From: Paraescarpia echinospica
Lineage: Eukaryota; Annelida; Polychaeta; Sabellida; Siboglinidae
Assembly (NCBI GenBank): GCA_020002185.1
Contig: CM034537.1
Coordinates: 6,971,590-7,035,589 of the forward strand
Length of the DNA stretch: 64,000 bases
Reading direction: 5' to 3'
Under the pieces are notes generated by a model. It was not told the DNA's origin. It did not search any database and saw nothing but the letters and a program-made list of their open reading frames with translations. Each line of letters starts with the position of its first letter. Position 1 is the first letter of the stretch. Of the stretch, positions 1 to 64,000 are shown one piece after another. The position numbers and the translations under genes were made by a program.

Positions 1-2794
1 AAACCTGTAAAATAAAATACCTGTTCCATATTCGAATATGTGTATCTGTATATTGGTGACAACCGGAAGAAACAGGTCGCTATGTTAGGTGCATGTGTGG
101 CGGCTGTGCCTGAATGGTATGCGAGCGCGTTACGCTGAGATTCCCTATGTAGGTCCTACCGTATCTAGTCCGTGTGTTTCTTTTTGTAGACAACATAGTG
201 TCGAATTAGTCCATGCTGCATTGTTTTCAAGTGTCAAACGGCCGGAGATGACAATCATTAGACCTTATTTCCATTAGCATATAAATTGTCACAAATGCAA
301 ACAAAACAAATGTACAGCTACGTAGAATACAGAAAGGTTCTTGAAATGTTCATCAAGTTGGAAGAATAAATAAAAAATGATTTTTTTTCTAATCACAACT
401 GAACTATCTCAGAAGTCGGTGATGCAGTAAGCTGACCGCCTGGATACGGAAAACGACACCAACAATTAACTGAGACGAGGGGGTCACTCACTCAGCCACG
501 TGTGACCTGCTCGTCACACTAGCTGGCGAGCATTGGAAAACTTGAATCCCACAATTCAGGCACCGATGACTGCTAAAAATGGTCGCCAAAACGGTGAAGT
601 AAGTTGAACTTTTAATCCGTTCCATCCAGCTCGCGTGCGGCATCGTGCCGCGTCCGTACGTATGGAATCTTAGTTTGTAACAGTCGTTGTTAGTCAAGAA
701 AACTGGGTTCAAACAAAGGGGTTCAAACAAAGGAGCCACATAACAACAGAAAGGCATGAGAATTACGAAAAAATTAAAACTTACACCATGCGTGTGCTTA
801 TTATATACGCAAAGCCAGTGTCAGAGTATTTTCAATTTATTTCTCATGATTTACGGGGTGTGCGTAGAGGTGTGCGTCAAGTCAAACAAACTCGTTCGCG
901 TCGGCCTAACGAATACAAAGTCTTAGTTACCGGAAATCAAGATGTTTCCGGTCATGATCAAGGTACAGGCAAACGGAATAGGTACGTTAAAGACACGTAC
1001 GTGTTCGTGACTAGTATAGAGGTATATAGCATTTCAAAAAGACGAACGTCGGTCACGTAGCAGTGTGTACGATTTCCTGCGGTCTCTATTTGAATTACTA
1101 GCATAGATATCAAGTGTGCGTCCCCAGAGTGCGTTTCCTCATTGACATATTCTGCTATGTGAGTGTGTGACAATGAACGCACGCAACCCAATCGTTGGAC
1201 ACAATGAAGTGTTGCCAATGAACGCCACACCAGTCATATCAATAACGTATATGCTTTCAAGCCTTTTGTCTTTCGTTCTGACAATTCTTATTCATTCGTA
1301 GATTGAAGAATCCATTAATAATCGAAGCGTCTAACGGAACTGTTCACTTTATGTTGTGTTGCAACTGTATCCAGCCCTAATCATAGATAATAACCGCCCT
1401 TCAATATGTATGATCCGTGACGCGTGAGGAGTGAGCTGTATGTGATGTACCGATCGCATTTAACGACGCCAAATATTCTGCGTCTCATCGTCTCCGTTTC
1501 ATCAGTCTGCATCAGTTACGTCAGAAGCCAATATAACGACTGTGGCACGGATGACCTTTCAAATACATGCTCAGGTTTCCTTCAAAATTGTCTCTTCTTT
1601 AGTCCAATAGCGCTGCTGGGCTTACAATGCTTTGTCGAGTTCCAAGAATGGCACTCGATCTGCCCACAGTTTGCCGTCGCCTCCTGTTACAAGTGTTCGC
1701 GTCTTCGTTCGTTGCAAGCACCACAGCCCACGGCGAAACAATATGTACTAGTATATACTAGTTGGACAACATTTACCACAAATGTTTGGTTTAGTGAACC
1801 CAAACAATTATTATTCTTTAATAAGATTAAAGAAATTCCATTTCACAAGATAACAAGGACGATGACGTTCAATCATTGGACATTTCAGCATGAACACATT
1901 CCCTGCAAAGTATTACGTTACATATCAGATATCTTATTCCGCATTTACTTTGACTGGTGAGCTACGAAATAGGTTGTCAAAATACTTGTTTCAGTGTTCA
2001 TGTCTAATCCATGATTTTACAGTCTTAGATATAACAAAAACAAGACGAAGCCCATTTCAACTTAAAGACAAAATTACATGACATGATTTGTGACTTGTGT
2101 TAGCTATGGAGGCACATACAAACATGTGGACACAACATATAATCTGTCCGTTGCTGTAATACAGTGGCGTAGTGACCCGGGGGCAGGGGGATGCACTCGC
2201 ACGTGGGCGCCGGTGTGGGGGCGCCGAATCGACGGTCAATTTACCTACAAGAGCGGATAACGTCGTTTTAAAAATCCACGATCCTAGTCAACAGTTTGAG
2301 CCTAGGTGGGTTTTATTCTGCCTGTCACGAACCACTTGTGATACTCTTTGGGACAATCGAAACGGTATTTATTTCATTTTACAACTCTTTGATAGGCGAA
2401 ATTAAGGCAGGCGGAAACATTGTTGGGCTACTTTAGAGGCCTAATGAATCACAAAAATAAACAGAGTGTGCAGAACAGTTGGTTCAAAAACAGTATGACG
2501 TTCTGTTTGCACGTCTTTCTGGTATGGCATCCTGGTAAGGATTAACTGCGTTCATATCATGGATCGGCTCCAGCAGCAAATTACTTAAGAGGTTCACCAG
2601 TCTCAAGTAACATAATAAAAAATTTGGTTTTCTTTTGGACAATTGCACGATATATCTCATGGGGTTGTGCACCAGGATTCGATTGATCCACCGTCCGGCA
2701 ACATCGTAATGGAACTTGCAACACTCTATCACACTGATTTCGATGGAACAGAACTAAATGCAGAGATCTGCGACTGCAGAATGTTCATTAAAAC
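1..2794. other. No recognised gene
   Basis: AT-rich sequence with only short open frames. The longest (1,424-1,960, plus strand, about 178 codons) has no motif I recognise and no supporting splice or promoter context. I see no LINE, LTR or RNA gene here. Confidence 0.6.
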
Positions 2795-3000
2795 ACAAGT
2801 GGTCGCGCGGTAGAGCACCGGAATGCAGGCCCGTAGCAAGCTGTTCACAACGGGTGGTTCATATTTTCCCAATACAGACTCCACGTGGCGCTTTAAGTTC
2901 GTGTGGGCTATATTTGCTCACAATGGAGAAGGCGCCACATGTTCACCTGCGGCTCATAATGCAGAAGGTTGGGTTTCTAATTGGAAGGACAAAGAAGTGA
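2795..3000 (+). repeat. Possible decayed tRNA-derived SINE
   Basis: The stretch at about 2,801-2,871 resembles a tRNA head. It has an A-box-like segment (GGTCGCGCGGTAGAGCAC) and, about 40 bases on, a degraded B-box-like segment (GGTGGTTCATATTTTCCC). No tail or target duplication was identified, so this is a weak call based on the internal promoter pattern only. Confidence 0.3.
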
Positions 3001-4562
3001 TTTTTCTCGTGTTGATGCTGATCAAGCCTAATTTACACCCAATTTTATTTATAAAAGCCAAAACGCAGTGATTGTATGTTATTAACATATAGCTGAATTA
3101 TTTACTACACCATTCGCCGTGTGTGCACGTGTTTTCGCAGCATTTACAATCTGGTTTTCAGTCGATTAATAAATTATAGTTATCTGATCTTCAGTGCAAA
3201 AGTTCCATAATTTATCAAACACATAATAATGTTAGTAATTTAATAAACCTTTATAAAACATGTACCGTAAATAGAAGATAAGAAAACAATTTCCGCTTGT
3301 GGAATTTGACTTAAATTATAGATGTCAGTCAAGTATTGTAACCCTCTGTTAAGACCCTTCACACATTCTTACTTCCTCATCCTGTAAGGTTTCTCTCCTT
3401 GTCATGTACCTAGCGTACTTGTCTTTCTTCGGCAGTTTGGGCGCAGCGCAATGGTTGTAGAAGACAGGAGTCTTACCTCACAAAGTGTTGTCCCTCGCCA
3501 AGCCGTGTGCATCGTCATGTTGTTGTTATTGTATTGTTCCCTCACGGCTAAGGGTATGTTAATTTGTCAATAAATGAGACAAACACGCGTTTCCAGATTC
3601 CGAAATTTGGGCAATTATAAACCACGTCGGTTTATATTTTGCAAAGACCGGGTCCGCTATGTTGACACGCGAGGCGAGCGTCCTCCCACTGAAAACAAAC
3701 ACTCTCGTACCTCACCCGAGTGTCCTAAGCTGACATAGAATAATGGCATCCACCTGTTTGCCTTTATGTAACTGTGAATCTGGAGTTTCTGTTAAACGTC
3801 TACAACTTTCCTCTTTTAAGTAATAATTACCTAATTAGCCTCGGCGGTTCTTTACAATCCGATATTAGGCTAGCTGTTCTTTCTGAGAACTATAAACATG
3901 CAACTAGCAACCACAGGATTTCGGCAAGCATACAGCCATCAAAGTACCGGTTTCTCATTAGCGTGTGCATTTAAAATAGGTACTGTTAAACTTTGTTTTT
4001 TCATTGTTTAAATACGACTTTAATACAAATATGTGTTCCACCGCAATAACTGAAAACTATAATTTGTCTACGGGTTAGCTGCTTATACACTCGCTACACA
4101 TCTTAAGTTGTTTATAGTTAAAAATAACCTCTTTGACAGTCGGTAAATCAACATATTAAAAATAAAAAGCTGCACCCCCATTTACTTGTTAATAGAGTTC
4201 TGATGAAAAACCAGGAATTATTTTATATAGCCTAATTCATTGTTTCTGTTTTTGTAATTGTTAAACCATCGTCACCCCTTTCACACACCAGTATGTTGAC
4301 TGCATCTCTCGCATCTGGGTGACTACAATTAGGATTCATGTACCTTTGGTGTAAAATTGGCTTATTGTGTGTTTGTTGTCCCTTGAGTTTGCATAGAAGG
4401 AGACCCTGGGCTAGTGTGAAGTCCTGCTGCGTGGCAAATTGGATGCAATGGTCCTTTGAAACACATTCCTCCAGTGACTGTCCTTTCACACTTGACATTG
4501 GAGACAGACACCACAGCCAGGCTTCCCTTTCATTCATCATATGTATGTTGTTCTCTCCCCCT
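3001..4562. other. No recognised gene
   Basis: AT-rich non-coding sequence. A stretch of about 35 bases near 4,425-4,460 (GATGCAATGG core) is similar to 33,085-33,125, so a dispersed repeat may be present. Open frames on either strand show no recognisable domain. Confidence 0.5.
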
Positions 4563-4798
4563 GATACCCTGCCGCCAGGAGTGAGGCTGGCCTTGATTTC
4601 CTGTCGTCAGGGGTGCATGAGGCTGGTCTTGATTCTCTGTCGTCAGAGGTGAGGCTGGCCTTGGTTCCCAGTCATCAGTGGTAAGGCTGGCCTTGGTTCC
4701 CTGTCGTCAGTGGTAAGGCTGGCCTTGGTTCCCTGTTGCCAGGGGTGAGGCTGGCCTTGGTTCCCTTTCGTCAGGGATGAGGCTGGCCTTGGTTCCGT
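4563..4798. repeat. Minisatellite, about 30-bp unit, 8 copies
   Basis: Imperfect tandem units containing GTGAGGCTGGCCTTGGTTCC followed by a CTGTCGTCAG-like segment. Units vary by a few substitutions and small indels. It borders the 3' end of the minus-strand LINE at 4.8-5.1 kb. Confidence 0.85.
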
Positions 4799-4840
4799 TC
4801 CTCGATTTCAGTTTTCTTTTTTTCTTTCTCTTCTTTTTTC

Positions 4841-5080
4841 TCAATTATGTTGCACTACTTTCTCTACCAACTGTCTCCATTCCCCTCTATCTTTTGCTCT
4901 CGTTCTCCATCCCTCTCCCCATCCTTCCAAGTTTCTCTTTAAGCAGTCTTCCCATCGCTGTCTAGATAGGTCGTCCTCGCCTCGCATTTGCTTTCTTTGC
5001 CAGCCATTCTCCTCCCATTCTCTCCACATGCCCAGCCCATTTCAGTCGACTCCTCACAAGCTTCTTCTTAAGACTTTCTT
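4841..5080 (-). pseudogene. 3' end of decayed minus-strand LINE (fragment 1)
   Basis: On the minus strand this reads as the C-terminal tail of a non-LTR retrotransposon polymerase. A KWAGHVERM-like segment near 5,040 is followed by RWEDCLKRNLEGWG and then RTRAKDRGEWRQL close to the stop. The W..R..A.DR..WR ending is typical of several LINE clades. It appears to belong with the fragments at 9.0-11.0 and 12.55-13.34 kb, which have the same strand, the expected order and similar pyrimidine-rich plus-strand composition. A plus-strand L2-like LINE separates it from the next fragment. The frame is broken by indels. Confidence 0.6.
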
Positions 5081-5084
5081 TTAC

Positions 5085-5292
5085 TCCAACCTCCTCCCTT
5101 AACTCCTCCAGTCTTTTACTCCAGCCTCCTTCCTCAACTTCTCCAGTCTTTTACTCCAGCCTCCTCCCTCAACTCTTCCAGTCTTTTACTACAGCCTCCT
5201 CCCTCAACTCCTCCGGTCTTTTACTCCAGCCTCCTCCCTCAACTCCTCCAGTCTTTTACTCCAGCCTCCTCCCTCAACTCCTCCAGTCTTCA
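5085..5292. repeat. Minisatellite, about 35-bp unit, 6 copies
   Basis: Tandem copies built on CTCCTCCAGTCTTTTACTCC. The array lies inside what should be LINE coding sequence on the minus strand and abuts the point where the L2-like LINE interrupts it. It is probably a local expansion of LINE sequence. Confidence 0.85.
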
Positions 5293-5607
5293 CTTGTCGT
5301 GTTTGGTATTACGGTAGCGCCTAACAGGCAGCAAGCCAAATTGTGTTCGTGTTATTAACATGTTTTCTGCTTGTTTACGAAGAATTGAACGATCAAAACT
5401 TCACTATTTACTCGTGAAGCTGCAGTGATTGTCTCAGTGAACTTTTTACATAACAAGATAGTGTACGTTGTCTACAATCTTGAAATGTTTTAATGTCGTC
5501 AGCCAACCGCGTCGCTGCCGAAGCTGGTGGATACAGGTCTTTAGGCCGACAACGCCCCTGAATGATCTAATTTGGTAAACTGTAACTAGCCAGACATTGT
5601 TCTACCG

Positions 5608-6236
5608 TTGACGGCGATGTGCCTACAGAACGTCTTTCGGGCTTTCCGTCCTGCCACCAGGGGTGTCACTCCTCGATTACCTGACATAGTGTATGCTTTG
5701 ATCAGACTTCTAGGACTGTCCACGGCGCGTCCAACTTTGCGTGGCAGACGTACCAGCCGTTTTGAAGATCCTTCACAAATTGTATGTCGGCAACGCAGTG
5801 TCAGTGCGAATCTGGTAACTCTAAGAGCCGCCCCTGTTATGCCACACGATACGCCATTCGTCAATGTGGCATCACTGAATGCTCGTTGCGTGTGCCATAA
5901 AGCTCTTAAAATCACGAATACGTTGTAGAACACAACTGCGACATCTTAGCGATAACCGAGACGTGGTTAAGGAAGACTGGTGACGAAGTTCTTATTGTTT
6001 AAGTGACCCCACCCGGGTTCCTCTTCCAGCACGTGGCACGATCTTCCCATCGTGCATGGTGGCGGTGTTGCAATCTTGCACCGCGACACATTTATAACGA
6101 AGATTCTTCCTACTCTCCATTTGAATACCATTGAACTTCTCCGTGTGCAGTTCTCTGCAGCCCATTCTATATAATTCAACATGTCTGCTTCAAGTAAGGC
6201 ATCTGGAACTTCGTCTGAATTTTATGCTGAACTTAA
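5608..6236 (+). pseudogene. LINE endonuclease N-terminal part, frameshifted
   Basis: The plus frame carries VNVASLNARCVCHKA, the N-terminal core of the APE-type endonuclease. Shifted frames follow with the ITETWLRK-like segment around 5,950-5,975. At least two frameshifts and stops occur before the next open frame at 6,237. This enzyme nicks target DNA for target-primed reverse transcription. The copy is dead. Confidence 0.6.
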
Positions 6237-7373
6237 ATGCTTATTTACAGAAGCATATGTTCCGTTATACCAACCGTCATTGCTGGAGACTTTAATATTC
6301 AGTTTGATGATGTAACGAAATCAGAACCGCTTCGCAATCTGCTTGATTCCTACAATTTGCTGCAACACGTCCATTCGCTGACCCATAAAACAGGACATAC
6401 ATTGGACCTGGTGATAAGTCATGACAGCGATAACTTAGTATCTTCTGTTGTTGTTTATCCAGACTCAATATTGGACCACAATCGCTTAGAACTGGCATTA
6501 AATGTGTTGAAACCGTCAACTGAAAATTCAGTCATTGCCAAGCGCTACTTCGGCAACATGGATGGTGCAGCGTTCAATGATGACGTTACATCTGCGTGTT
6601 CTGGCATGTGTGTCCACGCTGACGGTCAGCAAGCGGAGGTCTTTGCAGCGGACTACAACACCTGTCTCACTGACAGCTTAGACAAGCACGCTCCTTGGGG
6701 CTACGTACACGTCAAGAGCAACTTGCCACATCCGTGGTATGACGCTGAGGTCGACGAAGCAAGAGAGAAGAGGCGAACATGTAAGAATCTGCGGAGGAGA
6801 ACGAAACTCGAAATACAACGCCAATTATACGTCGCCGCTCGCGACAAATGCACTACAATGATAGCCAGTAAGAAAACCGAATATTATCGCGGACAATTAC
6901 AGAACGCTAATAACAAGAACATGTTTCGCATTCTGAGATCACTAGAAGTACACAAAATGCAACTTCCTGAATTATGCTCAGTGAAGGAAGGTTGTGATAC
7001 ATTCTCACGTTTCTTTCAAGAAAAGATCGATAAATTACTGATTAACATGCGCTGCCGCATTGCCGTTGACCCGACAAAGGACGAGTCACCTTGTTTTACT
7101 GACCCAATTCAAGTGTTCGAGCCAACTACTACAACCGAAATCACTAATATTCTTGGTACTACGGATAAGACATGCGCACTTGATCCAGTACCAACTAAGC
7201 AACTAAATAACAACATGGAAAGTATCATTCGTATCATCACACATATTATAAACGCTTCACTCGAGGATGCAGTCATGCCTGTGCTGCTTAAGCAAGCAGT
7301 TGTCCGGCCATTGCTCAAGAAACAATCACTCAACAAGGACACACTCAACAATACCTTCCAGTTAGCAACCTAA
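6237..7373 (+). pseudogene. LINE endonuclease C-terminal part and start of RT
   Basis: An open frame of about 378 codons, first base taken from the frame and not a real start. Early residues hold AGDFNIQFDD, then HTLDLVIS and the LDHNRLEL segment, which are the late endonuclease motifs of L2/CR1-type LINEs. The middle is a basic linker (CKNLRRRTK). The end (TDKTCALDPVPTKQL and VVRPLLKKQSLNKD) is the first part of reverse transcriptase. It is close in pattern to the intact minus-strand LINE at 55.8-59.3 kb but from a different subfamily. The frame closes at 7,371, where RT continues in other frames with a deletion. Confidence 0.75.
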
Positions 7374-7598
7374 GCCATCTGTCAAAAGTCATAGAGAAAG
7401 TTATTGCGCGAAGGATCATCTCTAATATTTCCTATGAGCGAATGGAGGACTGTTTCCAAACAGCCTACCGGAATAATCATTCAACTGAAACCGCACTGTT
7501 GCCATGAAAGCCGCTATGGACAATAGACAAGGCACGGCACTAGCTTTTTTTTATTTATTGACTTTAGTGCGGCCTTTGATACAATCAAACACAAGATA

Positions 7599-8638
7599 AT
7601 GATCCAGCGGCTTCGGTTGCGTTACGGCATTGTTGGCAAGGCGCTTGGCTGGCTGCAATCCTATCTGCAGGGCCGGACCCAGCGTGTGGTCATTCGTGAT
7701 GCGTCACCGAACACAACATGCGTGATATCAGTTGGACTATTGTTATTCTCGATGTACGTACAACCCATTGGCGACATCCTCAGGGCGCATGTACTTTGTT
7801 TTCATCATAATGCGGATGATCTGCAGTTGTACTGCCATTTTGACCCCACTGCGACTGCATTGGCTGCTACTCTGCGACGTACGGAGGAGTGTCTAGATAT
7901 TGTCAATCAGTGGATGACTTTAAACTACATGTGCATGAACAACAATAAAACGGAATATCTTCCCGTAGTACCAAAGGCTGCCGCTGCGCTTATTGACGGC
8001 AGTATGATACGCGTACGAGATGTTACGATTACTGCCGCAAGGTGTGTTCGTAACCTTAGTGTCGTTATGGATCGTCACCTCGATTTTAAGAAGCAAGTTT
8101 CAAGCATCGTCACTGTGTGCTCATTTCACCTGCGTCATATCAACCAGATGAGTCGTTATCTCCCAATGACGACAAAGGAACGTGTCGTCAACACCATTAT
8201 TACATCACGGCTTGATTACTGCAATTCACTTCTATACGGCACTTCTGCTAACAACATCGCTCGACTGCAGAGAATGCACAACTCTGCTGCTAGGTTGATC
8301 CTACGCCGCCCACGGAGTGAGCGTGCCATGCCTCTGTTGTGCATTCTCCACGGGTTGCCTGTAGCACACATAATCGACTTTAAGCTATTAGTGTGTACAT
8401 ATGAAGTTGCGACCTTGTATGCCCATACAAACCAACAAGAGCCCTGCGCTCTGCCAACAATAACATGTTAACGGTCCTGCGGACTCATGTCAAAGCTGGG
8501 GACAGTTCGTTTGCGGTCGCCGCGGCGACCTTGTGGAACACTTTGCCTAATGACATTAAACCGTCTGATTGTCTCTCTACTTTCAAGGCACGTTTAAAGA
8601 CTTTTTTCCGACTCTCTTTCTTGTCCAGTGTGGCATAG
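7599..8638 (+). pseudogene. LINE reverse transcriptase, palm to C-terminus
   Basis: Residues after FSAAFDTI (read at about 7,562-7,585 in another frame) continue as LRLRYGIVGKALGWLQSYLQ. A damaged stretch follows where the conserved PQGSVLGP block should be. The active-site box reads HHNADDLQLY in place of YADD. Downstream NNNKTEYLPV, NLSVVMD and TSRLDYCNSLLYG are standard L2-type C-terminal motifs. The frame continues past a stop at 8,471 and ends with LSTFKARLKTFF near 8,620. Loss of the Tyr in the active site and of the PQG block shows the copy is inactive. Confidence 0.75.
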
Positions 8639-8911
8639 TTTAGTCTGTGCATTGATTAGTTTTATATCTCTTATGTATTAATTAACCTATTTATATATTT
8701 ATTTTATACCTACATGTACATTATTTCAATTAAATGAATTTGCAATGTCTTATTTCTACATAGAACTGTAGCTAAGATCATTATTTTAGTATATTTATTT
8801 AATTACTGTATTTATTTGTATTTTATTAATATTAATTTTCTAAGAATTTCTTTTAGAAAATGCATGTTTATTTAGCCATCATCATTACCTCTATCTGGGT
8901 TCTACATGTTG

Positions 8912-8984
8912 TAAAGCGCCAATAACAATTTGTAATTGGATCTGGCGCTATATTAAATAAAATATATTATTATTATTATTATCA
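8912..8984 (+). repeat. LINE 3' hairpin and (ATT)n tail
   Basis: AGCGCC at 8,915-8,920 pairs with GGCGCT at 8,944-8,949 around a 23-base loop. ATATTAAATAAA and an (ATT)n run to about 8,983 follow. The intact LINE at 55.8 kb has the same arrangement on the minus strand, suggesting a 3' recognition hairpin used by the RT. Confidence 0.7.
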
Positions 8985-8989
8985 GTTCT

Positions 8990-10985
8990 TCACACTCCCG
9001 CTATTCTTCTTACCCAGTTGTTTTCACAAACATGCACCCTCTCTTGTTTCTCTGTCAGTGCCATCGTATCTAGGCCATACAGGTATGCCGGGGTAACACA
9101 TGAACAGACCACCTTTCTTTTGAGTTTATACGAACTGCGCCTGTCTCCCATCACACCTTCAACTTTCCTCCAAGCGTTTTCTCCTGCTTTTATCCTCCTG
9201 CGAATGTTGGTGTCTGAGTTACGGTCCCCGCATATCTCCCCACACCTAGATATACAAAACGGTCTCTGGTTTAGTTTCTTCCTCTCCAGGAAATGGTATT
9301 TCCAGCTCTTTGTTTTGCTGCCCCATCCAAAGTACCTCCGTCTTATCCAAACTAACTTTCAGTCCATGTCTGCTGAACATATCCTTCCACTCTGTCAGTT
9401 GTTCTTGGAGATCTTCATCCCCGTCCGCTACCACTGCCAGATCGTCTGCATACAGTAGCTTCCAGAGGATATCTCTCGTAACAGTCTTTCTTCTTATCAG
9501 TTCCATCACTGCGATAAACAGCAGTGGGCTCAGGATGCTCCCCTGTCTCAGGCCAACATTTACTTCAAACTCTCCTGACACTCCCGGTCCACACAACACC
9601 CTTCTACCATCCTAACCTCCGCCTCTCAGACCCCCATCCACCTCAGTGTCGCCATCGCCATCACCATGCTTTCTCCAGGTCTATGAATCCTACCGCCATA
9701 TCTTCCTATCCCTCCAATTTCTTTTCCACTAGCTGCCTCGGGGCAAACATCCTTTCAGTTGTTCCTCTTCCTTTTCTAAAACCCTGTTGTTCTTCACCGA
9801 TTTCCCCTTCCACTACTGCTCTTATTCTGCCATCCAGGATTCTTCCTAGCATCTTCATCATTATGGCTCAGTAAAGTAATGCCTCTGTACTTTCTAGAGT
9901 CATGCACGTCTCCCTTTCTTTTCCATACTGGGACAATCAGCCCCGTTCTCCACTCTTCTGGGATCTCCCCCTCTCTCATGCAGGTGTTCAGCAATCGTTT
10001 TGTCCACCAACTCGTTCAGCCACCACCAGCATCTCCACTCGAACTTCATCAATACCTGCCGCCCGATCTTTCTTCATCTTCTTCATTGCTCTATCTCTCT
10101 CTCTACCTCAGCATCCACAATCTCCTCCACCTTTACTTTACTCCCTCAACTGCACTTGGTAGATCTAGTTCTCTGTTTTCCCTTTGGCTTAGCAATGCCT
10201 TGAAATACTCCTCCCAGACCGTAGCACCTCTTTCCTGTCTGTCACTAGCTATCCTCATCCCTCTTACGGGCCATCTTATAGATAATCTTCTTTCCGCTAT
10301 CCTCATCAAGTTTTCTATACAGCTCCTCTTCCATCTCTCTCTGTGCTTTATCCACAGCTCTCCCAGCTGCCTTCTTGTTCTGTCCTTACAGTTGCTGTAT
10401 TGCTATATCAGGTTGTCCGCCATTCCCTTGGATCACTTCTATCTCATTCCATACCTCTCTCCTTTCTCCAATTGTTCGGCCGCACAGCTGCTCCGCTGCT
10501 CCAGTGAAAGCATCTTTAAAGAATGTCCATTCTTATTCCACTGTTCCTCTTATTGGCCGTAGTTTCACATACTCTGATGCCACTCTATCTCTATATGCAC
10601 TGGCTGTGTCCATTTGACATTTCCACTATTTAATGGTCTTCCGCCCCACACTTTAAACTCCCTCCTCTTCTGCATACGCACAACGAAAACGAGGGGCTTG
10701 TGTTGCGTAGTCACGTGTTCCCCAGCGACGTTGCATTCCATCACCCGTCATATTTGCTGTCTCCTCATTACCAGCAGATCCAGCTATGTCTTATGGTGGC
10801 CACTGCTATAGGACACTTTATGGCTTTCTCTCTTTTGGAAGAATCAGCCAGCCACTGCCAGCCCATTTCGCATCACCAACTTTAATAGCTCCCGGCCCTC
10901 TCGGTTTCTTGTACCCCACCCTAATCTCCCGACCGCATCATACTCTCCTACCTCTGCTGTACCCACGTGTGCATTAAAATCACTA
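8990..10985 (-). pseudogene. Decayed minus-strand LINE, reverse transcriptase region (fragment 2)
   Basis: Read on the minus strand from about 10.5 kb downward, broken frames give in order: KKMKKDRAAGID, the finger segment IPEEWRTGLIVPVWKRKGD (9,965-9,905) with KYRGITLLS, QQGFRKGR (about 9,790-9,765), GLRQGSILSPLLF (about 9,555-9,515), LLYADDLAVVADG (about 9,460-9,420) and LDKTEVLWMG. These are conserved RT blocks in the right order, with YADD intact but many stops and frameshifts. The clade is uncertain; the pattern recalls invertebrate LINEs with long C-terminal tails. The tail is at 4.8-5.1 kb and the endonuclease at 12.55-13.34 kb. Confidence 0.75.
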
Positions 10986-11007
10986 CCTGCACATCATCGC
11001 TGGCACT

Positions 11008-11098
11008 TCTATCGTTCCCATCATTCTATCGCTCCCACCATTATATCGCTCCCACCATTCTATCACTCCCACAATTCTATCGCTCCCACCATTCTATA
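11008..11098. repeat. Short minisatellite, about 18-bp unit
   Basis: Five to six units of TCTATCGCTCCCACCATT with single-base variants. Confidence 0.8.
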
Positions 11099-11149
11099 TA
11101 AAGATCACTTAATATATAAGAGTTCTCCCTTTAACATCTGTACAAATCA

Positions 11150-11430
11150 GGCTTCTTTGGCATGCCCAGTAATGTTTGAACAACGTCCAGCAGATTTTTG
11201 GGGGGCTCACGCATTTTAGAAATATGAAATACATTTAAGAGTTCACATTTTAAAGATGAAATTTGAGGGGGGTTCACATTGTGGAGAAAGGGGGTTCACA
11301 AAAAGAGGGGTTCGCGTGAACCCCACGAACCCCCCGCCCCGGCTACGGGCATATGGGACTGTCGATCTAGGGGACGGTGGTTCGATTCCTCCTGCCGCCG
11401 TTTCAAAATTTAGGCAATTTCGTTCACGTC
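11150..11430 (+). repeat. Possible SINE-like repeat with B box
   Basis: G-rich sequence containing repeated GGGGTTCAC segments, then CCCCCCGCCCCGGCTACGGG and GGTGGTTCGATTCCTCC at about 11,380-11,397. The last is a good match to a Pol III B box. An A box is not clear and no tail was found. Confidence 0.3.
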
Positions 11431-11454
11431 ACGTTGCCTAGGACTTGCAGAGGG

Positions 11455-11855
11455 GTACAGTCACTTGCCCAACGGTTATTAACCCAGTGGTCATTTGCCC
11501 AACTGTCAAGTGATTTTTTCTTAGCCAACACTGACTTTATTCCCGTAACTATTTCGTGTAACTTAATTTCTGCCCACTGTACCCCTAGGTTTTATTTGGC
11601 CTGTACTCAGATACTTATGCTTGCATTTGTATCTTGAACATTAGTGACGAACCATATACATTATTTTCCCAGTTTTAGCAATGACAATTGTGTTTTGTTT
11701 GTTTGTTTGTAACTACTCTGTTACCAAATAAACAATAGGAAAAGTTTGCAACTTTCATTTAATTTATAGAATTTTTTTCTTCAAAACTAGACAAATGACC
11801 CTTTTCCCACTTAATAGCTGAGCAAATGACCGTTGGACAAATGATCTGACTCCCC
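11455..11855. repeat. Possible MITE with imperfect inverted ends
   Basis: The left end has repeated CATTTGCCCAAC-type segments (about 11,460-11,510). The right end has CAAATGACCGTTGGACAAATG (about 11,823-11,843), the approximate inverse. No clear target duplication was found, so this is only a candidate. Confidence 0.3.
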
Positions 11856-12263
11856 TTCGGAAGAGATACTAAAAGCCGTTGGTCCTTCTATCTGGTGTCT
11901 ATGTCAGGGCAACAAAAAGTTCCCACACAGGGGGTGAATGTGTAACGTGTGGACTCGCAGAGTGGAGGTCTCTATTTCTAACCCACTTGCCCTTGTTCCC
12001 AACGGCCGGAGTTGCTTCCCGATCGGGCGTGTGGAGACGCCGAGTAGGCAGTGCGGACAGTGTAATATACTGTATTATTGGACTCACTGGGTCCTATATG
12101 AATGTACATACACATTAATACACTCTTATCGTATCACACAGTAAAGACGTAGGCGTACTCTTGAAGGTACGCGTCACGTTACAAATTCAGATCAGGATAG
12201 CGATGCCAACTGCTAGCTGTGAACACAGTTTCAGTCAACTAGTTGAAGTCAATCGTTACTTAT

Positions 12264-12550
12264 CTATAAGCGCCTAGATGGGACATGACGTGACGTATCT
12301 AAACTACAAGCGTCTATCGCATTTCTTAAAGAGAGTGTCGTCAGCGTATAGATGATGTTGTGTACCATGTTGTTGGAGAATTTCGCTAGTGGCGCAATGT
12401 AAACATTAAATAGTATCGGTCCAAGGACCGACCCTTGTGGAACACCGGTCTTCATGACACTGATTTCCGATGTTTCGTTTTTGACGCGTACCACAGACGT
12501 TCGGCCATGCAGGTAGGACGCAGGCCAAGCACGTGCTGCACCACAGATGC
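12264..12550 (-). pseudogene. L2-type LINE RT fragment fused to an older LINE
   Basis: The minus frame contains YLHGRTSVVRV followed by GVPQGSVLGPILFNVYIAPL, a typical L2/CR1 palm block. Immediately upstream in the same frame (position about 12,550) the reading changes to the endonuclease of another LINE. The open frame across the join (12,911 to 12,264) is therefore a chance chimera of two elements, not a gene. Confidence 0.75.
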
Positions 12551-13340
12551 CATAGCTGTTTACCACCACTAGCTGATTTCTGCCTAGCATCTCGACCAGA
12601 TCTTGTCCTGCTTTGTTTCTCGTTCCATATCCGTACTTTCCTAAGGTCTCCTCACTGTTCTGTCTCTTTCCTACATGTGCATTTAGATCACCTGCCACAA
12701 CCAACATTGTCTCCGGCTCCACATGCCCAATAATTTCTTCCAGGTTGTTTCGGAATGCATTCTTGTCTTCTTGAGTTCTCCCTGTATGTGGTGCGTTGCC
12801 CGATAGTATGCACATCATCTCTCCTCCAACTAACATCCACACTGCAATTATCCTGCCTTCCCATCGTTCCACCCTGATGACTTCCTTGCTGTATTCCTCC
12901 TTCATAATCACTCACACTCCATTCGTCCTTCCATCTCCCCCTGCATGCAGCATCTTAAACCCATCTCCCAGATCCACTGTCCGGTCCCCTTTCCACTTGG
13001 TTTCTTATACCCCCATCACTGACAGTTGCCGCCACTTCATTAGCTCCACCACCTTCACTCGTTTCCCCGTCATTGTTCCCACATTGAGGGTGGTAAACCG
13101 GACTTCGCATGAGAGTTGATACCGGCTGTTCGACCCTCCAGTCTTCGCTGATTTCTCGCTGATTCCCCCGCACGCGGTAGCCAATCTTGTAATTACCAAG
13201 TGACATAGCTTATAATTGAGGTCATTTATTCGAGCCACATGGCGCTGCCCATGCTGACCCATGTGGTGGGTTTGTCTTCCACGTTTTCCCTCCCGTGGGT
13301 CAATGTCTTCCATGACTAGTGAACTTGATCTGCCCATGGT
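12551..13340 (-). pseudogene. Decayed minus-strand LINE, endonuclease region (fragment 3)
   Basis: The minus strand reads VRFTTLNVGTMTGKR (about 13,100-13,055), then after a frameshift VIMKEEYSKEV, RIIAVWMLVGGE, MLVVAGDLNAHVGK (about 12,715-12,675) and GYGTRNKAGQDLVE. These are ordered APE-type endonuclease motifs, including the N of LNVGTM and the GDLNAH catalytic block. The C-terminal part is cut by the L2 fragment at about 12,550. It probably is the 5' part of the LINE whose RT lies at 9.0-11.0 kb. Confidence 0.7.
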
Positions 13341-13803
13341 TTGAAGTCAGAGTTTTCCTTCTCCTAGACCCACTGCCTATCAAGGTTAATGAATTGGGTC
13401 TACCCGGGTTTTTAAACTAGAGTTGTCCGTCTCATAGATCCCTAGCATGTTAGCTTGGGGCCGTCAGGTGCCCAGTTACCGCAGTGTACCACAAGGAGAT
13501 CATGCCAGAGTCTTGTCTATGGAGAGGCTATGTACCAGCAGGGGAGGCTTGCGCACTCATATCCCTTTTCGCCCCTGTGAAGGGACTAGCTGGCGTTCGC
13601 AACTGAAAGCGAGAGCAAGAAGCGCATGCTCTACAAGCTACTCATTACACTGCGACACTAGACGCGTCACACAGACCTGTGTTCGCACCACACTGCAACA
13701 AAAACAACACCACTAACATTGTATTATAATAATAAAACGCTAGTATAATGGAACACTACTACTATTTAATAAATTAAGTAAGCACAAGCTGTACTACTAC
13801 TAT

Positions 13804-13857
<54 letters not shown>

Positions 13858-14436
13858 AAGGGTTACAGCTTACTAGCTGAGTGATAGGTCGGGGCGTCTC
13901 TAACCCCAACTTTTCGTAGGGACGCATTCCGTCTTACTATCAGGAGTTTTCAGCGTCCGTCACACGGAACGTTTACTTCATATAAAAGTCCGTCTCTCTG
14001 CGGAGAGTATTCACCAGAAAGCTGATGTGCTCGTCGCTTGTGATGTTGCGAGCCACCTCGAAACATAAATAACATTAAATAATTGTCCCATCACTCGATC
14101 TATGCTCCCCACGCATTCGCTGGGTGCTGAATAACCAAATGCCATGACATCCCGGAAACTGGCCCAGATAACACGACCGTCGGGATTGAGTGCGAGTGAT
14201 GTCATATTGCCTCAGAGTCGGATGTCGGCATGCCACCACGTGACGAGGTGTCGATGTGGCAACACGTCATCATGAGTGATGTGTCGGACGGTGGGAACGT
14301 GGTGGTAACTTGTTCGCACAATATATCCAGTGACGGACTGGTGGTGGTGTCGGTGGTGGTTGTGGTGGTGGTGAGGGTGGTGATGGTGGTGGTGGTTGTT
14401 GTGTATTTAGAACTACGTGTTGATGCGTAATTACTA
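13341..14436. other. No gene; ACT and GTG simple repeats
   Basis: Non-coding. An (ACT)n microsatellite occupies about 13,792-13,857 and a GTG-rich run about 14,337-14,403. Short open frames show no recognisable domain. Confidence 0.6.
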
Positions 14437-14656
14437 TTGTTTTGTATCGGCGTAATGATCCATAATTGGATACTATAAAAGTAGTTCCTGTTCCGCCATC
14501 TTATGGTTATGTCGTGTTTTGTAAATATATAGTGTATTTAGACGAAATACGCTACACTGGCGACGAGGATGACTCAAAGAACTTGTCAATCCACTTGCAC
14601 AGGTCGGTAGAAGAAAAGTGATGAACTGTCACGCTGGTACAAGTGTGCGTTGACTT

Positions 14657-15390
14657 GTGTCGAACTTCGAAGCGCTCGGAACTCCGGTAAAAACGTGTTA
14701 CCGTATTCGCTGCAATGGCCGCCCCATTGGCAAAATTGAAACTTTCGACAGCTCGGTAGAATCGTGGCCAGCTTACTATGAACGGTTAGAACAATATTTT
14801 CTGGCGAATGACGTTCCAGATGTGAAACAAGTGCCGGCTTTGCTGAGTCTTATAGGGGGTAAGACGTACAGTCTGCTGAGAGATTTGTGTGCGCCGGATA
14901 AACCTCCCACGAAAACATTCGCTCAGTTAACGGCGATACTTAGTCAACATCTGTCACCTAAGCCTCTCGTGATTGCAGAAAGGTTTCGTTTCCACAAGAA
15001 GGACCAACAAGAGGGAGAAAGTGTTGCGCAATATGTTGCACAAATTAGAAAACTGTCAGAACATAGTGAATTTGGAGAAAATTTGGGAGATTCCTGCGAG
15101 ACCGATTTGTGTGTGGCCTGATAAACGAACATATACAAAAGAGATTGTTGTCAGAAATAACACTGACGTTTGATCGTGCGGTGGAGATTTCAGTGGCCAT
15201 GCAAACAGCTACAAGGGATGCTGTTGAACTGGGGCAGTACAGAAATGGTACGGCTGTACACAAAGTTCATGTCAAGCCAAAAAGAGGACAATATAGCAAA
15301 CCATGTTATAGATGTGCACGGTCGGGCCACACCCCGGAAGATTGCAAATTCAAAGAGGCACAGTGTCATAAATGCAAAAAGAAATGACAT
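14657..15390 (+). pseudogene. Gypsy copy A gag
   Basis: The first frame opens at a GTG and reads through a capsid-like region (VPALLSLIGGKTYSLLRDL, PLVIAERFRFHKKDQQEGES). These residues align by eye with copy B gag (NVLLSVIGPTSYKLLKDI, PLVIAERFRFYKRGQKEGES). A frameshift near 15,100 moves the reading into a frame with LINEHIQKRLLSE and a CCHC knuckle (CYRCARSGHTPEDC). A second frameshift near 15,385 interrupts the second knuckle (CHKCKKK). Gag would package element RNA; this copy cannot make it whole. Confidence 0.8.
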
Positions 15391-15498
15391 ATCAAGCCAG
15401 CGTGCCGTGCCAATACACATGGAAACCAACGTTGCCAGGGTAACGATGCATCGCGTGGTAGTACGGGTGGTAAACACACAGGTTCCCAACATGTACAC

Positions 15499-16335
15499 GT
15501 GATTGAAGATGTATATGACAGTGATGCTGAGAATGTAGCTGCTCTGGAAATACATACCATGGACCGATCGCCTGATACCAGGATTATTTGGGTAAATCCT
15601 AAAATAAATGGTAAACCATTACAAATGGAACTCGATACAGGCTCGGCAGTGTCGGTGATAAACAAACAACAGTTTGATGAGTACTTTCCCGAAATAAAGA
15701 CATAACACACTTCGGTGGTCTTAAAGACCTATTCTGGCGAAGAAATTGCTCCACTCGGCATGGTATATGTCGATGTAGAGTATAATGGACAGCAACAAAA
15801 CTTGCCATTATATGTGGTCAGAAAGGGAGGACCAGCATTGTTTGGGCGCCAGTGGCTTAATAGGATTAAGCTAGACTGGAAGTCCATCAAACACATCACT
15901 GCAACGAAGCATACAGGGAGTATGCAGGAACAACTGGATGCACTTAAATTGGAGTTTAAGGAAGTCTTTCAAGCCGGACTTGGAGCCATCCGAGGACCCA
16001 AGGCGAAACTTCATCTCAAGGAGGGGGCAACTCCAAAATTTCACAAGGCCAGACAAGTACCCTATTCACTACGCCAGAAAGTTGAAGCAGAACTTGATTA
16101 GAGTGAATGGGGAACTCCAATCGTGCCTGTACCTAAGTCAAACGGATCGGTAAGAATATGCGGTGATTTCAAGGTCACCATCAATCCGGAACTGAAAGTG
16201 GATCACTATCCGTTACCCCGGATTGAAGATGTCTTCGCAAATCTCAGTGCAGGTGAGAAATTCACAACGATTGATCTACGTCAAGCTTACCTGTAACTCG
16301 AAATGGAGGAGGAGTCAAAGAAGTATCTGACTATC
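15499..16335 (+). pseudogene. Gypsy copy A protease and start of RT
   Basis: MELDTGSAVSVINKQQF holds the aspartic protease active site DTGS. After a stop at 15,703, the frame from 15,715 continues with GMVYVDVEYNGQQ and ALFGRQWLNRIKLDW, the protease C-terminus. A stop at 16,099 precedes the RT fingers (VPVPKSNGSVRICGDFKV) and FTTIDLRQAYL, which has a further stop. Reading ends at KKYLTIS, where copy 3 of the DNA element begins. This gene segment shows what copy B has lost. Confidence 0.85.
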
Positions 16336-16389
16336 AGTAGTAATATAGGTGGTTTACGATGGTTGTTGACGCGGCGCGGAGGAAATCAC

Positions 16390-16545
16390 ATGTTAAAGGA
16401 TAGGGATTTTGCACCAGGGCGCTCCCGGGTTAAAGGATAGGGAAGAGGATGAGTGGCTCCGGTCCCATGTTAGGAGATGGGGATTTTGCACCAGGGCGCT
16501 CCCGGGTTAAGAGATAGGAAATTTTCTCCACGTTAAAGCATAGGA
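16390..16545 (+). repeat. Subterminal GTTAAAGGATAGG repeats of copy 3
   Basis: Four to five spaced units of the type ATGTTAAAGGATAGGGATTT are interleaved with GCACCAGGGCGCTCCCGG. Related GTTAAANGATAGG units recur in the spacer of copy 2 (49,360-49,500). This confirms kinship of the copies and marks a conserved subterminal motif. Confidence 0.7.
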
Positions 16546-16930
16546 GGTATTATCGTAAAGGTATCCGACGACTTTTTGAAAAAATAAAATATACCAAATA
16601 GCATTTGAATATGTCACACACGAGATTGCTTGGCCTGTAGGCCGAGGCTCCGCCAAGGGACCGAGCCTTTATTTGGTTGACGATGACATGTCTAAAATGT
16701 GGTGTTCTAATAAGGCGTAATTTATATAATAAAAGGATTATAAATTCAACGGAGGTCGTTTTATCTGAAGTAATATATACGAAATGTAAACTACATATAG
16801 GACTATGTTATATTAGAACCTATAGCCTCGTTTTTTCGAACAGAGCGGCCATCTTGGAATGATACGTTTGGTATCATTTCCATACGGTAGTACCCAAATT
16901 CGTGTCTCTTATAAATTCCGTACTCGAGAC

Positions 16931-17348
16931 GCGCAGTAATTTTGTACGCGAGGTGAGTTGGTTATACAGGTAATGATTTGGTTAGACCTTGTTTTGAACT
17001 TGCGCATATGTAATGTAATTCCATCATTTGATCATCAACAGTGACATCATTAAACTATAAACTGCTATGCGCAGTAATTTTGTACGCGAGGTGAGTTGGT
17101 TATACAGGTAGTGATTTGGTTAGCCATTGTTTTGAACTTGCGCGCTTGAATATAATTCCATCATGTGACGTCATGATGCAGTGACATCATTAAACTATAA
17201 ACTGCTACGCGCAGTAATTTTGTACGCGAGGTGAGTTGGTTATACAGGTAGTGATTTGGTTAGCCATTGTTTTGAACTTGCGTGCTTGAATATAATTCCA
17301 CCATGTGACGTCATGATGCAGTGACATCATTAAACTATAAACTGCTAA
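16931..17348 (+). repeat. Three tandem units of about 139 bp upstream of gene A
   Basis: Units start with GCGCAGTAATTTTGTACGCG at 16,931, 17,069 and 17,209. Each contains GAGGTGAGTTGGTTATACAG and ends with TTAAACTATAAACTGCT. The second and third include a perfect TGACGTCA (17,166-17,173 and 17,306-17,313). One related unit is found in both arms of copy 1 (39,525-39,585 and inverted 44,165-44,225). Confidence 0.85.
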
Positions 17349-17405
17349 GACGTCATTAAATAGGTCAGTGACGTCGTTAAATAGGCCATTGCGCATGCGC
17401 AATGG
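17166..17405 (+). promoter_or_regulatory. CRE sites and NRF1-type palindrome upstream of gene A
   Basis: Two perfect TGACGTCA cAMP-response elements are followed by further GACGTC segments. Then comes a 20-base perfect palindrome, CCATTGCGCATGCGCAATGG, at 17,386-17,405. The core of the palindrome is the known NRF1 consensus TGCGCATGCGCA. The same block is at 46,526-46,545 and, with one change, at 52,770-52,789 in copy 2. Binding is inferred from consensus only. Confidence 0.6.
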
Positions 17406-17814
17406 CGTCTTTTCTTATGTCCCATAGGTTGTCGACCATTTGTTTAGGTGTAGGCCTCTCCTAGCCTATACATTTACAACTTTAACATAGGTCCAAACAT
17501 GACGAATCGGTAGAGAACTAGTAAAATAAGCCAAATTATGTAATTTCTAGTTACCATACATATCTACGACCTTTCCATCACCCTTTTTGTAAATGTTTCC
17601 CTATCAATGTATCTTATTACTTGCATACTTCGACTTCTTCCTGTATTAACAAATAGGTGTTTGTCAATTTGTGTGTACTATTTCGTCTCTGTCATCAGCT
17701 CCGGCAATCAAACCAAACATCAATGATTCACCCTACAGTCTGTACCTATAATTTCTACTCTACAGTCCGTGATCTTTCGGCACGCCCACGTGAACTTTCG
17801 GCACATTTACTAAC

Positions 17815-17822
17815 TATATAAG
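17815..17822 (+). promoter_or_regulatory. TATA box of gene A
   Basis: TATATAAG lies 62 bases before the likely ATG at 17,884, at a suitable distance for a transcription start near 17,845. A related promoter (CACGACCACGTG, then TATAAAAG) occurs in copy 1 at 39,640-39,679. Confidence 0.6.
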
Positions 17823-17883
17823 CGTGGTGTTTTACCAATCGGACCGTCATTCGTATCACGACGACACCACGGCTAACATCATC

Positions 17884-19284
17884 ATGTTGAAGACACCTTA
17901 CTACCGACCTCGCAATGCGGCAGACTCGAGCGACGAGGACGAGCCAACGAGCAAACCCGTCATGCCGGTGCCAACCGACCTGCCGGGCCATCGGAACCAG
18001 AGGTCGTGGACGTAGTGGACGTGCCAACTCTAGAATCAACGGTAAGCGCCGACCCTGTTATCAAGGTCAGAGGTCCCCTTATTGACAAAGTGCGCAAGTA
18101 TACTCCCTTCTACATCGGGTGCAGATACTGCAAGAAGCGTATGATAGTCGACGATAGGGGACATTTGCAATGCAAATGACACGGTTACGTTGCCTCTGAC
18201 ATGTATGTTATGGTTCGAACGACCGCTGCCGATGAGGATTCCCTACCGACCCCGAAACAACTACCACCATCGCAGAGACCCTTCACCTGCCCAGACTGTG
18301 GGGGATCGTTCACACTGAAAAATAATAGCAAGCGTCACGTCACCAGCGGATGTTGTGCCCGTCGGAAGAGGACGGCCGAGGATTCCGAGCTGGACGCGCT
18401 TGTGGTGAGTCATACTTTATATTGTTTTACTATATACTTTCACCTAAAATGTCGTTCCCCGTGTCTATACTTTCCCTAAAATGGCGTCCCCATAGCTTCT
18501 GCTATAAGGGTGTCCAGTGTGTCTTTACTTCCGCTAAAACTTCGCCCCGTTTTATACTTTATGATCATACAACTTGTCACCTTACTTCCTTTCACGTAAC
18601 TTCTTATCATTGTTTCCTACCGATCCTTGTATCACCGTACTCTAGCAACGGTGTACTATTCCCATGCAATCTTTAATATTTTTAAATGTTATTGAAATAT
18701 TCTTGCAGGACTACATTGAAGGTCCGCTACCACCAAAGCGGCAACGAATAGTCTCTGTGTCGACAATTAATGAGACGATTAATGACAACGGGACAGCATC
18801 GACACCAACTTCCGTTCCTAACGACGTCACAACTACCCACGCTGTCAATGTCACAACTTCTACCCAGCCTGCCAACGTCGCAATTTCCGCTCCTGACTTT
18901 GCTGGTCCGAACTTTACCATTGATTTCCCTGTAACCGAAATGAAGAAGACGCTTGCACGTCACATAGCATGCAGCATCTTTGAACTCTCAAGACGACAAT
19001 GCCGTGGTTGCGAGATAGATCATCCTAGTCAATTTCATCACGATTGTATGTTATCTGATGACATTCAAATTTGCATGCACTTTGACGAGGCTGTCGAGAC
19101 CATTAATTCAACTGCAGTGGTGAAAGACTGTTTGAGTGTTTTGTTAGATGCCGGAGTGAAACTATCCGACGTGACAGTCGAACAGTTGTATAATATTAAT
19201 ACTTGGTTGCAAGAATCCGTTTCGAAACAGTGGCGAAACACTATGAAACATATGATTCTGGCAGTAATGGAGGGTGACCTGTAA
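17884..19284 (+). pseudogene. Gene A of the DNA element: spliced zinc-finger protein, broken
   Basis: Two exons. Exon 1 runs from ATG 17,884 to 18,404. A GT-AG intron follows (18,405-18,708, donor GTGAGT, acceptor TTCTTGCAG). Exon 2 is 18,709-19,284, joined in phase 0, for about 365 residues. Visible parts are an acidic N-terminus (SSDEDE), a zinc-ribbon-like segment (GCRYCKKRM...LQC), a C2HC finger (CPDCGGSF...H-x4-C near 18,290-18,350), a basic PPKRQR segment after the intron, a Ser/Thr-rich linker and a conserved C-terminal domain with SRRQCRGCEIDHPSQFHHDC. Damage is a frameshift near 17,980 and a TGA at 18,177 beside a likely zinc-binding Cys. A nuclear DNA-binding role is inferred from the fingers. 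I recall similar uncharacterised proteins in invertebrate genomes but cannot verify a family name. Confidence 0.65.
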
Positions 19285-19308
19285 AGAACTTTCTTTTGTC
19301 TTGTACAC

Positions 19309-19430
19309 GATTAAACTTTGAAGACTCTGTATCAATGTCTAGTCTCCGGTTCTTGTAGTTATGGAGCGTGACATGTAAATACGTTTGTGTTGTTCACGAA
19401 TAAACTGTGCAAACCATATCTCGTGTCTTT
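19309..19430 (+). terminator. Polyadenylation region of gene A
   Basis: ATTAAA at about 19,309 and AATAAACTGTGCAAACC at about 19,402 lie just after the gene A stop, followed by a GT-rich CTCGTGTCTTT. The same AATAAACTGTGCAAACC block follows gene A in copy 2 and the collapsed locus in copy 1. Confidence 0.6.
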
Positions 19431-19650
19431 ACTTAACCAAACTAAGACCAACGTCTTCCACGAATCAAACTTTGACTAGCGAGATGCACGAACCAAGCAT
19501 TCAAACAAACTTGTGGACAAACGAAACACCAAACACTTAGACCAAAGAGTGACAAGAAACAAACTTGTCGGACAAACGAAACATCAAACACTTAGATCAA
19601 CGGTTGCAAGAACCAATCTTCTACGATTCTCTTCAGTCCACCGAATACAC

Positions 19651-19651
<1 letters not shown>

Positions 19652-19746
<95 letters not shown>

Positions 19747-19870
19747 TGTGGTGGTGGTTGTGTGAGTGTGTGTGTGGTGGTGTGAGTGTGTGGTGTGGTG
19801 GTGGTGGTGTGTATGACTGTGTGTGTGTGTGGTGGTGGTGTGTGAGTGAGGGTGTGTGTGTGTGTGTGTA
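19652..19870 (+). repeat. (GT)n microsatellite between genes A and B
   Basis: About 45 uninterrupted GT units to 19,745, then GTGGTG-rich variants to about 19,870. Copy 2 has an ACTC repeat at the same place between the same two genes. Confidence 0.95.
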
Positions 19871-19980
19871 CTAACTACTCAATCGTCGACACACTTCCGA
19901 GAATGTTAGAACTGTAGAGTCAGCCATTACAGTTACATGACTTGAGGTGTGACGGAACTTCTAGCGTAGTGCTTCATGTC

Positions 19981-19988
19981 TATAAATA
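19981..19988 (+). promoter_or_regulatory. TATA box of gene B
   Basis: TATAAATA lies 118 bases before the ATG at 20,099. A transcription start near 20,010 would leave a leader of about 85 bases. No mapped start is available. Confidence 0.45.
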
Positions 19989-20098
19989 CGCGGGGACCAT
20001 CTAACGGGTAACTAATTCACTAGTCGAAACTTATACTTAGACTGACGGGTTCCAAGAGCCATTCCGTTCTTTGCATTTGAACCGTAAACACGTACATC

Positions 20099-20350
20099 AT
20101 GAGCTTATTGCCTATTCTACCAGCTGCCAACAAGCCCACACCATCATCACGGGCGGCCTCCCAGTGCCCAGATTGCAAGAGACATTTCACACGTCGGGAC
20201 AACTTGAAACGACACAGTGCCTACAGTCGCTGTGCACTGTTGACAAACGCTACGTCGCTGAAACCACTTGGCCCGGCGCCCACTACGACATCTGTATCTC
20301 TGGCCCCAGCAACAAGCTCGACATGCCTGTCTCCATCTCTGGCGAAAGTA
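20099..20350 (+). pseudogene. Gene B of the DNA element, truncated 5' part
   Basis: ATG at 20,099. The N-terminus holds one zinc finger (CPDCKRHF...LKRH-x5-C, residues about 23-45), then a Ser/Thr/Pro-rich segment ending near SPSLAKVYT. It matches the N-terminus of gene B in copy 2 (51,348, minus strand), where the fuller reading continues into a conserved domain. Here the sequence switches to gypsy copy A at about 20,350, so the open frame to 20,446 is a fusion of two elements. Function in the element is unknown; DNA binding is suggested by the finger. Confidence 0.65.
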
Positions 20351-20865
20351 TATACTCTAACCAAGGACTGTTGGGCTTACACAGGTGACAAGGAAATCGC
20401 TCCTTACTACACGCGTATGAACTTTCCCTGTCAGAAGGATGTCTGATGTGGGGAATCAGAGTGATAATACCATTGAAACTTCACCCGCAGGTTCTACACT
20501 TGCTACACGAAGGACATTTGGGAGTAGTAAAAATGAAATCATTGGCCAGAAGTCATGTTTGGTGGCCATAAATTGACCATGATCTTGAACAGATGGCAAA
20601 AGGGTGCCCAGGCTGTTAACATGTACAGAAGATGCCCACACAAGCGCCATTACACCCTTGGGAATGGCCGACTAAGCCATGGCAACGTGTGCATGTTGAT
20701 TACGCCGGCCCCTTTAAAGGAACTATGTTTCTCGTCATCATGGACGCACACTCGAAATGGCCCGAGGTGATCAGCACGCAGTCAACAACCGCTACAAAGA
20801 CCATCGAAATTCTACGAAGTGTATTCGCACGTAACGGTCTGCCCGAAATTGCTGCTCCTAGATAT
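20351..20865 (+). pseudogene. Gypsy copy A integrase fragment
   Basis: In broken frames the sequence reads DKEIAPYYTRMN, GCLMWGIRVIIP, LHEGHLGVVKMKSLARSHVW and GCPGC (the HHCC zinc region). It then continues VHVDYAGPFKG, FLVIMDAHSKWPEV (first catalytic Asp) and LRSVFARNGLPEI. The match ends there, before the second Asp and the Glu. It is the downstream part of the element interrupted at 16,335. Confidence 0.8.
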
Positions 20866-21639
20866 TTTCTACTGACCCTCGTCTCATTCATTTTGCATGC
20901 TCGGAATAAACACATCGAGGTCTCGAATGAAGACGGGAATGCATCAGACATAATTCTGGTGATCGAGAGAAAATAACAGAGGTGCGAGCAGCTTCAGTGT
21001 GTCGACCATAGCTAGAATGTCCTCTTTCGGTGCGCTCGGACGAACGTGAAAATGATCTGTTGGAACTCGTGCAGCATGGTATGACTATAGAACTCTCTCG
21101 TGCAACCACAGGGATCCTATCTTCAAAATAGTTCCACTATCTTTGTGCACCTGCGTTATAAGAATATCCAGTACAACAACTATCACTTAGTGAAGGTAAA
21201 ATATGGCTGCTGACATATTCTTAGTGCTACTGGCTTCAGTCGGAACATCAGGCCATCTAGAGCTGACCTACCATGGTGGCCCACAAGGCCAATATGCATG
21301 CCTCCTACAGCATCACAACAAACGTGTTTTCACTGAGAGTTTATGGGAATGTCAATTGATTTCCCTTGGCAATGTCTTAGACTGGCTGATCCACCACCAC
21401 AGCAGGACATGTTGCGGGTGGATGTGCTTGGTACTGTCTTGTTAGAATCATGTCTAGAACTCCGACCCCCTGTTGGGCTTATATGAGCGAGGAAGGATGA
21501 CCACACAAGTACATAATCGTCCGAATTGTGAACCAATTGTGATCGGTTCTTGAGCGCTATGAAATTACCTTGTCAAGAGGAGGCTCATACTTCATGTTCG
21601 TAGGAAGGAAATATATAATTTAGCATTGCAAACTGACTC
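20866..21639. other. No recognised gene
   Basis: Sequence between the end of the gypsy copy A match and the RTE-like LINE. It might include remnants of the gypsy 3' end or LTR, but I see no motif that shows this. Confidence 0.5.
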
Positions 21640-24600
21640 ACAACTCCGCCAATGCCGGTCCCAAGTCCGGATGAGAAAGAAGGATGGTTATGCGTGAGGT
21701 TTGCATCCTCACCACATAAAAAGCACGATACAGAAACCAATACCGAAGTACAAAACGTCAATGGTACGAGGAGTAATGCTACCCAGGAAGCTGGGATGAT
21801 GAAGGATGTCAGCCAAACCCGGTCGGAAGCTGACACTCCGAGGAGAGTGGACCTCCTCAAGCCGAAAACCAAGATACAAATGGGCTCCTGGGATGTGAAA
21901 ACATAGTATCAAGCAAGAAAGCTTCAGCAAGTACTGCGGGAGATGGAGAATTACAACGTTGAACTTTTATGCGTGAGCGAAGCACGATGGATAGACTCAG
22001 GAAAGAGGACCCTGTCCTCAGGGCACACCATACTTCATTCAGGCCGAACAGATAACCAACACAGAGGTAGGGTAGCCATAATTGTAACGAGAAAGGTGGA
22101 AAAAAACTATGCTGAAGTGGAAGTCAATCAACGACAGACTGCTCAAGGCAAGATTTAACACCAAGTTTGTAGAGCTGATAGTGTGTTCGCATGCTCTGCA
22201 TCAACAGAGAACGTTGAGGATGACATCAAGGATGAGTTCTACGTAGGCCTACAATTGGATGAGGAAATCAGGACTACACCCAGGCACGATGTACTCATGG
22301 TGGTAGGAGACCTCAACGCAAGGATTGGAGAGGAAAACACAGGAAGAGAAAAGGTCATGGCTTTGGACGCATGAATAACAACGGCGAGAGACTCTCGGAT
22401 CTATGTGTAGAAAATAACCTAGTCATAGGTGGAACTTTGTTCAAGCACAGAACCAATCACAAGACCACTTGGCGGTCTCCAGATAACAACGCTGTCAGCC
22501 AGATCAACCATGTTATAATTAATCAGACGTGGAGATGATCATTTCAGGACGTCAGAGCCACACGTGGAGCTGATGTGGGGAGAGATCATGTGCTGGTAGT
22601 CGCAACGTTGTCATTGAAGCCCAGGAAGGCAATGAGAGGAGAAGAGAGACAGCGGCGATTTGACACAGGAAAGTTAAAGAGCATCAATACAGGGAAATTT
22701 TTCCAGATGGACTTGCAAAACCGCTTTCGCATACTCTAAGAGAGAGTAACAAGAATTGAGCATCAATAGTTTCAATCAGGCACTGACAGAAACAAGCAAG
22801 AAAGTTTTGGGGTACATAAAAAAGGAAAGAGAAATGGATCAAACCAGACACATGGACAACAATCGATGAAAGAAACGCAACAAAAAAGTTAACTGATGCC
22901 AAATCCCAACGACTGAAGGAACAGCTACAGACTAGATATTCAGAACTGAATAAAAAAAGTGAAAAGGAAGACGAAAGCAGACAAGAGCCTTCGTCGAAAA
23001 TCTGGTGGACGAAGCAGCATAAACAGCGGCACAGACACAGAACATGGCTGCACAAGATAACCAAGGCGCTGACAGCCGTTTTTTTAAATAACGACGTCCA
23101 AGTGAAAGATGTAAATGGAAATGTTGTCATCGGTGTAGCGGAAGAGATGCAAAGATGGAAAACACACTTCGAGACCATCCTCAACAAAGAAGCATCAAGC
23201 AATCAAGCAGACATTTCAGAAAGTGAAGAGGAACTGCAGATCAACACAGACCCACCATTTGCTGAAGAAGTGAGGAAAGCTATCAAGACCATGAAGTCAG
23301 AGAAAGCACCGGGGGCAGACGGTGTGAGTGCAAAGATGATAAAGGCTGGGGGAAAGGTCACTGCTGAAGCCTTAACAGAGATCTTCGAAGGTATATGGGA
23401 GACGGAAGAAATACCGTGTGACTGGAAGACGCAGCTGATTGTTAAATTACCTAAGAAAGGAGACCTTAGCCTCTGCAACAACTGGAGAGGGGTCACTCTT
23501 TTGTCCATCACTAGTAACGTTTTAAGTAGGGTAATCCGTGACATAATTTCAGCAGCCTTTGACCCACAGTTGCACAAAGAACAAACAGGCTTTAGGAAAG
23601 GAAGATCTTCTGGGGATCACATTTTATACTAAGACAAATCCTGGAACAGTGCCAGGAATGGAACACCCCAGTCTATGCAAACTTCGTCAATTTTGAAAAG
23701 GCTTTTGACAGTATTCACATGGTGAATACTGCAGCATTATGGAATCCCTCCAAATTTGTGAGCGTAATCAAACTGCTCTATGGCAACTTTAGGTCTTTCA
23801 TCTGCGGACAATACCCGACAGAAAATTTTGAAACAAAACTGTAGTGAAACAAGGATGCATATTATTCCCCTTCCTCGTCCTCCTTGGGATCGACTGGATC
23901 ATGAACGAAACAACTCTAGCAGAGAAAAGTGGCATCAAGTGGACCTTCACAGATACGCTAGGTGATCTAGACTTTGCAGATGACATATATTTCTTGCCGC
24001 ACGGAGACATAAAAATGTGAGGAACTTGCCAGAAATGCTGGGAAAATATGACTAAAGATCAACACCAACAAAACAAAGGCGCTGCGAAACAACAGCCAAA
24101 CAGCAGACCCAATCACAATTGGAGGAAGAAATATTGAAGAAGTGACCGAGTTCACCTACCTCGGAGCCAAGGTGATAACAGATGGAAACGCGGTGTCTGG
24201 GGTCAAGGCAAAGATTAGCAAGGCAAGAGGGACATTTGCGGCACTAAAGAACATCTGGAAGTCCAGATCAGCAATAGAACCAAAATCCGCCTGTTCAAGA
24301 GCAACGTCCTGAGTGTGCTGTTATATGCGGCGGAATCATGGAAGGTCACCAAAAGCATATGCCAGATGCTGGAAGTGTTTCAAAACAAGGGTCTCGGGAG
24401 GATTATGCGAATCTACTGACTAAATTAAAATCTCTAACACGGAATTCCATGAAAGGACAGGCATGCATCTCTCTTGAGGTTAAACGCTGCAGATGGGGAT
24501 GGATGGACACGTCTGCAGATTCCCGCTGACATCCTTTCCAAGAGTGGTATGCGCTGGACCCAAAGAGACACGGAGGAGATCAGTGGAGTGGGAGTTGAAG

Positions 24601-24705
24601 ACATTCGGTGGAGCGGGGGCCAAGTAACGAAGCTAGCAGCGGAAAGGCTACATTGGCGTTCTTTGGTGTCGGTCTTATGTGTGGACCCACACAAAGAGAA
24701 CTAAG
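21640..24705 (+). mobile_element. RTE-like LINE, decayed
   Basis: In order: an endonuclease start (KTKIQMGSWDVKT near 21,890), REMENYNVELLCVSEARW (21,940-21,990), SSGHTILHSGR, VLMVVGDLNARIGEEN (about 22,290-22,345), NNLVIGGTLFKHRTNHKT and the RT. RT blocks are SEKAPGADGVSAKMI (23,300-23,340), IVKLPKKGDLSLCNNWRG, QTGFRKGRSSG, VNFEKAFDSI, an LDFADD box near 23,970 and EFTYLGAKV. The tail has VLLYAAESWK (about 24,310) and a RWTQRDTEE segment. Many stops and frameshifts occur. I associate this pattern with RTE-like elements of lancelets and other invertebrates, but the clade is not certain. Confidence 0.75.
23102..23632 (+). pseudogene. RTE-like LINE RT, longest open part
   Basis: An open frame of 176 codons covering the N-terminal RT region and fingers. 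EVRKAIKTMKSEKAPGADGV is followed by EEIPCDWKTQLIVKLPKKGD, the NWRGVTLLS block and KEQTGFRKGRSS, all in canonical LINE order. It stops at 23,630, where the reading moves to another frame (RQILEQCQEWN). The catalytic region downstream is in other frames, so no complete RT is encoded. Confidence 0.75.
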
Positions 24706-25898
24706 TTAATAAGTAAACTGACTCACGCAGGGGATCTCCGTTCAACATTTCTGCAGTCGACGAATTAGGCCCTGCCAGGAGCTAGCAGAAGAAGTACTTC
24801 GTCATTAGTGGAACGACTGACTCTTCACAACCGTAAAGGAATGACCCTCGGAATGTGGAAGTTGTTTCATGATCTGTCATTGTTTAACGTGAGAATAAAT
24901 GTGGCTTTGTTTGATTTCAATTGTGTATTTATTTTAAGATGCAAAACTTGCTTTCATGCACATAGTAAATTATATAAGCAGTGCAAAATCAAGCCGTATT
25001 GCCTCCATAATGTGTATGTTTTTAATGAGAAACAAAATTTAAATGACATGATTTTACAAGTTTTCGTAAATTACATCAATATGGCTGCCTCAACGCACAC
25101 ACTACTTGCAACATAACAGTTGCGCTTTGACGTATAATGGACGGTTAAGGATACAGGCTCCTCGTGAAATGGGTGTATGTCATATCTCAAAAACTATTCA
25201 TTGTATCTTGACAAAATTTGTATAATGTTTGTATAAAAATATGTTTACCCACGATATAATATGCAATTTGCATAACCGTAACCATGGTAACCGGAAAATC
25301 CTAGAATTGCTGATAGGTGTCATTTTGTGGAAAGTCCCATGAAAAATTGAAATAATTTATGTATCATTTTCTGATTTATTCCAGTAAATAATATATCAAG
25401 TTGTGAAATGAAGTAGTTTGGAAAACAAAAAGTTGTATTTTGATTAAAAATGGAAAGTTAAAAAAAAAATGTTTTAACTTATATTTTCTTAAACATTACC
25501 CCCATCATGTTGTCTCTTAGACACTTATGATTTAGTTAGAAATCACTCATTGCACAGAACTATAATGCATCCTTGTGCAGCAAAAATTTCAGCGTCTTTT
25601 CTTTGTAACTTTTTTCGGGGAACCTTCCACAAATCTTAAAAAAACGTGAAAATTTTGTTTGGAGAAAAATGACAAAAACGGAATACTAAGATACAGCCAT
25701 CAATACTGACTATAATATTGCACTTTTGTGGCCCTATAGCCATAAGGAAGTATATATAGACTCAGAAAGAGGCTGCAAATGTATTTTTAATATACATTAG
25801 TGATAAAATGTGAAATAATAATACCATTACATGGAGAATGTAGCTTTCATCAAAATTGTCACACGTGAACAAAAACAATCAAGTTCAAACAGTCTCGC
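24706..25898. other. No recognised gene
   Basis: AT-rich non-coding sequence. An open frame of about 100 codons at 24,808-25,116 has no recognisable domain. Confidence 0.5.
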
Positions 25899-25966
25899 AC
25901 AGTGTCCTCTCATTCAGTGTCCTCCTCTCACTCAGTGTCCTCCTCTCATTCAGTGTCCTCCTACAC
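25899..25966. repeat. Short minisatellite, about 20-bp unit, 4 copies
   Basis: Units of the form CAGTGTCCTCCTCTCATT. Confidence 0.8.
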
Positions 25967-26290
25967 CATAGAGGATTCCCTCGGATGTCACCAGCATGAC
26001 ATTCCGTTGCACCTTCTCCATGGTCTTTCTCTTCCGTGATGTCTTGGTTTCAGCGTGTGCGGCCTTGTCGGCAAATCGGAATCGGATCGCATCGAGTTGA
26101 GCAGCAACGTGCAACAAGGTCTTGCCAGGCGACACACCAAGGCCCTATTTCTTTTGCAGTCCGCGGAGACGCCGGAAGCGGAGAAAGCGGAGAGGGTCAA
26201 ATAGACTTCGGCGCACATCGGAGATGGTAGCAACCGCCTTATTATCGCCCATAAACAACATGGACGCAGAATCACTAGTCGAGTCATTTT
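25950..26290 (-). other. Unassigned open frame, possible exon remnant
   Basis: On the minus strand one frame is open for about 110 codons with a single stop. It includes MLFMGDNKAVATISDVRRSL, then LHVAAQLDAIRFRFADKAAH and a basic end (KTSRKRKTMEKVQRN). I do not recognise the protein. Base composition is higher in GC than the flanks, which hints at past coding. No splice sites were confirmed. Confidence 0.25.
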
Positions 26291-26794
26291 GTTAGTTATT
26301 TTTTCTTAAAATACGATGATGCTTACAACATTAAATATGTTACATATGCTCACAAGTTCACATCATGTGCTGTATGTTATTAGTCAATCATTTTTACTAA
26401 AAAGTATGTATTAATATTGTAACAAAAATAAACACTATGTCGTATGTGTAACGCCTGTGTCTGTGAGGCTGTGTCAATGCCGATGCGTTCATGTGATCTG
26501 TGTACGACATACACCGCATTGTTGTTGCTTAATTTGCAGTGCCTAATAACGCAAGTGTTCGCCACGTATAGCAAGCAAATAGGGTAGAACAAATGGATAC
26601 CCGAACAAATAAAAACATTGAGTATTGCAATATTTACGTTAACATATGTATGTATTCGTGTAATGCGTATAATTGGAAGGGCAAATTGTAAAAATAGTGT
26701 TTAAACCTACTATCAGACCCGGGTTCAATTCACTTTTGTCAATTCATGTGTATTTACCAAGGATCAATTCCAATTCAATTAATTTTATTCATGT

Positions 26795-26975
26795 TGTTAT
26801 AATCGGACATTCTGTAGTCGTTACATCGGGTATAATCTATTCTGTGTATACGGCGCGCTGTTGCGCGCTTTGTTTGTGTAGTTGGTTTCCGCCGCAGGCG
26901 TGGTTCTTCGTTCATAATAAAAGGTTTATAATACTTACTACTCTCTAGTTATACATTAATAGTCAAGTTACGACA
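26795..26975 (+). repeat. 5' LTR of gypsy copy B
   Basis: 181 bp, TG...CA ends. It contains GGCGCGCTGTTGCGCGC and AATAAAAGG near the end. It is followed at once by GCTGGCGACGAGGAT, the primer-binding region. Confidence 0.95.
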
Positions 26976-26991
26976 GCTGGCGACGAGGATA

Positions 26992-28680
26992 ATGGCAGGC
27001 TACATCGGTCAGCTAGGAGAGTTCAATGAGGCTAAAGAGGACTTTGAGAGTTACGTAGAGAGGCTGGATCAGTGGTCTGAATTGAATGGAATCGATTCGA
27101 CGAAGAAAGCAAACGTGCTTCTTTCTGTGATCGGGCCTACGTCATATAAACTACTCAAAGATATCCTGACGCCGGAGAAACCGAAGGATAAGTCCTACGT
27201 TGAACTATGTGATGCCTTAAAGGGGCATTATTCGCCAAACCCTCTGGTTATTGCTGAGAGATTCCGATTTTACAAGAGAGGACAGAAGGAGGGAGAGTCG
27301 GTGGCAGACTACGTGATCACCTTGAAGCAGCTGAGTGGTACGTGCGAGTTTGGAGAGTTCCTACCGCACGCCCTGAGAGACCGTCTGGTGTGTGGTCTTC
27401 GGGATGAGAACATTCAGAGGCGATTGCTAACCACCAAAGAGCTCACCTTCCAATCAGCAAAAGAAGTAGCTATTGCAATGGAGCTGGCGACCAGAAGTGA
27501 GGTCTGTCTACGGGCCACTGGTGAATCCGTAAATAAAGTCACTTACTCGCCGCGTCAAGGAAGTGGTCGTGCTGCACGCAAGCCTGAGAAGTCGAGACGG
27601 AATGAGTGTTATCGCTGTGGCGAGGACCATAATCCTGAAAGATGTCACTTCAGGACGGCAGTGTGTTATGTCTGTAACAAAGTGGGACATTTGGCACGCA
27701 AATGCAGAGGAAATAACCGCAGAAACACGTCTCAGAGTCAGATGACCAAGAGTCAATCCCAGAATGTTGGCTACGTCGGTGTGGACCACAGCGATTGGTC
27801 GGCTCCGGTTGTGGTAGTGCCGAAGGCGAACAAGACGGTGAGGATCTGTGGTGACTTCAAAGTCACGATCAATCCGAATGTGGAACGTGAGCACTACCCA
27901 CTTCCAAACGTGGAGGATCTCTTCGCGTCACTAGCCGGTGGCAAGGTGTTCAGCAAGCTGGACCTATCCCATGCGTACCAACAACTCGAGTTGGACGCCG
28001 AGTCGCAACACTACGTCACAGTGAATACCCACAAGGGCACGTATCGCTACCTGCGTATGCCGTACGGTGTGAGCAGCGCACCGAGTATCTTCCAGTCGGT
28101 GATGGATCAGATCCTGCAGGGCATGGATCATGTGATGTGCTTCCTAGACGACATCCTCATCACGGCTGAGTCGGAGCAGGAGCATCTGAAACTTCTAGAC
28201 GAAGTACTCACTCGTCTGGAGAAGTGTGGCGTCCGAGTGAATCTGGCGAAATGTGAGTTTGCCAAGAAATCAGTTGACTACTTGGGTCATCTGATAGATG
28301 CGGAAGGCATCCATCCCACATCTGAGAAATTGGACGCAATCACCAATTCTCAGAAGCCGAAGGACGTGAAGGAGTTGCGTTCGTACTTGGGGTTGATCAA
28401 CTACTACGCTAAGTTTATACCCCGCATGTCTACCGTGTTACGTCCACTACACCTACTGCTCGTGAAGGATCGTGAGTGGAGATGGACTCCCGAGTGTGAT
28501 GACGCAATGCAGAAGTGCACAGATCTGCTGACGTCACAGCAGGTGCTGGTGCACTACGACTGTCGTAAGCCACTGCGACTGGCTACGGATGCGTCTCCGA
28601 CAGGCGTCGGAGCCGTGCTGTCACATGTCATGGAAAACGGAGATGAGAAGCCGATAGCGTTCGCGTCTCGGACCTTTCGT
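26992..28680 (+). pseudogene. Gypsy copy B gag fused to RT, protease missing
   Basis: ATG at 26,992, just after the primer-binding site. Gag capsid-like region (residues 1-170, with ERFRFYKRGQKEGES), then two CCHC knuckles (CYRCGEDHNPERCHF, CYVCNKVGHLARKC; residues about 204-240). After a 25-residue linker the frame passes into RT fingers (DWSAPVVVVPKANKT, RICGDFKV), VFSKLDLSHAYQQL, MPYGVSSAPSIFQ and CFLDDILI, with both catalytic Asp present. The RNase H start (LATDASPTGVGAVL) follows. Copy A has about 250 residues, including a DTGS protease, between knuckles and RT; here they are absent without loss of frame. The frame breaks at about 28,680. Reverse transcription activity is possible in sequence terms, but processing would need protease in trans. 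Confidence 0.85.
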
Positions 28681-29150
28681 CGAGTGAGTGCAACTACGCA
28701 CAGATCGAGAAGGAGGCGTTATCGATCATCTTTGGAGTCAAGAAGTTCCATAAGTACATCTATGGACGATCTTTCACATTGATCACGGATCATAAGCCGT
28801 TGGTCACAATCTTCGGTCCCAAAACGGCTGTGTCAACGTTGGCAGCGTTACGAATGCAGCGTTGGGCACTCATACTGCAAGCGTACCACTACGGTATCGA
28901 GTACCGTAAGTCCGAGGATCACGCCCATGCTGACGCATTGTCGAGACTACCTCTACCGACTACAACGACAGAGGAGCCGGCAATATTCGAAGTATCAGTG
29001 GTTGACGATCTCCCGGTCAAGGCTAGGGACATCGCCGTGGAAACCCGTAGCGATCCTTTGTTATCACGAGTACTCGAGTATGTACTCACAAGTTGGCCCA
29101 ACCACACAGACAAGGAACTACAAGTGTTCTTCGCGAAGCGAGACGAGACG
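28681..29150 (+). pseudogene. Gypsy copy B RNase H and tether
   Basis: After a one-base shift near 28,680 the reading continues as an RNase H segment (ECNYAQIEKEALS) and, from 28,779, ITDHKPLVTIFG, QRWALILQAYHYGIEYRK and HAHADALSRLP, all standard gypsy RNase H motifs. A second shift lies at about 29,143-29,152, where GACGA is tandemly duplicated. Both shifts look like mutations, not programmed frameshifts, because they are inside domains. Confidence 0.85.
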
Positions 29151-30352
29151 AGCTGTCAACTGAACAGGGTTGTCTGCTGTGGGGATCACGCGTTCTGGTT
29201 CCGTCAGCCTATCACCAGGCGATGCTAGATGAGCTCCACTCGGAGCATAGTGGAGTCAGCCAGACCAAAGCATTCGTGCGCAGCTACATATGGTGGCCAG
29301 GTATGGACAATGATATCGAGACGATGGTGCAGGCTTGTGCAGTGTGTCAGTCAGTGAAGAATCAGCCAGCCGTAGCACCACTGCATTCATGGCCTTGGCC
29401 CACACGCATATGGCAGAGAATTCACATTGACTTTGCTGAGAAGGACGGTGTGAACTATCTGATTGTGGTTGACAGCCATTCGAAATGGTTGGAAGCTGTG
29501 GCGATGAGGTCCACTACATCCGCTAAGACCATTGAGGTACTCAGAGGAATGTTCGCATCTCATGGTCTAACGGAGGAGGTCGTGTCAGATAACGGGCCTC
29601 AATTTATCGCATACGAGTTCAAGACGTTCATGGACAAGAACGGCATCAAGCATACGAGGGTGGCTCCATACCATCCAGCGTCGAACGGTGCTGCTGAACG
29701 CTGTGTGCAGACTGTGAAGCAGAGTCTTCGGAAGTACTCTGTTGGAACTCAACTGACGAAGGAGAGTTGGCTCGCTAATTTCCGCCTGCGTTATCGGTGC
29801 ACTCCGCATACCGTGACCGGTGTGTCTCCTGCGGAACTCTTCCTCAAGCGTCGACTGAGGAATCGCTTCAGTCTTCTCAAACCGCACCTAGAGAGACACA
29901 TGGAGGAGAAACAGACGCAACAAAAAGAGCAACACGATCGGAGTAGAGTGAAGCTTCGAGAGCTGGTCAGCGGTGATCCAGTACACGTTCGCAATCATCG
30001 TGGCAGCGGTCCTCCGAAATGGGTCGCGGGCAAGATCATCAGACGACTGGGTCCGCTCACCTACTTAGTGCAAGTACGTGCACAGCGTCGCTATGTGCAC
30101 GTAGACCATCTACGGCTGACGGCTGAAGGTGAGGTGACTGTACCTATGGTTCCGGAGATTCCAGAGTCGGTGTGTGTTACCCTTCCTTCGTCTTCTACGG
30201 AGCCGTGTGTTCAAGCAGAGTCACTTCCGTCTGAGGCAGATGAAACTGTTCGAGCACCAAGTGATGTGACTGTGGTTCCTGATGAATCATCGTCTCCTGT
30301 GCTACGCCGATCAAACCGGTGTGTCAAACAACGGAAAATACTGGACCTTTAA
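29151..30352 (+). pseudogene. Gypsy copy B integrase
   Basis: Zinc region ELHSEHSGVSQTKAF...CAVC (HHCC), then the catalytic core: HIDFAEKDGVNYLIVVDSHS (Asp), VVSDNGPQFIA (Asp) and YHPASNGAAERCVQTVKQSL (Glu), so the D,D-35-E triad is intact. The C-terminal part has PVHVRNHRG...WVAGKIIRRLGPLTY and VHVDHLR, the SH3-like GPY/F region, then a Ser/Pro-rich tail ending at a stop at 30,352. Integrase inserts the cDNA and would make the 5-bp target duplication seen. Its own frame is open, but the upstream frameshifts prevent normal expression. Confidence 0.9.
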
Positions 30353-30411
30353 TTGATTCAGTATTCTGACACTGTTCCATGTTATTACATTAGTTAGTGA
30401 CTTAAAAGCTT

Positions 30412-30423
30412 AAGAGGAAGGAG
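30412..30423 (+). promoter_or_regulatory. Polypurine tract of gypsy copy B
   Basis: AAGAGGAAGGAG directly precedes the 3' LTR, the expected plus-strand priming site. Confidence 0.85.
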
Positions 30424-30603
30424 TGTTATAATCGGACATTCTGTAGTCGTTACATCGGGTATAATCTATTCTGTGTATACGGCGCGCTGTTGCGCGCTTT
30501 GCGTGTGTAGTTGGTTTAACCGCAGGCGTGGTTCTTCGTTCATAATAAAAGGTTTATAATACTTACTACTCTCTAGTTATACATTAATAGTCAAGTTACG
30601 ACA
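30424..30603 (+). repeat. 3' LTR of gypsy copy B
   Basis: 180 bp, starting TGTTATAATC and ending TTACGACA. It differs from the 5' LTR by two substitutions near GCGCTTTG and a small cluster with one indel near GTTGGTTT. Confidence 0.95.
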
Positions 30604-31734
30604 CATGTAACTGGTTAAAATCATGTTGTGCTGTAGGTACCACGGCATGGTACTTACACATCAAAGATGGGACATATGATATGTGTGTTGTGTTTAATGA
30701 TGTAACTATTAGAAATAAATAAGAAAAAAATTCTTATCCAATAAAAGCATGCATGGTATTGCGTGATGTAATCTCACATGTTCACATTACATGATTGTAC
30801 ATATTTTTACAAGACACATTGTATATGTCCCACATCCATTGTACGGTCCTTCAACAAGCTGCAATGCTGGGTGTATTAAAAAAATGTGGTTGTATTTGCA
30901 AGGCAAACAGTTCCCTTTAATACATTCCAATACAATAAGTATTGTTTAATTTGCATTACACTGATTCACGGAAACTGTTTGAGAGTAGCTGCCTAACCTG
31001 AAGGAGAAGAGAAACAATCTTGGATCATCATCAATGTCATGATCATAGTCAATGCAATGTGTGTTTTTTATGATGTTATTTTTTTGCAATGGAGAAATAA
31101 AACAGTTGAATTGCATTATGATGTTACCCTTACTAAATAAATGTATTTAATGTATGTGCAAATAATTCCATGCAACAAAGGTGCATGTTCATATCAGTAT
31201 GTAGGCATTTGTTATGCAAGAAAGACATTTTGACTGTCACAGGAGTGATATTGAGTAAAGAATAAAAAAATGGGCCAAGTGGCCCTGAAGTCCTTTGGAC
31301 TAATACGTCTATATGTGACCCCGGCTGACCAAATGAGTGATAAGTCGGAAAAATCGTAACATTGTTTTCTTACATCCTTGTAAAGGTTTGGTAGGGTGCT
31401 TTACACGGTTTCAAAAATTATATGACTGCTACAAAAATTGGCGAAGTTATGGAGCATTGAACATGGTAGGGGTCAAAAAGTTAAAATGAAGAAAACGGCT
31501 GTTGAAATTATATATGCAAATGGATTGCATGGAAATATTACATGCATAACATTCAAATGTGGCACACAGTATGTAATATGTATGTTATGTTGCAATGATA
31601 CACTGGAAGTACAAATGTGCTGCTACAAAGACTTATCAAGTTATGCCAGATTATGTCTTTATGTGTAAAACTAAGAGGACAGATTATTTGAGAGCAAAAG
31701 GTAGACTCACTGTTTGACACAGTTTAAAACCTAC

Positions 31735-32100
31735 AGGCAACTGTCCAGTTTAACAGGGGTCTAGTGGCTTAATGCTGTCTGTTGACACAAGCTTCTGCCA
31801 GTGACCAATTACAGATTAGTCACAGTTTCCATCAAACAATAGCAGGCAGAGAATCTTAGCTCCACAGCTGGGTGTAATACACAACAAGTTATAAATATAG
31901 CTACTCTGAGGTAGACAATTAATTTTAGTTAGCAAATTTAGCATTTTAGGGGACCTTTGGTGCCCTTAGAATGAATCAATCAAATACAGATTTATTTTGT
32001 ATAGTGGCACTACCACATGAAAAGTCTATGAAAAATTTAAGAAAAAGTTACTGAAAAGTTTTTGAAAAAATAAAAAATGTGTCGGCTGGACGGTGATAGA
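31735..32100 (+). repeat. Dispersed repeat, first copy (second at 33,920-34,330)
   Basis: Shared segments in the same order: AACAGGGGTC, TGACCAATTA, AGATTAGTCACAG, AATGAATCAATCAAATACAG and a final AGAAAAAGTT-like stretch. The second copy ends in ACGGCAGCTAACGGCGG. The element type is unknown. Confidence 0.6.
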
Positions 32101-32582
32101 CCGTTTGAAATTGAAGCCTTTGTAAAACTTTTGTCTCGACTTCACCGAAGGCGGTATCCTGCTGTCAGAACTTCGAAGGTGTTACTCACCTAACTTACAA
32201 ATATATAGGGAGCTAATGGAGAGGCCCATCATAATCCATAGCACTACAAAATAAAGTATCTGAAAGTCACATTTCATATACTGAGTGACACATCTCGTAC
32301 TGTCTCTCTGCACTGTCGCAATGTCCAATAGTTTCCTATCACAACCCTCGTGTACAATATACCAAAGCTATATATCCAACACCACAACATATGTATTATC
32401 ATTGGATAGGTAATTGAATAATCTTTCAGATGAATGCAACTTGTAGCAGCAGAAAATGAAGCATACAAAAGTTACACCACAAACAATGACATGCATTCTC
32501 AAAATGTGATTCATTCAAAAATTAGTGCTATGTAATAGTAGTTTGTCAAAATGTAAACAAACTCAAAGACAGTTGCAGCTTA

Positions 32583-32755
32583 CTGTCCACCAAGCAGTAG
32601 CAGAGCAGTTTTATAATAATCCACAAGTTAAGTGGCAGTGATCTTCCTTTTATCATTCATGTGATGTTTATTGTGAGCAGGGCGGACAAATAGTTATTAT
32701 ACGTAGACACGTACAGAAAGAAACTGAAATTTTCTATAAAAAGAACATGTTTGCC
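32583..32755 (+). repeat. Direct duplication, first copy (second at 33,256-33,412)
   Basis: Both begin CTGTCCACCAAGCAGT and run through TAAGTGG-AGTGATCTTCC, CATTCATGTGATG and GGGCGGACAAATGG-like segments to ATTTTCTATAAAAAGAAC. About 95 percent similar by eye apart from a gap near the start. Confidence 0.8.
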
Positions 32756-33726
32756 TATCAATGGGATGTATTTCCTATTGTTGCTGTTTCTGCCGGAAAG
32801 AAACAGTTTCTGCCCGGCATAAATCAAACAACCCTGTAGGTAATTATTAATCAAATGTTTTTGGTGAATCATAGTTACAGATCATTAAGGGTTATGATGG
32901 AAGTAAAATGTTTACATGTTTACTGTTCACTGAAAAAAACAGCTCCACAGAACTAATTATAGTTAATGTTAAGATGTTTAACCTAGTTCCATTATCTGAC
33001 ATTGTACCAACAGATTGGTGTATTGGGATCATTAAGCCTATATAATTATTATATAAACATAGCAGCAGACACTGGGACAGTGTGACTGCTGCCTGGCTAA
33101 ATGGATGCAATGGTGCTTTGAAGTTAGTTCTTCTGCCAACAATCCTTTTCACACAAGCCTATAGGTTTAGTAGCTGCCAGCACATTACTGAGCCTGAACT
33201 ACCATGCAGGTGTGAAAAACGTGCTGATGTATTTGAACTTGATCCACTAATTAACTGTCCACCAAGCAGTTTTATAATAATAATAATCCACAAGTTAAGT
33301 GGTAGTGATCTTCCTTTTATCATTCATGTGATGTTTATTGTGAACAGGGCGGACAAATGGTTATCATACGTAGACAGGTACAGAAAGAAACTAAAATTTT
33401 CTATAAAAAGAACCACATACCTAAACAAAGCGAATGTAATAGGTGAAGAACAGGCAGTGTTCAGATAGGGGATTGGTTGAATTGTATTTGTCTTGACACA
33501 AAAGGCTTTATTGTGCCTTAACTATGTCAACTCTTCTAATGGTTGACATTTGGTTGTTTCTGGTGTCAACTATATTGTGAATCTGTAATTATTAGTCTAT
33601 ATTGATACAATTGATTTACACAGTATCATGTCTACACAAGGCATGGCAAGCATAAACAGAACAGTAGAATGCATTTGATATAAATAAAGTGTAGGATATT
33701 TCACTCTATAGTTGTCCACAATATTA

Positions 33727-33790
33727 ATTTTCTATGTTTGTCACCTACAGGTGACAGAATATAAATTTTCTATGTTTGTCACCTACAGGT
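33727..33790 (+). repeat. Two tandem copies of a TTTGTCACCTACAGGT segment
   Basis: AATTTTCTATGTTTGTCACC with ACAGGT occurs twice, about 41 bases apart. Confidence 0.8.
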
Positions 33791-34999
33791 TTCTACAGAC
33801 AATACATCTTTAATCAATAGACACCACAGTCACACCATTTTATAATAATTAAATGAACATCAAAATAAACACAACTTGCAATTGAATTATAGAAAATCAA
33901 TAGTTTTGAAGATACAGTTCAAAAGTGTTAGGCAACTGTTCAGTCTAACAGGGGTCAAGTGTGTCTACTCTGCCTGGGTGCTGTGACCAATTAAAGATTG
34001 GTCTCAATGGACTGGGCTGTAGAGATTAGTCACAGCTGTTGATTTTGTGGAACAATACACAACATCTAATGTTGGGGGGTGGTCTCAAGGGCCCTTCTCA
34101 CAACCACATCACTAGATAATGTAAACCTTTTGCACTTTGGGGGCCCCTTAGGTGCCCATAGAATGATTCAATCAAATACAGATTTATTGTATATAGTTGC
34201 AGCACCCTAAGATATGTCTATGCAAAATTAGAGAAAAAGTTGCTGAATGGTTTCTGAGATACGGCAGCTAACGGCGGACGCAGAGTGATGGCAATAGTCC
34301 CTTGGACCTTCGGCCAAAGGACTAAAAATATTTATACAATCTCTTCAGGGTTTAACTTAAATCTTCAAATACTGTATGTGATTGATTTGTTTATATGTTT
34401 TTTATTAATCAGTTAAAAAATACATCACTTCAGATAGAAAAGTGGTAGGGGCGACATCAAAACTACATTACATATGCTGAAGGCAATTAATGGAATCGGT
34501 GGATGTGCACAACCAGTAGTTTTGTATGCAACATTCAAACACCAGCAGGAATTGAACCTGCCACACATCACTGGACCACTATGAACCCCACTGCTCTGAC
34601 GTGTGGTAACATTGCATGGATTACAACATAGAAAATAACAGTAATCTATTTAAAATTATGTAATTTTTTGATAAATATTAAACATTATGTGCCATTTAAT
34701 TTATGAAAATAATACATGTTAAACTAAAAATGGGTGCCTGTAAATAATGTAATGAACATTTTAATTTAATTTTGTTATTAATATTACCCTGCATTTACTC
34801 AGTTCCCTAATTCCAAGAATGTTATGCTGTGCAGCAAACAATCACACCACAGTGGTATCTTGTGGCACTGTTTTATAGAGTACCAAAACATAATAATACG
34901 AGAATGTTATTAAATGTACATTCATTGTTTTGATACTGCATCAAAACAGCAATTGACAATACAAACAATTCACCACGCCACTAAGTTCTGTCATACAAA

Positions 35000-35870
35000 G
35001 ACAAATTGGATCATCATCTTTATGCTGATAATACGTTTCGTTGGCTACCCCGGATACAAATCACTCCCTTAACCAACTTAGTGATTGCCTTCAAGATATC
35101 TTCCAATCGATGACTGACAGCATGTTGAAATTAAATGCAAATAAAACTGAATTGATCATTATTGGTAATCCAATGCAGCGTAGTAAACTGGATGGTTTTT
35201 CCCATATGTGTATTTTGTATCGGTATATCACACCACAACCTTGGTGCGGAATCTAGGAGTGGTCTTTGATAGTAACTTCAATTTCCGACAACGCATATCT
35301 CAAACATGTCGCAGCTATTTTTATCATATTCATGATCTTCGCCGGTATATGTCATTTTCTGTTGATAAAACTATTGCAACAGCGCTTGTTAGCAACAGAC
35401 TTGACTATTGCAATTCCTTCCTTTATAATATCGCTAGCAAGGATATCACAAAACTTCAGCGTGTCCAAAATTGTCTAGCAAGAGTAGTTACAAGATCTCC
35501 TCGTTTTTCTCGCTCTGTACCACTTTTGAAGTCTGCATTGGCTTCCTGTACGATATCGTATAATATTTAAGATCTGTACCATTACATACGAGGCACTGTC
35601 CAGTAAGCAACCATCTTATTTGCATTGATTGCTTACTCCTGTAAGAAAACCTATCCAGCTTCGATCATCTAGTTCTGACCTACTTTTTGTTCCTAGAGTC
35701 AACACTAACATTGGAACTACGGGGTAGCACTTTTTATGTTGCTGCACCAACTCTTTGGAATATGCTCCCTCTTACTGTTAGATCAGTTGAAAATATTACA
35801 AAATTCCATCGTCATTTAAAAACTTATCTTTACAATCTTGCTTATCCACCGTAGCTCCCTAGCGCCTTGA
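35000..35870 (+). pseudogene. L2-type LINE 3' fragment
   Basis: Starts in the RT palm with LYADNT (35,020-35,037, a decayed YADDT). It continues MLKLNANKTELIIIGNP, NLGVVFDSNFNF, ALVSNRLDYCNSFLYNI and LQRVQNCLARVV, then in shifted frames the LWNMLPL and FHRHLKTYLYNL-like ending near 35,820. The upstream endonuclease and most of RT are missing, as expected for a 5'-truncated LINE. No (ATT)n tail was seen. Confidence 0.8.
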
Positions 35871-36002
35871 CCCATCCGTTGACAACTGGAATACTACTTA
35901 TGGATTTTAAGATTGACCAATCCTTTTGTTTTGATGCACCTCTGAGCTTGGTTTCCAAGGATTCGGGCGCAGTAGAAGTTATCTTATTAGTAATATTTAA
36001 AT

Positions 36003-36165
36003 AAGGCGCGCGATAGTGTTGTGGTTAGCACATCCGCCTGATATGCCGGCGCCCCGAGTTCAATACCCGGACGGGGCAGGTACGGTATATTTGGTGTAAA
36101 AACCTGGCTCTCAACATTGGGGACTGTGTATCCCTCGTGACTTGGAGATCACGTTAATGTCGGTC
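36003..36165 (+). repeat. tRNA-derived SINE
   Basis: A tRNA-like head at about 36,005-36,075 has an A box in GATAGTGTTGTGGTTAGCAC and a B box in CGAGTTCAATACCCGGAC. A non-tRNA body follows (AAAAACCTGGCTCTCAACA). It ends near the Mutator-like exon. This is a Pol III-transcribed retrotransposon relic that needs a LINE to move. Confidence 0.7.
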
Positions 36166-36171
36166 CCATCT

Positions 36172-36653
36172 CACCGTGGATGCCTTCGTACATCTCGTAT
36201 AGAGTGGAGTGTGACGCGGTGAGTACGTCTGCCGCTGGGCCATGAAGCAACTTGCTCAGAATCTGGCGGTTGATCCTGTGGTATGTCCGATGTTGAAGAC
36301 CACCCTTGATGTTGAGCATGGCAAACATGCGCACCATCTCACGCTGGCCGATCCCCACCTCTTGTGCTGCCAAACACTGCACGGTGGTAGATGTCAAAGG
36401 GCTTCCTTGACTCCCGCTCAGTGGTGTCAATCTGTGGGCTACTGTAGTCGATATGCCCATATGTGCATCTTGAACAAACAACTTCAACTTTCTGTGCATA
36501 CCCACGGCGTAGTTCATCATAGGTCTTGAAAGTTAGCGTGCTGTGCTTGCATTTTGGGCAGAGTAATGGGGAAATCAGTGCATCCATCTTTTTCTTGTGA
36601 AGCACAATGTAGAAGTCGTCATTGTCCTCATCTTCAATCTGACGTCTGTCGGC
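36172..36653 (-). pseudogene. Exon of Mutator-like transposase-domain gene, frameshifted
   Basis: The minus strand has a pyrimidine-rich tract and CTTAG acceptor just above 36,653. The exon reads DEDNDDFYIVLHKKKMDALI, then a zinc ribbon (CPKCKHSTLTF...VEVVCSRC) and SSPQ...KPFDIYHRAVF. After a one-base insertion near 36,385, the frame shifts to QEVGIGQREMVRMFAMLNIK and TYHRINRQIL. It ends at a possible donor (CACG/GTGAGA) near 36,172. This order fits the N-terminal region of Mutator-like transposase-domain proteins common in invertebrates. The frameshift argues for a pseudogene unless it is an assembly error. The catalytic region is not in the window. Confidence 0.6.
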
Positions 36654-36981
36654 TAAGAAAAAAAAAAGAAAAAAATATGATAATATATGTGAATACAGAG
36701 ATCAAACACAAACAGACACAAATGCAGACACAGTCACAAATGCAGACATAAACGCAGACACAAACGCACGCATACACACACACAAATGTTTGTTGTGTGG
36801 TCTAAGGACAACTAACATGACATGTCAATTAGAGTGACAGACCAATACAATCTGGTCTAACGAAAGACTAAAGCCCAGGCTCGTATAATACTGAGTCTGA
36901 GAGATTGCTACAACGACAGTAATCAGAACTCATAACATTTAGCTTATATTTGATAGTTTACATTCATGATATCATACTCAC

Positions 36982-37317
36982 AAGAAAACAGTGCGAGCTT
37001 CCGCATGCTGGCAGACATCGTTGGTGTTGCTGCTACTACGACGGAATCTGGCTCCGCTGCTAACTCTGGGCATTGCCGCGTAGCCGTAGACACTAATGGC
37101 AGTCAGTAACGCGGAATCATTCGCCGGCGGCGACGCTGCCGGTAGAGCATCCGTTCACGTTGCCATTTCGCTAGCCACATCACACTGGCTGCCCACAATG
37201 GTAGCATCAGTTATCACTGCGTCTAATTCAGTCAATTTTGTTACTCTTCCTGCAACATTTGCGCGTTTTCTTTCCGAATTGGTAACGAGTATGAAAATTG
37301 CGTTTGGCGTCCGACAT
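36982..37317 (-). CDS. Possible 5' exon of the Mutator-like gene
   Basis: The minus-strand ATG at 37,317 opens MSDAKRNFHTRYQFGKKTRK, which resembles the short basic N-terminus that I recall for Mutator-like transposase-domain proteins. This frame stops after about 29 codons, but another frame is open for about 55 codons on either side of one TGA. A good donor (GTGAGTATG) lies at about 36,981. Together with the acceptor at 36,654 this would give an intron of about 330 bases. Frames do not join cleanly, so the model is tentative. Confidence 0.3.
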
Positions 37318-37329
37318 CGCTGTTGACGT

Positions 37330-37580
37330 AGCTACCAAAATGCGTCACGCTGATTGGTTGTTCTGAGCACGTGGATCATGCAAAAGAAAGGATGACGCGC
37401 TGATCTCCCACATCACGTAGCAACCGGGGATTTCTCCATTTTGATTGGCTAAAGCGTGGTGTTTTCCCACAGCTATAGTTATTTTAATATTAACATTTAC
37501 ATAATGACGTTTCCGGAAACGGAAAGACTATTCAATTCGCGGCAAAATGATACCAAAGATGGCGAGTGTCGTCTGTAGTT
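37330..37580 (-). promoter_or_regulatory. Promoter-like segment above the Mutator-like gene
   Basis: Two CCAAT-type boxes (GATTGG at about 37,351 and 37,441), an ETS-like TTTCCGGAAACGG (about 37,509-37,521) and a YY1-like AAGATGGCG (about 37,557-37,565). This combination is typical of TATA-less promoters. Activity is inferred from motifs only. Confidence 0.35.
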
Positions 37581-37789
37581 TGTGTTATATCGTAGCGTTT
37601 AAATGAGGCCTATTCACGGGGATTTAAATGACTTGTTACGCGACATGACGAATTTTATTGTTAGGGTGGGTGCTTATTAGAAGGTTTTATGAATGTTTAT
37701 GATACAAGTTCAGACATATTAATTTACGAATTTGTTATTTCAAGAGGCGCGTGATTAGGCCCGGTTCACGTTGTTCGTTTAAAAGTACC

Positions 37790-38295
37790 CCGTGCTACAC
37801 ATCAATATGGAAACTTTGTCACTTTCTCCAATATACTATCAATTATATTATTTATATTTTGTTCCTGGTGTTTTGCTGCAATTTAATCTAGGTCAGGCGA
37901 TGCTTAGTCCTAAACTGATCGGCTATGGGTGGAAATAGTGAGGGAAATTAGCATTAGAATAAAGACAAGATTATGTTTGTTCGCACATAACATCAATATG
38001 GTTGTTATTACATAATCTAATTGCTGCTATTCATTATCTCGAATATCTAGATACACCATACGTTGATGTAGGATGAATGGTTTCTAAATTACGGCCCTTT
38101 TACGAATATTCCGCCAGGTGGCGTAATGTTAATATTGCTATGACATGGTAGCAATCAACATGAACAATTAGTTACTTTCTCCCATATAGTGTTAAATCAT
38201 TTTGCTTGGCAGGCACTTGGGTTTTTTGCAATTTAATCTAGGTTAGGCGATGTTCAGAGTTAAGCTTATTGGTTAAGTGTGGAAATAGACATCCT
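37790..38295 (+). repeat. Two direct repeats of about 145 bp
   Basis: 37,800-37,945 and 38,150-38,292 share ACTTTCTCC-ATATA, TTGCAATTTAATCTAGGT-AGGCGATG and GTGGAAATAG in order. A segment near 38,060-38,100 (CGTTGATGTAGGATGAATGG) recurs at about 45,757-45,795 between the two palindromic elements. Confidence 0.7.
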
Positions 38296-38592
38296 CGCGC
38301 GATAGGTGTCGCTGCTGCTGATTACGTCAGTGCCAGCAGTACCTCCTGGCTGATCGCGTTGTGAAACTCTGAATTTAAGCTCAGCCTATGAAATCGCTCA
38401 CTAGATCTGTGGTTGGCGGCAGGTCAGGTGGTCATAATAAAACTAATTTCAACCAACCGTGGCTCGTGAGTAGTAAAGGAGGTTAAGTACCGCGTACGGT
38501 GGATTCGGATGGGAGGAAGAGGAATAACTAGGTCAAGTACCCGGATGTAGGTAAAGGTCAAGGTTAAGTACCCTGATGTAGGTCAAGGTCAT

Positions 38593-39485
38593 GTGTCGCC
38601 CCTAGCGGATAGTTGGTGAAAAAAAATATTTCCCACAAAAAAACCAGCGCCCCTGGCGGATAGTTGGTGAACTAAAATAATTTCCTCGCAAAACTATGAC
38701 AGCGCCACCTACCGGATAGCTCATGAACTAAACTATTTTCGCGCCAAAACTATAACAGCGCCACCTAGCGGATATACCATGAACTAAAACAACCGCAACC
38801 TGGCGTAATTTTTGAAACTAAATAGGTTGACCACAGCGCCCCCCCATGCGGAATTTTTCGAGACTAAAATTGCGCCCTTGAGTATCGCCCCCGGCGGATT
38901 TTTTGTGAACTAAAATGGCTTGAAGCGCCCCCTGGCGGATAGTTGTTGAACTAAAATATGTTTAAATAGAACAGCGCCACCTAGCGGATAGATCGTGAAC
39001 TGAAACAGCGCCACCTGGCGGATATATCATGAACTAAAACAGCGCCACCTGGAGGATTTTTTTTGGGCCGAAATATGTATATCCGCAGCTCCCCTAGCGG
39101 AATTTTTCGGGACTCAGTCCCCTGGCGGAAATGTCATGAACTAAAAACAGCGCCACCCGGTGGATTTTTTTGAAACTAAAATAGGTTGACCCGCAGCGCC
39201 CCATATCGGAATTTTTCGGAACTAATTATGCAAGTGGTGGCACCTTGTGGATAAGTTGTGAAGTAAATGTTCGAGTACTGCAAATATTCGTGTATCTTGC
39301 ACGTTTGCGTGCAATAGAGCCCCCTGACGGGTACATCACGAACCACAAACATCATCCCCTAGTGGCCAAGTGGGCGAACCACCTATGAGTACTGCAAAAA
39401 TTCGTGTCTGTTGTTTTTTCTCGTTCATAAACTCCTGGTGGATATATCATCATCAACTGAAAGCACCCCTGTTAGATAAGTTGTG
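38593..39485 (+). repeat. CTCF-like motif array, left arm of copy 1
   Basis: About 20 imperfect units of about 35-55 bp. The core is AGCGCCACCTGGCGGATA, and most are followed by T-rich or ATCATGAACTAAAA sequence. The reverse complement of the unit at 39,007-39,021 is CCGCCAGGTGGCGCT, one mismatch from the known CTCF core CCASYAGRKGGCRS. The inverted array is at about 44,270-45,140. Confidence 0.8.
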
Positions 39486-39639
39486 AACTAAATATAGGTC
39501 CAAACCTGACGAATCGGTAGAGATGCACGAGGTGAGTTGGTTATACAGGTAGTGATCTGGTTAGCCATCATTTTGAGCTCTCGTCTCAAAAGAGTATTAG
39601 CTATTCTCATAGGTTAGAAATGTCGTGTTCGTTCGGCAC

Positions 39640-39735
39640 GACCACGTGACCTTTATGTTCTGTCGAACTCTTATAAAAGAATACGTTTGTGTTGTAATAA
39701 ACTGTGCAAACCTCATCTTGTGTCTTTTTCATAGT
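39640..39735 (+). promoter_or_regulatory. Promoter joined directly to poly(A) site, gene A deleted
   Basis: CACGACCACGTG and TATAAAAG (39,672-39,679) match the gene A promoter of copy 3. Only 16 bases later AATAAACTGTGCAAACC (AATAAA at 39,696-39,701) matches the gene A poly(A) region. The whole gene between them is missing. The inverted arm shows the same join near 44,040-44,075. Confidence 0.7.
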
Positions 39736-39785
39736 GTAATGCAAAGCATATGTTGGGAACCATACTAATAGTCTTACACATCACA

Positions 39786-40165
39786 AGTATGTCTGTGTAG
39801 TTCAGTACAGATATGTTAACCACTTATGTATCTGTGTAGTTCAGTACAGATACGTTAACAAGTTATGTCTGTGTGTGTAGTTCAGTACAGATACGTTAAC
39901 CAATTATGTCTGTGTAGTTCAGTACAGATACGTTAACCACTTATGTCTGTGTAGTACAGTACAGTTATGTTAACCACTTATGTCTATGTGTAGTTCAGTA
40001 CAGATACGGTAACCACTTATGTCTGTGTAGTGCAGTACAGTTATGTTAACCACTTATGTCTATGTGTAGTTCAGTACAGATACGGTAACCACTTATGTCT
40101 GTGTAGTTCAGTACAGTTATGTTAACCACTTATGTCTGTGTAGTTCAGTACAGAGATGTTAATGT
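39786..40165 (+). repeat. 37-bp minisatellite, left arm of copy 1
   Basis: About ten units of TATGTCTGTGTAGTTCAGTA-CAGATACGTTAACCACT. A second block lies at 40,850-41,010, and inverted blocks at 43,015-43,135 and 43,575-43,960. Confidence 0.9.
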
Positions 40166-40850
40166 ACTCAGACCAACTAGTGGTGCAAACGAAACACTAT
40201 GCTTTGACCAACACACGGCACGAATCGAACTCAGACCAACTAGTTGCGTAAACGAAACAGAAACTTAACCGATTACTCTGCACGAATTGAACTCAGACCA
40301 ACTAGTTACGTAAACGAAACAGAAACTTAACCGATTACGCTGCACAAATTGAACTCAGATCAACTAGTCACGCAAACGAAACACTATGCTTTTACCAAAA
40401 CGCTGAACGACTCGATCTATAGACACGAGTTGTACAAACGAAACACTACCCTTTGACCAACACGTGTCACAAATTGAACTCAGATCAACTAGTCACGCAA
40501 ACGAAACACTGCTTTGACCAAAACGCTGAACGAATCGATCTATAGACACGAGTTGTACAAACGAAACACTACCCTTTGACCAACACGTGTCACAAATTGA
40601 ACTCAGATCAACTAGTCACGCAAACGAAACACTATGCTTTGACCAAAACGCTGAACGACTCGATTTATAGACACGAGTTGTACAAACGAAACACTACCCT
40701 TTGACCAACACGTGTCACAAATTGAACTCAGATTTGTTTTCGTACTATAGTATTTAAATTCGTGCTTCTTCGGTAAAACCTTCCAAACTTGCTTCTGTCG
40801 TAAAACAACTAACCTGGCATGGGTAACCGAAAACGAACTCATAGATTCAA
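40166..40850 (+). repeat. AAACGAAACACTATGCTTTG repeat block, copy 1
   Basis: Units of about 60-110 bp combine ACTCAGACCAACTAGT, AAACGAAACACTATGCTTTG and ACCAACACGTGTCACGAAT. They are inverted at about 42,905-43,575. Related AAACGAAACACCAAACACTT sequence lies after gene A in copy 3 (19,510-19,600), so this block occupies the A-B intergenic position. Confidence 0.8.
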
Positions 40851-41129
40851 CAGTTATGTTAACCACTTATGTCTATGTGTAGTTCAGTACAGTTATGTTA
40901 ACCACTTATGTCTGTGTAGTTCAGTACAGTTATGTTAACCACTTATGTCTGTGTAGTTCAGTACAGTTATGTTAACCACTTATGTCTGTGTAGTTCAGTA
41001 CAGAGATGTTAATGTACTCAGACCAACTAGTGGTGCAAACGAAACACTATGCTTTGACCAACACGTGTCACGAAAACGAAACACTATGCTTTGACCAATA
41101 CGTGTCACGAATTGAACTTAGATCAACTA

Positions 41130-41585
41130 GACACATCACACGAGACTATGGCCGAGATATGTCACGAGACTTCGGATGACACATCACACGAGAGTACCGA
41201 CGAGACAAGAGACGAGACTATGACCGAGATATGTCACGAGACTACGGATGACACGAGACTACGGATGACACATCACACGAGAGTACCGACGAGACAAGAG
41301 ACGAGACTATGACCGAGATATGTCACGAGACTACGGATGACACATCACACGAGACTATGGCCGAGATATGTCACGAGACTTCGGATGACACGTCACACGA
41401 GAGTACCGACGAGACAAGAGACGAGACCATGACCGAGATATGTCACGAGACTACGGATGACACATCACACGAGACTATGACCGAGATATGTCACGAGACT
41501 ACGGATGACACATCACACGAGACTATGACCGAGATATGTCACGAGACTGCGAATGACACATCACACGAGACTATGGCCGAGACAA
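41130..41585 (+). repeat. 48-bp minisatellite that stays open in frame
   Basis: Nine or ten units of about 48 bases containing CACGAGACTATGACCGAGAT and GTCACGAGACTACGGATGAC. Because 48 is a multiple of three, one frame is open throughout and encodes repeats of ETMTEICHETTDDTSH (41,309-41,689 and others). The inverted block is at 42,395-42,905, also open. I see no promoter or start context; coding is doubtful. Confidence 0.8.
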
Positions 41586-41599
41586 GAGATACGCCACGA

Positions 41600-42394
41600 G
41601 ACGTTCAAAGAGGTGACCATCATGGTTTCCGACGCCACTCAACGGACACCAATGTAATTTGTCAGAGTATAGCCATCTATCGAACATGATAGTTCTCTAT
41701 TCGTTGACACACATATTCGTTGGGAATAGCGGAAGCGTAGAGGCCGCCATGTCAGGTCGCCATGACATTCAAATAACTTCCGGTACTACGTTACTTCCGG
41801 CGTAGCGTCCCTAGTAGAGGCCGCCATGACAGTCAAGCGACTTCCGGTACCACGTCACTTCCGGCGTAGAGACCCCTAGTGGATCATCGGAGTACTACGT
41901 CACATACGGCCATAGCAAGCGAATTTGAAAACTGCTATGATCGAAAACGACTATGTCAATAACATGTAAGGACAACCACCTGACAGGACTTCATTCAATG
42001 AGGTGCCAAACATCACATACCTTCATGTCAAGAGACGATCATCTGTTCGGATTCACGTCCAACGAGGCGACCATAGGACTCGTATGAGGTATCGCTTCTT
42101 TTAATGGAAAACATATGTATATGAAGCAGCCGTCTTTTCAACGTAACAATTCCATATTTTCAAATAGTGCGAGCGACCAGATACGATACGACCTTCTCGA
42201 GAGTCGAAAAAGGAAAGACCAGAATCGTCGGAAGCACGGTATATACACTAGTTTTCGGCGTGATCTCATTTGCATAATCAATCAGACCGAACGTACATCA
42301 CGTGACTTACCTTAACACAAAAACTGTGCACGTTCATGAGACAGGCGACATCTGATGGCCCCAACGGATAGCAATGTAACTACTCAGAATAGTA
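41600..42394. other. Spacer of copy 1
   Basis: Contains block A (about 41,640-41,940; CGGACACCAATGTAATT, paired ACTTCCGG sites) and block B (about 42,003-42,330; GTGCCAAACATCACATACC to GACCGAACGTACATCACGTG). Both blocks recur in the spacer of copy 2 in the same orientation but the opposite order. No gene is evident. Confidence 0.7.
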
Positions 42395-45338
42395 GTCTTG
42401 TGACATATCTCGGTCATAGTCGGTACTTTCGTGTGATGTGTCATCCGTAGTCTCGTGACATATCTCGGTCATAGTCTCGTATGATGTGTCATCCGTAGTC
42501 TCGTGACATATCTCGGTCATAGTCTCGTGTGATGTGACATCCGTAGTCTCGTGACATATCTTGGTCATAGTATCGTGTGATGTGTCATCCGTAGTCTCGT
42601 GACATATCTCGGTCATAGTCTCGTCTCTTGTCTCGTCGGTACTCTCGTGTGACGTGTCATCCGAAGTCTCGTGTCATATCTCGGCCATAGTCTCGTGTGA
42701 TGTGTCATCCGTAGTCTCGTGACATATCTCGGTCATAGTCTTGTCTCGTCGGTACTCTCGTGTGATGTGTCATCCGTAGTCTCGTGTCATCCGTAGTCTC
42801 GTGACATATCTCGGTCATAGTCTCGTCTCTTGTCTCGTCGGTACTCTCGTGTGATGTGTCATCCGAAGTCTCGTGACATATCTCGGCCATAGTCTCGTGT
42901 GATGTGTCTAGTTGATCTAAGTTCAATTCGTGACACGTGTTGGTCAAAGCATAGTGTTTCGTTTTCGTGACACGTAAGCATAGTGTTTCGTTTGCACCAC
43001 CAGTTGGTCTGAGTACATTAACATTTCTGTACTGAACTACACAGACATAAGTGGTTAACATAACTGTACTGAAATACACAGACATAAGTGGTTAACATAA
43101 CTGTACTGAACTACACATAGACATAAGTTGTTAACATAACTGTTGAATCTATGAGTTCGTTTTCGGTTACCCATGCCAGGTTAGTTGTTTTACGACAGAA
43201 GCAAGTTTGGAAGGTTTTACCGAAAAAGCACGAATTTAAATACTATATTACGAAAACAAATCTGAGTTCAATTTGTGACACGTGTTGGTCAAAGGGTAGT
43301 GTTTCGTTTGTACAACTCGTGTCTATAGATCGAGTCGTTCAGCGTTTTGGTCAAAGCATAGTGTTTCTTTTGCGTGACTAGTTGATCTGAGTTGAATTTG
43401 TGCAGCGTAATCGGTTAAGTTTCTGTTTCGTTTACGTAACTAGTTGGTCTGAGTTCAATTCGTGCAGCGTAATCGGTTAAGTTTCTGTTTCGTTTACGCA
43501 ACTAGTTGGTCTGAGTTCGATTCGTGCCGTGTGTTGGTCAAAGCATAGTGTTTCGTTTGCACCACTAGTTGGTCTGAGTACATTAACATCTCTGTACTGA
43601 ACTACACAGACATAAGTGGTTAACATAACTGTACTGAACTACACAGACATAAGTGGTTACAGTATCTGTACTGAACTACACATAGACATAAGTGGTTAAC
43701 ATAACTGTACTGCACTACACAGACATAAGTGGTTACCGTATCTGTACTGAACTACACATAGACATAAGTGGTTAACATAACTGTACTGCACTACACAGAC
43801 ATAAGTGGTTAACGTATCTGTACTGAACTACACAGACATAAGTGGTTAACGTATCTGTACTGAACTACACACACAGACATAACTTGTTAACGTATCTGTA
43901 CTGAACTACACAGATACATAAGTGGTTAACATATCTGTACTGAACTACACAGACATACTTGTGATGTGTAAGACTATTAGTATGGTTCCCAACATATGCT
44001 ATGCATTACACTATGAAAAAGACACAAGATGAGGTTTGCACAGTTTATTAAAACACAAACGTATTCTTTTATAAGAGTTCGACACAACATAAAGGTCACG
44101 TGGTCGTGCCGAACGAACACGACATTTCTAACCTATGAGAATAGCTAATACTCTTTTGTGACGAGAGCTCAAAATGATGGCTAACCAGATCACTACCTGT
44201 ATAACCAACTCACCTCGTGCATCTCTACCGATTCGTCAGGTTTGGACCTATATTTAGTTCACAACTTATCTAACAGGGGTGCTTTCAGTTGATGATGATA
44301 TATCCACCAGGAGTTTATGAACGAGAAAAAACAACAGACACGAATTTTCGCAGTACTCATAGGTGGTTCGCCCACTTGGCCACTAGGGGATGATGTTTGT
44401 GGTTCGTGATGTCCCCGTCAGGGGGCTCTATTGCACGCAAGCGTGCAAGAGACACGAATATTTGCAGTACTCTAACATTTACTTCACAACTTATCCACAA
44501 GGTGGCACCACTTGCATAATTAGTCCCGAAACATTCCGCTATGGGGCGCTGCGGGTCAACATATTTTAGTTTCAAAAAAATTCGCTGTTTTACTTCATGA
44601 CATATCCGCCAGGGGAACTGAGTCCCGAACAATTCCGCTAGGGGCGCTGCGGGTAAACCTATTTAGGTTTAAAAAAAAATCCACCACGTGGCGCTGTTTT
44701 AGTTCGTGATCTATCCGCCAGGTGGCGCTGTTTTAGTTCACGATCTATACGTTAGGTGGCGCTGTTCTAGCGATAAATTATGTTAGTTCAACAGCTACCC
44801 GCCAGGGGGCGTTTCAAGCCAATTTAGTTCACCAAAAATCCGCCAGGGACGATACCAAGGGCGCTATTTTAGTCCCGAAAAATTCCGCTAGGGGGCGCTG
44901 TGGTCAACCTATTTTAGTTCCAAAAAATTCCGCCGTGTGGCGCTTTTTATTTGGTGATCTATCCGCTAGGTGCGCTGTTATAGTTTTGGCGGGTAATATT
45001 TTAGTTCATGAGCTATCCGGTAGGTGGCGCTGTTATAGTCTTGGTGGGGAATTATTTTAGTTCACCAACTATCCGCCAGCGGTGCTGGGTTTTTTGGAGG
45101 GAATATTTAGTTCACCAACTATCCGCTAGGGGGCGCCACATTACCTTGACCTTTGGCATACATCATTTGACCTTGACCTACAACCGGGTACTTAACATTG
45201 ACCTTTGACCTTGATCTACATCCTGGTCATGTGACCTTTCACCTTGACCTACATCCGGGTACTTGACCTAGTTGTGACGTCATTCCTCTTCCTCCCATCC
45301 GAATCCACCGTACGCGGTACTTAACTTCCTTTACTACT
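42395..45338 (-). repeat. Right arm of copy 1 (inverted copy of left arm)
   Basis: Mirrors the left arm through minisatellites, the collapsed promoter/poly(A) region (44,040-44,110), the GAGGTGAGTTGG unit (44,165-44,225) and the CTCF-like array, to the terminal AGTAGTAAAGG inverse. It carries a perfect DR1-type site TGACCTTTGACCT at 45,199-45,211. Arms differ by substitutions and indels, so they are not an exact assembly mirror. Confidence 0.8.
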
Positions 45339-45344
45339 CTCGTG

Positions 45345-46006
45345 TTACATGCAACGTTTAGGAAGTAGAAGCAATTATTCGAATACACAATACCGCTTGT
45401 GCTAATGGGCGAACGGGTCATCATTACTTGTTGATATTCCCAGAAGTCGTTTATCCGCCTTCAAATTGGGGAATTCTCATGGGTTCTCACGGGTGATGCA
45501 GTCGCGACTGGTGAAGTTAATTACTAGTTTGACTCGGCTAACTTCCGCACTTCGCGTAGGGGATTAGCCAGGGCTAGTTTTGCATGACAAACAGTCCTGG
45601 TTTGCGAAGACGGAAATAGATAGGAAAATTATCGTGAAAATTACATGATTGCATGTTTTTTCGTAAATAGTAACTTCAATATGGTTACATCAACGTAACA
45701 ATGGCATTGAACATAAAAGTTGCTTCTCCAAATTTAGAATCCACACAGACATAATTCGTTGATGTGGGATGAACGGTTCAGAAGTTAGGGCCGTTTCAGG
45801 ATTGTTGGTTAAAGGTGCAAGCCCCCAACGGCCCCGCACGGGGGACGATCGTTGTACACTCGGACTAAAAACATTATTTACGCACCAACCAAAAAGCAGA
45901 ATCAAAAAGTACACTTTTACAACAACTTGAAATGACTGAAAGTCTTGTGATTCCACTATTAGTTATGTTACGTTTTTAATTGTGCTGGTACAAAAAGTGG
46001 TACCAA
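45345..46006. other. Host sequence between the two palindromic elements
   Basis: About 660 bp with no recognised gene. The segment at about 45,757-45,795 (CGTTGATGTGGGATGAACGG) matches the left flank of copy 1 near 38,060. This suggests both elements sit inside copies of another repeat. Confidence 0.5.
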
Positions 46007-46097
46007 TTGGTGAGTAGTAATATAGGTTAATCAGCGGGGATGGAATGATTATGAGTAGTGGAAGTGGAGTTCAAGGTCAAGTGCCCGGATGTAGGTC

Positions 46098-46445
46098 AAA
46101 TGGCGCCCCTAGCGGATTGTTTGTGAAATAAAACAGCACCCACAGCGAAATTTTTCGGAATAAAAAAGTACAAATGGCGCCCCCTAACGGATTTTTTTTC
46201 CGGAAATGAAATATATGAGTTGTGCCACTGGCGGATTTTTTCGGAACTATTTCCCCTGGCGGATATGTTGCTAACTACAAAACAACAGTGGTGCCACCTT
46301 ACGGATAAGGTTTGGACTAAATGTAGGAGTACTGCCTAATTTGGTGCGTCTTATTTATGAAAATTGGCGCCCCTTGGTGGAAAGGTTACGAACTGAAAGA
46401 GAAGTACAAATAACTCCCCCTAGCAGATTTCAGTGAACCAAACAT
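46098..46445 (+). repeat. CTCF-like motif array, left arm of copy 2
   Basis: About eight spaced units such as TGGCGCCCCTAGCGGATTG and GGCGCCCCTTGGTGGAAAG. They are inverted at about 52,905-53,205. The array is shorter than in copy 1. The spacer also has GCGCCCCCTAGTGG (50,054-50,067), whose reverse complement fits the CTCF core at all 14 positions. Confidence 0.75.
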
Positions 46446-46525
46446 CGATACTGCTTAAGTTCGTGCCCCTTGATTCTTTTTTCTCTTTTTACTATAAAAA
46501 TAGGTCAGTGACGTCGTTAAATAGA

Positions 46526-46545
46526 CCATTGCGCATGCGCAATGG
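46526..46545 (+). promoter_or_regulatory. NRF1-type 20-base palindrome, copy 2 left arm
   Basis: CCATTGCGCATGCGCAATGG, identical to 17,386-17,405 in copy 3 and preceded by the same TGACGTCGTTAAATAG segment. The right-arm copy (52,770-52,789) has one base changed. Confidence 0.65.
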
Positions 46546-46992
46546 TGTCTTTTTTATGTCCCATAGGTTGTCGACCATTTGTTTAGGTGTAGGCCTCTCC
46601 TAGCCTATACATTTACAACTTTAACAAAGGTCCAAACCTGACGAATAGATAGAGAGAACTAATAAAATAAGTTAAATTGTGGCATATCTGATCAACATGC
46701 AGATATATGACCTTCCCCTCATCCTGTTCGTACATTTTTGCCTATCAATGTCTCTTATTACTTGCATACGTCGACTGCTTCCTGTATTATTAAATAGGTG
46801 TTTGTCAATTTTTACGTACCCATGTATGTTATTAATGGCAGACGTGAAGTGATTCCTGAACATGTAACATTCTTTGAGACATCTCTATAAACAAAATCAA
46901 GGTCTCGCAATACTTTAACATTCATCAGTGCTATAGTTTTTAAACAACGCTACAGTTTTACATAGGACATTTGCACATTTCCTGCGAACGAA

Positions 46993-47394
46993 ATGAAGAA
47001 GACGATTGCACGTCACATAGCGTGTGCCGTCGTTGAACTCTCGAGACGGCAGTGTCTCGCTTGCGAGATAGACGATCCTAGTCAATTTCATCACGGTTGT
47101 ATGTTACCCGATGACATTCTAATTTATATGCACTTTGACGAGGCTGTGGAGACTATTGATTCAACTGCAGTGATGAAAGACTGGTTGAGTGTTTTGTTAG
47201 ACGCAGGTTTTAATCTATCCGACCTGACGTCCGAACACTTGTGTGCTATCGGGAGTTGGTTGCAAGAACCGTTTTCAGAGGAGTGGCGAAACAAATTTAA
47301 GCAAATTGTTCTGGCAGTAATGGAGGATGATCTGAAAATAAATATTTCTTGTGGTTTTATGAGACCTTTGGTGACATTAATTCAAGTGCAGTGA
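46993..47394 (+). pseudogene. Gene A, copy 2 left arm: C-terminal domain only
   Basis: Corresponds to exon 2 of copy 3 gene A from the MKKT residue onward; the promoter, both fingers and the first exon are deleted. It keeps the conserved domain: RHIACAVVELSRRQC, CEIDDPSQFHHGCML, MHFDEAVE and WLQEPFSEEW. The stop found in copy 3 and in the right arm has changed to a sense codon (CTGAAA), adding about 20 residues to 47,394. No TATA box stands before ATG 46,993, so expression is doubtful. The Cys/His cluster C-x2-C...HPSQ..H...C-type pattern may bind zinc (inference). Confidence 0.6.
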
Positions 47395-47609
47395 ATCGAG
47401 CGCGACCTGTAAATACGTTTGTCTTGTACACGATTAAACTTTGCAAGCCTATGTGTCAATGTCTAGTCTCTGGTTCTTGTAGTTATGGAGTGTGACATGT
47501 AAATACGTTTGTGTTGTTCACGAATAAACTGTGCAAACCTCATCTTGTGTCTTTTTCATAGTGTAATGCAATGCATACTTTGGGAACCTTACTCATTGTC
47601 TTAAGCCCT

Positions 47610-48066
47610 CACGCATTCACTCACTCACTCACTCACACAAGCCCTCACGCACTCACTCACTCACTCACTCACTCAAGCCCTCACTCACTCACTCACTCAC
47701 TCACTCACACAAGCCCTCACGCATTCACTCACTCACTCACTCACGCATTCACTCACTCACTCACTCACACAAGCCCTCACGCACTCACTCACTCACTCAC
47801 TCAAGCCCTCACTCACTCACCCACTCACACAAGCCTTCACGCATTCACCCACTCACTCATTCGCTCATGCCTTCACGCACTCACTCACTCACACAAGCCC
47901 TCAATCACTCACTCACGCACTCACTCACTCACTCACTCACACAAGCCCTCACGCATTCACTCACAAGCCCTCACGCATTCACTTACTCACTCACTCACTC
48001 ACACAAGCCCTCACGCATTCACTCACTCACCCACTCATTCAATCACACAAGCCCTCACTCACTCAC
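47610..48066 (+). repeat. (ACTC)n-rich microsatellite between genes A and B, left arm
   Basis: CACTCACTCACTC runs interspersed with ACAAGCCCTCACGCATT. The inverted counterpart is at 51,478-51,745. It is open in several frames as THSLTHSL repeats, which is a property of the repeat, not evidence of a gene. Confidence 0.95.
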
Positions 48067-48200
48067 GCCCTCCCTTCGTCGCTTTTCTAACATTTTATCT
48101 TTTCAACATGTTACCGTGGTAACATCTTCGTATTTTAATGCGTTCATTTCATCTCGCCATTCATTTCATTGCTTGCATTTGAACCGCAAACACCTGCATC

Positions 48201-49122
48201 ATGAGCTCATCGACATTTCTCACGTCGGGACAACTTGAAACGGCACATTGCCTCCATTCACGGTGGACGATCGACAGACACCACGTCACTGGATTCACTT
48301 GTCTCGGGGCCCACTACGACACACGTACCTACGGTTCCATCAACAAGCTCGACATTCCCGTCTCCATCTCAGGTGACCACGGAGTATACAAAGAAGATGG
48401 CCCTGGTCGATCCCCGTATTTTGGAAAACATTCAACCGCAACCCCCTTTGACTGCTAACCCTATAGGGAGTGTCTTGCAACGACTCGACAACGAAATGCA
48501 AGGCATATTGGAACGAAGTGATATACACGAGAGGGAAAAAGTTGTGTTGTATAACCAGATATTGAGTCGGTACAACGATCTTTCCGACAAACGTATCCAA
48601 GAACCCGTGCGTGTGGTCATCGAAAAAATTCCCAGCAAAGTCGAAAACAAAGTACAACCTGCTAACGAAAATGAAGTAGTCGAAAAGGAGAGCATCGAAA
48701 ACGAAATAATCGACAGCGTTCCAAAAACTATGAAGCAGAAGGCACGAAGACTACTTGATAAAATGAAAGGTGCCGTAAGTTGGAACGATCGCGGCGAGAT
48801 GATGTACAGAAACAAGGCGGTTCCCGGAAGTAATATCGTGGACCTTGTGAATGACGTGTTGAGAAAACGGAAGTCGTTTGAACCGGTGGGATGGGAAACC
48901 TTCGCTCGTGGTCTCAAGGACGTCAACACGCCAATAGATTTAGTTGGGAACTCAGATCGTTGGCTTTATATGCAGACAGCGTCAGTGGACGACGATATGT
49001 CAAAGGAAAAAAGCATTCCATTCGACAGCGATCGTCATCGGAATCGTAGACGACCTGCATCATCGCGGCGAGCAGCTCATTCGGTGACACCTTTGCAAAT
49101 CACACGTTGGGAACCATATTAG
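48201..49122 (+). pseudogene. Gene B, copy 2 left arm: zinc finger destroyed, main domain open
   Basis: ATG at 48,201 as in the right arm, but about 62 bases are missing just after it. This removes the first half of the finger (CxxC) and shifts the frame. From about 48,235 the correct frame is open to the stop at 49,120. It holds the finger remnant (KRHIASIHGG), a Ser/Thr/Pro linker, MALVDPRILENI, a helical segment (LDNEMQGILERSDIHEREKV), KTMKQKARRLLDKMKGAVSW, PGSNIVDLVNDVLRKRKSFE and GWETFARGL...NSDRWLYM, then an Arg-rich tail (RHRNRRRPASSRR). About 290 residues. I recall this domain combination from uncharacterised Polinton-associated invertebrate proteins, unverified. An AATAAA signal is at 49,211. 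Confidence 0.65.
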
Positions 49123-49278
49123 TATTACCGATTTGCGACAAAAACACGTTCGCGTGGGTCATGCAATCCACAGGAACAGTGTTCAAGAGAGATCATATGG
49201 GGAATATTAAAATAAAATCGTGTTTATGCTATGGATGAGTGTGTTTGATTATTTTTATTTTTCATAGTCACCAAGACG

Positions 49279-50206
49279 CAAATAACTTTTCTTCATTTCA
49301 CTGACAACAAAGTTGCACAAACGAAACACTAAACTTAGCCCAACACGTTGCACGAATTGAATGTTAAAGGATATGAAGTTTCCTCATGTTAAATGATAGG
49401 CCATTTTCTCCATGTTAAACGATAGGTCATTTTCTCCGTGTTAAAGGATAGGATGTTTCCCCATGTTAAAAGATAGGGGATTTTCTCCATGATAAACGTC
49501 AACTCGATGTTTCGTAAAGACATACAACGACATTTTGAGTTTTAGGTGCCAAACATCACATACCTTCATGTCAAGAGACGATCATCTGTTCGGATTCATG
49601 TCCAACGAGGCGACCATAAGACTCGTATGAGGTATCGATTCTTTTAATGGAAAACATATGTATATGAAGCAGCCGTCTTTTCAACGTAACAATTCCATAT
49701 TTTTAAACAGTGCGAGCGACCAGATACGATACGACATTCTTGAGAGCCGAAAAAGGAAAGACCAGAATCGTCGGAAGCACGGTATATACACTAGTTTTAG
49801 GCGTCATCTCATTTGAATAATCAATCAGACCGAACGTACATCACGTGACTTTCCTTAACACATAAAACTGTGCACGTTCCTGAGAGAGGCGACATCCGAC
49901 GCCACTCAACGGACACCAATGTAATTAGTCAGAGTATTCCCATCTACCGCCCATGACAGATCTCTATTTGTCGACACACTTCCGGAAATACCGGAAGCAT
50001 AGAGGCCGCCACGACAGTCAAGTAACTTCCGGTACGACGTCACTTCCGGCGTAGCGCCCCCTAGTGGATAATCGGAGTACTACGTCACATGATAGCGCCA
50101 TCTAGCGGGTAAAAATATATAATTAGGTTAGTTAGAGAAAAAATAGTTCGGGTTAATCTCGCGAAAATTTAAACAACTACCAAGGTGGTTGTTGTATAAA
50201 TTTTCG
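49279..50206. other. Spacer of copy 2
   Basis: Holds GTTAAANGATAGG repeats (49,360-49,500) like those near the end of copy 3. Block B (49,549-49,880) and block A (49,905-50,120, with paired ACTTCCGG and a CTCF-core match) follow, in the opposite order to copy 1. It ends in a hairpin. No gene is evident. Confidence 0.7.
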
Positions 50207-50209
50207 CGT
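50159..50209. repeat. Hairpin at spacer-arm junction of copy 2
   Basis: CGCGAAAATTT...ACAACTACC pairs with GGTGGTTGTTGT...AAATTTTCGCG, giving a stem of about 20 pairs with small bulges and a two-base loop, immediately before the right arm. Confidence 0.75.
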
Positions 50210-50364
50210 CTTGATGATTATGAAAAATAAAAACAATCAAACACACTCATCCATAGCATAAACACGCAATTTTATTTGAATATTCCCCATATGATCTCGC
50301 TTGAACACTGTTCCTGTGGATTGCATGTCCCACGCGAACCTGTTTTTGTCGCAAATCGGTAATA

Positions 50365-51348
50365 CTAATATGGTTCCCAACGTGTGATTTGCAAAGGTGT
50401 CACCGAATGAGCTGCGCGCCGCGATGATGCAGGTCGTCTACGATTCCGATGACGATCGCTGTCGAATGGAATGCTTTTTTCCTTTGACATATCGTCGTCC
50501 ACTGACGCTGTCTGCATATAAAGCCAACGATCTGAGTTCCCTACTAAATCTATTGGCGTGTTGACGTCCTTGAGACCACGAGCGAAGGTTTCCCATCCCA
50601 CCGGTTCAAACGACTTCCGTTTTCTCAACACGTCATTCACAAGGTCCACGATATTACTTCCGGGAACCGCCTTGTTTCTGTACATCATCTCGCCGCGATC
50701 GTTCCAACTTACGGCACCTTTCATTTTATCAAGTAGTCTTCGTGCTTTCTGCTTCATAGTTTTTGGAATGCTGTCGATGATTTCGTTTTCGATGCTCTCC
50801 TATTCGACTACTTCATTTTCGTTAGTACGTTGTACTTTGTTTTCGATTTTGCTGGGAATTTTTTCAATGACCACACGCATGGGTTCTTGGATACGTTTGT
50901 CGGAAAGATCGATGTACCGACTCAATACCTGGTTATACAACACAACTTTTTCCCTCTCGTGTATATCACTTCATTCCAATATGCCTTGTATTTCGTTGTC
51001 GAGTCGTTGCAAGACACTTTCGATAGGGTAAGCAGTCGAAGGGCGTTGCGGTTGAATGTTTTCCAAAATACGGGGATCGACCAGGGCCATCTTCTATGTA
51101 TACTCCATGGTCACCTGAGATGGAGACGGGAATGTCGAGCTTGTTGATGGAACCGTAGGTACGTGTGTCGTAGTGGGCCCCGAGACAAGTGAATCCAGTG
51201 ACGTGGTGTCTGTCGATCGTCCACCGTGAATTGAGTCAATATGCCGTTTCAAGTTGTCCCGACGTGAGAAATGTCTCTTGCAATTTGGGCACTGGTACGG
51301 TGATGGTGTGAGCTTGTTGGCAGCCAGTAGAATATTCGATGAGCTCAT
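50365..51348 (-). pseudogene. Gene B, copy 2 right arm: zinc finger intact, stops downstream
   Basis: ATG at 51,348. The first 84 codons are open and contain a full C2H2 finger (CPNCKRHF...LKRH-x4-H) and the Ser/Thr/Pro linker. A TAG stands at 51,094-51,096 where the left arm has a Lys codon. Further changes lie between 50,800 and 51,060, and the C-terminal half is open again from about 50,757 to the stop at 50,365 (130 residues nearly identical to the left arm). The two arms thus carry complementary damage. Position, orientation and flanks mirror the left arm. Function within the element is not known. Confidence 0.65.
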
Positions 51349-51477
51349 GATGCAGGTGTTTGTGGTTCAAATGCATGCAATGAAATGAATGGCGAAATGA
51401 ATTGAACGCACTAAAATACGAAAATGTTACCACGTTAACATGTTGAAAAGATAAAATGTTAGAAAAGCGACGAAGGG

Positions 51478-51745
51478 AGGGCGTGTGTGAGTGAGGGCTT
51501 GTGTGATTGAATGAGTGGGTGAGTGGGTGAATGCGTGAGGGCTTGTGTGAGTGAGTGAATGCGTGAGGGATTGTGAGTGAGTGAGTGAGTGAGTGAGTGA
51601 GTGAGTGAGTGAGTGAGTGAGTGAGTGAGTGAATGAATGCGTTAGGGCTTGTGAGTGAGTGAGTGAGTGAGGGCTTGAGTGAGTGAGTGAGTGAGTGAGT
51701 GAGTGAGTGCGTGAGGGCTTGTGTGAGTGAGTGAATGCGTGAGGG
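51478..51745 (-). repeat. (GAGT)n microsatellite, right arm of copy 2
   Basis: The inverse of the ACTC array of the left arm, shorter by about 190 bases, with GCGTGAGGGCTTGTG interruptions. Confidence 0.95.
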
Positions 51746-52021
51746 CTTAAGACAATGAGTAAGGTTCTCAAAGTATGCAATGCATTACACTATGAAAAAG
51801 ACACAAGATGAGGTTTGCACAGTTTATTCGTGAACAACACAAACGTATTTACATGTCACACTCCATAACTACAAGAACCAGAGACTAGACATTGATACAT
51901 AGGCTTGCAAAGTTTAATCGTGTACAAGACAAACGTATTTACAGGTCGCGCTCGATTCAATGCACTTGAATTAATGTCACCAAAGGTCTCATAAAACCAC
52001 AAGACATATTTATTTACAGAT

Positions 52022-52325
52022 CATCCTCCATTACTGCCAGAACAATTTGCTTAAATTTGTTTCGCCACTCCTCTGAAAACGGTTCTTGCAACCAACTCCC
52101 GATTGCACACAAGTGTTCGGACGTCAGGTCGGATAGTTTAAAACCTGCGTCTAACAAAACACTCAAACAGCCTCGTCAAAGTGCATATAAATTAGAATGT
52201 CATCGGGTAACATACAACCGTGATGAAATTGACTAGGATCGTCTATCTCGCAAGCGAGACACTGCCGTCTCGAGAGTTCAACGATGGCACACGTTATGTG
52301 ACGTGCAATCGTCTTCTTCATTTCG
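52022..52325 (-). pseudogene. Gene A, copy 2 right arm: internal deletion
   Basis: Same C-terminal domain as the left arm, read from about 52,323 downward (RHIT..IVELSRRQC, CEIDDPSQFHHGCML). About 37 bases are missing after HFDEAV (near 52,170), which shifts the frame. The original stop (CTGTAA) is kept near 52,019. The damage differs from that of the left arm. Confidence 0.6.
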
Positions 52326-53425
52326 TTCGCAGGAAATGTGCAAATGTCCTATGTAAAACTGTAGCGTTGTTTAAAAACTATAGCACTGATGAATGTTAAA
52401 GTATTGCGAGACCTTGATTTTGTTTATAGAGATGTCTCAAAGAATGTTACATGTTCAGGAATCACTTCACGTCTGCCATTAATGACATACATGGGTACGT
52501 AAAAATTGACAAACACCTATTTGATAATACAGGAAGCAGTCGACGTATGCAAGTAATAAGAGACATTGATAGGCAAAAATGTACAAACAGGGTGAGGGGA
52601 AGGTCGTATATGTGTATGGTGATCAGATATGCCATAATTTGAGTTATTTTATTAGTTCTCTCTATCTATTCGTCAGGTTTGGACCTATGTTAAAGTTGTA
52701 AATGTATAGGCTAGGAGAGGCCTACACCTAAAGAAATGGTCGACAACCTATGGGACATCAGAAAAGACACCATTGCGCATGCTCAATGGTCTATTTAACG
52801 ACGTCACTGACCTATTTAATGACGTCTTTGACCTATTTTTATAGTAAAAAGAGAAAAAAGAATCAAGGGGCACGAACTTAAGCAGTATCGATGTTTGGTT
52901 CACTGAAATCCGCTAGGGGGAGTTATTTGTACTTATCTTTCAGTTCGTAATCTTTCCACCAAGGGGCGCCAATTTTCATAAATAAGACGCACCAAATTAG
53001 GCAGTACACCTACATTTAGTCCAAACCTTATCCGTAAGGTGGCACCACTGTTGTTTATAGTTAGCAACATATCCACCAGGGGGTAATAGTTCCGACAAAT
53101 CCGCCAGGGACGCAACTCGTAAATTTAGTTCCAAAAAATCCGTCGGGGGTCGGGGCGGGGCTGTATTTTAGTTCACAAACTATCCGCTAGGGAGCGCCAC
53201 TTGTCCTACATCCGGGCACTTGACCTTTGACCTCCATTTCCACTAATCATTCCATCCCCGCTGATTAACCTATATTACTACTTTGGTGTGATCTGCGTAA
53301 CGTTTTTGAACCGCATGTGACAGGAAAAAACCTTTACTTTAACAAACAGAATAATTTACCGCATCAATTGAGATGTAGCGTAGCTTTAACTAAAACACAA
53401 ATATTAACCTAAGTACAGCTGTTAC

Positions 53426-53586
53426 TTCTAAAGAATGAGACAGCGATGGTTTTGAACGTTTAATGCTGATGTGCGGTGCAGTGAAAAAGAACGAACACGG
53501 ATATGTGCGGTGCACTTAATAAGAACGAACCATAGAGGCGATGAGAATAGAAAAAGTTAACATTAATAATGTAGCGTAATTGTCAA
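53426..53586 (-). repeat. 3' LTR of gypsy copy C
   Basis: 161 bp; on the minus strand it starts TTGACAATTACGC and ends CATTCTTTAGAA. The usual TG...CA ends are not evident when the 5-bp duplication is taken as GTTAC. Confidence 0.85.
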
Positions 53587-53650
53587 TGTCCTCCCTCGCC
53601 CCGAGTTCTTGTGACGGGAGACGCATGAACTCTTCGAGTACCTTGTTCGA

Positions 53651-54545
53651 TCACTCGTTACCGACATAGTCCTTGAAGCGGGTCGGCAAGCGTGTCTGCC
53701 GCCTTGGTCTGTCCGCTCGGAACATAGTGTTTGGTACTGACGGTGGCGGCGATGCGAGCTTCTGTTGCGGTGCAGTTTCCCGGTTCAGTCCCGCGGATGG
53801 CGGTTCATCGGCGGACGATCTTGGTGAGGCCACCGGAGTATCTTCATTCCCTGTGTCGGGCTCAAAGCTGGGGCGTATGTCTTGTCGGCGCACTGGTGTG
53901 CTCTGCGACTTTCTGAACATTGCCGTGTCCGGGGTCGGCGGCGAGCGATTGGCGTCGCTGCCGAGTGGTGTGGAGATCTCATGTGTCAGGTCCTCCATGG
54001 GAAGTAGGGATAGGGGCAGTCTCCCTATGTCAGCGGACCTGTTGGGGATGTCATCCGTGATACGGCGTGGGCATGGCTTATCCACGTACGGGACGTAGCG
54101 CCGTAGAAATTGGCGGTTGCGAAGGGTGACTCTGCCAGACCCGTGGACTTTGATGGCGTACTGGTCGTGTTGCCGTACCTCGATGACTTGTCCAGACTTG
54201 TCCCAGCGTCGTGGCGCATTCCCAGTCTGGTTCTGGATGCGGACGTTGTTCCCCACTTTCAGAGGAGGCAGTTTCTTAGTGTGGGGTAGGAGGGTTTCCA
54301 CCTCCTTGGCATGGCGTTCCATGAGAGCCTTCTCCCGGATGGCGGCTGTGTCTGTCCAGGTATCGTATGGCTCGTATTTTCCTGGCATGACGGGTATAAA
54401 GTCGCGGATTTGGCGGCCAAAGACGATTTCAGCCGGGGAGCGTTTGTCAAGTGGCGTAGGCGTGTTCCTATATGTGAGCATGGCTCGCTGGAATGCCGGG
54501 ATGTCGGCGTCGCCATGTGGCCCGGTGTTCTCCATGATCAAGCGC
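53651..54545 (-). pseudogene. Gypsy copy C integrase C-terminal part
   Basis: The minus frame from about 54,541 reads LIMENTGP-like residues, AMLTYRNTPTPLDKRSPAEI (end of the catalytic core), then VGNNVRIQNQTG..RRWDKSGQVIEV and RVTLRNRQFLRRYVP, the GPY/F-like C-terminal region. A Pro/Arg-rich tail follows to the stop at 53,651. It is separated from the rest of integrase by a one-base deletion near 54,550, just after the HSNTRAE segment holding the third catalytic residue. Confidence 0.85.
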
Positions 54546-54549
54546 TTGC

Positions 54550-55837
54550 TGACTTAACCCCGATCTCGGCCCGGGTGTTGGAATGGGGGTAGGCGACAGA
54601 CGAGAGGCGGTGAGCAACTCCCCAGTCTCGGAGGAACTGCTGGGTGAGCTCAGCCGTAAACTCGGGGCCGCTATCTGATGAAAACTCTTCGGCGATACCA
54701 TATGTGACAAAGAATTCCCGTAGCTTCTTGACGAGTGCCGGCGACCCCCCCCCCCGTTAGTTGACACACGTAGGGCCAACCCGAGTATCTGTCAACGATG
54801 ACGAGGTAATTGTGGCCGCTGTAACAGAAGTAATCGGCGCACAACATCTGGAATGGGTAGACTGGGTCGGGTGAGGGAGTGGGAGGCGGCTTGGGGTTGC
54901 TGGGAGCAATTATGTGGCACGCCTGACAGTTATTGCGCAGCTCTTGGATCTGAATCGTGATTCCCGGCCAGAAAACCGATGCTTTCGCTCTGGCGTTCAT
55001 GGACGTCACACCTTGGTGGGCGGCGTGTAGTGTTTCCAGGACCTGGTCGCGGAGTGATGGCGGGATAATGATTATGTCCTGGTACAGTATTACGCCCGCC
55101 GTGATGGAGAGGTCGGTCCTGTACTGATGATAGATCCGGGTGAGTTCTGGCATGTGCCTGCTGTCTTTCGGGAAGCCTACTAGGATCGTGTCGTGCAACT
55201 GTCGCATGGTGGGGTCGCTGGTGGTCTGTTCTCTGACGCTGTCCCACGTGACCGATTCGATGGACGATAGTGTGGTCATGGCTCCGAATGTTAGGTGTTC
55301 CTCCTGTGCGGCAACCTCGTGACTGAAATTCCCCTCGTTGCCCATGCGGCGCAGCCCCTGGTACCACCAAAGTTCAGCCGGTACCGATGAATAGCCAGCC
55401 GCATGTGCATCATCTGGTAGGTCCATCTTGTTAGGATTGGGGTCTCCAGAGGCGTATCTGGACAGGCTGTCGGCGGTGAAGTGGCGTTTACCAGGTACGT
55501 GGGTGATCCTGAATTGGAACGGTAGTGTTTTCTCTTTCAGTTTGTAGAGGCGCGGGTTTTTTATGTCCTCCATGTTCCGGTCCCCCAACACTTTGAGGAG
55601 GGGCTTGTGGTCGGTGGCAACGACGAGGTCGTTACAGCCCAGGACGAAGTGCCTGGCTTTGTCGAGTGCCCAGGCGACGGCCAAGGCCTCGCCTTCTACG
55701 GGGGCATAGTTCTCCTCTGCGTTGTGTGTATACCGATTGCTGGCGAACGTCAGTTTCCAGCCGGTGTTGCAGCACCATGGTTCCTCGGATGGACAGGAGC
55801 AATGTTTCTGTCCAAGGGAGAACCCGATGCCGTACTT
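54550..55837 (-). pseudogene. Gypsy copy C RNase H and integrase core
   Basis: Resumes directly after the nested LINE: KYGIGFSLGQKHC, YAPVEGEALAVAWALDKARH, VVATDHKPLLKVLGD and HVPGKRHFTADSLSRY (RNase H). Integrase follows with LHAAHQGVTSMNARAKASVFWP and NNCQACH (HHCC), then CADYFCYSGHNYLVIVDRYS (first Asp). A run of ten C on the plus strand (about 54,754-54,763) breaks the frame. Beyond it the other frame gives SSDSGPEFTAEL (second Asp) and YPHSNTRAEIGVK (Glu). Catalytic residues are all present; only the frames are broken. Confidence 0.85.
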
Positions 55838-55843
55838 GCACCA

Positions 55844-58800
55844 AATCAAATCAAATCAAATCGTGACATTTATATTGCGCCGTTCCAACAATCGTTGCTC
55901 ACGGCGCCTTACAGAATGTTCGGGAAAACAGGTAAGTCTTAAGGTTTGATTTAAAATCAGTGTTTGTCATTGTTGTTGCAGTCAGCTTTTGCGGCAGCAA
56001 GTTCCATAGTGTTGGGCCTGCCACGCAAAAGGATCTATCACCCCAGCGACGCGTTGCACGTGGTACACATAGATGATTGTGTTCACTGGAGCGCAACAAT
56101 CGAGTTGGCTGACGTCGGGTCACACATTTGGTGATATACTGTGGTGCACAGCCAGTCAGTGCTCGGTGCGTGAGTAGAAGTATCTTATACTCTACTCTAA
56201 CTGCTATTGGCAGCCAGTGCAGCTTGATCAATAGAGGTGTGACATGACAGAACTTCCTGGCGCCGTCGACAAGGCGAGCCGCCCAGTTCTGTACTCTCTG
56301 CAACCGTTCTAGTTGTTTCACAGGCAGTCGGTGGAGTAATGCATTGCCAACGTCAAGTCTGCTGGTAACAAACGCATGTATGACTTGTTCTGTCGCTGCA
56401 GGTGTTAGATAACGTCTTATTCTTGCAATATTTCGGAGATGGAAAATTGCAGATTTACAGACCGCAATCACGTGCGTCTCCATCTTCATCTCGGCATCGA
56501 ACTGTACACCAAGATTCCGTACATTCTGAGTTACAGTGACCAAACAGTCTCCAATGCATAGTGTGCGCAGCTCAATTTTTCTTAGTTGTTGCGCAGAGCC
56601 GAACACGATGACTTCTGTCTTTGAGTCATTCAACTTTAAAAAGTTTGTCATCATCCACGTCCTGATCTCCGCTACACATTCTTCAATACGGACGACAGCC
56701 GCAGCAATGTTCTCTTGGTGGGGTTTCACTGGAATGTAGATTTGAGTATCATCCGCGTAGAAATGACACATCAAATTGTACTTGCGAATAATCTTAGCAA
56801 CTGGTGCTACATAGATGGAGAACAGCTGAGGACCCAGCACGGAGCCTTGTGGTACCCCGTATACCAGAGGACGAGCAGGCGATGTAGCACCATGAATGTG
56901 GACTGACTGGACTCTGTCTCTCAGGTATGACTTAAACCAGTCCAGTGCATCTTGGACCACTCCGATATCATGTGAGAGTCTATGCAACATCACTTCATGG
57001 TCGACGGTGTCAAACGCAGCCGATAGATCCAGGAGAACCATGATGACAACATTCTGATTGTCCATTGCGTGCAGGATGTGATTCTGCACACAGACAAGGG
57101 CCGTCTCAACGCTGTGATTCGGCTTGTACGCTGACTGATAGGGCTCACAGAGATTGTGCTCTGACATGTGAGCTGACAATCTCGCAGCAACGACACGTTC
57201 TATTGTCTTCGATAGATAGGGTAGATTTGACACGGGTCGGTAGTTATTCAAGACAGTTTTGTCTAGACTCGGTTTCTTGAGTACTGGCCTGATGTGCGCT
57301 TCCTTCAAGTGTGAAGGCATTACCCCCGTTCTCAGAGACAGGTTAACAATTGTCATGAGCACAGGTACAACATCGTGCGCACAGTCTCTAAGAAGCCATG
57401 TCGGAATGGGATCAAGTTCACAAGATTTCACTGGCGATGACTTCAACAACATTCCAATTTCAGCCTCAGTGGCTGGCTCAAATGCAGTCAGCAGACATGT
57501 CTGCGGTGCATCCTCAGCAGAGGCATTTACAATGATGACATTCTGATTCAGTTCAGACCGAATTTTCGAGATCTTTTCTGAGAAGAAATCCGAGAACCGC
57601 ATTGCCAGTGTGTCAGACGAGTCACATGGTGGTAGTGGTGTGCCATTATCAGTGTGTAGGAGCTTGGCAACAATCTTGAACAGCTGCTTCTGGTCACCAG
57701 ATGCATCAGCAATTTGATTCGTGTGGTATTCAAGTTTTGCACGGTGCACAGACGAAGAGACGAGCTGGCGCTGGAGGCAGTAGGCAAGCCTGTCAGACTC
57801 CAGTCCAGATTTTCTCCATGTTCTTTCCAGTTGTCGTCTAACACATTTTTGCGATCGTATGCCATCATTATACCACGGCGTGTGTGGTCGTACAATCACT
57901 GTGCGGTTCTTTAACGGTGCTTGCTTGTCAATGATAGCCGCAATGGTTTCATTGTACATGTCAACAGCATGGTTCATGTCATCAGACAGATGATTTGACA
58001 GTAGCAACGAACGGATTTCATCACATATCGCAGTGGTATTGATCTGTCGATAGTTTCGACTCATCGTCGTTACCCGGACGTTTGGTGGTTTCACGAGTTG
58101 TAGTGTGCAATGAATTGCCGAGTGGTCTGACATATGTGGGATGTCTGTTCGTATATTGTTCAGAAACGTATCAAATGAGCGCGTTATAAGCAGGTCAATG
58201 GTATGTCCGGCAACATGCGTCGGGACTTCCACGTGCTGAGTAAGATCTGCTGCATTTAGAATGTTTTGAAAGCGCTTAGTGTCATTGTCTGATGTATTGT
58301 CCATGTGGAAGTTAAAATCACCTGCGATCAGCATGTTTGACGTATACATCGACATGGTGTCCAACAAATCAAAAAATTCTAGGAGAAATTCCGCAGTTGT
58401 AAAGCCATTCTTGGAGTTTGGCGGGGGGCGATAGACGACAAGAAGACGAACAGATTGAGTATCATTGCTGAGTTGTAGACACATCGATTCAAATGTATTT
58501 GATTTTGGCATCTCGAGATGTCGCGTCGTGAAGCCAGATTTGTAGACGACTGCAACACCACCACCGGTGCTGTACGTTCTCGGGACATGTCGTAGTTGGT
58601 AACCAGCAGGTGTGATGCAACCAGTAGAGACGGAGTCATCAGCACTCAACCACGTCTCTGTGATGGCGAGTATGTCTAGATCATTGTCCTCAATGAGGTC
58701 ACATATCACGGTCGCTTTCCCCGCTTGCTTCGTGTCACACACTGATCTGGCATTCAACAAGCAGAAACACACTTGGCGTACAGATGGTATGTCACATACA

Positions 58801-59333
58801 CTGTCGAGTCGAATCAAATTCGATGTGTAGGTTTCACATCTCACGATGACCGATGATGGGAAGCGAGGAGTAATCAGTACAGGAATGGGTCTTTGCTTTG
58901 ACCTCCCTGCCCTACACCCCCTGCGAGTCCGCCGATTGTTCACACGTTCTAGTTGTCTTAGTGGTGCCACACAAGCATCTATTGAAAGGTAGCATCCAGT
59001 AACAATAGAACGTCCAATTCGCAGTAGATCCAGTCTATTGTATGTGATCATGCTGTGGCAGTGCATTGTTCTTGTTGTTGTCACGCCTGGTCAACCGGCT
59101 ACAATGTTGTGACACAGGTGCAGTTCACTATACTGGTACGCATTGCATATATATTACAAAAATGCTAAAATGTCATTAAGTACTTGTTAAAATGGCGCAG
59201 TCCACCTTCGACCTGAGACATTCATAAAAACAACTCTAAAATTGCACTGCTGTTCCACGGTTAAAAACAGGTAAAAATGTAAAATATCCACGAGCTTGTT
59301 TTGGTGCAGCCACATAGAGGCGCGACACAACTA
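55844..59333 (-). mobile_element. Intact L2/CR1-like LINE nested in gypsy copy C
   Basis: 3,490 bp, flanked by GCACCA on both sides (55,838-55,843 and 59,334-59,339). Removing it rejoins the gypsy RNase H sequence exactly (STDW then CKYG). The 3' end on the minus strand has GGCGCC-loop-GGCGCA, ATATAAATG and a (ATTTG)4-type tail. A 5' leader of about 270 bases precedes the open frame. It has the hallmarks of a full-length, recent insertion. Confidence 0.95.
55899..59066 (-). CDS. LINE endonuclease-reverse transcriptase, intact
   Basis: ATG at 59,066 begins a 1,055-residue frame (the frame itself opens 6 codons earlier at a GTG). Residues about 1-100 are basic and unassigned. The endonuclease spans about 100-330: LLNARSVCDTKQA, LDILAITETWL, VVYRPPP, MLIAGDFNFHMD, HTIDLLITRS and MSDHSAIHC. 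RT spans about 480-800: HIRPVLKKPSLDK, NYRPVSNLPYLSK, LLDLSAAFDTVDHE, VYGVPQGSVLGPQLFS, HFYADDTQIYI and LKLNDSKTEVIVFG. The C-terminal part has TSRLDVGNALLHR and RTRRWGDRSF-like and LWNLLPQKLT segments. All catalytic residues seen are intact and there is no stop. It nicks DNA and reverse-transcribes its own RNA at the nick. No separate ORF1 is evident. Confidence 0.93.
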   Translation of the reverse strand: MHCHSMITYNRLDLLRIGRSIVTGCYLSIDACVAPLRQLERVNNRRTRRGCRAGRSKQRPIPVLITPRFPSSVIVRCETYTSNLIRLDSVCDIPSVRQVCFCLLNARSVCDTKQAGKATVICDLIEDNDLDILAITETWLSADDSVSTGCITPAGYQLRHVPRTYSTGGGVAVVYKSGFTTRHLEMPKSNTFESMCLQLSNDTQSVRLLVVYRPPPNSKNGFTTAEFLLEFFDLLDTMSMYTSNMLIAGDFNFHMDNTSDNDTKRFQNILNAADLTQHVEVPTHVAGHTIDLLITRSFDTFLNNIRTDIPHMSDHSAIHCTLQLVKPPNVRVTTMSRNYRQINTTAICDEIRSLLLSNHLSDDMNHAVDMYNETIAAIIDKQAPLKNRTVIVRPHTPWYNDGIRSQKCVRRQLERTWRKSGLESDRLAYCLQRQLVSSSVHRAKLEYHTNQIADASGDQKQLFKIVAKLLHTDNGTPLPPCDSSDTLAMRFSDFFSEKISKIRSELNQNVIIVNASAEDAPQTCLLTAFEPATEAEIGMLLKSSPVKSCELDPIPTWLLRDCAHDVVPVLMTIVNLSLRTGVMPSHLKEAHIRPVLKKPSLDKTVLNNYRPVSNLPYLSKTIERVVAARLSAHMSEHNLCEPYQSAYKPNHSVETALVCVQNHILHAMDNQNVVIMVLLDLSAAFDTVDHEVMLHRLSHDIGVVQDALDWFKSYLRDRVQSVHIHGATSPARPLVYGVPQGSVLGPQLFSIYVAPVAKIIRKYNLMCHFYADDTQIYIPVKPHQENIAAAVVRIEECVAEIRTWMMTNFLKLNDSKTEVIVFGSAQQLRKIELRTLCIGDCLVTVTQNVRNLGVQFDAEMKMETHVIAVCKSAIFHLRNIARIRRYLTPAATEQVIHAFVTSRLDVGNALLHRLPVKQLERLQRVQNWAARLVDGARKFCHVTPLLIKLHWLPIAVRVEYKILLLTHRALTGCAPQYITKCVTRRQPTRLLRSSEHNHLCVPRATRRWGDRSFCVAGPTLWNLLPQKLTATTMTNTDFKSNLKTYLFSRTFCKAP

Positions 59334-59600
59334 GCACCAGTCGGTGGAAAAGCAAGTTTTTCGTCTTTTGTCAAAGATCTTGACCCCCTCGGCGATGGTC
59401 TTGATGATCTCGCTCTTGGCGTGTGCAAGGGCAGCATCCAAGGTCTCGTCCCAGTAGAACGGGGTTGAGGGTGACAGAAGTTCGCGAAATGGGCGTAGTT
59501 CTTCGGACGACGATTGACAGTAACTGACCTGGTTAATCATTCCAAACAGCGACCTTATGTCGGTGATGTTCCGCGGTGTTGGGAAGTCCTGGATCGCGCG
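59334..59600 (-). pseudogene. Gypsy copy C RT C-terminus, after frameshift
   Basis: After a frameshift near 59,600 the minus strand reads DFPTPRNITDIRSLFGMINQ, FRELLSPSTPFYW and TLDAALAHAKSEII, the RT connection region. It then reads KTCFSTDW, the RNase H start, where the LINE interrupts it. The frameshift separates this from the long upstream gag-pol frame. Confidence 0.85.
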
Positions 59601-62205
59601 TGTCGCTGGGCCGGATGTTTGTTTTCGTTATCTCAAATCCGACGAACTGAACCGTGTCTTCCGCGAAGTGGAATTTTTCCGGGTTCTGAGTGATACTGTG
59701 TCGTCCGCATATATCCATCCAGTTGCAGGTTTGGAAAAATGCTTCCTCGATTGTCGGGGCCAATATGCCTACGTCGTCGATGCACTTAGTTTTGTTCGGG
59801 ATGTCGGCAACAATTTCGTCGTATCGTCGAGTGTAGCCGTCTCCGGCGGCGACAAACCCCTGGGGCAGGGTCTTGTACCTGTATCGGCCCCATGGGGTGA
59901 TGAATGTGGTGTAGTGATGGTCTTCCTCGTGGATGGGGACTGAGTGGTAGCCGTTCCAAGCGTCGGTAACAGTCTTTTTCATGTTTGCCGGGAAGAGCGT
60001 CGCCTGATGAAACGGCCTGATGGTGTGGTGTGTTTCTCTGCTGCAGAACTTGTTGAGGGCCTGGTAGTCTACGCAGCGTCGAGGCCCCCCGCTCTTTTTT
60101 CTGGTGATGACCATCCTGCTGCACCATGTCATAGGTTCACCTACAGGAACAGGCTCGATGACGCCGAGTGCGATGTCTATGTCCAGGTCGGCCTTGACCT
60201 GTTCCTGCCAGTGTAGAGGAACCGATATAGGTGTGTGAATGGTGACAGGTGAGGCGTTCGAGTTGACCATGATGCGGCCTGGTGGTCCCTCCATGAGGGG
60301 GAGGGGTTGATGCTCGCATGTGTTGAAAGTACTGCCTTTGTAGTAGTCTTTAATCCACTCCTCAAGTTTCCCTCTGTTGTTTTCTGTAGGAGGGAATGGG
60401 ATGGACGTGGGCAGTGGCGGAGGCATCGTACGCCCCGGGCAATTGCAGTTGTCCCTGGTGGATGGTGGTGGCATAGATGAGCTGGCTGCGGCATCGTTGT
60501 TTGTTTCGACAGCGCCAACTGATGGGAAGGATTCCGGTATGATCCCAAGCTGTTTGCACCCATGTTCGCTTAGGTACATTCCCTTGATCTTGTTAGAGAC
60601 GTAGCAGATCTGGGTTGTCTCGTGCGAGTTTCCATGACGGTCCAATCCTGACAAGCGGAGAATGATTGCCCCGATGATTTCGATGGGGTTGGTGTCTATG
60701 GCCTGCATCCGAAGTCGGGTGGGAATGAGGTCGCTCTTCTTGTACCCCATGTTGTGGACCTGTTCCGTGTTGATGATGGTCGACTGGCAGCCAGTGTCAG
60801 TAATGACCCGCAGTTGACAGGTGCGTGCCGGTTTACTGAAGTGATAGCCAAAGTGGGCATAGTCTGATGGCACAACACGGGCCTGCAGTGTGACTGTGGG
60901 CTGGCCTTTGACTGGCCTCTCGATCCAACCACGGAGTCTGTTGAATTGTTGCGATTCGATGACGACTTCCTTGCCACACTTGTTGCTGCCGCGGCTGGCG
61001 ATGCTGGTGACGAGGCCGATCTCCTCGATGTCGTCAGTTTCCCCGCTGTTTTCCCGACCGCCAGCACGACTGCCAGATCGAGTGCCGGAAGGTTGTGAGC
61101 TGCCGGCACGAGCCCGGCCGGTTCGAGTATCGCAAGAGTGTGAGTCCTTCGCCTCGCACATCTCTTCGTACACGGAGGGCATGGATCGGTCTGCAGCGCC
61201 CTCGGTGTCGTCTAATTTCAGCGTTTTCATCTCCATGTTGCCGGACTTGGGCGGCGAACCCGGTTTGTCGATCTTGTCCGACTTTCGAGGCGTCTGTTTG
61301 CGGCATACGGCAGAGAAATGCCCTGTCAATGAGCATTTGTTGCACGTGGCGTTGAAAGCTGGACAGTTGGCCTCTCTGTTAGCCTTGGACGTACGCCCGT
61401 TTGTATTAGTTCCGTGGCCGGTTCTACCGCAGTAGTGGCATTTAAAATGCCTGTTCTGGTTGTCGATTTGCGATGGGTTCTTGTCCCTTTTGTACCTGGA
61501 TATGCCGGCGCCTGTATCGCCGAGGATGGAGGCCTGTGTCTTCTTGCCGATCTCCTTGGCCTCCAGTAGTTTGATCAAGACGTCGAGTTCCATGTCCTCT
61601 TCCTGCATGCCGAGGACCTCGCGTTGTGTGTCCTGATCATACAGTCCCCGGATGATCACGTCACGTACCATATCGTCGGTGTATCGTACTTCTTTTGTAC
61701 ACGTGCATTTTTTTGTGAACTGGCACAGATCTGCTTGACCTTTCACCCGGGCAGTAAAGTTTCTGATTCCCTCATCAGCCTGCTGTTGAAGGTTGTTGAG
61801 CGCGACCCTGGACACCATAACGTTTTTGGCTTTGACGGCTAGCCTGTGTATGGAGTCGAGAATATATTTTTCTGGCTGTTGCTCGATGTCGTTGTTGTCC
61901 TGAAACATGGCGTAGCGGAGTTGCTCACTGCAGGTGTCCATAAGTTGACATTGTATGTCCGCTCCGGTGAGGCCTATTGCAATCTTGTACGTATTCCACC
62001 TTTTCTGGAAGTAGACCCACCGCTCTGTCGTGATGCCCATGTCAATGGGCGGGCGGTCTGCCTTCGCTTTTTGGGGGGCGGTGGCTTGGGTGGGCGGCGG
62101 CACTGCATTGTGCATGGCCAGAAGCTGCATGGCATACTCGACCGGTAGTTTTTCAGTCTTGTAATCACAGTCTGTGTATGTGCATCGTATTTCCACATTG
62201 GCCAT
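59601..62205 (-). pseudogene. Gypsy copy C gag-protease-RT, long single frame
   Basis: ATG at 62,205. Gag-like N-terminus (residues 1-250), two Cys/His knuckles (CHYCGRTGHG...NCPAF and CNKCSLTGHFSAVC, about 255-305) and a basic/acidic linker. Protease RVITDTGCQSTIIN lies at about 475-490, where the active site is DTGC instead of DTGS. RT has MTWCSRMVITRKKSGGPRRC, KTVTDAWNGYHSVPIHEED (catalytic Asp), TLPQGFVAAGDGY and KCIDDVGILA (the YxDD box reads CIDD). Gag and pol share one frame without a stop. The frame is lost near 59,600 by a small deletion. The family resembles a gypsy group common in marine invertebrates. Confidence 0.88.
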
Positions 62206-62464
62206 GATGATGTAGTTTGAGTATGTTTGTTTAACTACAATCTTGGTAGAGCCTCCGTCTGTAGTACTGTGTGTATGTGTAGCAGCGTTTCGTTCATTAC
62301 GAGCATTCTAAACACTATATTATCGCTCACAAACAGAACTATTCGCGGTTTCGTTGTTTCTACGGCAAGAACTGTAGTATCTTTTCACTACTGCCGATTA
62401 GTGGAATATGCGTACGATACATATCAGTACTATCTGATAAATATACCTTTCAGTGCACCGCGCA

Positions 62465-62625
62465 TTCTAAAGAATGAGACAGCGATGGTTTTGAACGTTT
62501 AATGCTGATGTGCGGTGCAGTGAAAAAGAACGAACACGGATATGTGCGGTGCACTTAATAAGAACGAACCATAGAGGCGATGAGAATAGAACAAGTTAAC
62601 ATTAATAATGTAGCGTAATTGTCAA
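62465..62625 (-). repeat. 5' LTR of gypsy copy C
   Basis: 161 bp, differing from 53,426-53,586 at one base (GAATAGAACAAG versus GAATAGAAAAAG). The gag ATG lies 260 bases downstream on the minus strand. A TATA-type box is not obvious. Confidence 0.85.
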
Positions 62626-62630
62626 GTTAC

Positions 62631-63205
62631 TTCTGTAGACTTCGTTAAAGTTGACTTTGAAAATTGTGGCAAAAAACCGTTACGGAGATTACACTTACCT
62701 TTTAGGCTGTTTCCCAAGGAACAATCCATCTGTTTTATGTGATGGTTGAATAATTTAGTTATCCTAGGAAACTCAATAATTTGGCATATTAATCTATTTC
62801 CTGCTGCTACGCAATAATGCGCAATTGCGGTTAGCGTGTTGCGTGTAATTTCCGTAACGTATAATCTCCATAACGATTCGTTCTTGTAAACCGGATAACC
62901 AGAAGACCAGTAGTGTCAGCGGCCACTTCAATGTGGAAAAGTAATTATTGTCATCAGTATGAGCAACAATTGTGCATGTGCATGTGTTTCGGTATCATTT
63001 TTTTTTCTCTCAACATTATTAATGTGTGGTTATTTATCCTCACAAGACGATGTACACTATGTTAAAATAGGTTTACATATCTTACTTTCTTACAAAACGT
63101 TCGAATAAACATCATTAAAAAGAGCTGACATTAAGAATCAACACACACACACACACGCGTGTGTGCGTGCGTGAGTGCGTGTGTGTGATGATTCTTAATG
63201 TGTCC

Positions 63206-63254
<49 letters not shown>

Positions 63255-64000
63255 ACATATCCGCAATGCAACTGCCTGGATATCTCGGGACAATACTTTT
63301 CCAATGTGATCTCCGTAACGTTGGTTCATTTTGTTACGTCTTATGTTAGCCAATAATAAGGCCATCAACTAAGCCAGTTGTACATTATTGATCTTAGCAA
63401 GTGTTAATAATTAACGAATCAGGAGACATTCAAGCGTTTAAGAATCTCTGAACATGTTACTATTATTTCAATTTTACTGGGAAATAACAAATATTTATAT
63501 TACAGTGGCATTTTTCGTCATCTCCGCTACGCAAAACAGTATTTACTTCATTGTGATCTAACGTAGCATTGAGAGTATAGCTGTAAGCAACAGGCAGTCT
63601 ACAATTATGTATACTAGTTCAGATGTTGATTAAACTTAAATAGCGTTTATGTAATCCTTTAATTGTGTATTGTTGGATTTTATAAAGAGCTATACCTATA
63701 CGACGTGTAATATCAAATTAAATTCATGAAGCATTCAAAATGTAAGGCATTTTAGAAGGATAGCAAATTATAAATATCATACAAAGTAATATTTATTGTC
63801 ATTTACTACGTATATTTAACCTGTAAAAATAATTTGGTCTGATAGCGTTACATTTAGTTTTGTTCCAGCTCGGTGAAGATGTCTATATACATCCTTTCAT
63901 TACTGGGTTAATGCTCATAACTGGACCTAGTATATTCAATGTAATGCAATGTATGTAATGTAATACAATCTGACAAAATGGTCCTTGTGAGAAGATATTT
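62631..64000. other. No gene; CA/GT repeats
   Basis: AT-rich sequence with no recognisable gene. A hairpin with CA/GT arms is at about 63,130-63,199 and a (CA)n run at 63,210-63,252. Confidence 0.6.
63130..63199. repeat. Hairpin with CA/GT stem
   Basis: CATTAAGAATCA followed by (CA)n is mirrored by (GT)n and TGATTCTTAATG, giving a stem of more than 20 pairs around ACGCGTGTGTGCGTGCG. Confidence 0.8.

What the first reader, a model, noticed from the sequence alone, without database searches (positions are those of the whole stretch)
38463..53288. Two large palindromic DNA elements with perfect 6-bp target duplications
Copy 1 (38,469-45,338) and copy 2 (46,013-53,282) each consist of about 3-kb inverted arms around a 0.8-0.9-kb spacer. 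They share the terminus AGTAGTAA and end in its inverse. Flanks CTCGTG/CTCGTG and TTGGTG/TTGGTG are exact duplications, so each palindrome inserted as a unit. From known families, 6-bp duplications with AG...CT ends fit Polinton/Maverick integrases; IS3EU and Dada are alternatives. A whole-element palindrome that moves as a unit is unusual and may be an undescribed class of non-autonomous element.
Basis: partly seen in the sequence, partly recalled or inferred. Interest (0 to 1): 0.88.

Follow-up and report, generated by a model that had tools for sequence, protein, structure and literature searches.

The report
Palindromic satellites of a split Polinton
Two giant DNA palindromes in this animal genome look like parasites of a virus-like jumping element (a Polinton) whose own genes lie on two separate pieces of DNA, an arrangement not found in the papers that could be searched.

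Summary
In detail: both palindromes (38469-45338; 46013-53282) have the stated ends and exact 6-bp duplications. The genome holds 401 matches to the 24-base end of the first, control 0; it begins (AGT)2, an end motif of vertebrate Mavericks (PMC8097293, passages). Of 23 facing end pairs among the first 100 places listed, 15 have exact 6-bp duplications; 17 show inverted arms, 4 carry ATPase, integrase or capsid-like genes, 1 carries PolB, 1 is unresolved.

Two further results. (1) PolB and integrase lie on different same-ended elements: 2 of 56 scored PolB loci and 2 of 108 scored integrase loci are within 20 kb of each other. (2) In 7 palindromes sampled, arms are 97.2-99.75% identical, while arms of different elements mostly match less well.

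I infer self-complementary satellites, copied by PolB through a hairpin and inserted by the integrase. The replication step is inferred. The capsid label is recalled; its fold job never finished.

The parts
38463..38468 (.). left 6-bp target duplication of e1 (CTCGTG)
38469..41548 (+). left arm of e1, begins AGTAGTAAAGGAGGTTAAGTACCG; largely tandem repeats (31-, 34-, 37-, 56-, 62-, 125- and 48-bp arrays among others)
41549..42393 (+). asymmetric spacer of e1; 41589-42394 is the centre block, of which at least part occurs in 18 of 69 other loci compared, none of them capsid or PolB type
42394..45338 (-). right arm of e1, ends TTACTACT
45339..45344 (.). right 6-bp target duplication of e1 (CTCGTG)
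46007..46012 (.). left 6-bp target duplication of e2 (TTGGTG)
46013..49282 (+). left arm of e2
46993..47394 (+). ORF-A (133 aa), unknown function; relatives in capsid-type elements, a partial one in the PolB-type element
48205..49122 (+). ORF-B (305-aa open frame lacking the zinc-finger start of other copies); 98 database relatives (the one with a named organism is Pinctada imbricata); dN/dS 0.19-0.45 between elements
49283..50202 (+). asymmetric spacer of e2; 393 bp of it 94% identical to the e1 spacer
50203..53282 (-). right arm of e2, mirror of the left arm, ends TTACTACT; its ORF-B copy (51282-50368) has 3 stop codons and its ORF-A copy is broken
53283..53288 (.). right 6-bp target duplication of e2 (TTGGTG)
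16336..20450 (+). third relative in the window: left end AGTAGTAATATAGG inside a Gypsy polyprotein; RPA-like, ORF-A and zinc-finger/ORF-B start once each; right end not found, end coordinate approximate

Best explanation
The two palindromes are non-autonomous, self-complementary satellites of a Polinton/Maverick (adintovirus-like) family. Shown: they share (AGT)2 ends and 6-bp target duplications with two gene-bearing element types. One (about 10.7-13.7 kb in the copies measured; one shortened to 8.0 kb, one of 17.6 kb with genes doubled) has ATPase, integrase with chromodomain, two penton-like genes, a major-capsid-like gene and a facing ORF-B. The other (12.6-12.9 kb in four complete copies) has a PolB frame of about 1,380-1,390 codons and a facing ORF-B. 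Inferred: the integrase of the first type inserts all three kinds. PolB of the second type copies all three by protein-primed strand displacement from the repeated terminal trinucleotide. A displaced palindromic strand folds into a hairpin whose open end rebuilds the duplex origin, so it can be copied at once around the loop (the spacer). Mismatches between arms are erased in the stem or by snap-back synthesis, so arms are nearly identical at insertion and then drift. Palindromes arose when one end was copied over the other, a process seen in part in gene-bearing elements whose right arm carries the start of the left-arm ATPase gene.
For: Ends and duplications. Integrase and ATPase. PolB. Split. 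Arms: of 10 elements sampled at 1.5-2.3 kb from the end, 7 have inverted arms, 97.2-99.75% identical; the capsid, PolB and ATPase/NADAR ones do not, apart from 68 bp in one. In 6 of these 7 the own partner is the best-scoring match among the loci compared; the seventh ties with another element at 99.5%. The two ORF-B copies inside one palindrome (L011) differ by 1 replacement with dS 0; copies in different elements have dS 0.07-0.28. End copying: ATPase codons 2-27 (L025) and 2-49 (L118) lie in the right arm. Role of the end motif in jumping-back: passage of PMC8097293.
Against: No replication intermediate or movement was seen. Arm identity could also be kept by gene conversion after insertion. 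Some palindromes have less alike arms: C14b 92.5%, L080 93.7%, L090 96.7%, L121 86.9% over 160 nt beside masked bases; e1 and e2 79% and 86% with gaps. Exact duplications are missing in 8 of 23 pairs: 3 have one mismatch, 2 have mirrored host flanks, 3 have none. 6 of the 15 inverted-arm elements in the set of 20 lack the centre block in the piece read. The capsid labels rest on recall and gene order; Pfam (no meaningful match) and NCBIfam gave nothing. Two loci hold PolB and integrase together. Only the best candidates are scored (56 of 5,654; 108 of 5,584), so unsplit elements may be missed. e2 has a variant end, tied to the family by AGTAGTAA, its spacer and its genes.
Confidence: 0.72

Rival explanations
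1. The palindromes are made afresh and repeatedly from the gene-bearing elements, like defective viral genomes, and are not a lineage of their own.
For: Some palindromes (e2, C5 10.5 kb, C1312 12.9 kb) carry right-arm genes of gene-bearing elements in both arms. Partial end-copying is seen in L025 and L118. 6 of 15 inverted-arm elements lack the centre block in the piece read.
Against: At least part of a centre block of about 800 bp, not found in the capsid- or PolB-type loci read, sits at the centre of 9 of those 15, so these probably descend from one palindrome.
Confidence: 0.25
2. The split is only apparent: a one-piece autonomous Polinton is the active element and both gene-bearing types are deletion derivatives.
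For: Two loci have PolB and integrase 2.8 and 3.3 kb apart in the same direction; in the C5 locus an open ATPase frame and parts of ORF-B lie between them, with no good terminus. Some capsid-type elements keep small ORF-B relics between ATPase and integrase.
Against: Both of those PolB copies carry stop codons (6 and 3), while 39 of 56 PolB loci have none in the matched stretch, 37 of the 39 at 97-100% identity, none near a listed integrase. The C5 locus has a reversed piece of the PolB start just after PolB, so it may be a rearranged or recombinant copy.
Confidence: 0.25
3. The arms are an artefact of palindromic reads or of genomic inverted duplication.
For: 2 of 20 pairs have mirrored host flanks (L044/L045, L070/L071).
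Against: 15 of 23 pairs have direct 6-bp duplications and no mirrored flanks; many spacers are asymmetric and related between elements.
Confidence: 0.03
4. A cut-and-paste family with 6-bp duplications (IS3EU, Dada, Ginger2) moves the palindromes.
For: 6-bp duplication length alone.
Against: Elements with the same ends carry a Polinton-type integrase with chromodomain; Ginger2 ends are TGTNR (passage of PMC2836005), not AGTAGT.
Confidence: 0.03

Closest known systems
Polinton/Maverick elements and adintoviruses
   Same: (AGT)2//(ACT)2 ends, 6-bp duplications, PolB whose relatives carry PF03175, rve-chromodomain integrase, packaging ATPase, capsid-like genes (recalled)
   Different: PolB and integrase lie on separate elements in nearly all scored loci; some inverted arms hold genes; inverted-arm elements are 17 of the 23 end pairs examined
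Foldback elements (FB, TU, Galileo; recalled)
   Same: long inverted arms built of tandem repeats around a short centre
   Different: those known are tied to other transposases and duplication lengths (recalled); here ends and duplications are those of Polintons
Adenovirus defective genomes with one end duplicated; self-complementary AAV (recalled)
   Same: palindrome derived from one end, hairpin able to restart replication
   Different: here they are inserted in the genome and abundant, and many share a centre of their own
Bidnaviruses and the bipartite densovirus AdSDV
   Same: linear DNA genome on more than one segment; bidnaviruses use a Polinton-derived PolB (passages of PMC11071308 and PMC11071296; AdSDV abstract start in listing)
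   Different: parvovirus-type capsid genes; integrase content was not looked up

Membership tests
Polinton/Maverick | (AGT)2//(ACT)2 or (AG)3 ends | tested here: met
   AGTAGTAA..TTACTACT in e1 and e2; 401 matches to the 24-base e1 end; motif from PMC8097293 passage
Polinton/Maverick | 6-bp target duplication | tested here: met
   e1, e2 exact; 15 of 23 genome pairs exact, 0 of 380 in the mispaired control of the set of 20
Polinton/Maverick | protein-primed family B DNA polymerase | tested here: met
   on same-ended but separate elements; 107 of 120 listed relatives (of 1,492) carry PF03175; the query itself has no Pfam match; protein priming itself not tested
Polinton/Maverick | rve integrase with chromodomain | tested here: met
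   rve 5.1e-16, Chromo 9.3e-7, both above cut-off
Polinton/Maverick | FtsK/A32-type packaging ATPase | tested here: met
   PF04665 28.3 bits, cut-off 22.8
Polinton/Maverick | double and single jelly-roll capsid proteins | tested here: inconclusive
   no Pfam match above cut-off and no NCBIfam match; likeness to Polinton capsid proteins recalled; fold job did not finish
Polinton/Maverick | adenovirus-type cysteine protease | not tested
   no search was made for it
Polinton/Maverick | PolB and integrase in one element of about 15-20 kb | tested here: not met
   2 of 56 scored PolB loci have a listed integrase within 20 kb, both with stop codons in PolB; so recent copies look like a two-part variant; gene set and size from PMC4028283 passage
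Adintovirus | OTU-like domain at the PolB N-terminus and recognisable hexon | not tested
   OTU-like motifs read by eye (recalled), no tool match; definition from PMC11071296 passage
Ginger2 | TGTNR termini | tested here: not met
   termini AGTAGTAA; definition from PMC2836005 passage
IS3EU / Dada | own transposase in a same-ended element | not tested
   none noticed in the loci read, but no profile of these families was searched
Foldback elements | long inverted arms with internal tandem repeats | tested here: met
   a shape shared by unrelated families (recalled), so not proof of kinship

The most novel reading that the evidence does not exclude
A multipartite Polinton: a capsid/integrase segment, a polymerase segment and self-complementary palindromic satellite segments that share ends, complement one another and move through one animal genome, perhaps split from a one-piece ancestor whose decayed copies still remain.
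Probability: 0.5. Interest if true: 0.9.

Novelty: new variant of a known kind. Interest (0 to 1): 0.82.

Why it matters
Polintons are described as single elements carrying polymerase, integrase and capsid genes (PMC4028283, passages). A family whose recent intact polymerase and integrase copies lie on different same-ended elements would be a case of genome segmentation in an integrating dsDNA virus-transposon, possibly with the one-piece stage preserved beside it. It would make the origin of multipartite genomes testable within one genome. The palindromes would be natural self-complementary satellites, a third party exploiting both segments, with arms that could serve as an insertion clock like LTRs.

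Tried and rejected
Viral contig scans with ORF-B alone and with a 32-sequence alignment, and tblastn in the phage collection, found no relative. ORF-A gave 2 database relatives among 10 candidates. Rfam found nothing at E <= 0.1 in 38400-53400. ORF-B folded with moderate confidence (mean pLDDT 71.9) and Foldseek found no convincing PDB match, best E 0.48. PolB gave no direct Pfam match, no PDB sequence match, one meaningless NCBIfam match and only weak PHROGs matches (best E 0.026). Rejected: chance inverted repeats; read artefact as a general explanation; cut-and-paste families. Literature: ten searches listed no paper whose title or abstract start describes a bipartite or palindromic Polinton; the lists were capped at 12-20 rows (for instance 20 of 72 and 20 of 208). 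Only passages of PMC8097293, PMC2836005, PMC4028283, PMC11071296 and PMC11071308 were read; most subscription journals are not in the library.
Full report
Observation. e1 is 38469-45338 with CTCGTG on both sides, e2 is 46013-53282 with TTGGTG on both sides, and both run from AGTAGTAA to TTACTACT. Arms are about 3 kb and spacers 845 and 920 bp. The arms carry tandem arrays, which lower the gapped identity (79% and 86%), but ungapped stretches are 97-98% alike. The two spacers share 393 bp at 94%, so the palindromes are related as palindromes and not only through their ends. The e2 end is a variant that agrees with e1 in AGTAGTAA and little beyond. A third relative starts at 16336 inside a Gypsy element; its right end was not found.

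The family in the genome. The window is G000:C7:6971590-7035589 of a 1.08-Gb assembly. The pattern AGTAGTAAWRGAGGTTAAGTACCG matches 401 times, the reversed control 0 times. The first 100 places listed give 23 pairs of facing ends within 18 kb. Flanks were read for 20, 2 and 1. Exact 6-bp duplications: 13 of 20, 2 of 2 and 0 of 1, so 15 of 23. One mismatch: 3 of 23. In 2 of 23 the host flanks are mirror images. In 3 of 23 there is no match. Among the 20, 0 of 380 mispaired flanks agree. Outside this set, e1, e2, a 12,688-bp element on C14 (CAGGGG) and a 1,381-bp element on C6 (GACAGG) have exact duplications; C14b has one mismatch and C1312 none. The C12 capsid-type element has an altered right end without match, and the C6 one lies in an AT microsatellite and cannot be judged.

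What the 23 are. From centre and arm pieces and the earlier C5 locus: 17 have inverted arms, 4 carry ATPase, integrase or capsid-like genes (one of these only ATPase and NADAR in the part read), 1 carries PolB, and 1 is unresolved (centre block only, mirrored flanks). The weakest of the 17 is C5:37746168, with 160 nt at 86.9% beside masked bases. The sample is biased to copies with both ends matching the pattern.

Gene-bearing elements. Capsid type (L024, L025/L031, L026, L028, L022, L075, L079 and others): a frame related to a SERTA-like one, then a NADAR protein (3.6e-26) or an RPA-like frame, ATPase (PF04665, above cut-off), integrase (rve and Chromo, above cut-off), two penton-like genes and one major-capsid-like gene; then, on the other strand, ORF-B, ORF-A and an RPA-like frame. 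The SERTA and RPA Pfam scores were taken on palindromic loci and are below cut-off (23.4 of 25 bits; 24.8 of 28.5). The capsid names rest on recall. PolB type: a 1,382-codon open frame on C14 with 1,492 database relatives, 107 of the 120 listed with PF03175; family B motifs were read by eye. PolB faces ORF-B, 907-1,161 bp away in the 18 of 56 loci where an ORF-B is in the capped list. In the five cases with a terminus match on the PolB 5' side the matched PolB stretch begins 4,957-5,482 bp from it. Of four PolB loci probed at both expected ends, two showed both ends with exact duplications (CACAAC, GACGAT; 12,594 and 12,615 bp), one showed one end and one neither. With the C14 element (12,688 bp) and C4:52770537 (12,884 bp, ATCGTT) that makes four complete PolB elements of 12.6-12.9 kb, which leaves no room for the roughly 6-kb ATPase-to-capsid block.

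The split. Among 56 scored PolB loci and 108 scored integrase loci, 2 and 2 lie within 20 kb of each other. In both, PolB and integrase point the same way, 2.8 and 3.3 kb apart, and both PolB copies have stops, 3 and 6. In the C5 locus the DNA between them holds an open ATPase frame and ORF-B residues 58-200 and 282-305, with no terminus better than a five-error match. This looks like a one-piece arrangement. Against that, a reversed piece of the PolB start lies just after PolB there, so rearrangement or recombination between the two types is possible; the C4 locus was not read. Some capsid-type elements keep small ORF-B relics at the same place before the integrase (L024 and L028; L114 and L116), as expected if they descend from such a form. 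In contrast 39 of 56 PolB loci have no stop in the matched stretch, 37 of them at 97-100% identity, and the best-scoring integrase loci are mostly open too. The scored loci are a small share of first-look candidates (56 of 5,654; 108 of 5,584), so a missed one-piece copy is possible.

Palindromes as a unit. Of 10 elements sampled at 1.5-2.3 kb from the ends, 7 have inverted arms, 97.2-99.75% identical; the PolB one and the ATPase/NADAR one have none there and the capsid one 68 bp. In 6 of the 7 the own partner is the best-scoring match among the loci compared; L074 ties with L011 at 99.5%, and L077 (97.2% over 653 nt) also has a 271-nt match of 97.4% elsewhere. e1 has 99.0% over 517 nt with its own partner; the e2 piece lies in a simple repeat (79.6%) and is not informative. 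Other palindromes range lower: C1312 99.1%, C14b 92.5%, centre pieces 86.9-99.4%. ORF-B inside C1312: dS 0 and one replacement between arms; between elements dS 0.07-0.28 and dN/dS 0.19-0.45 over 14 pairs of six copies. So arms are kept alike within an element while the coding sequence is under selection. At least part of the centre block (41589-42394) was found in 18 of 69 loci of 400 bases or more, none of them capsid or PolB type, and in 10 of the 20 centre pieces; 6 of the 15 inverted-arm elements among those 20 lack it.

Mechanism. Polinton ends with a repeated trinucleotide fit the jumping-back of protein-primed replication (PMC8097293, passage). A palindromic strand displaced by such a polymerase would fold into a hairpin; the stem restores the origin, and copying round the spacer gives a full palindrome. 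Repair or snap-back synthesis in the stem explains the alike arms. End-copying is visible in gene-bearing elements: the right arm of L025 carries ATPase codons 2-27 and that of L118 codons 2-49. The insertion step is well supported by ends and duplications; the replication step is inferred.

Known or new. The tested parts are Polinton. A family split over two elements with palindromic satellites was not found in ten searches of an open-access library with capped lists (named in Tried and rejected), which does not prove absence from print. I rate it a new variant of a known kind.

Noticed in passing
16336-20450: A third family member sits inside a Gypsy polyprotein (14654 to about 16330, resuming near 20455); its right end and part of the Gypsy are missing.
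   Followed up: partly
G000:C11:45247275-45256307: Three integrase copies spaced exactly 3,945 bp apart: perhaps a tandem triplication of part of a capsid-type element.
   Followed up: no
G000:C4:76338529-76356162: A 17.6-kb same-ended unit with exact duplication CACGAG holds two integrase stretches in tandem and ATPase codons 2-49 in its right arm; 7.5 kb of it was read.
   Followed up: partly
L044/L045 (C2) and L070/L071 (C5): Host flanks mirror each other beyond the element ends: assembly artefact or genomic inverted duplication.
   Followed up: no
L024:1314-2174: Some capsid-type elements carry a NADAR-domain gene (3.6e-26) where others have the RPA-like frame.
   Followed up: no
L130:121-225: A reversed piece of the PolB start (codons 41-67) lies just downstream of PolB in the C5 locus that holds PolB and integrase together.
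   Followed up: no
L032-L071 flanks: Third base of the left 6-bp flank is C in 16 of 20 pairs: a weak target preference.
   Followed up: no
47608-48066, 51483-51743 and 19653-19869: Long CTCA/GTGA microsatellites in the arms of e2 and a GT array at about the matching place of the third relative.
   Followed up: no
55899-59090 (-), 59533-62307 (-), 26932-30352 (+), 36339-36701 (-): Other transposon genes in the window: LINE-like endonuclease-RT, Gypsy-like frames, and a weak Mutator match below cut-off.
   Followed up: no
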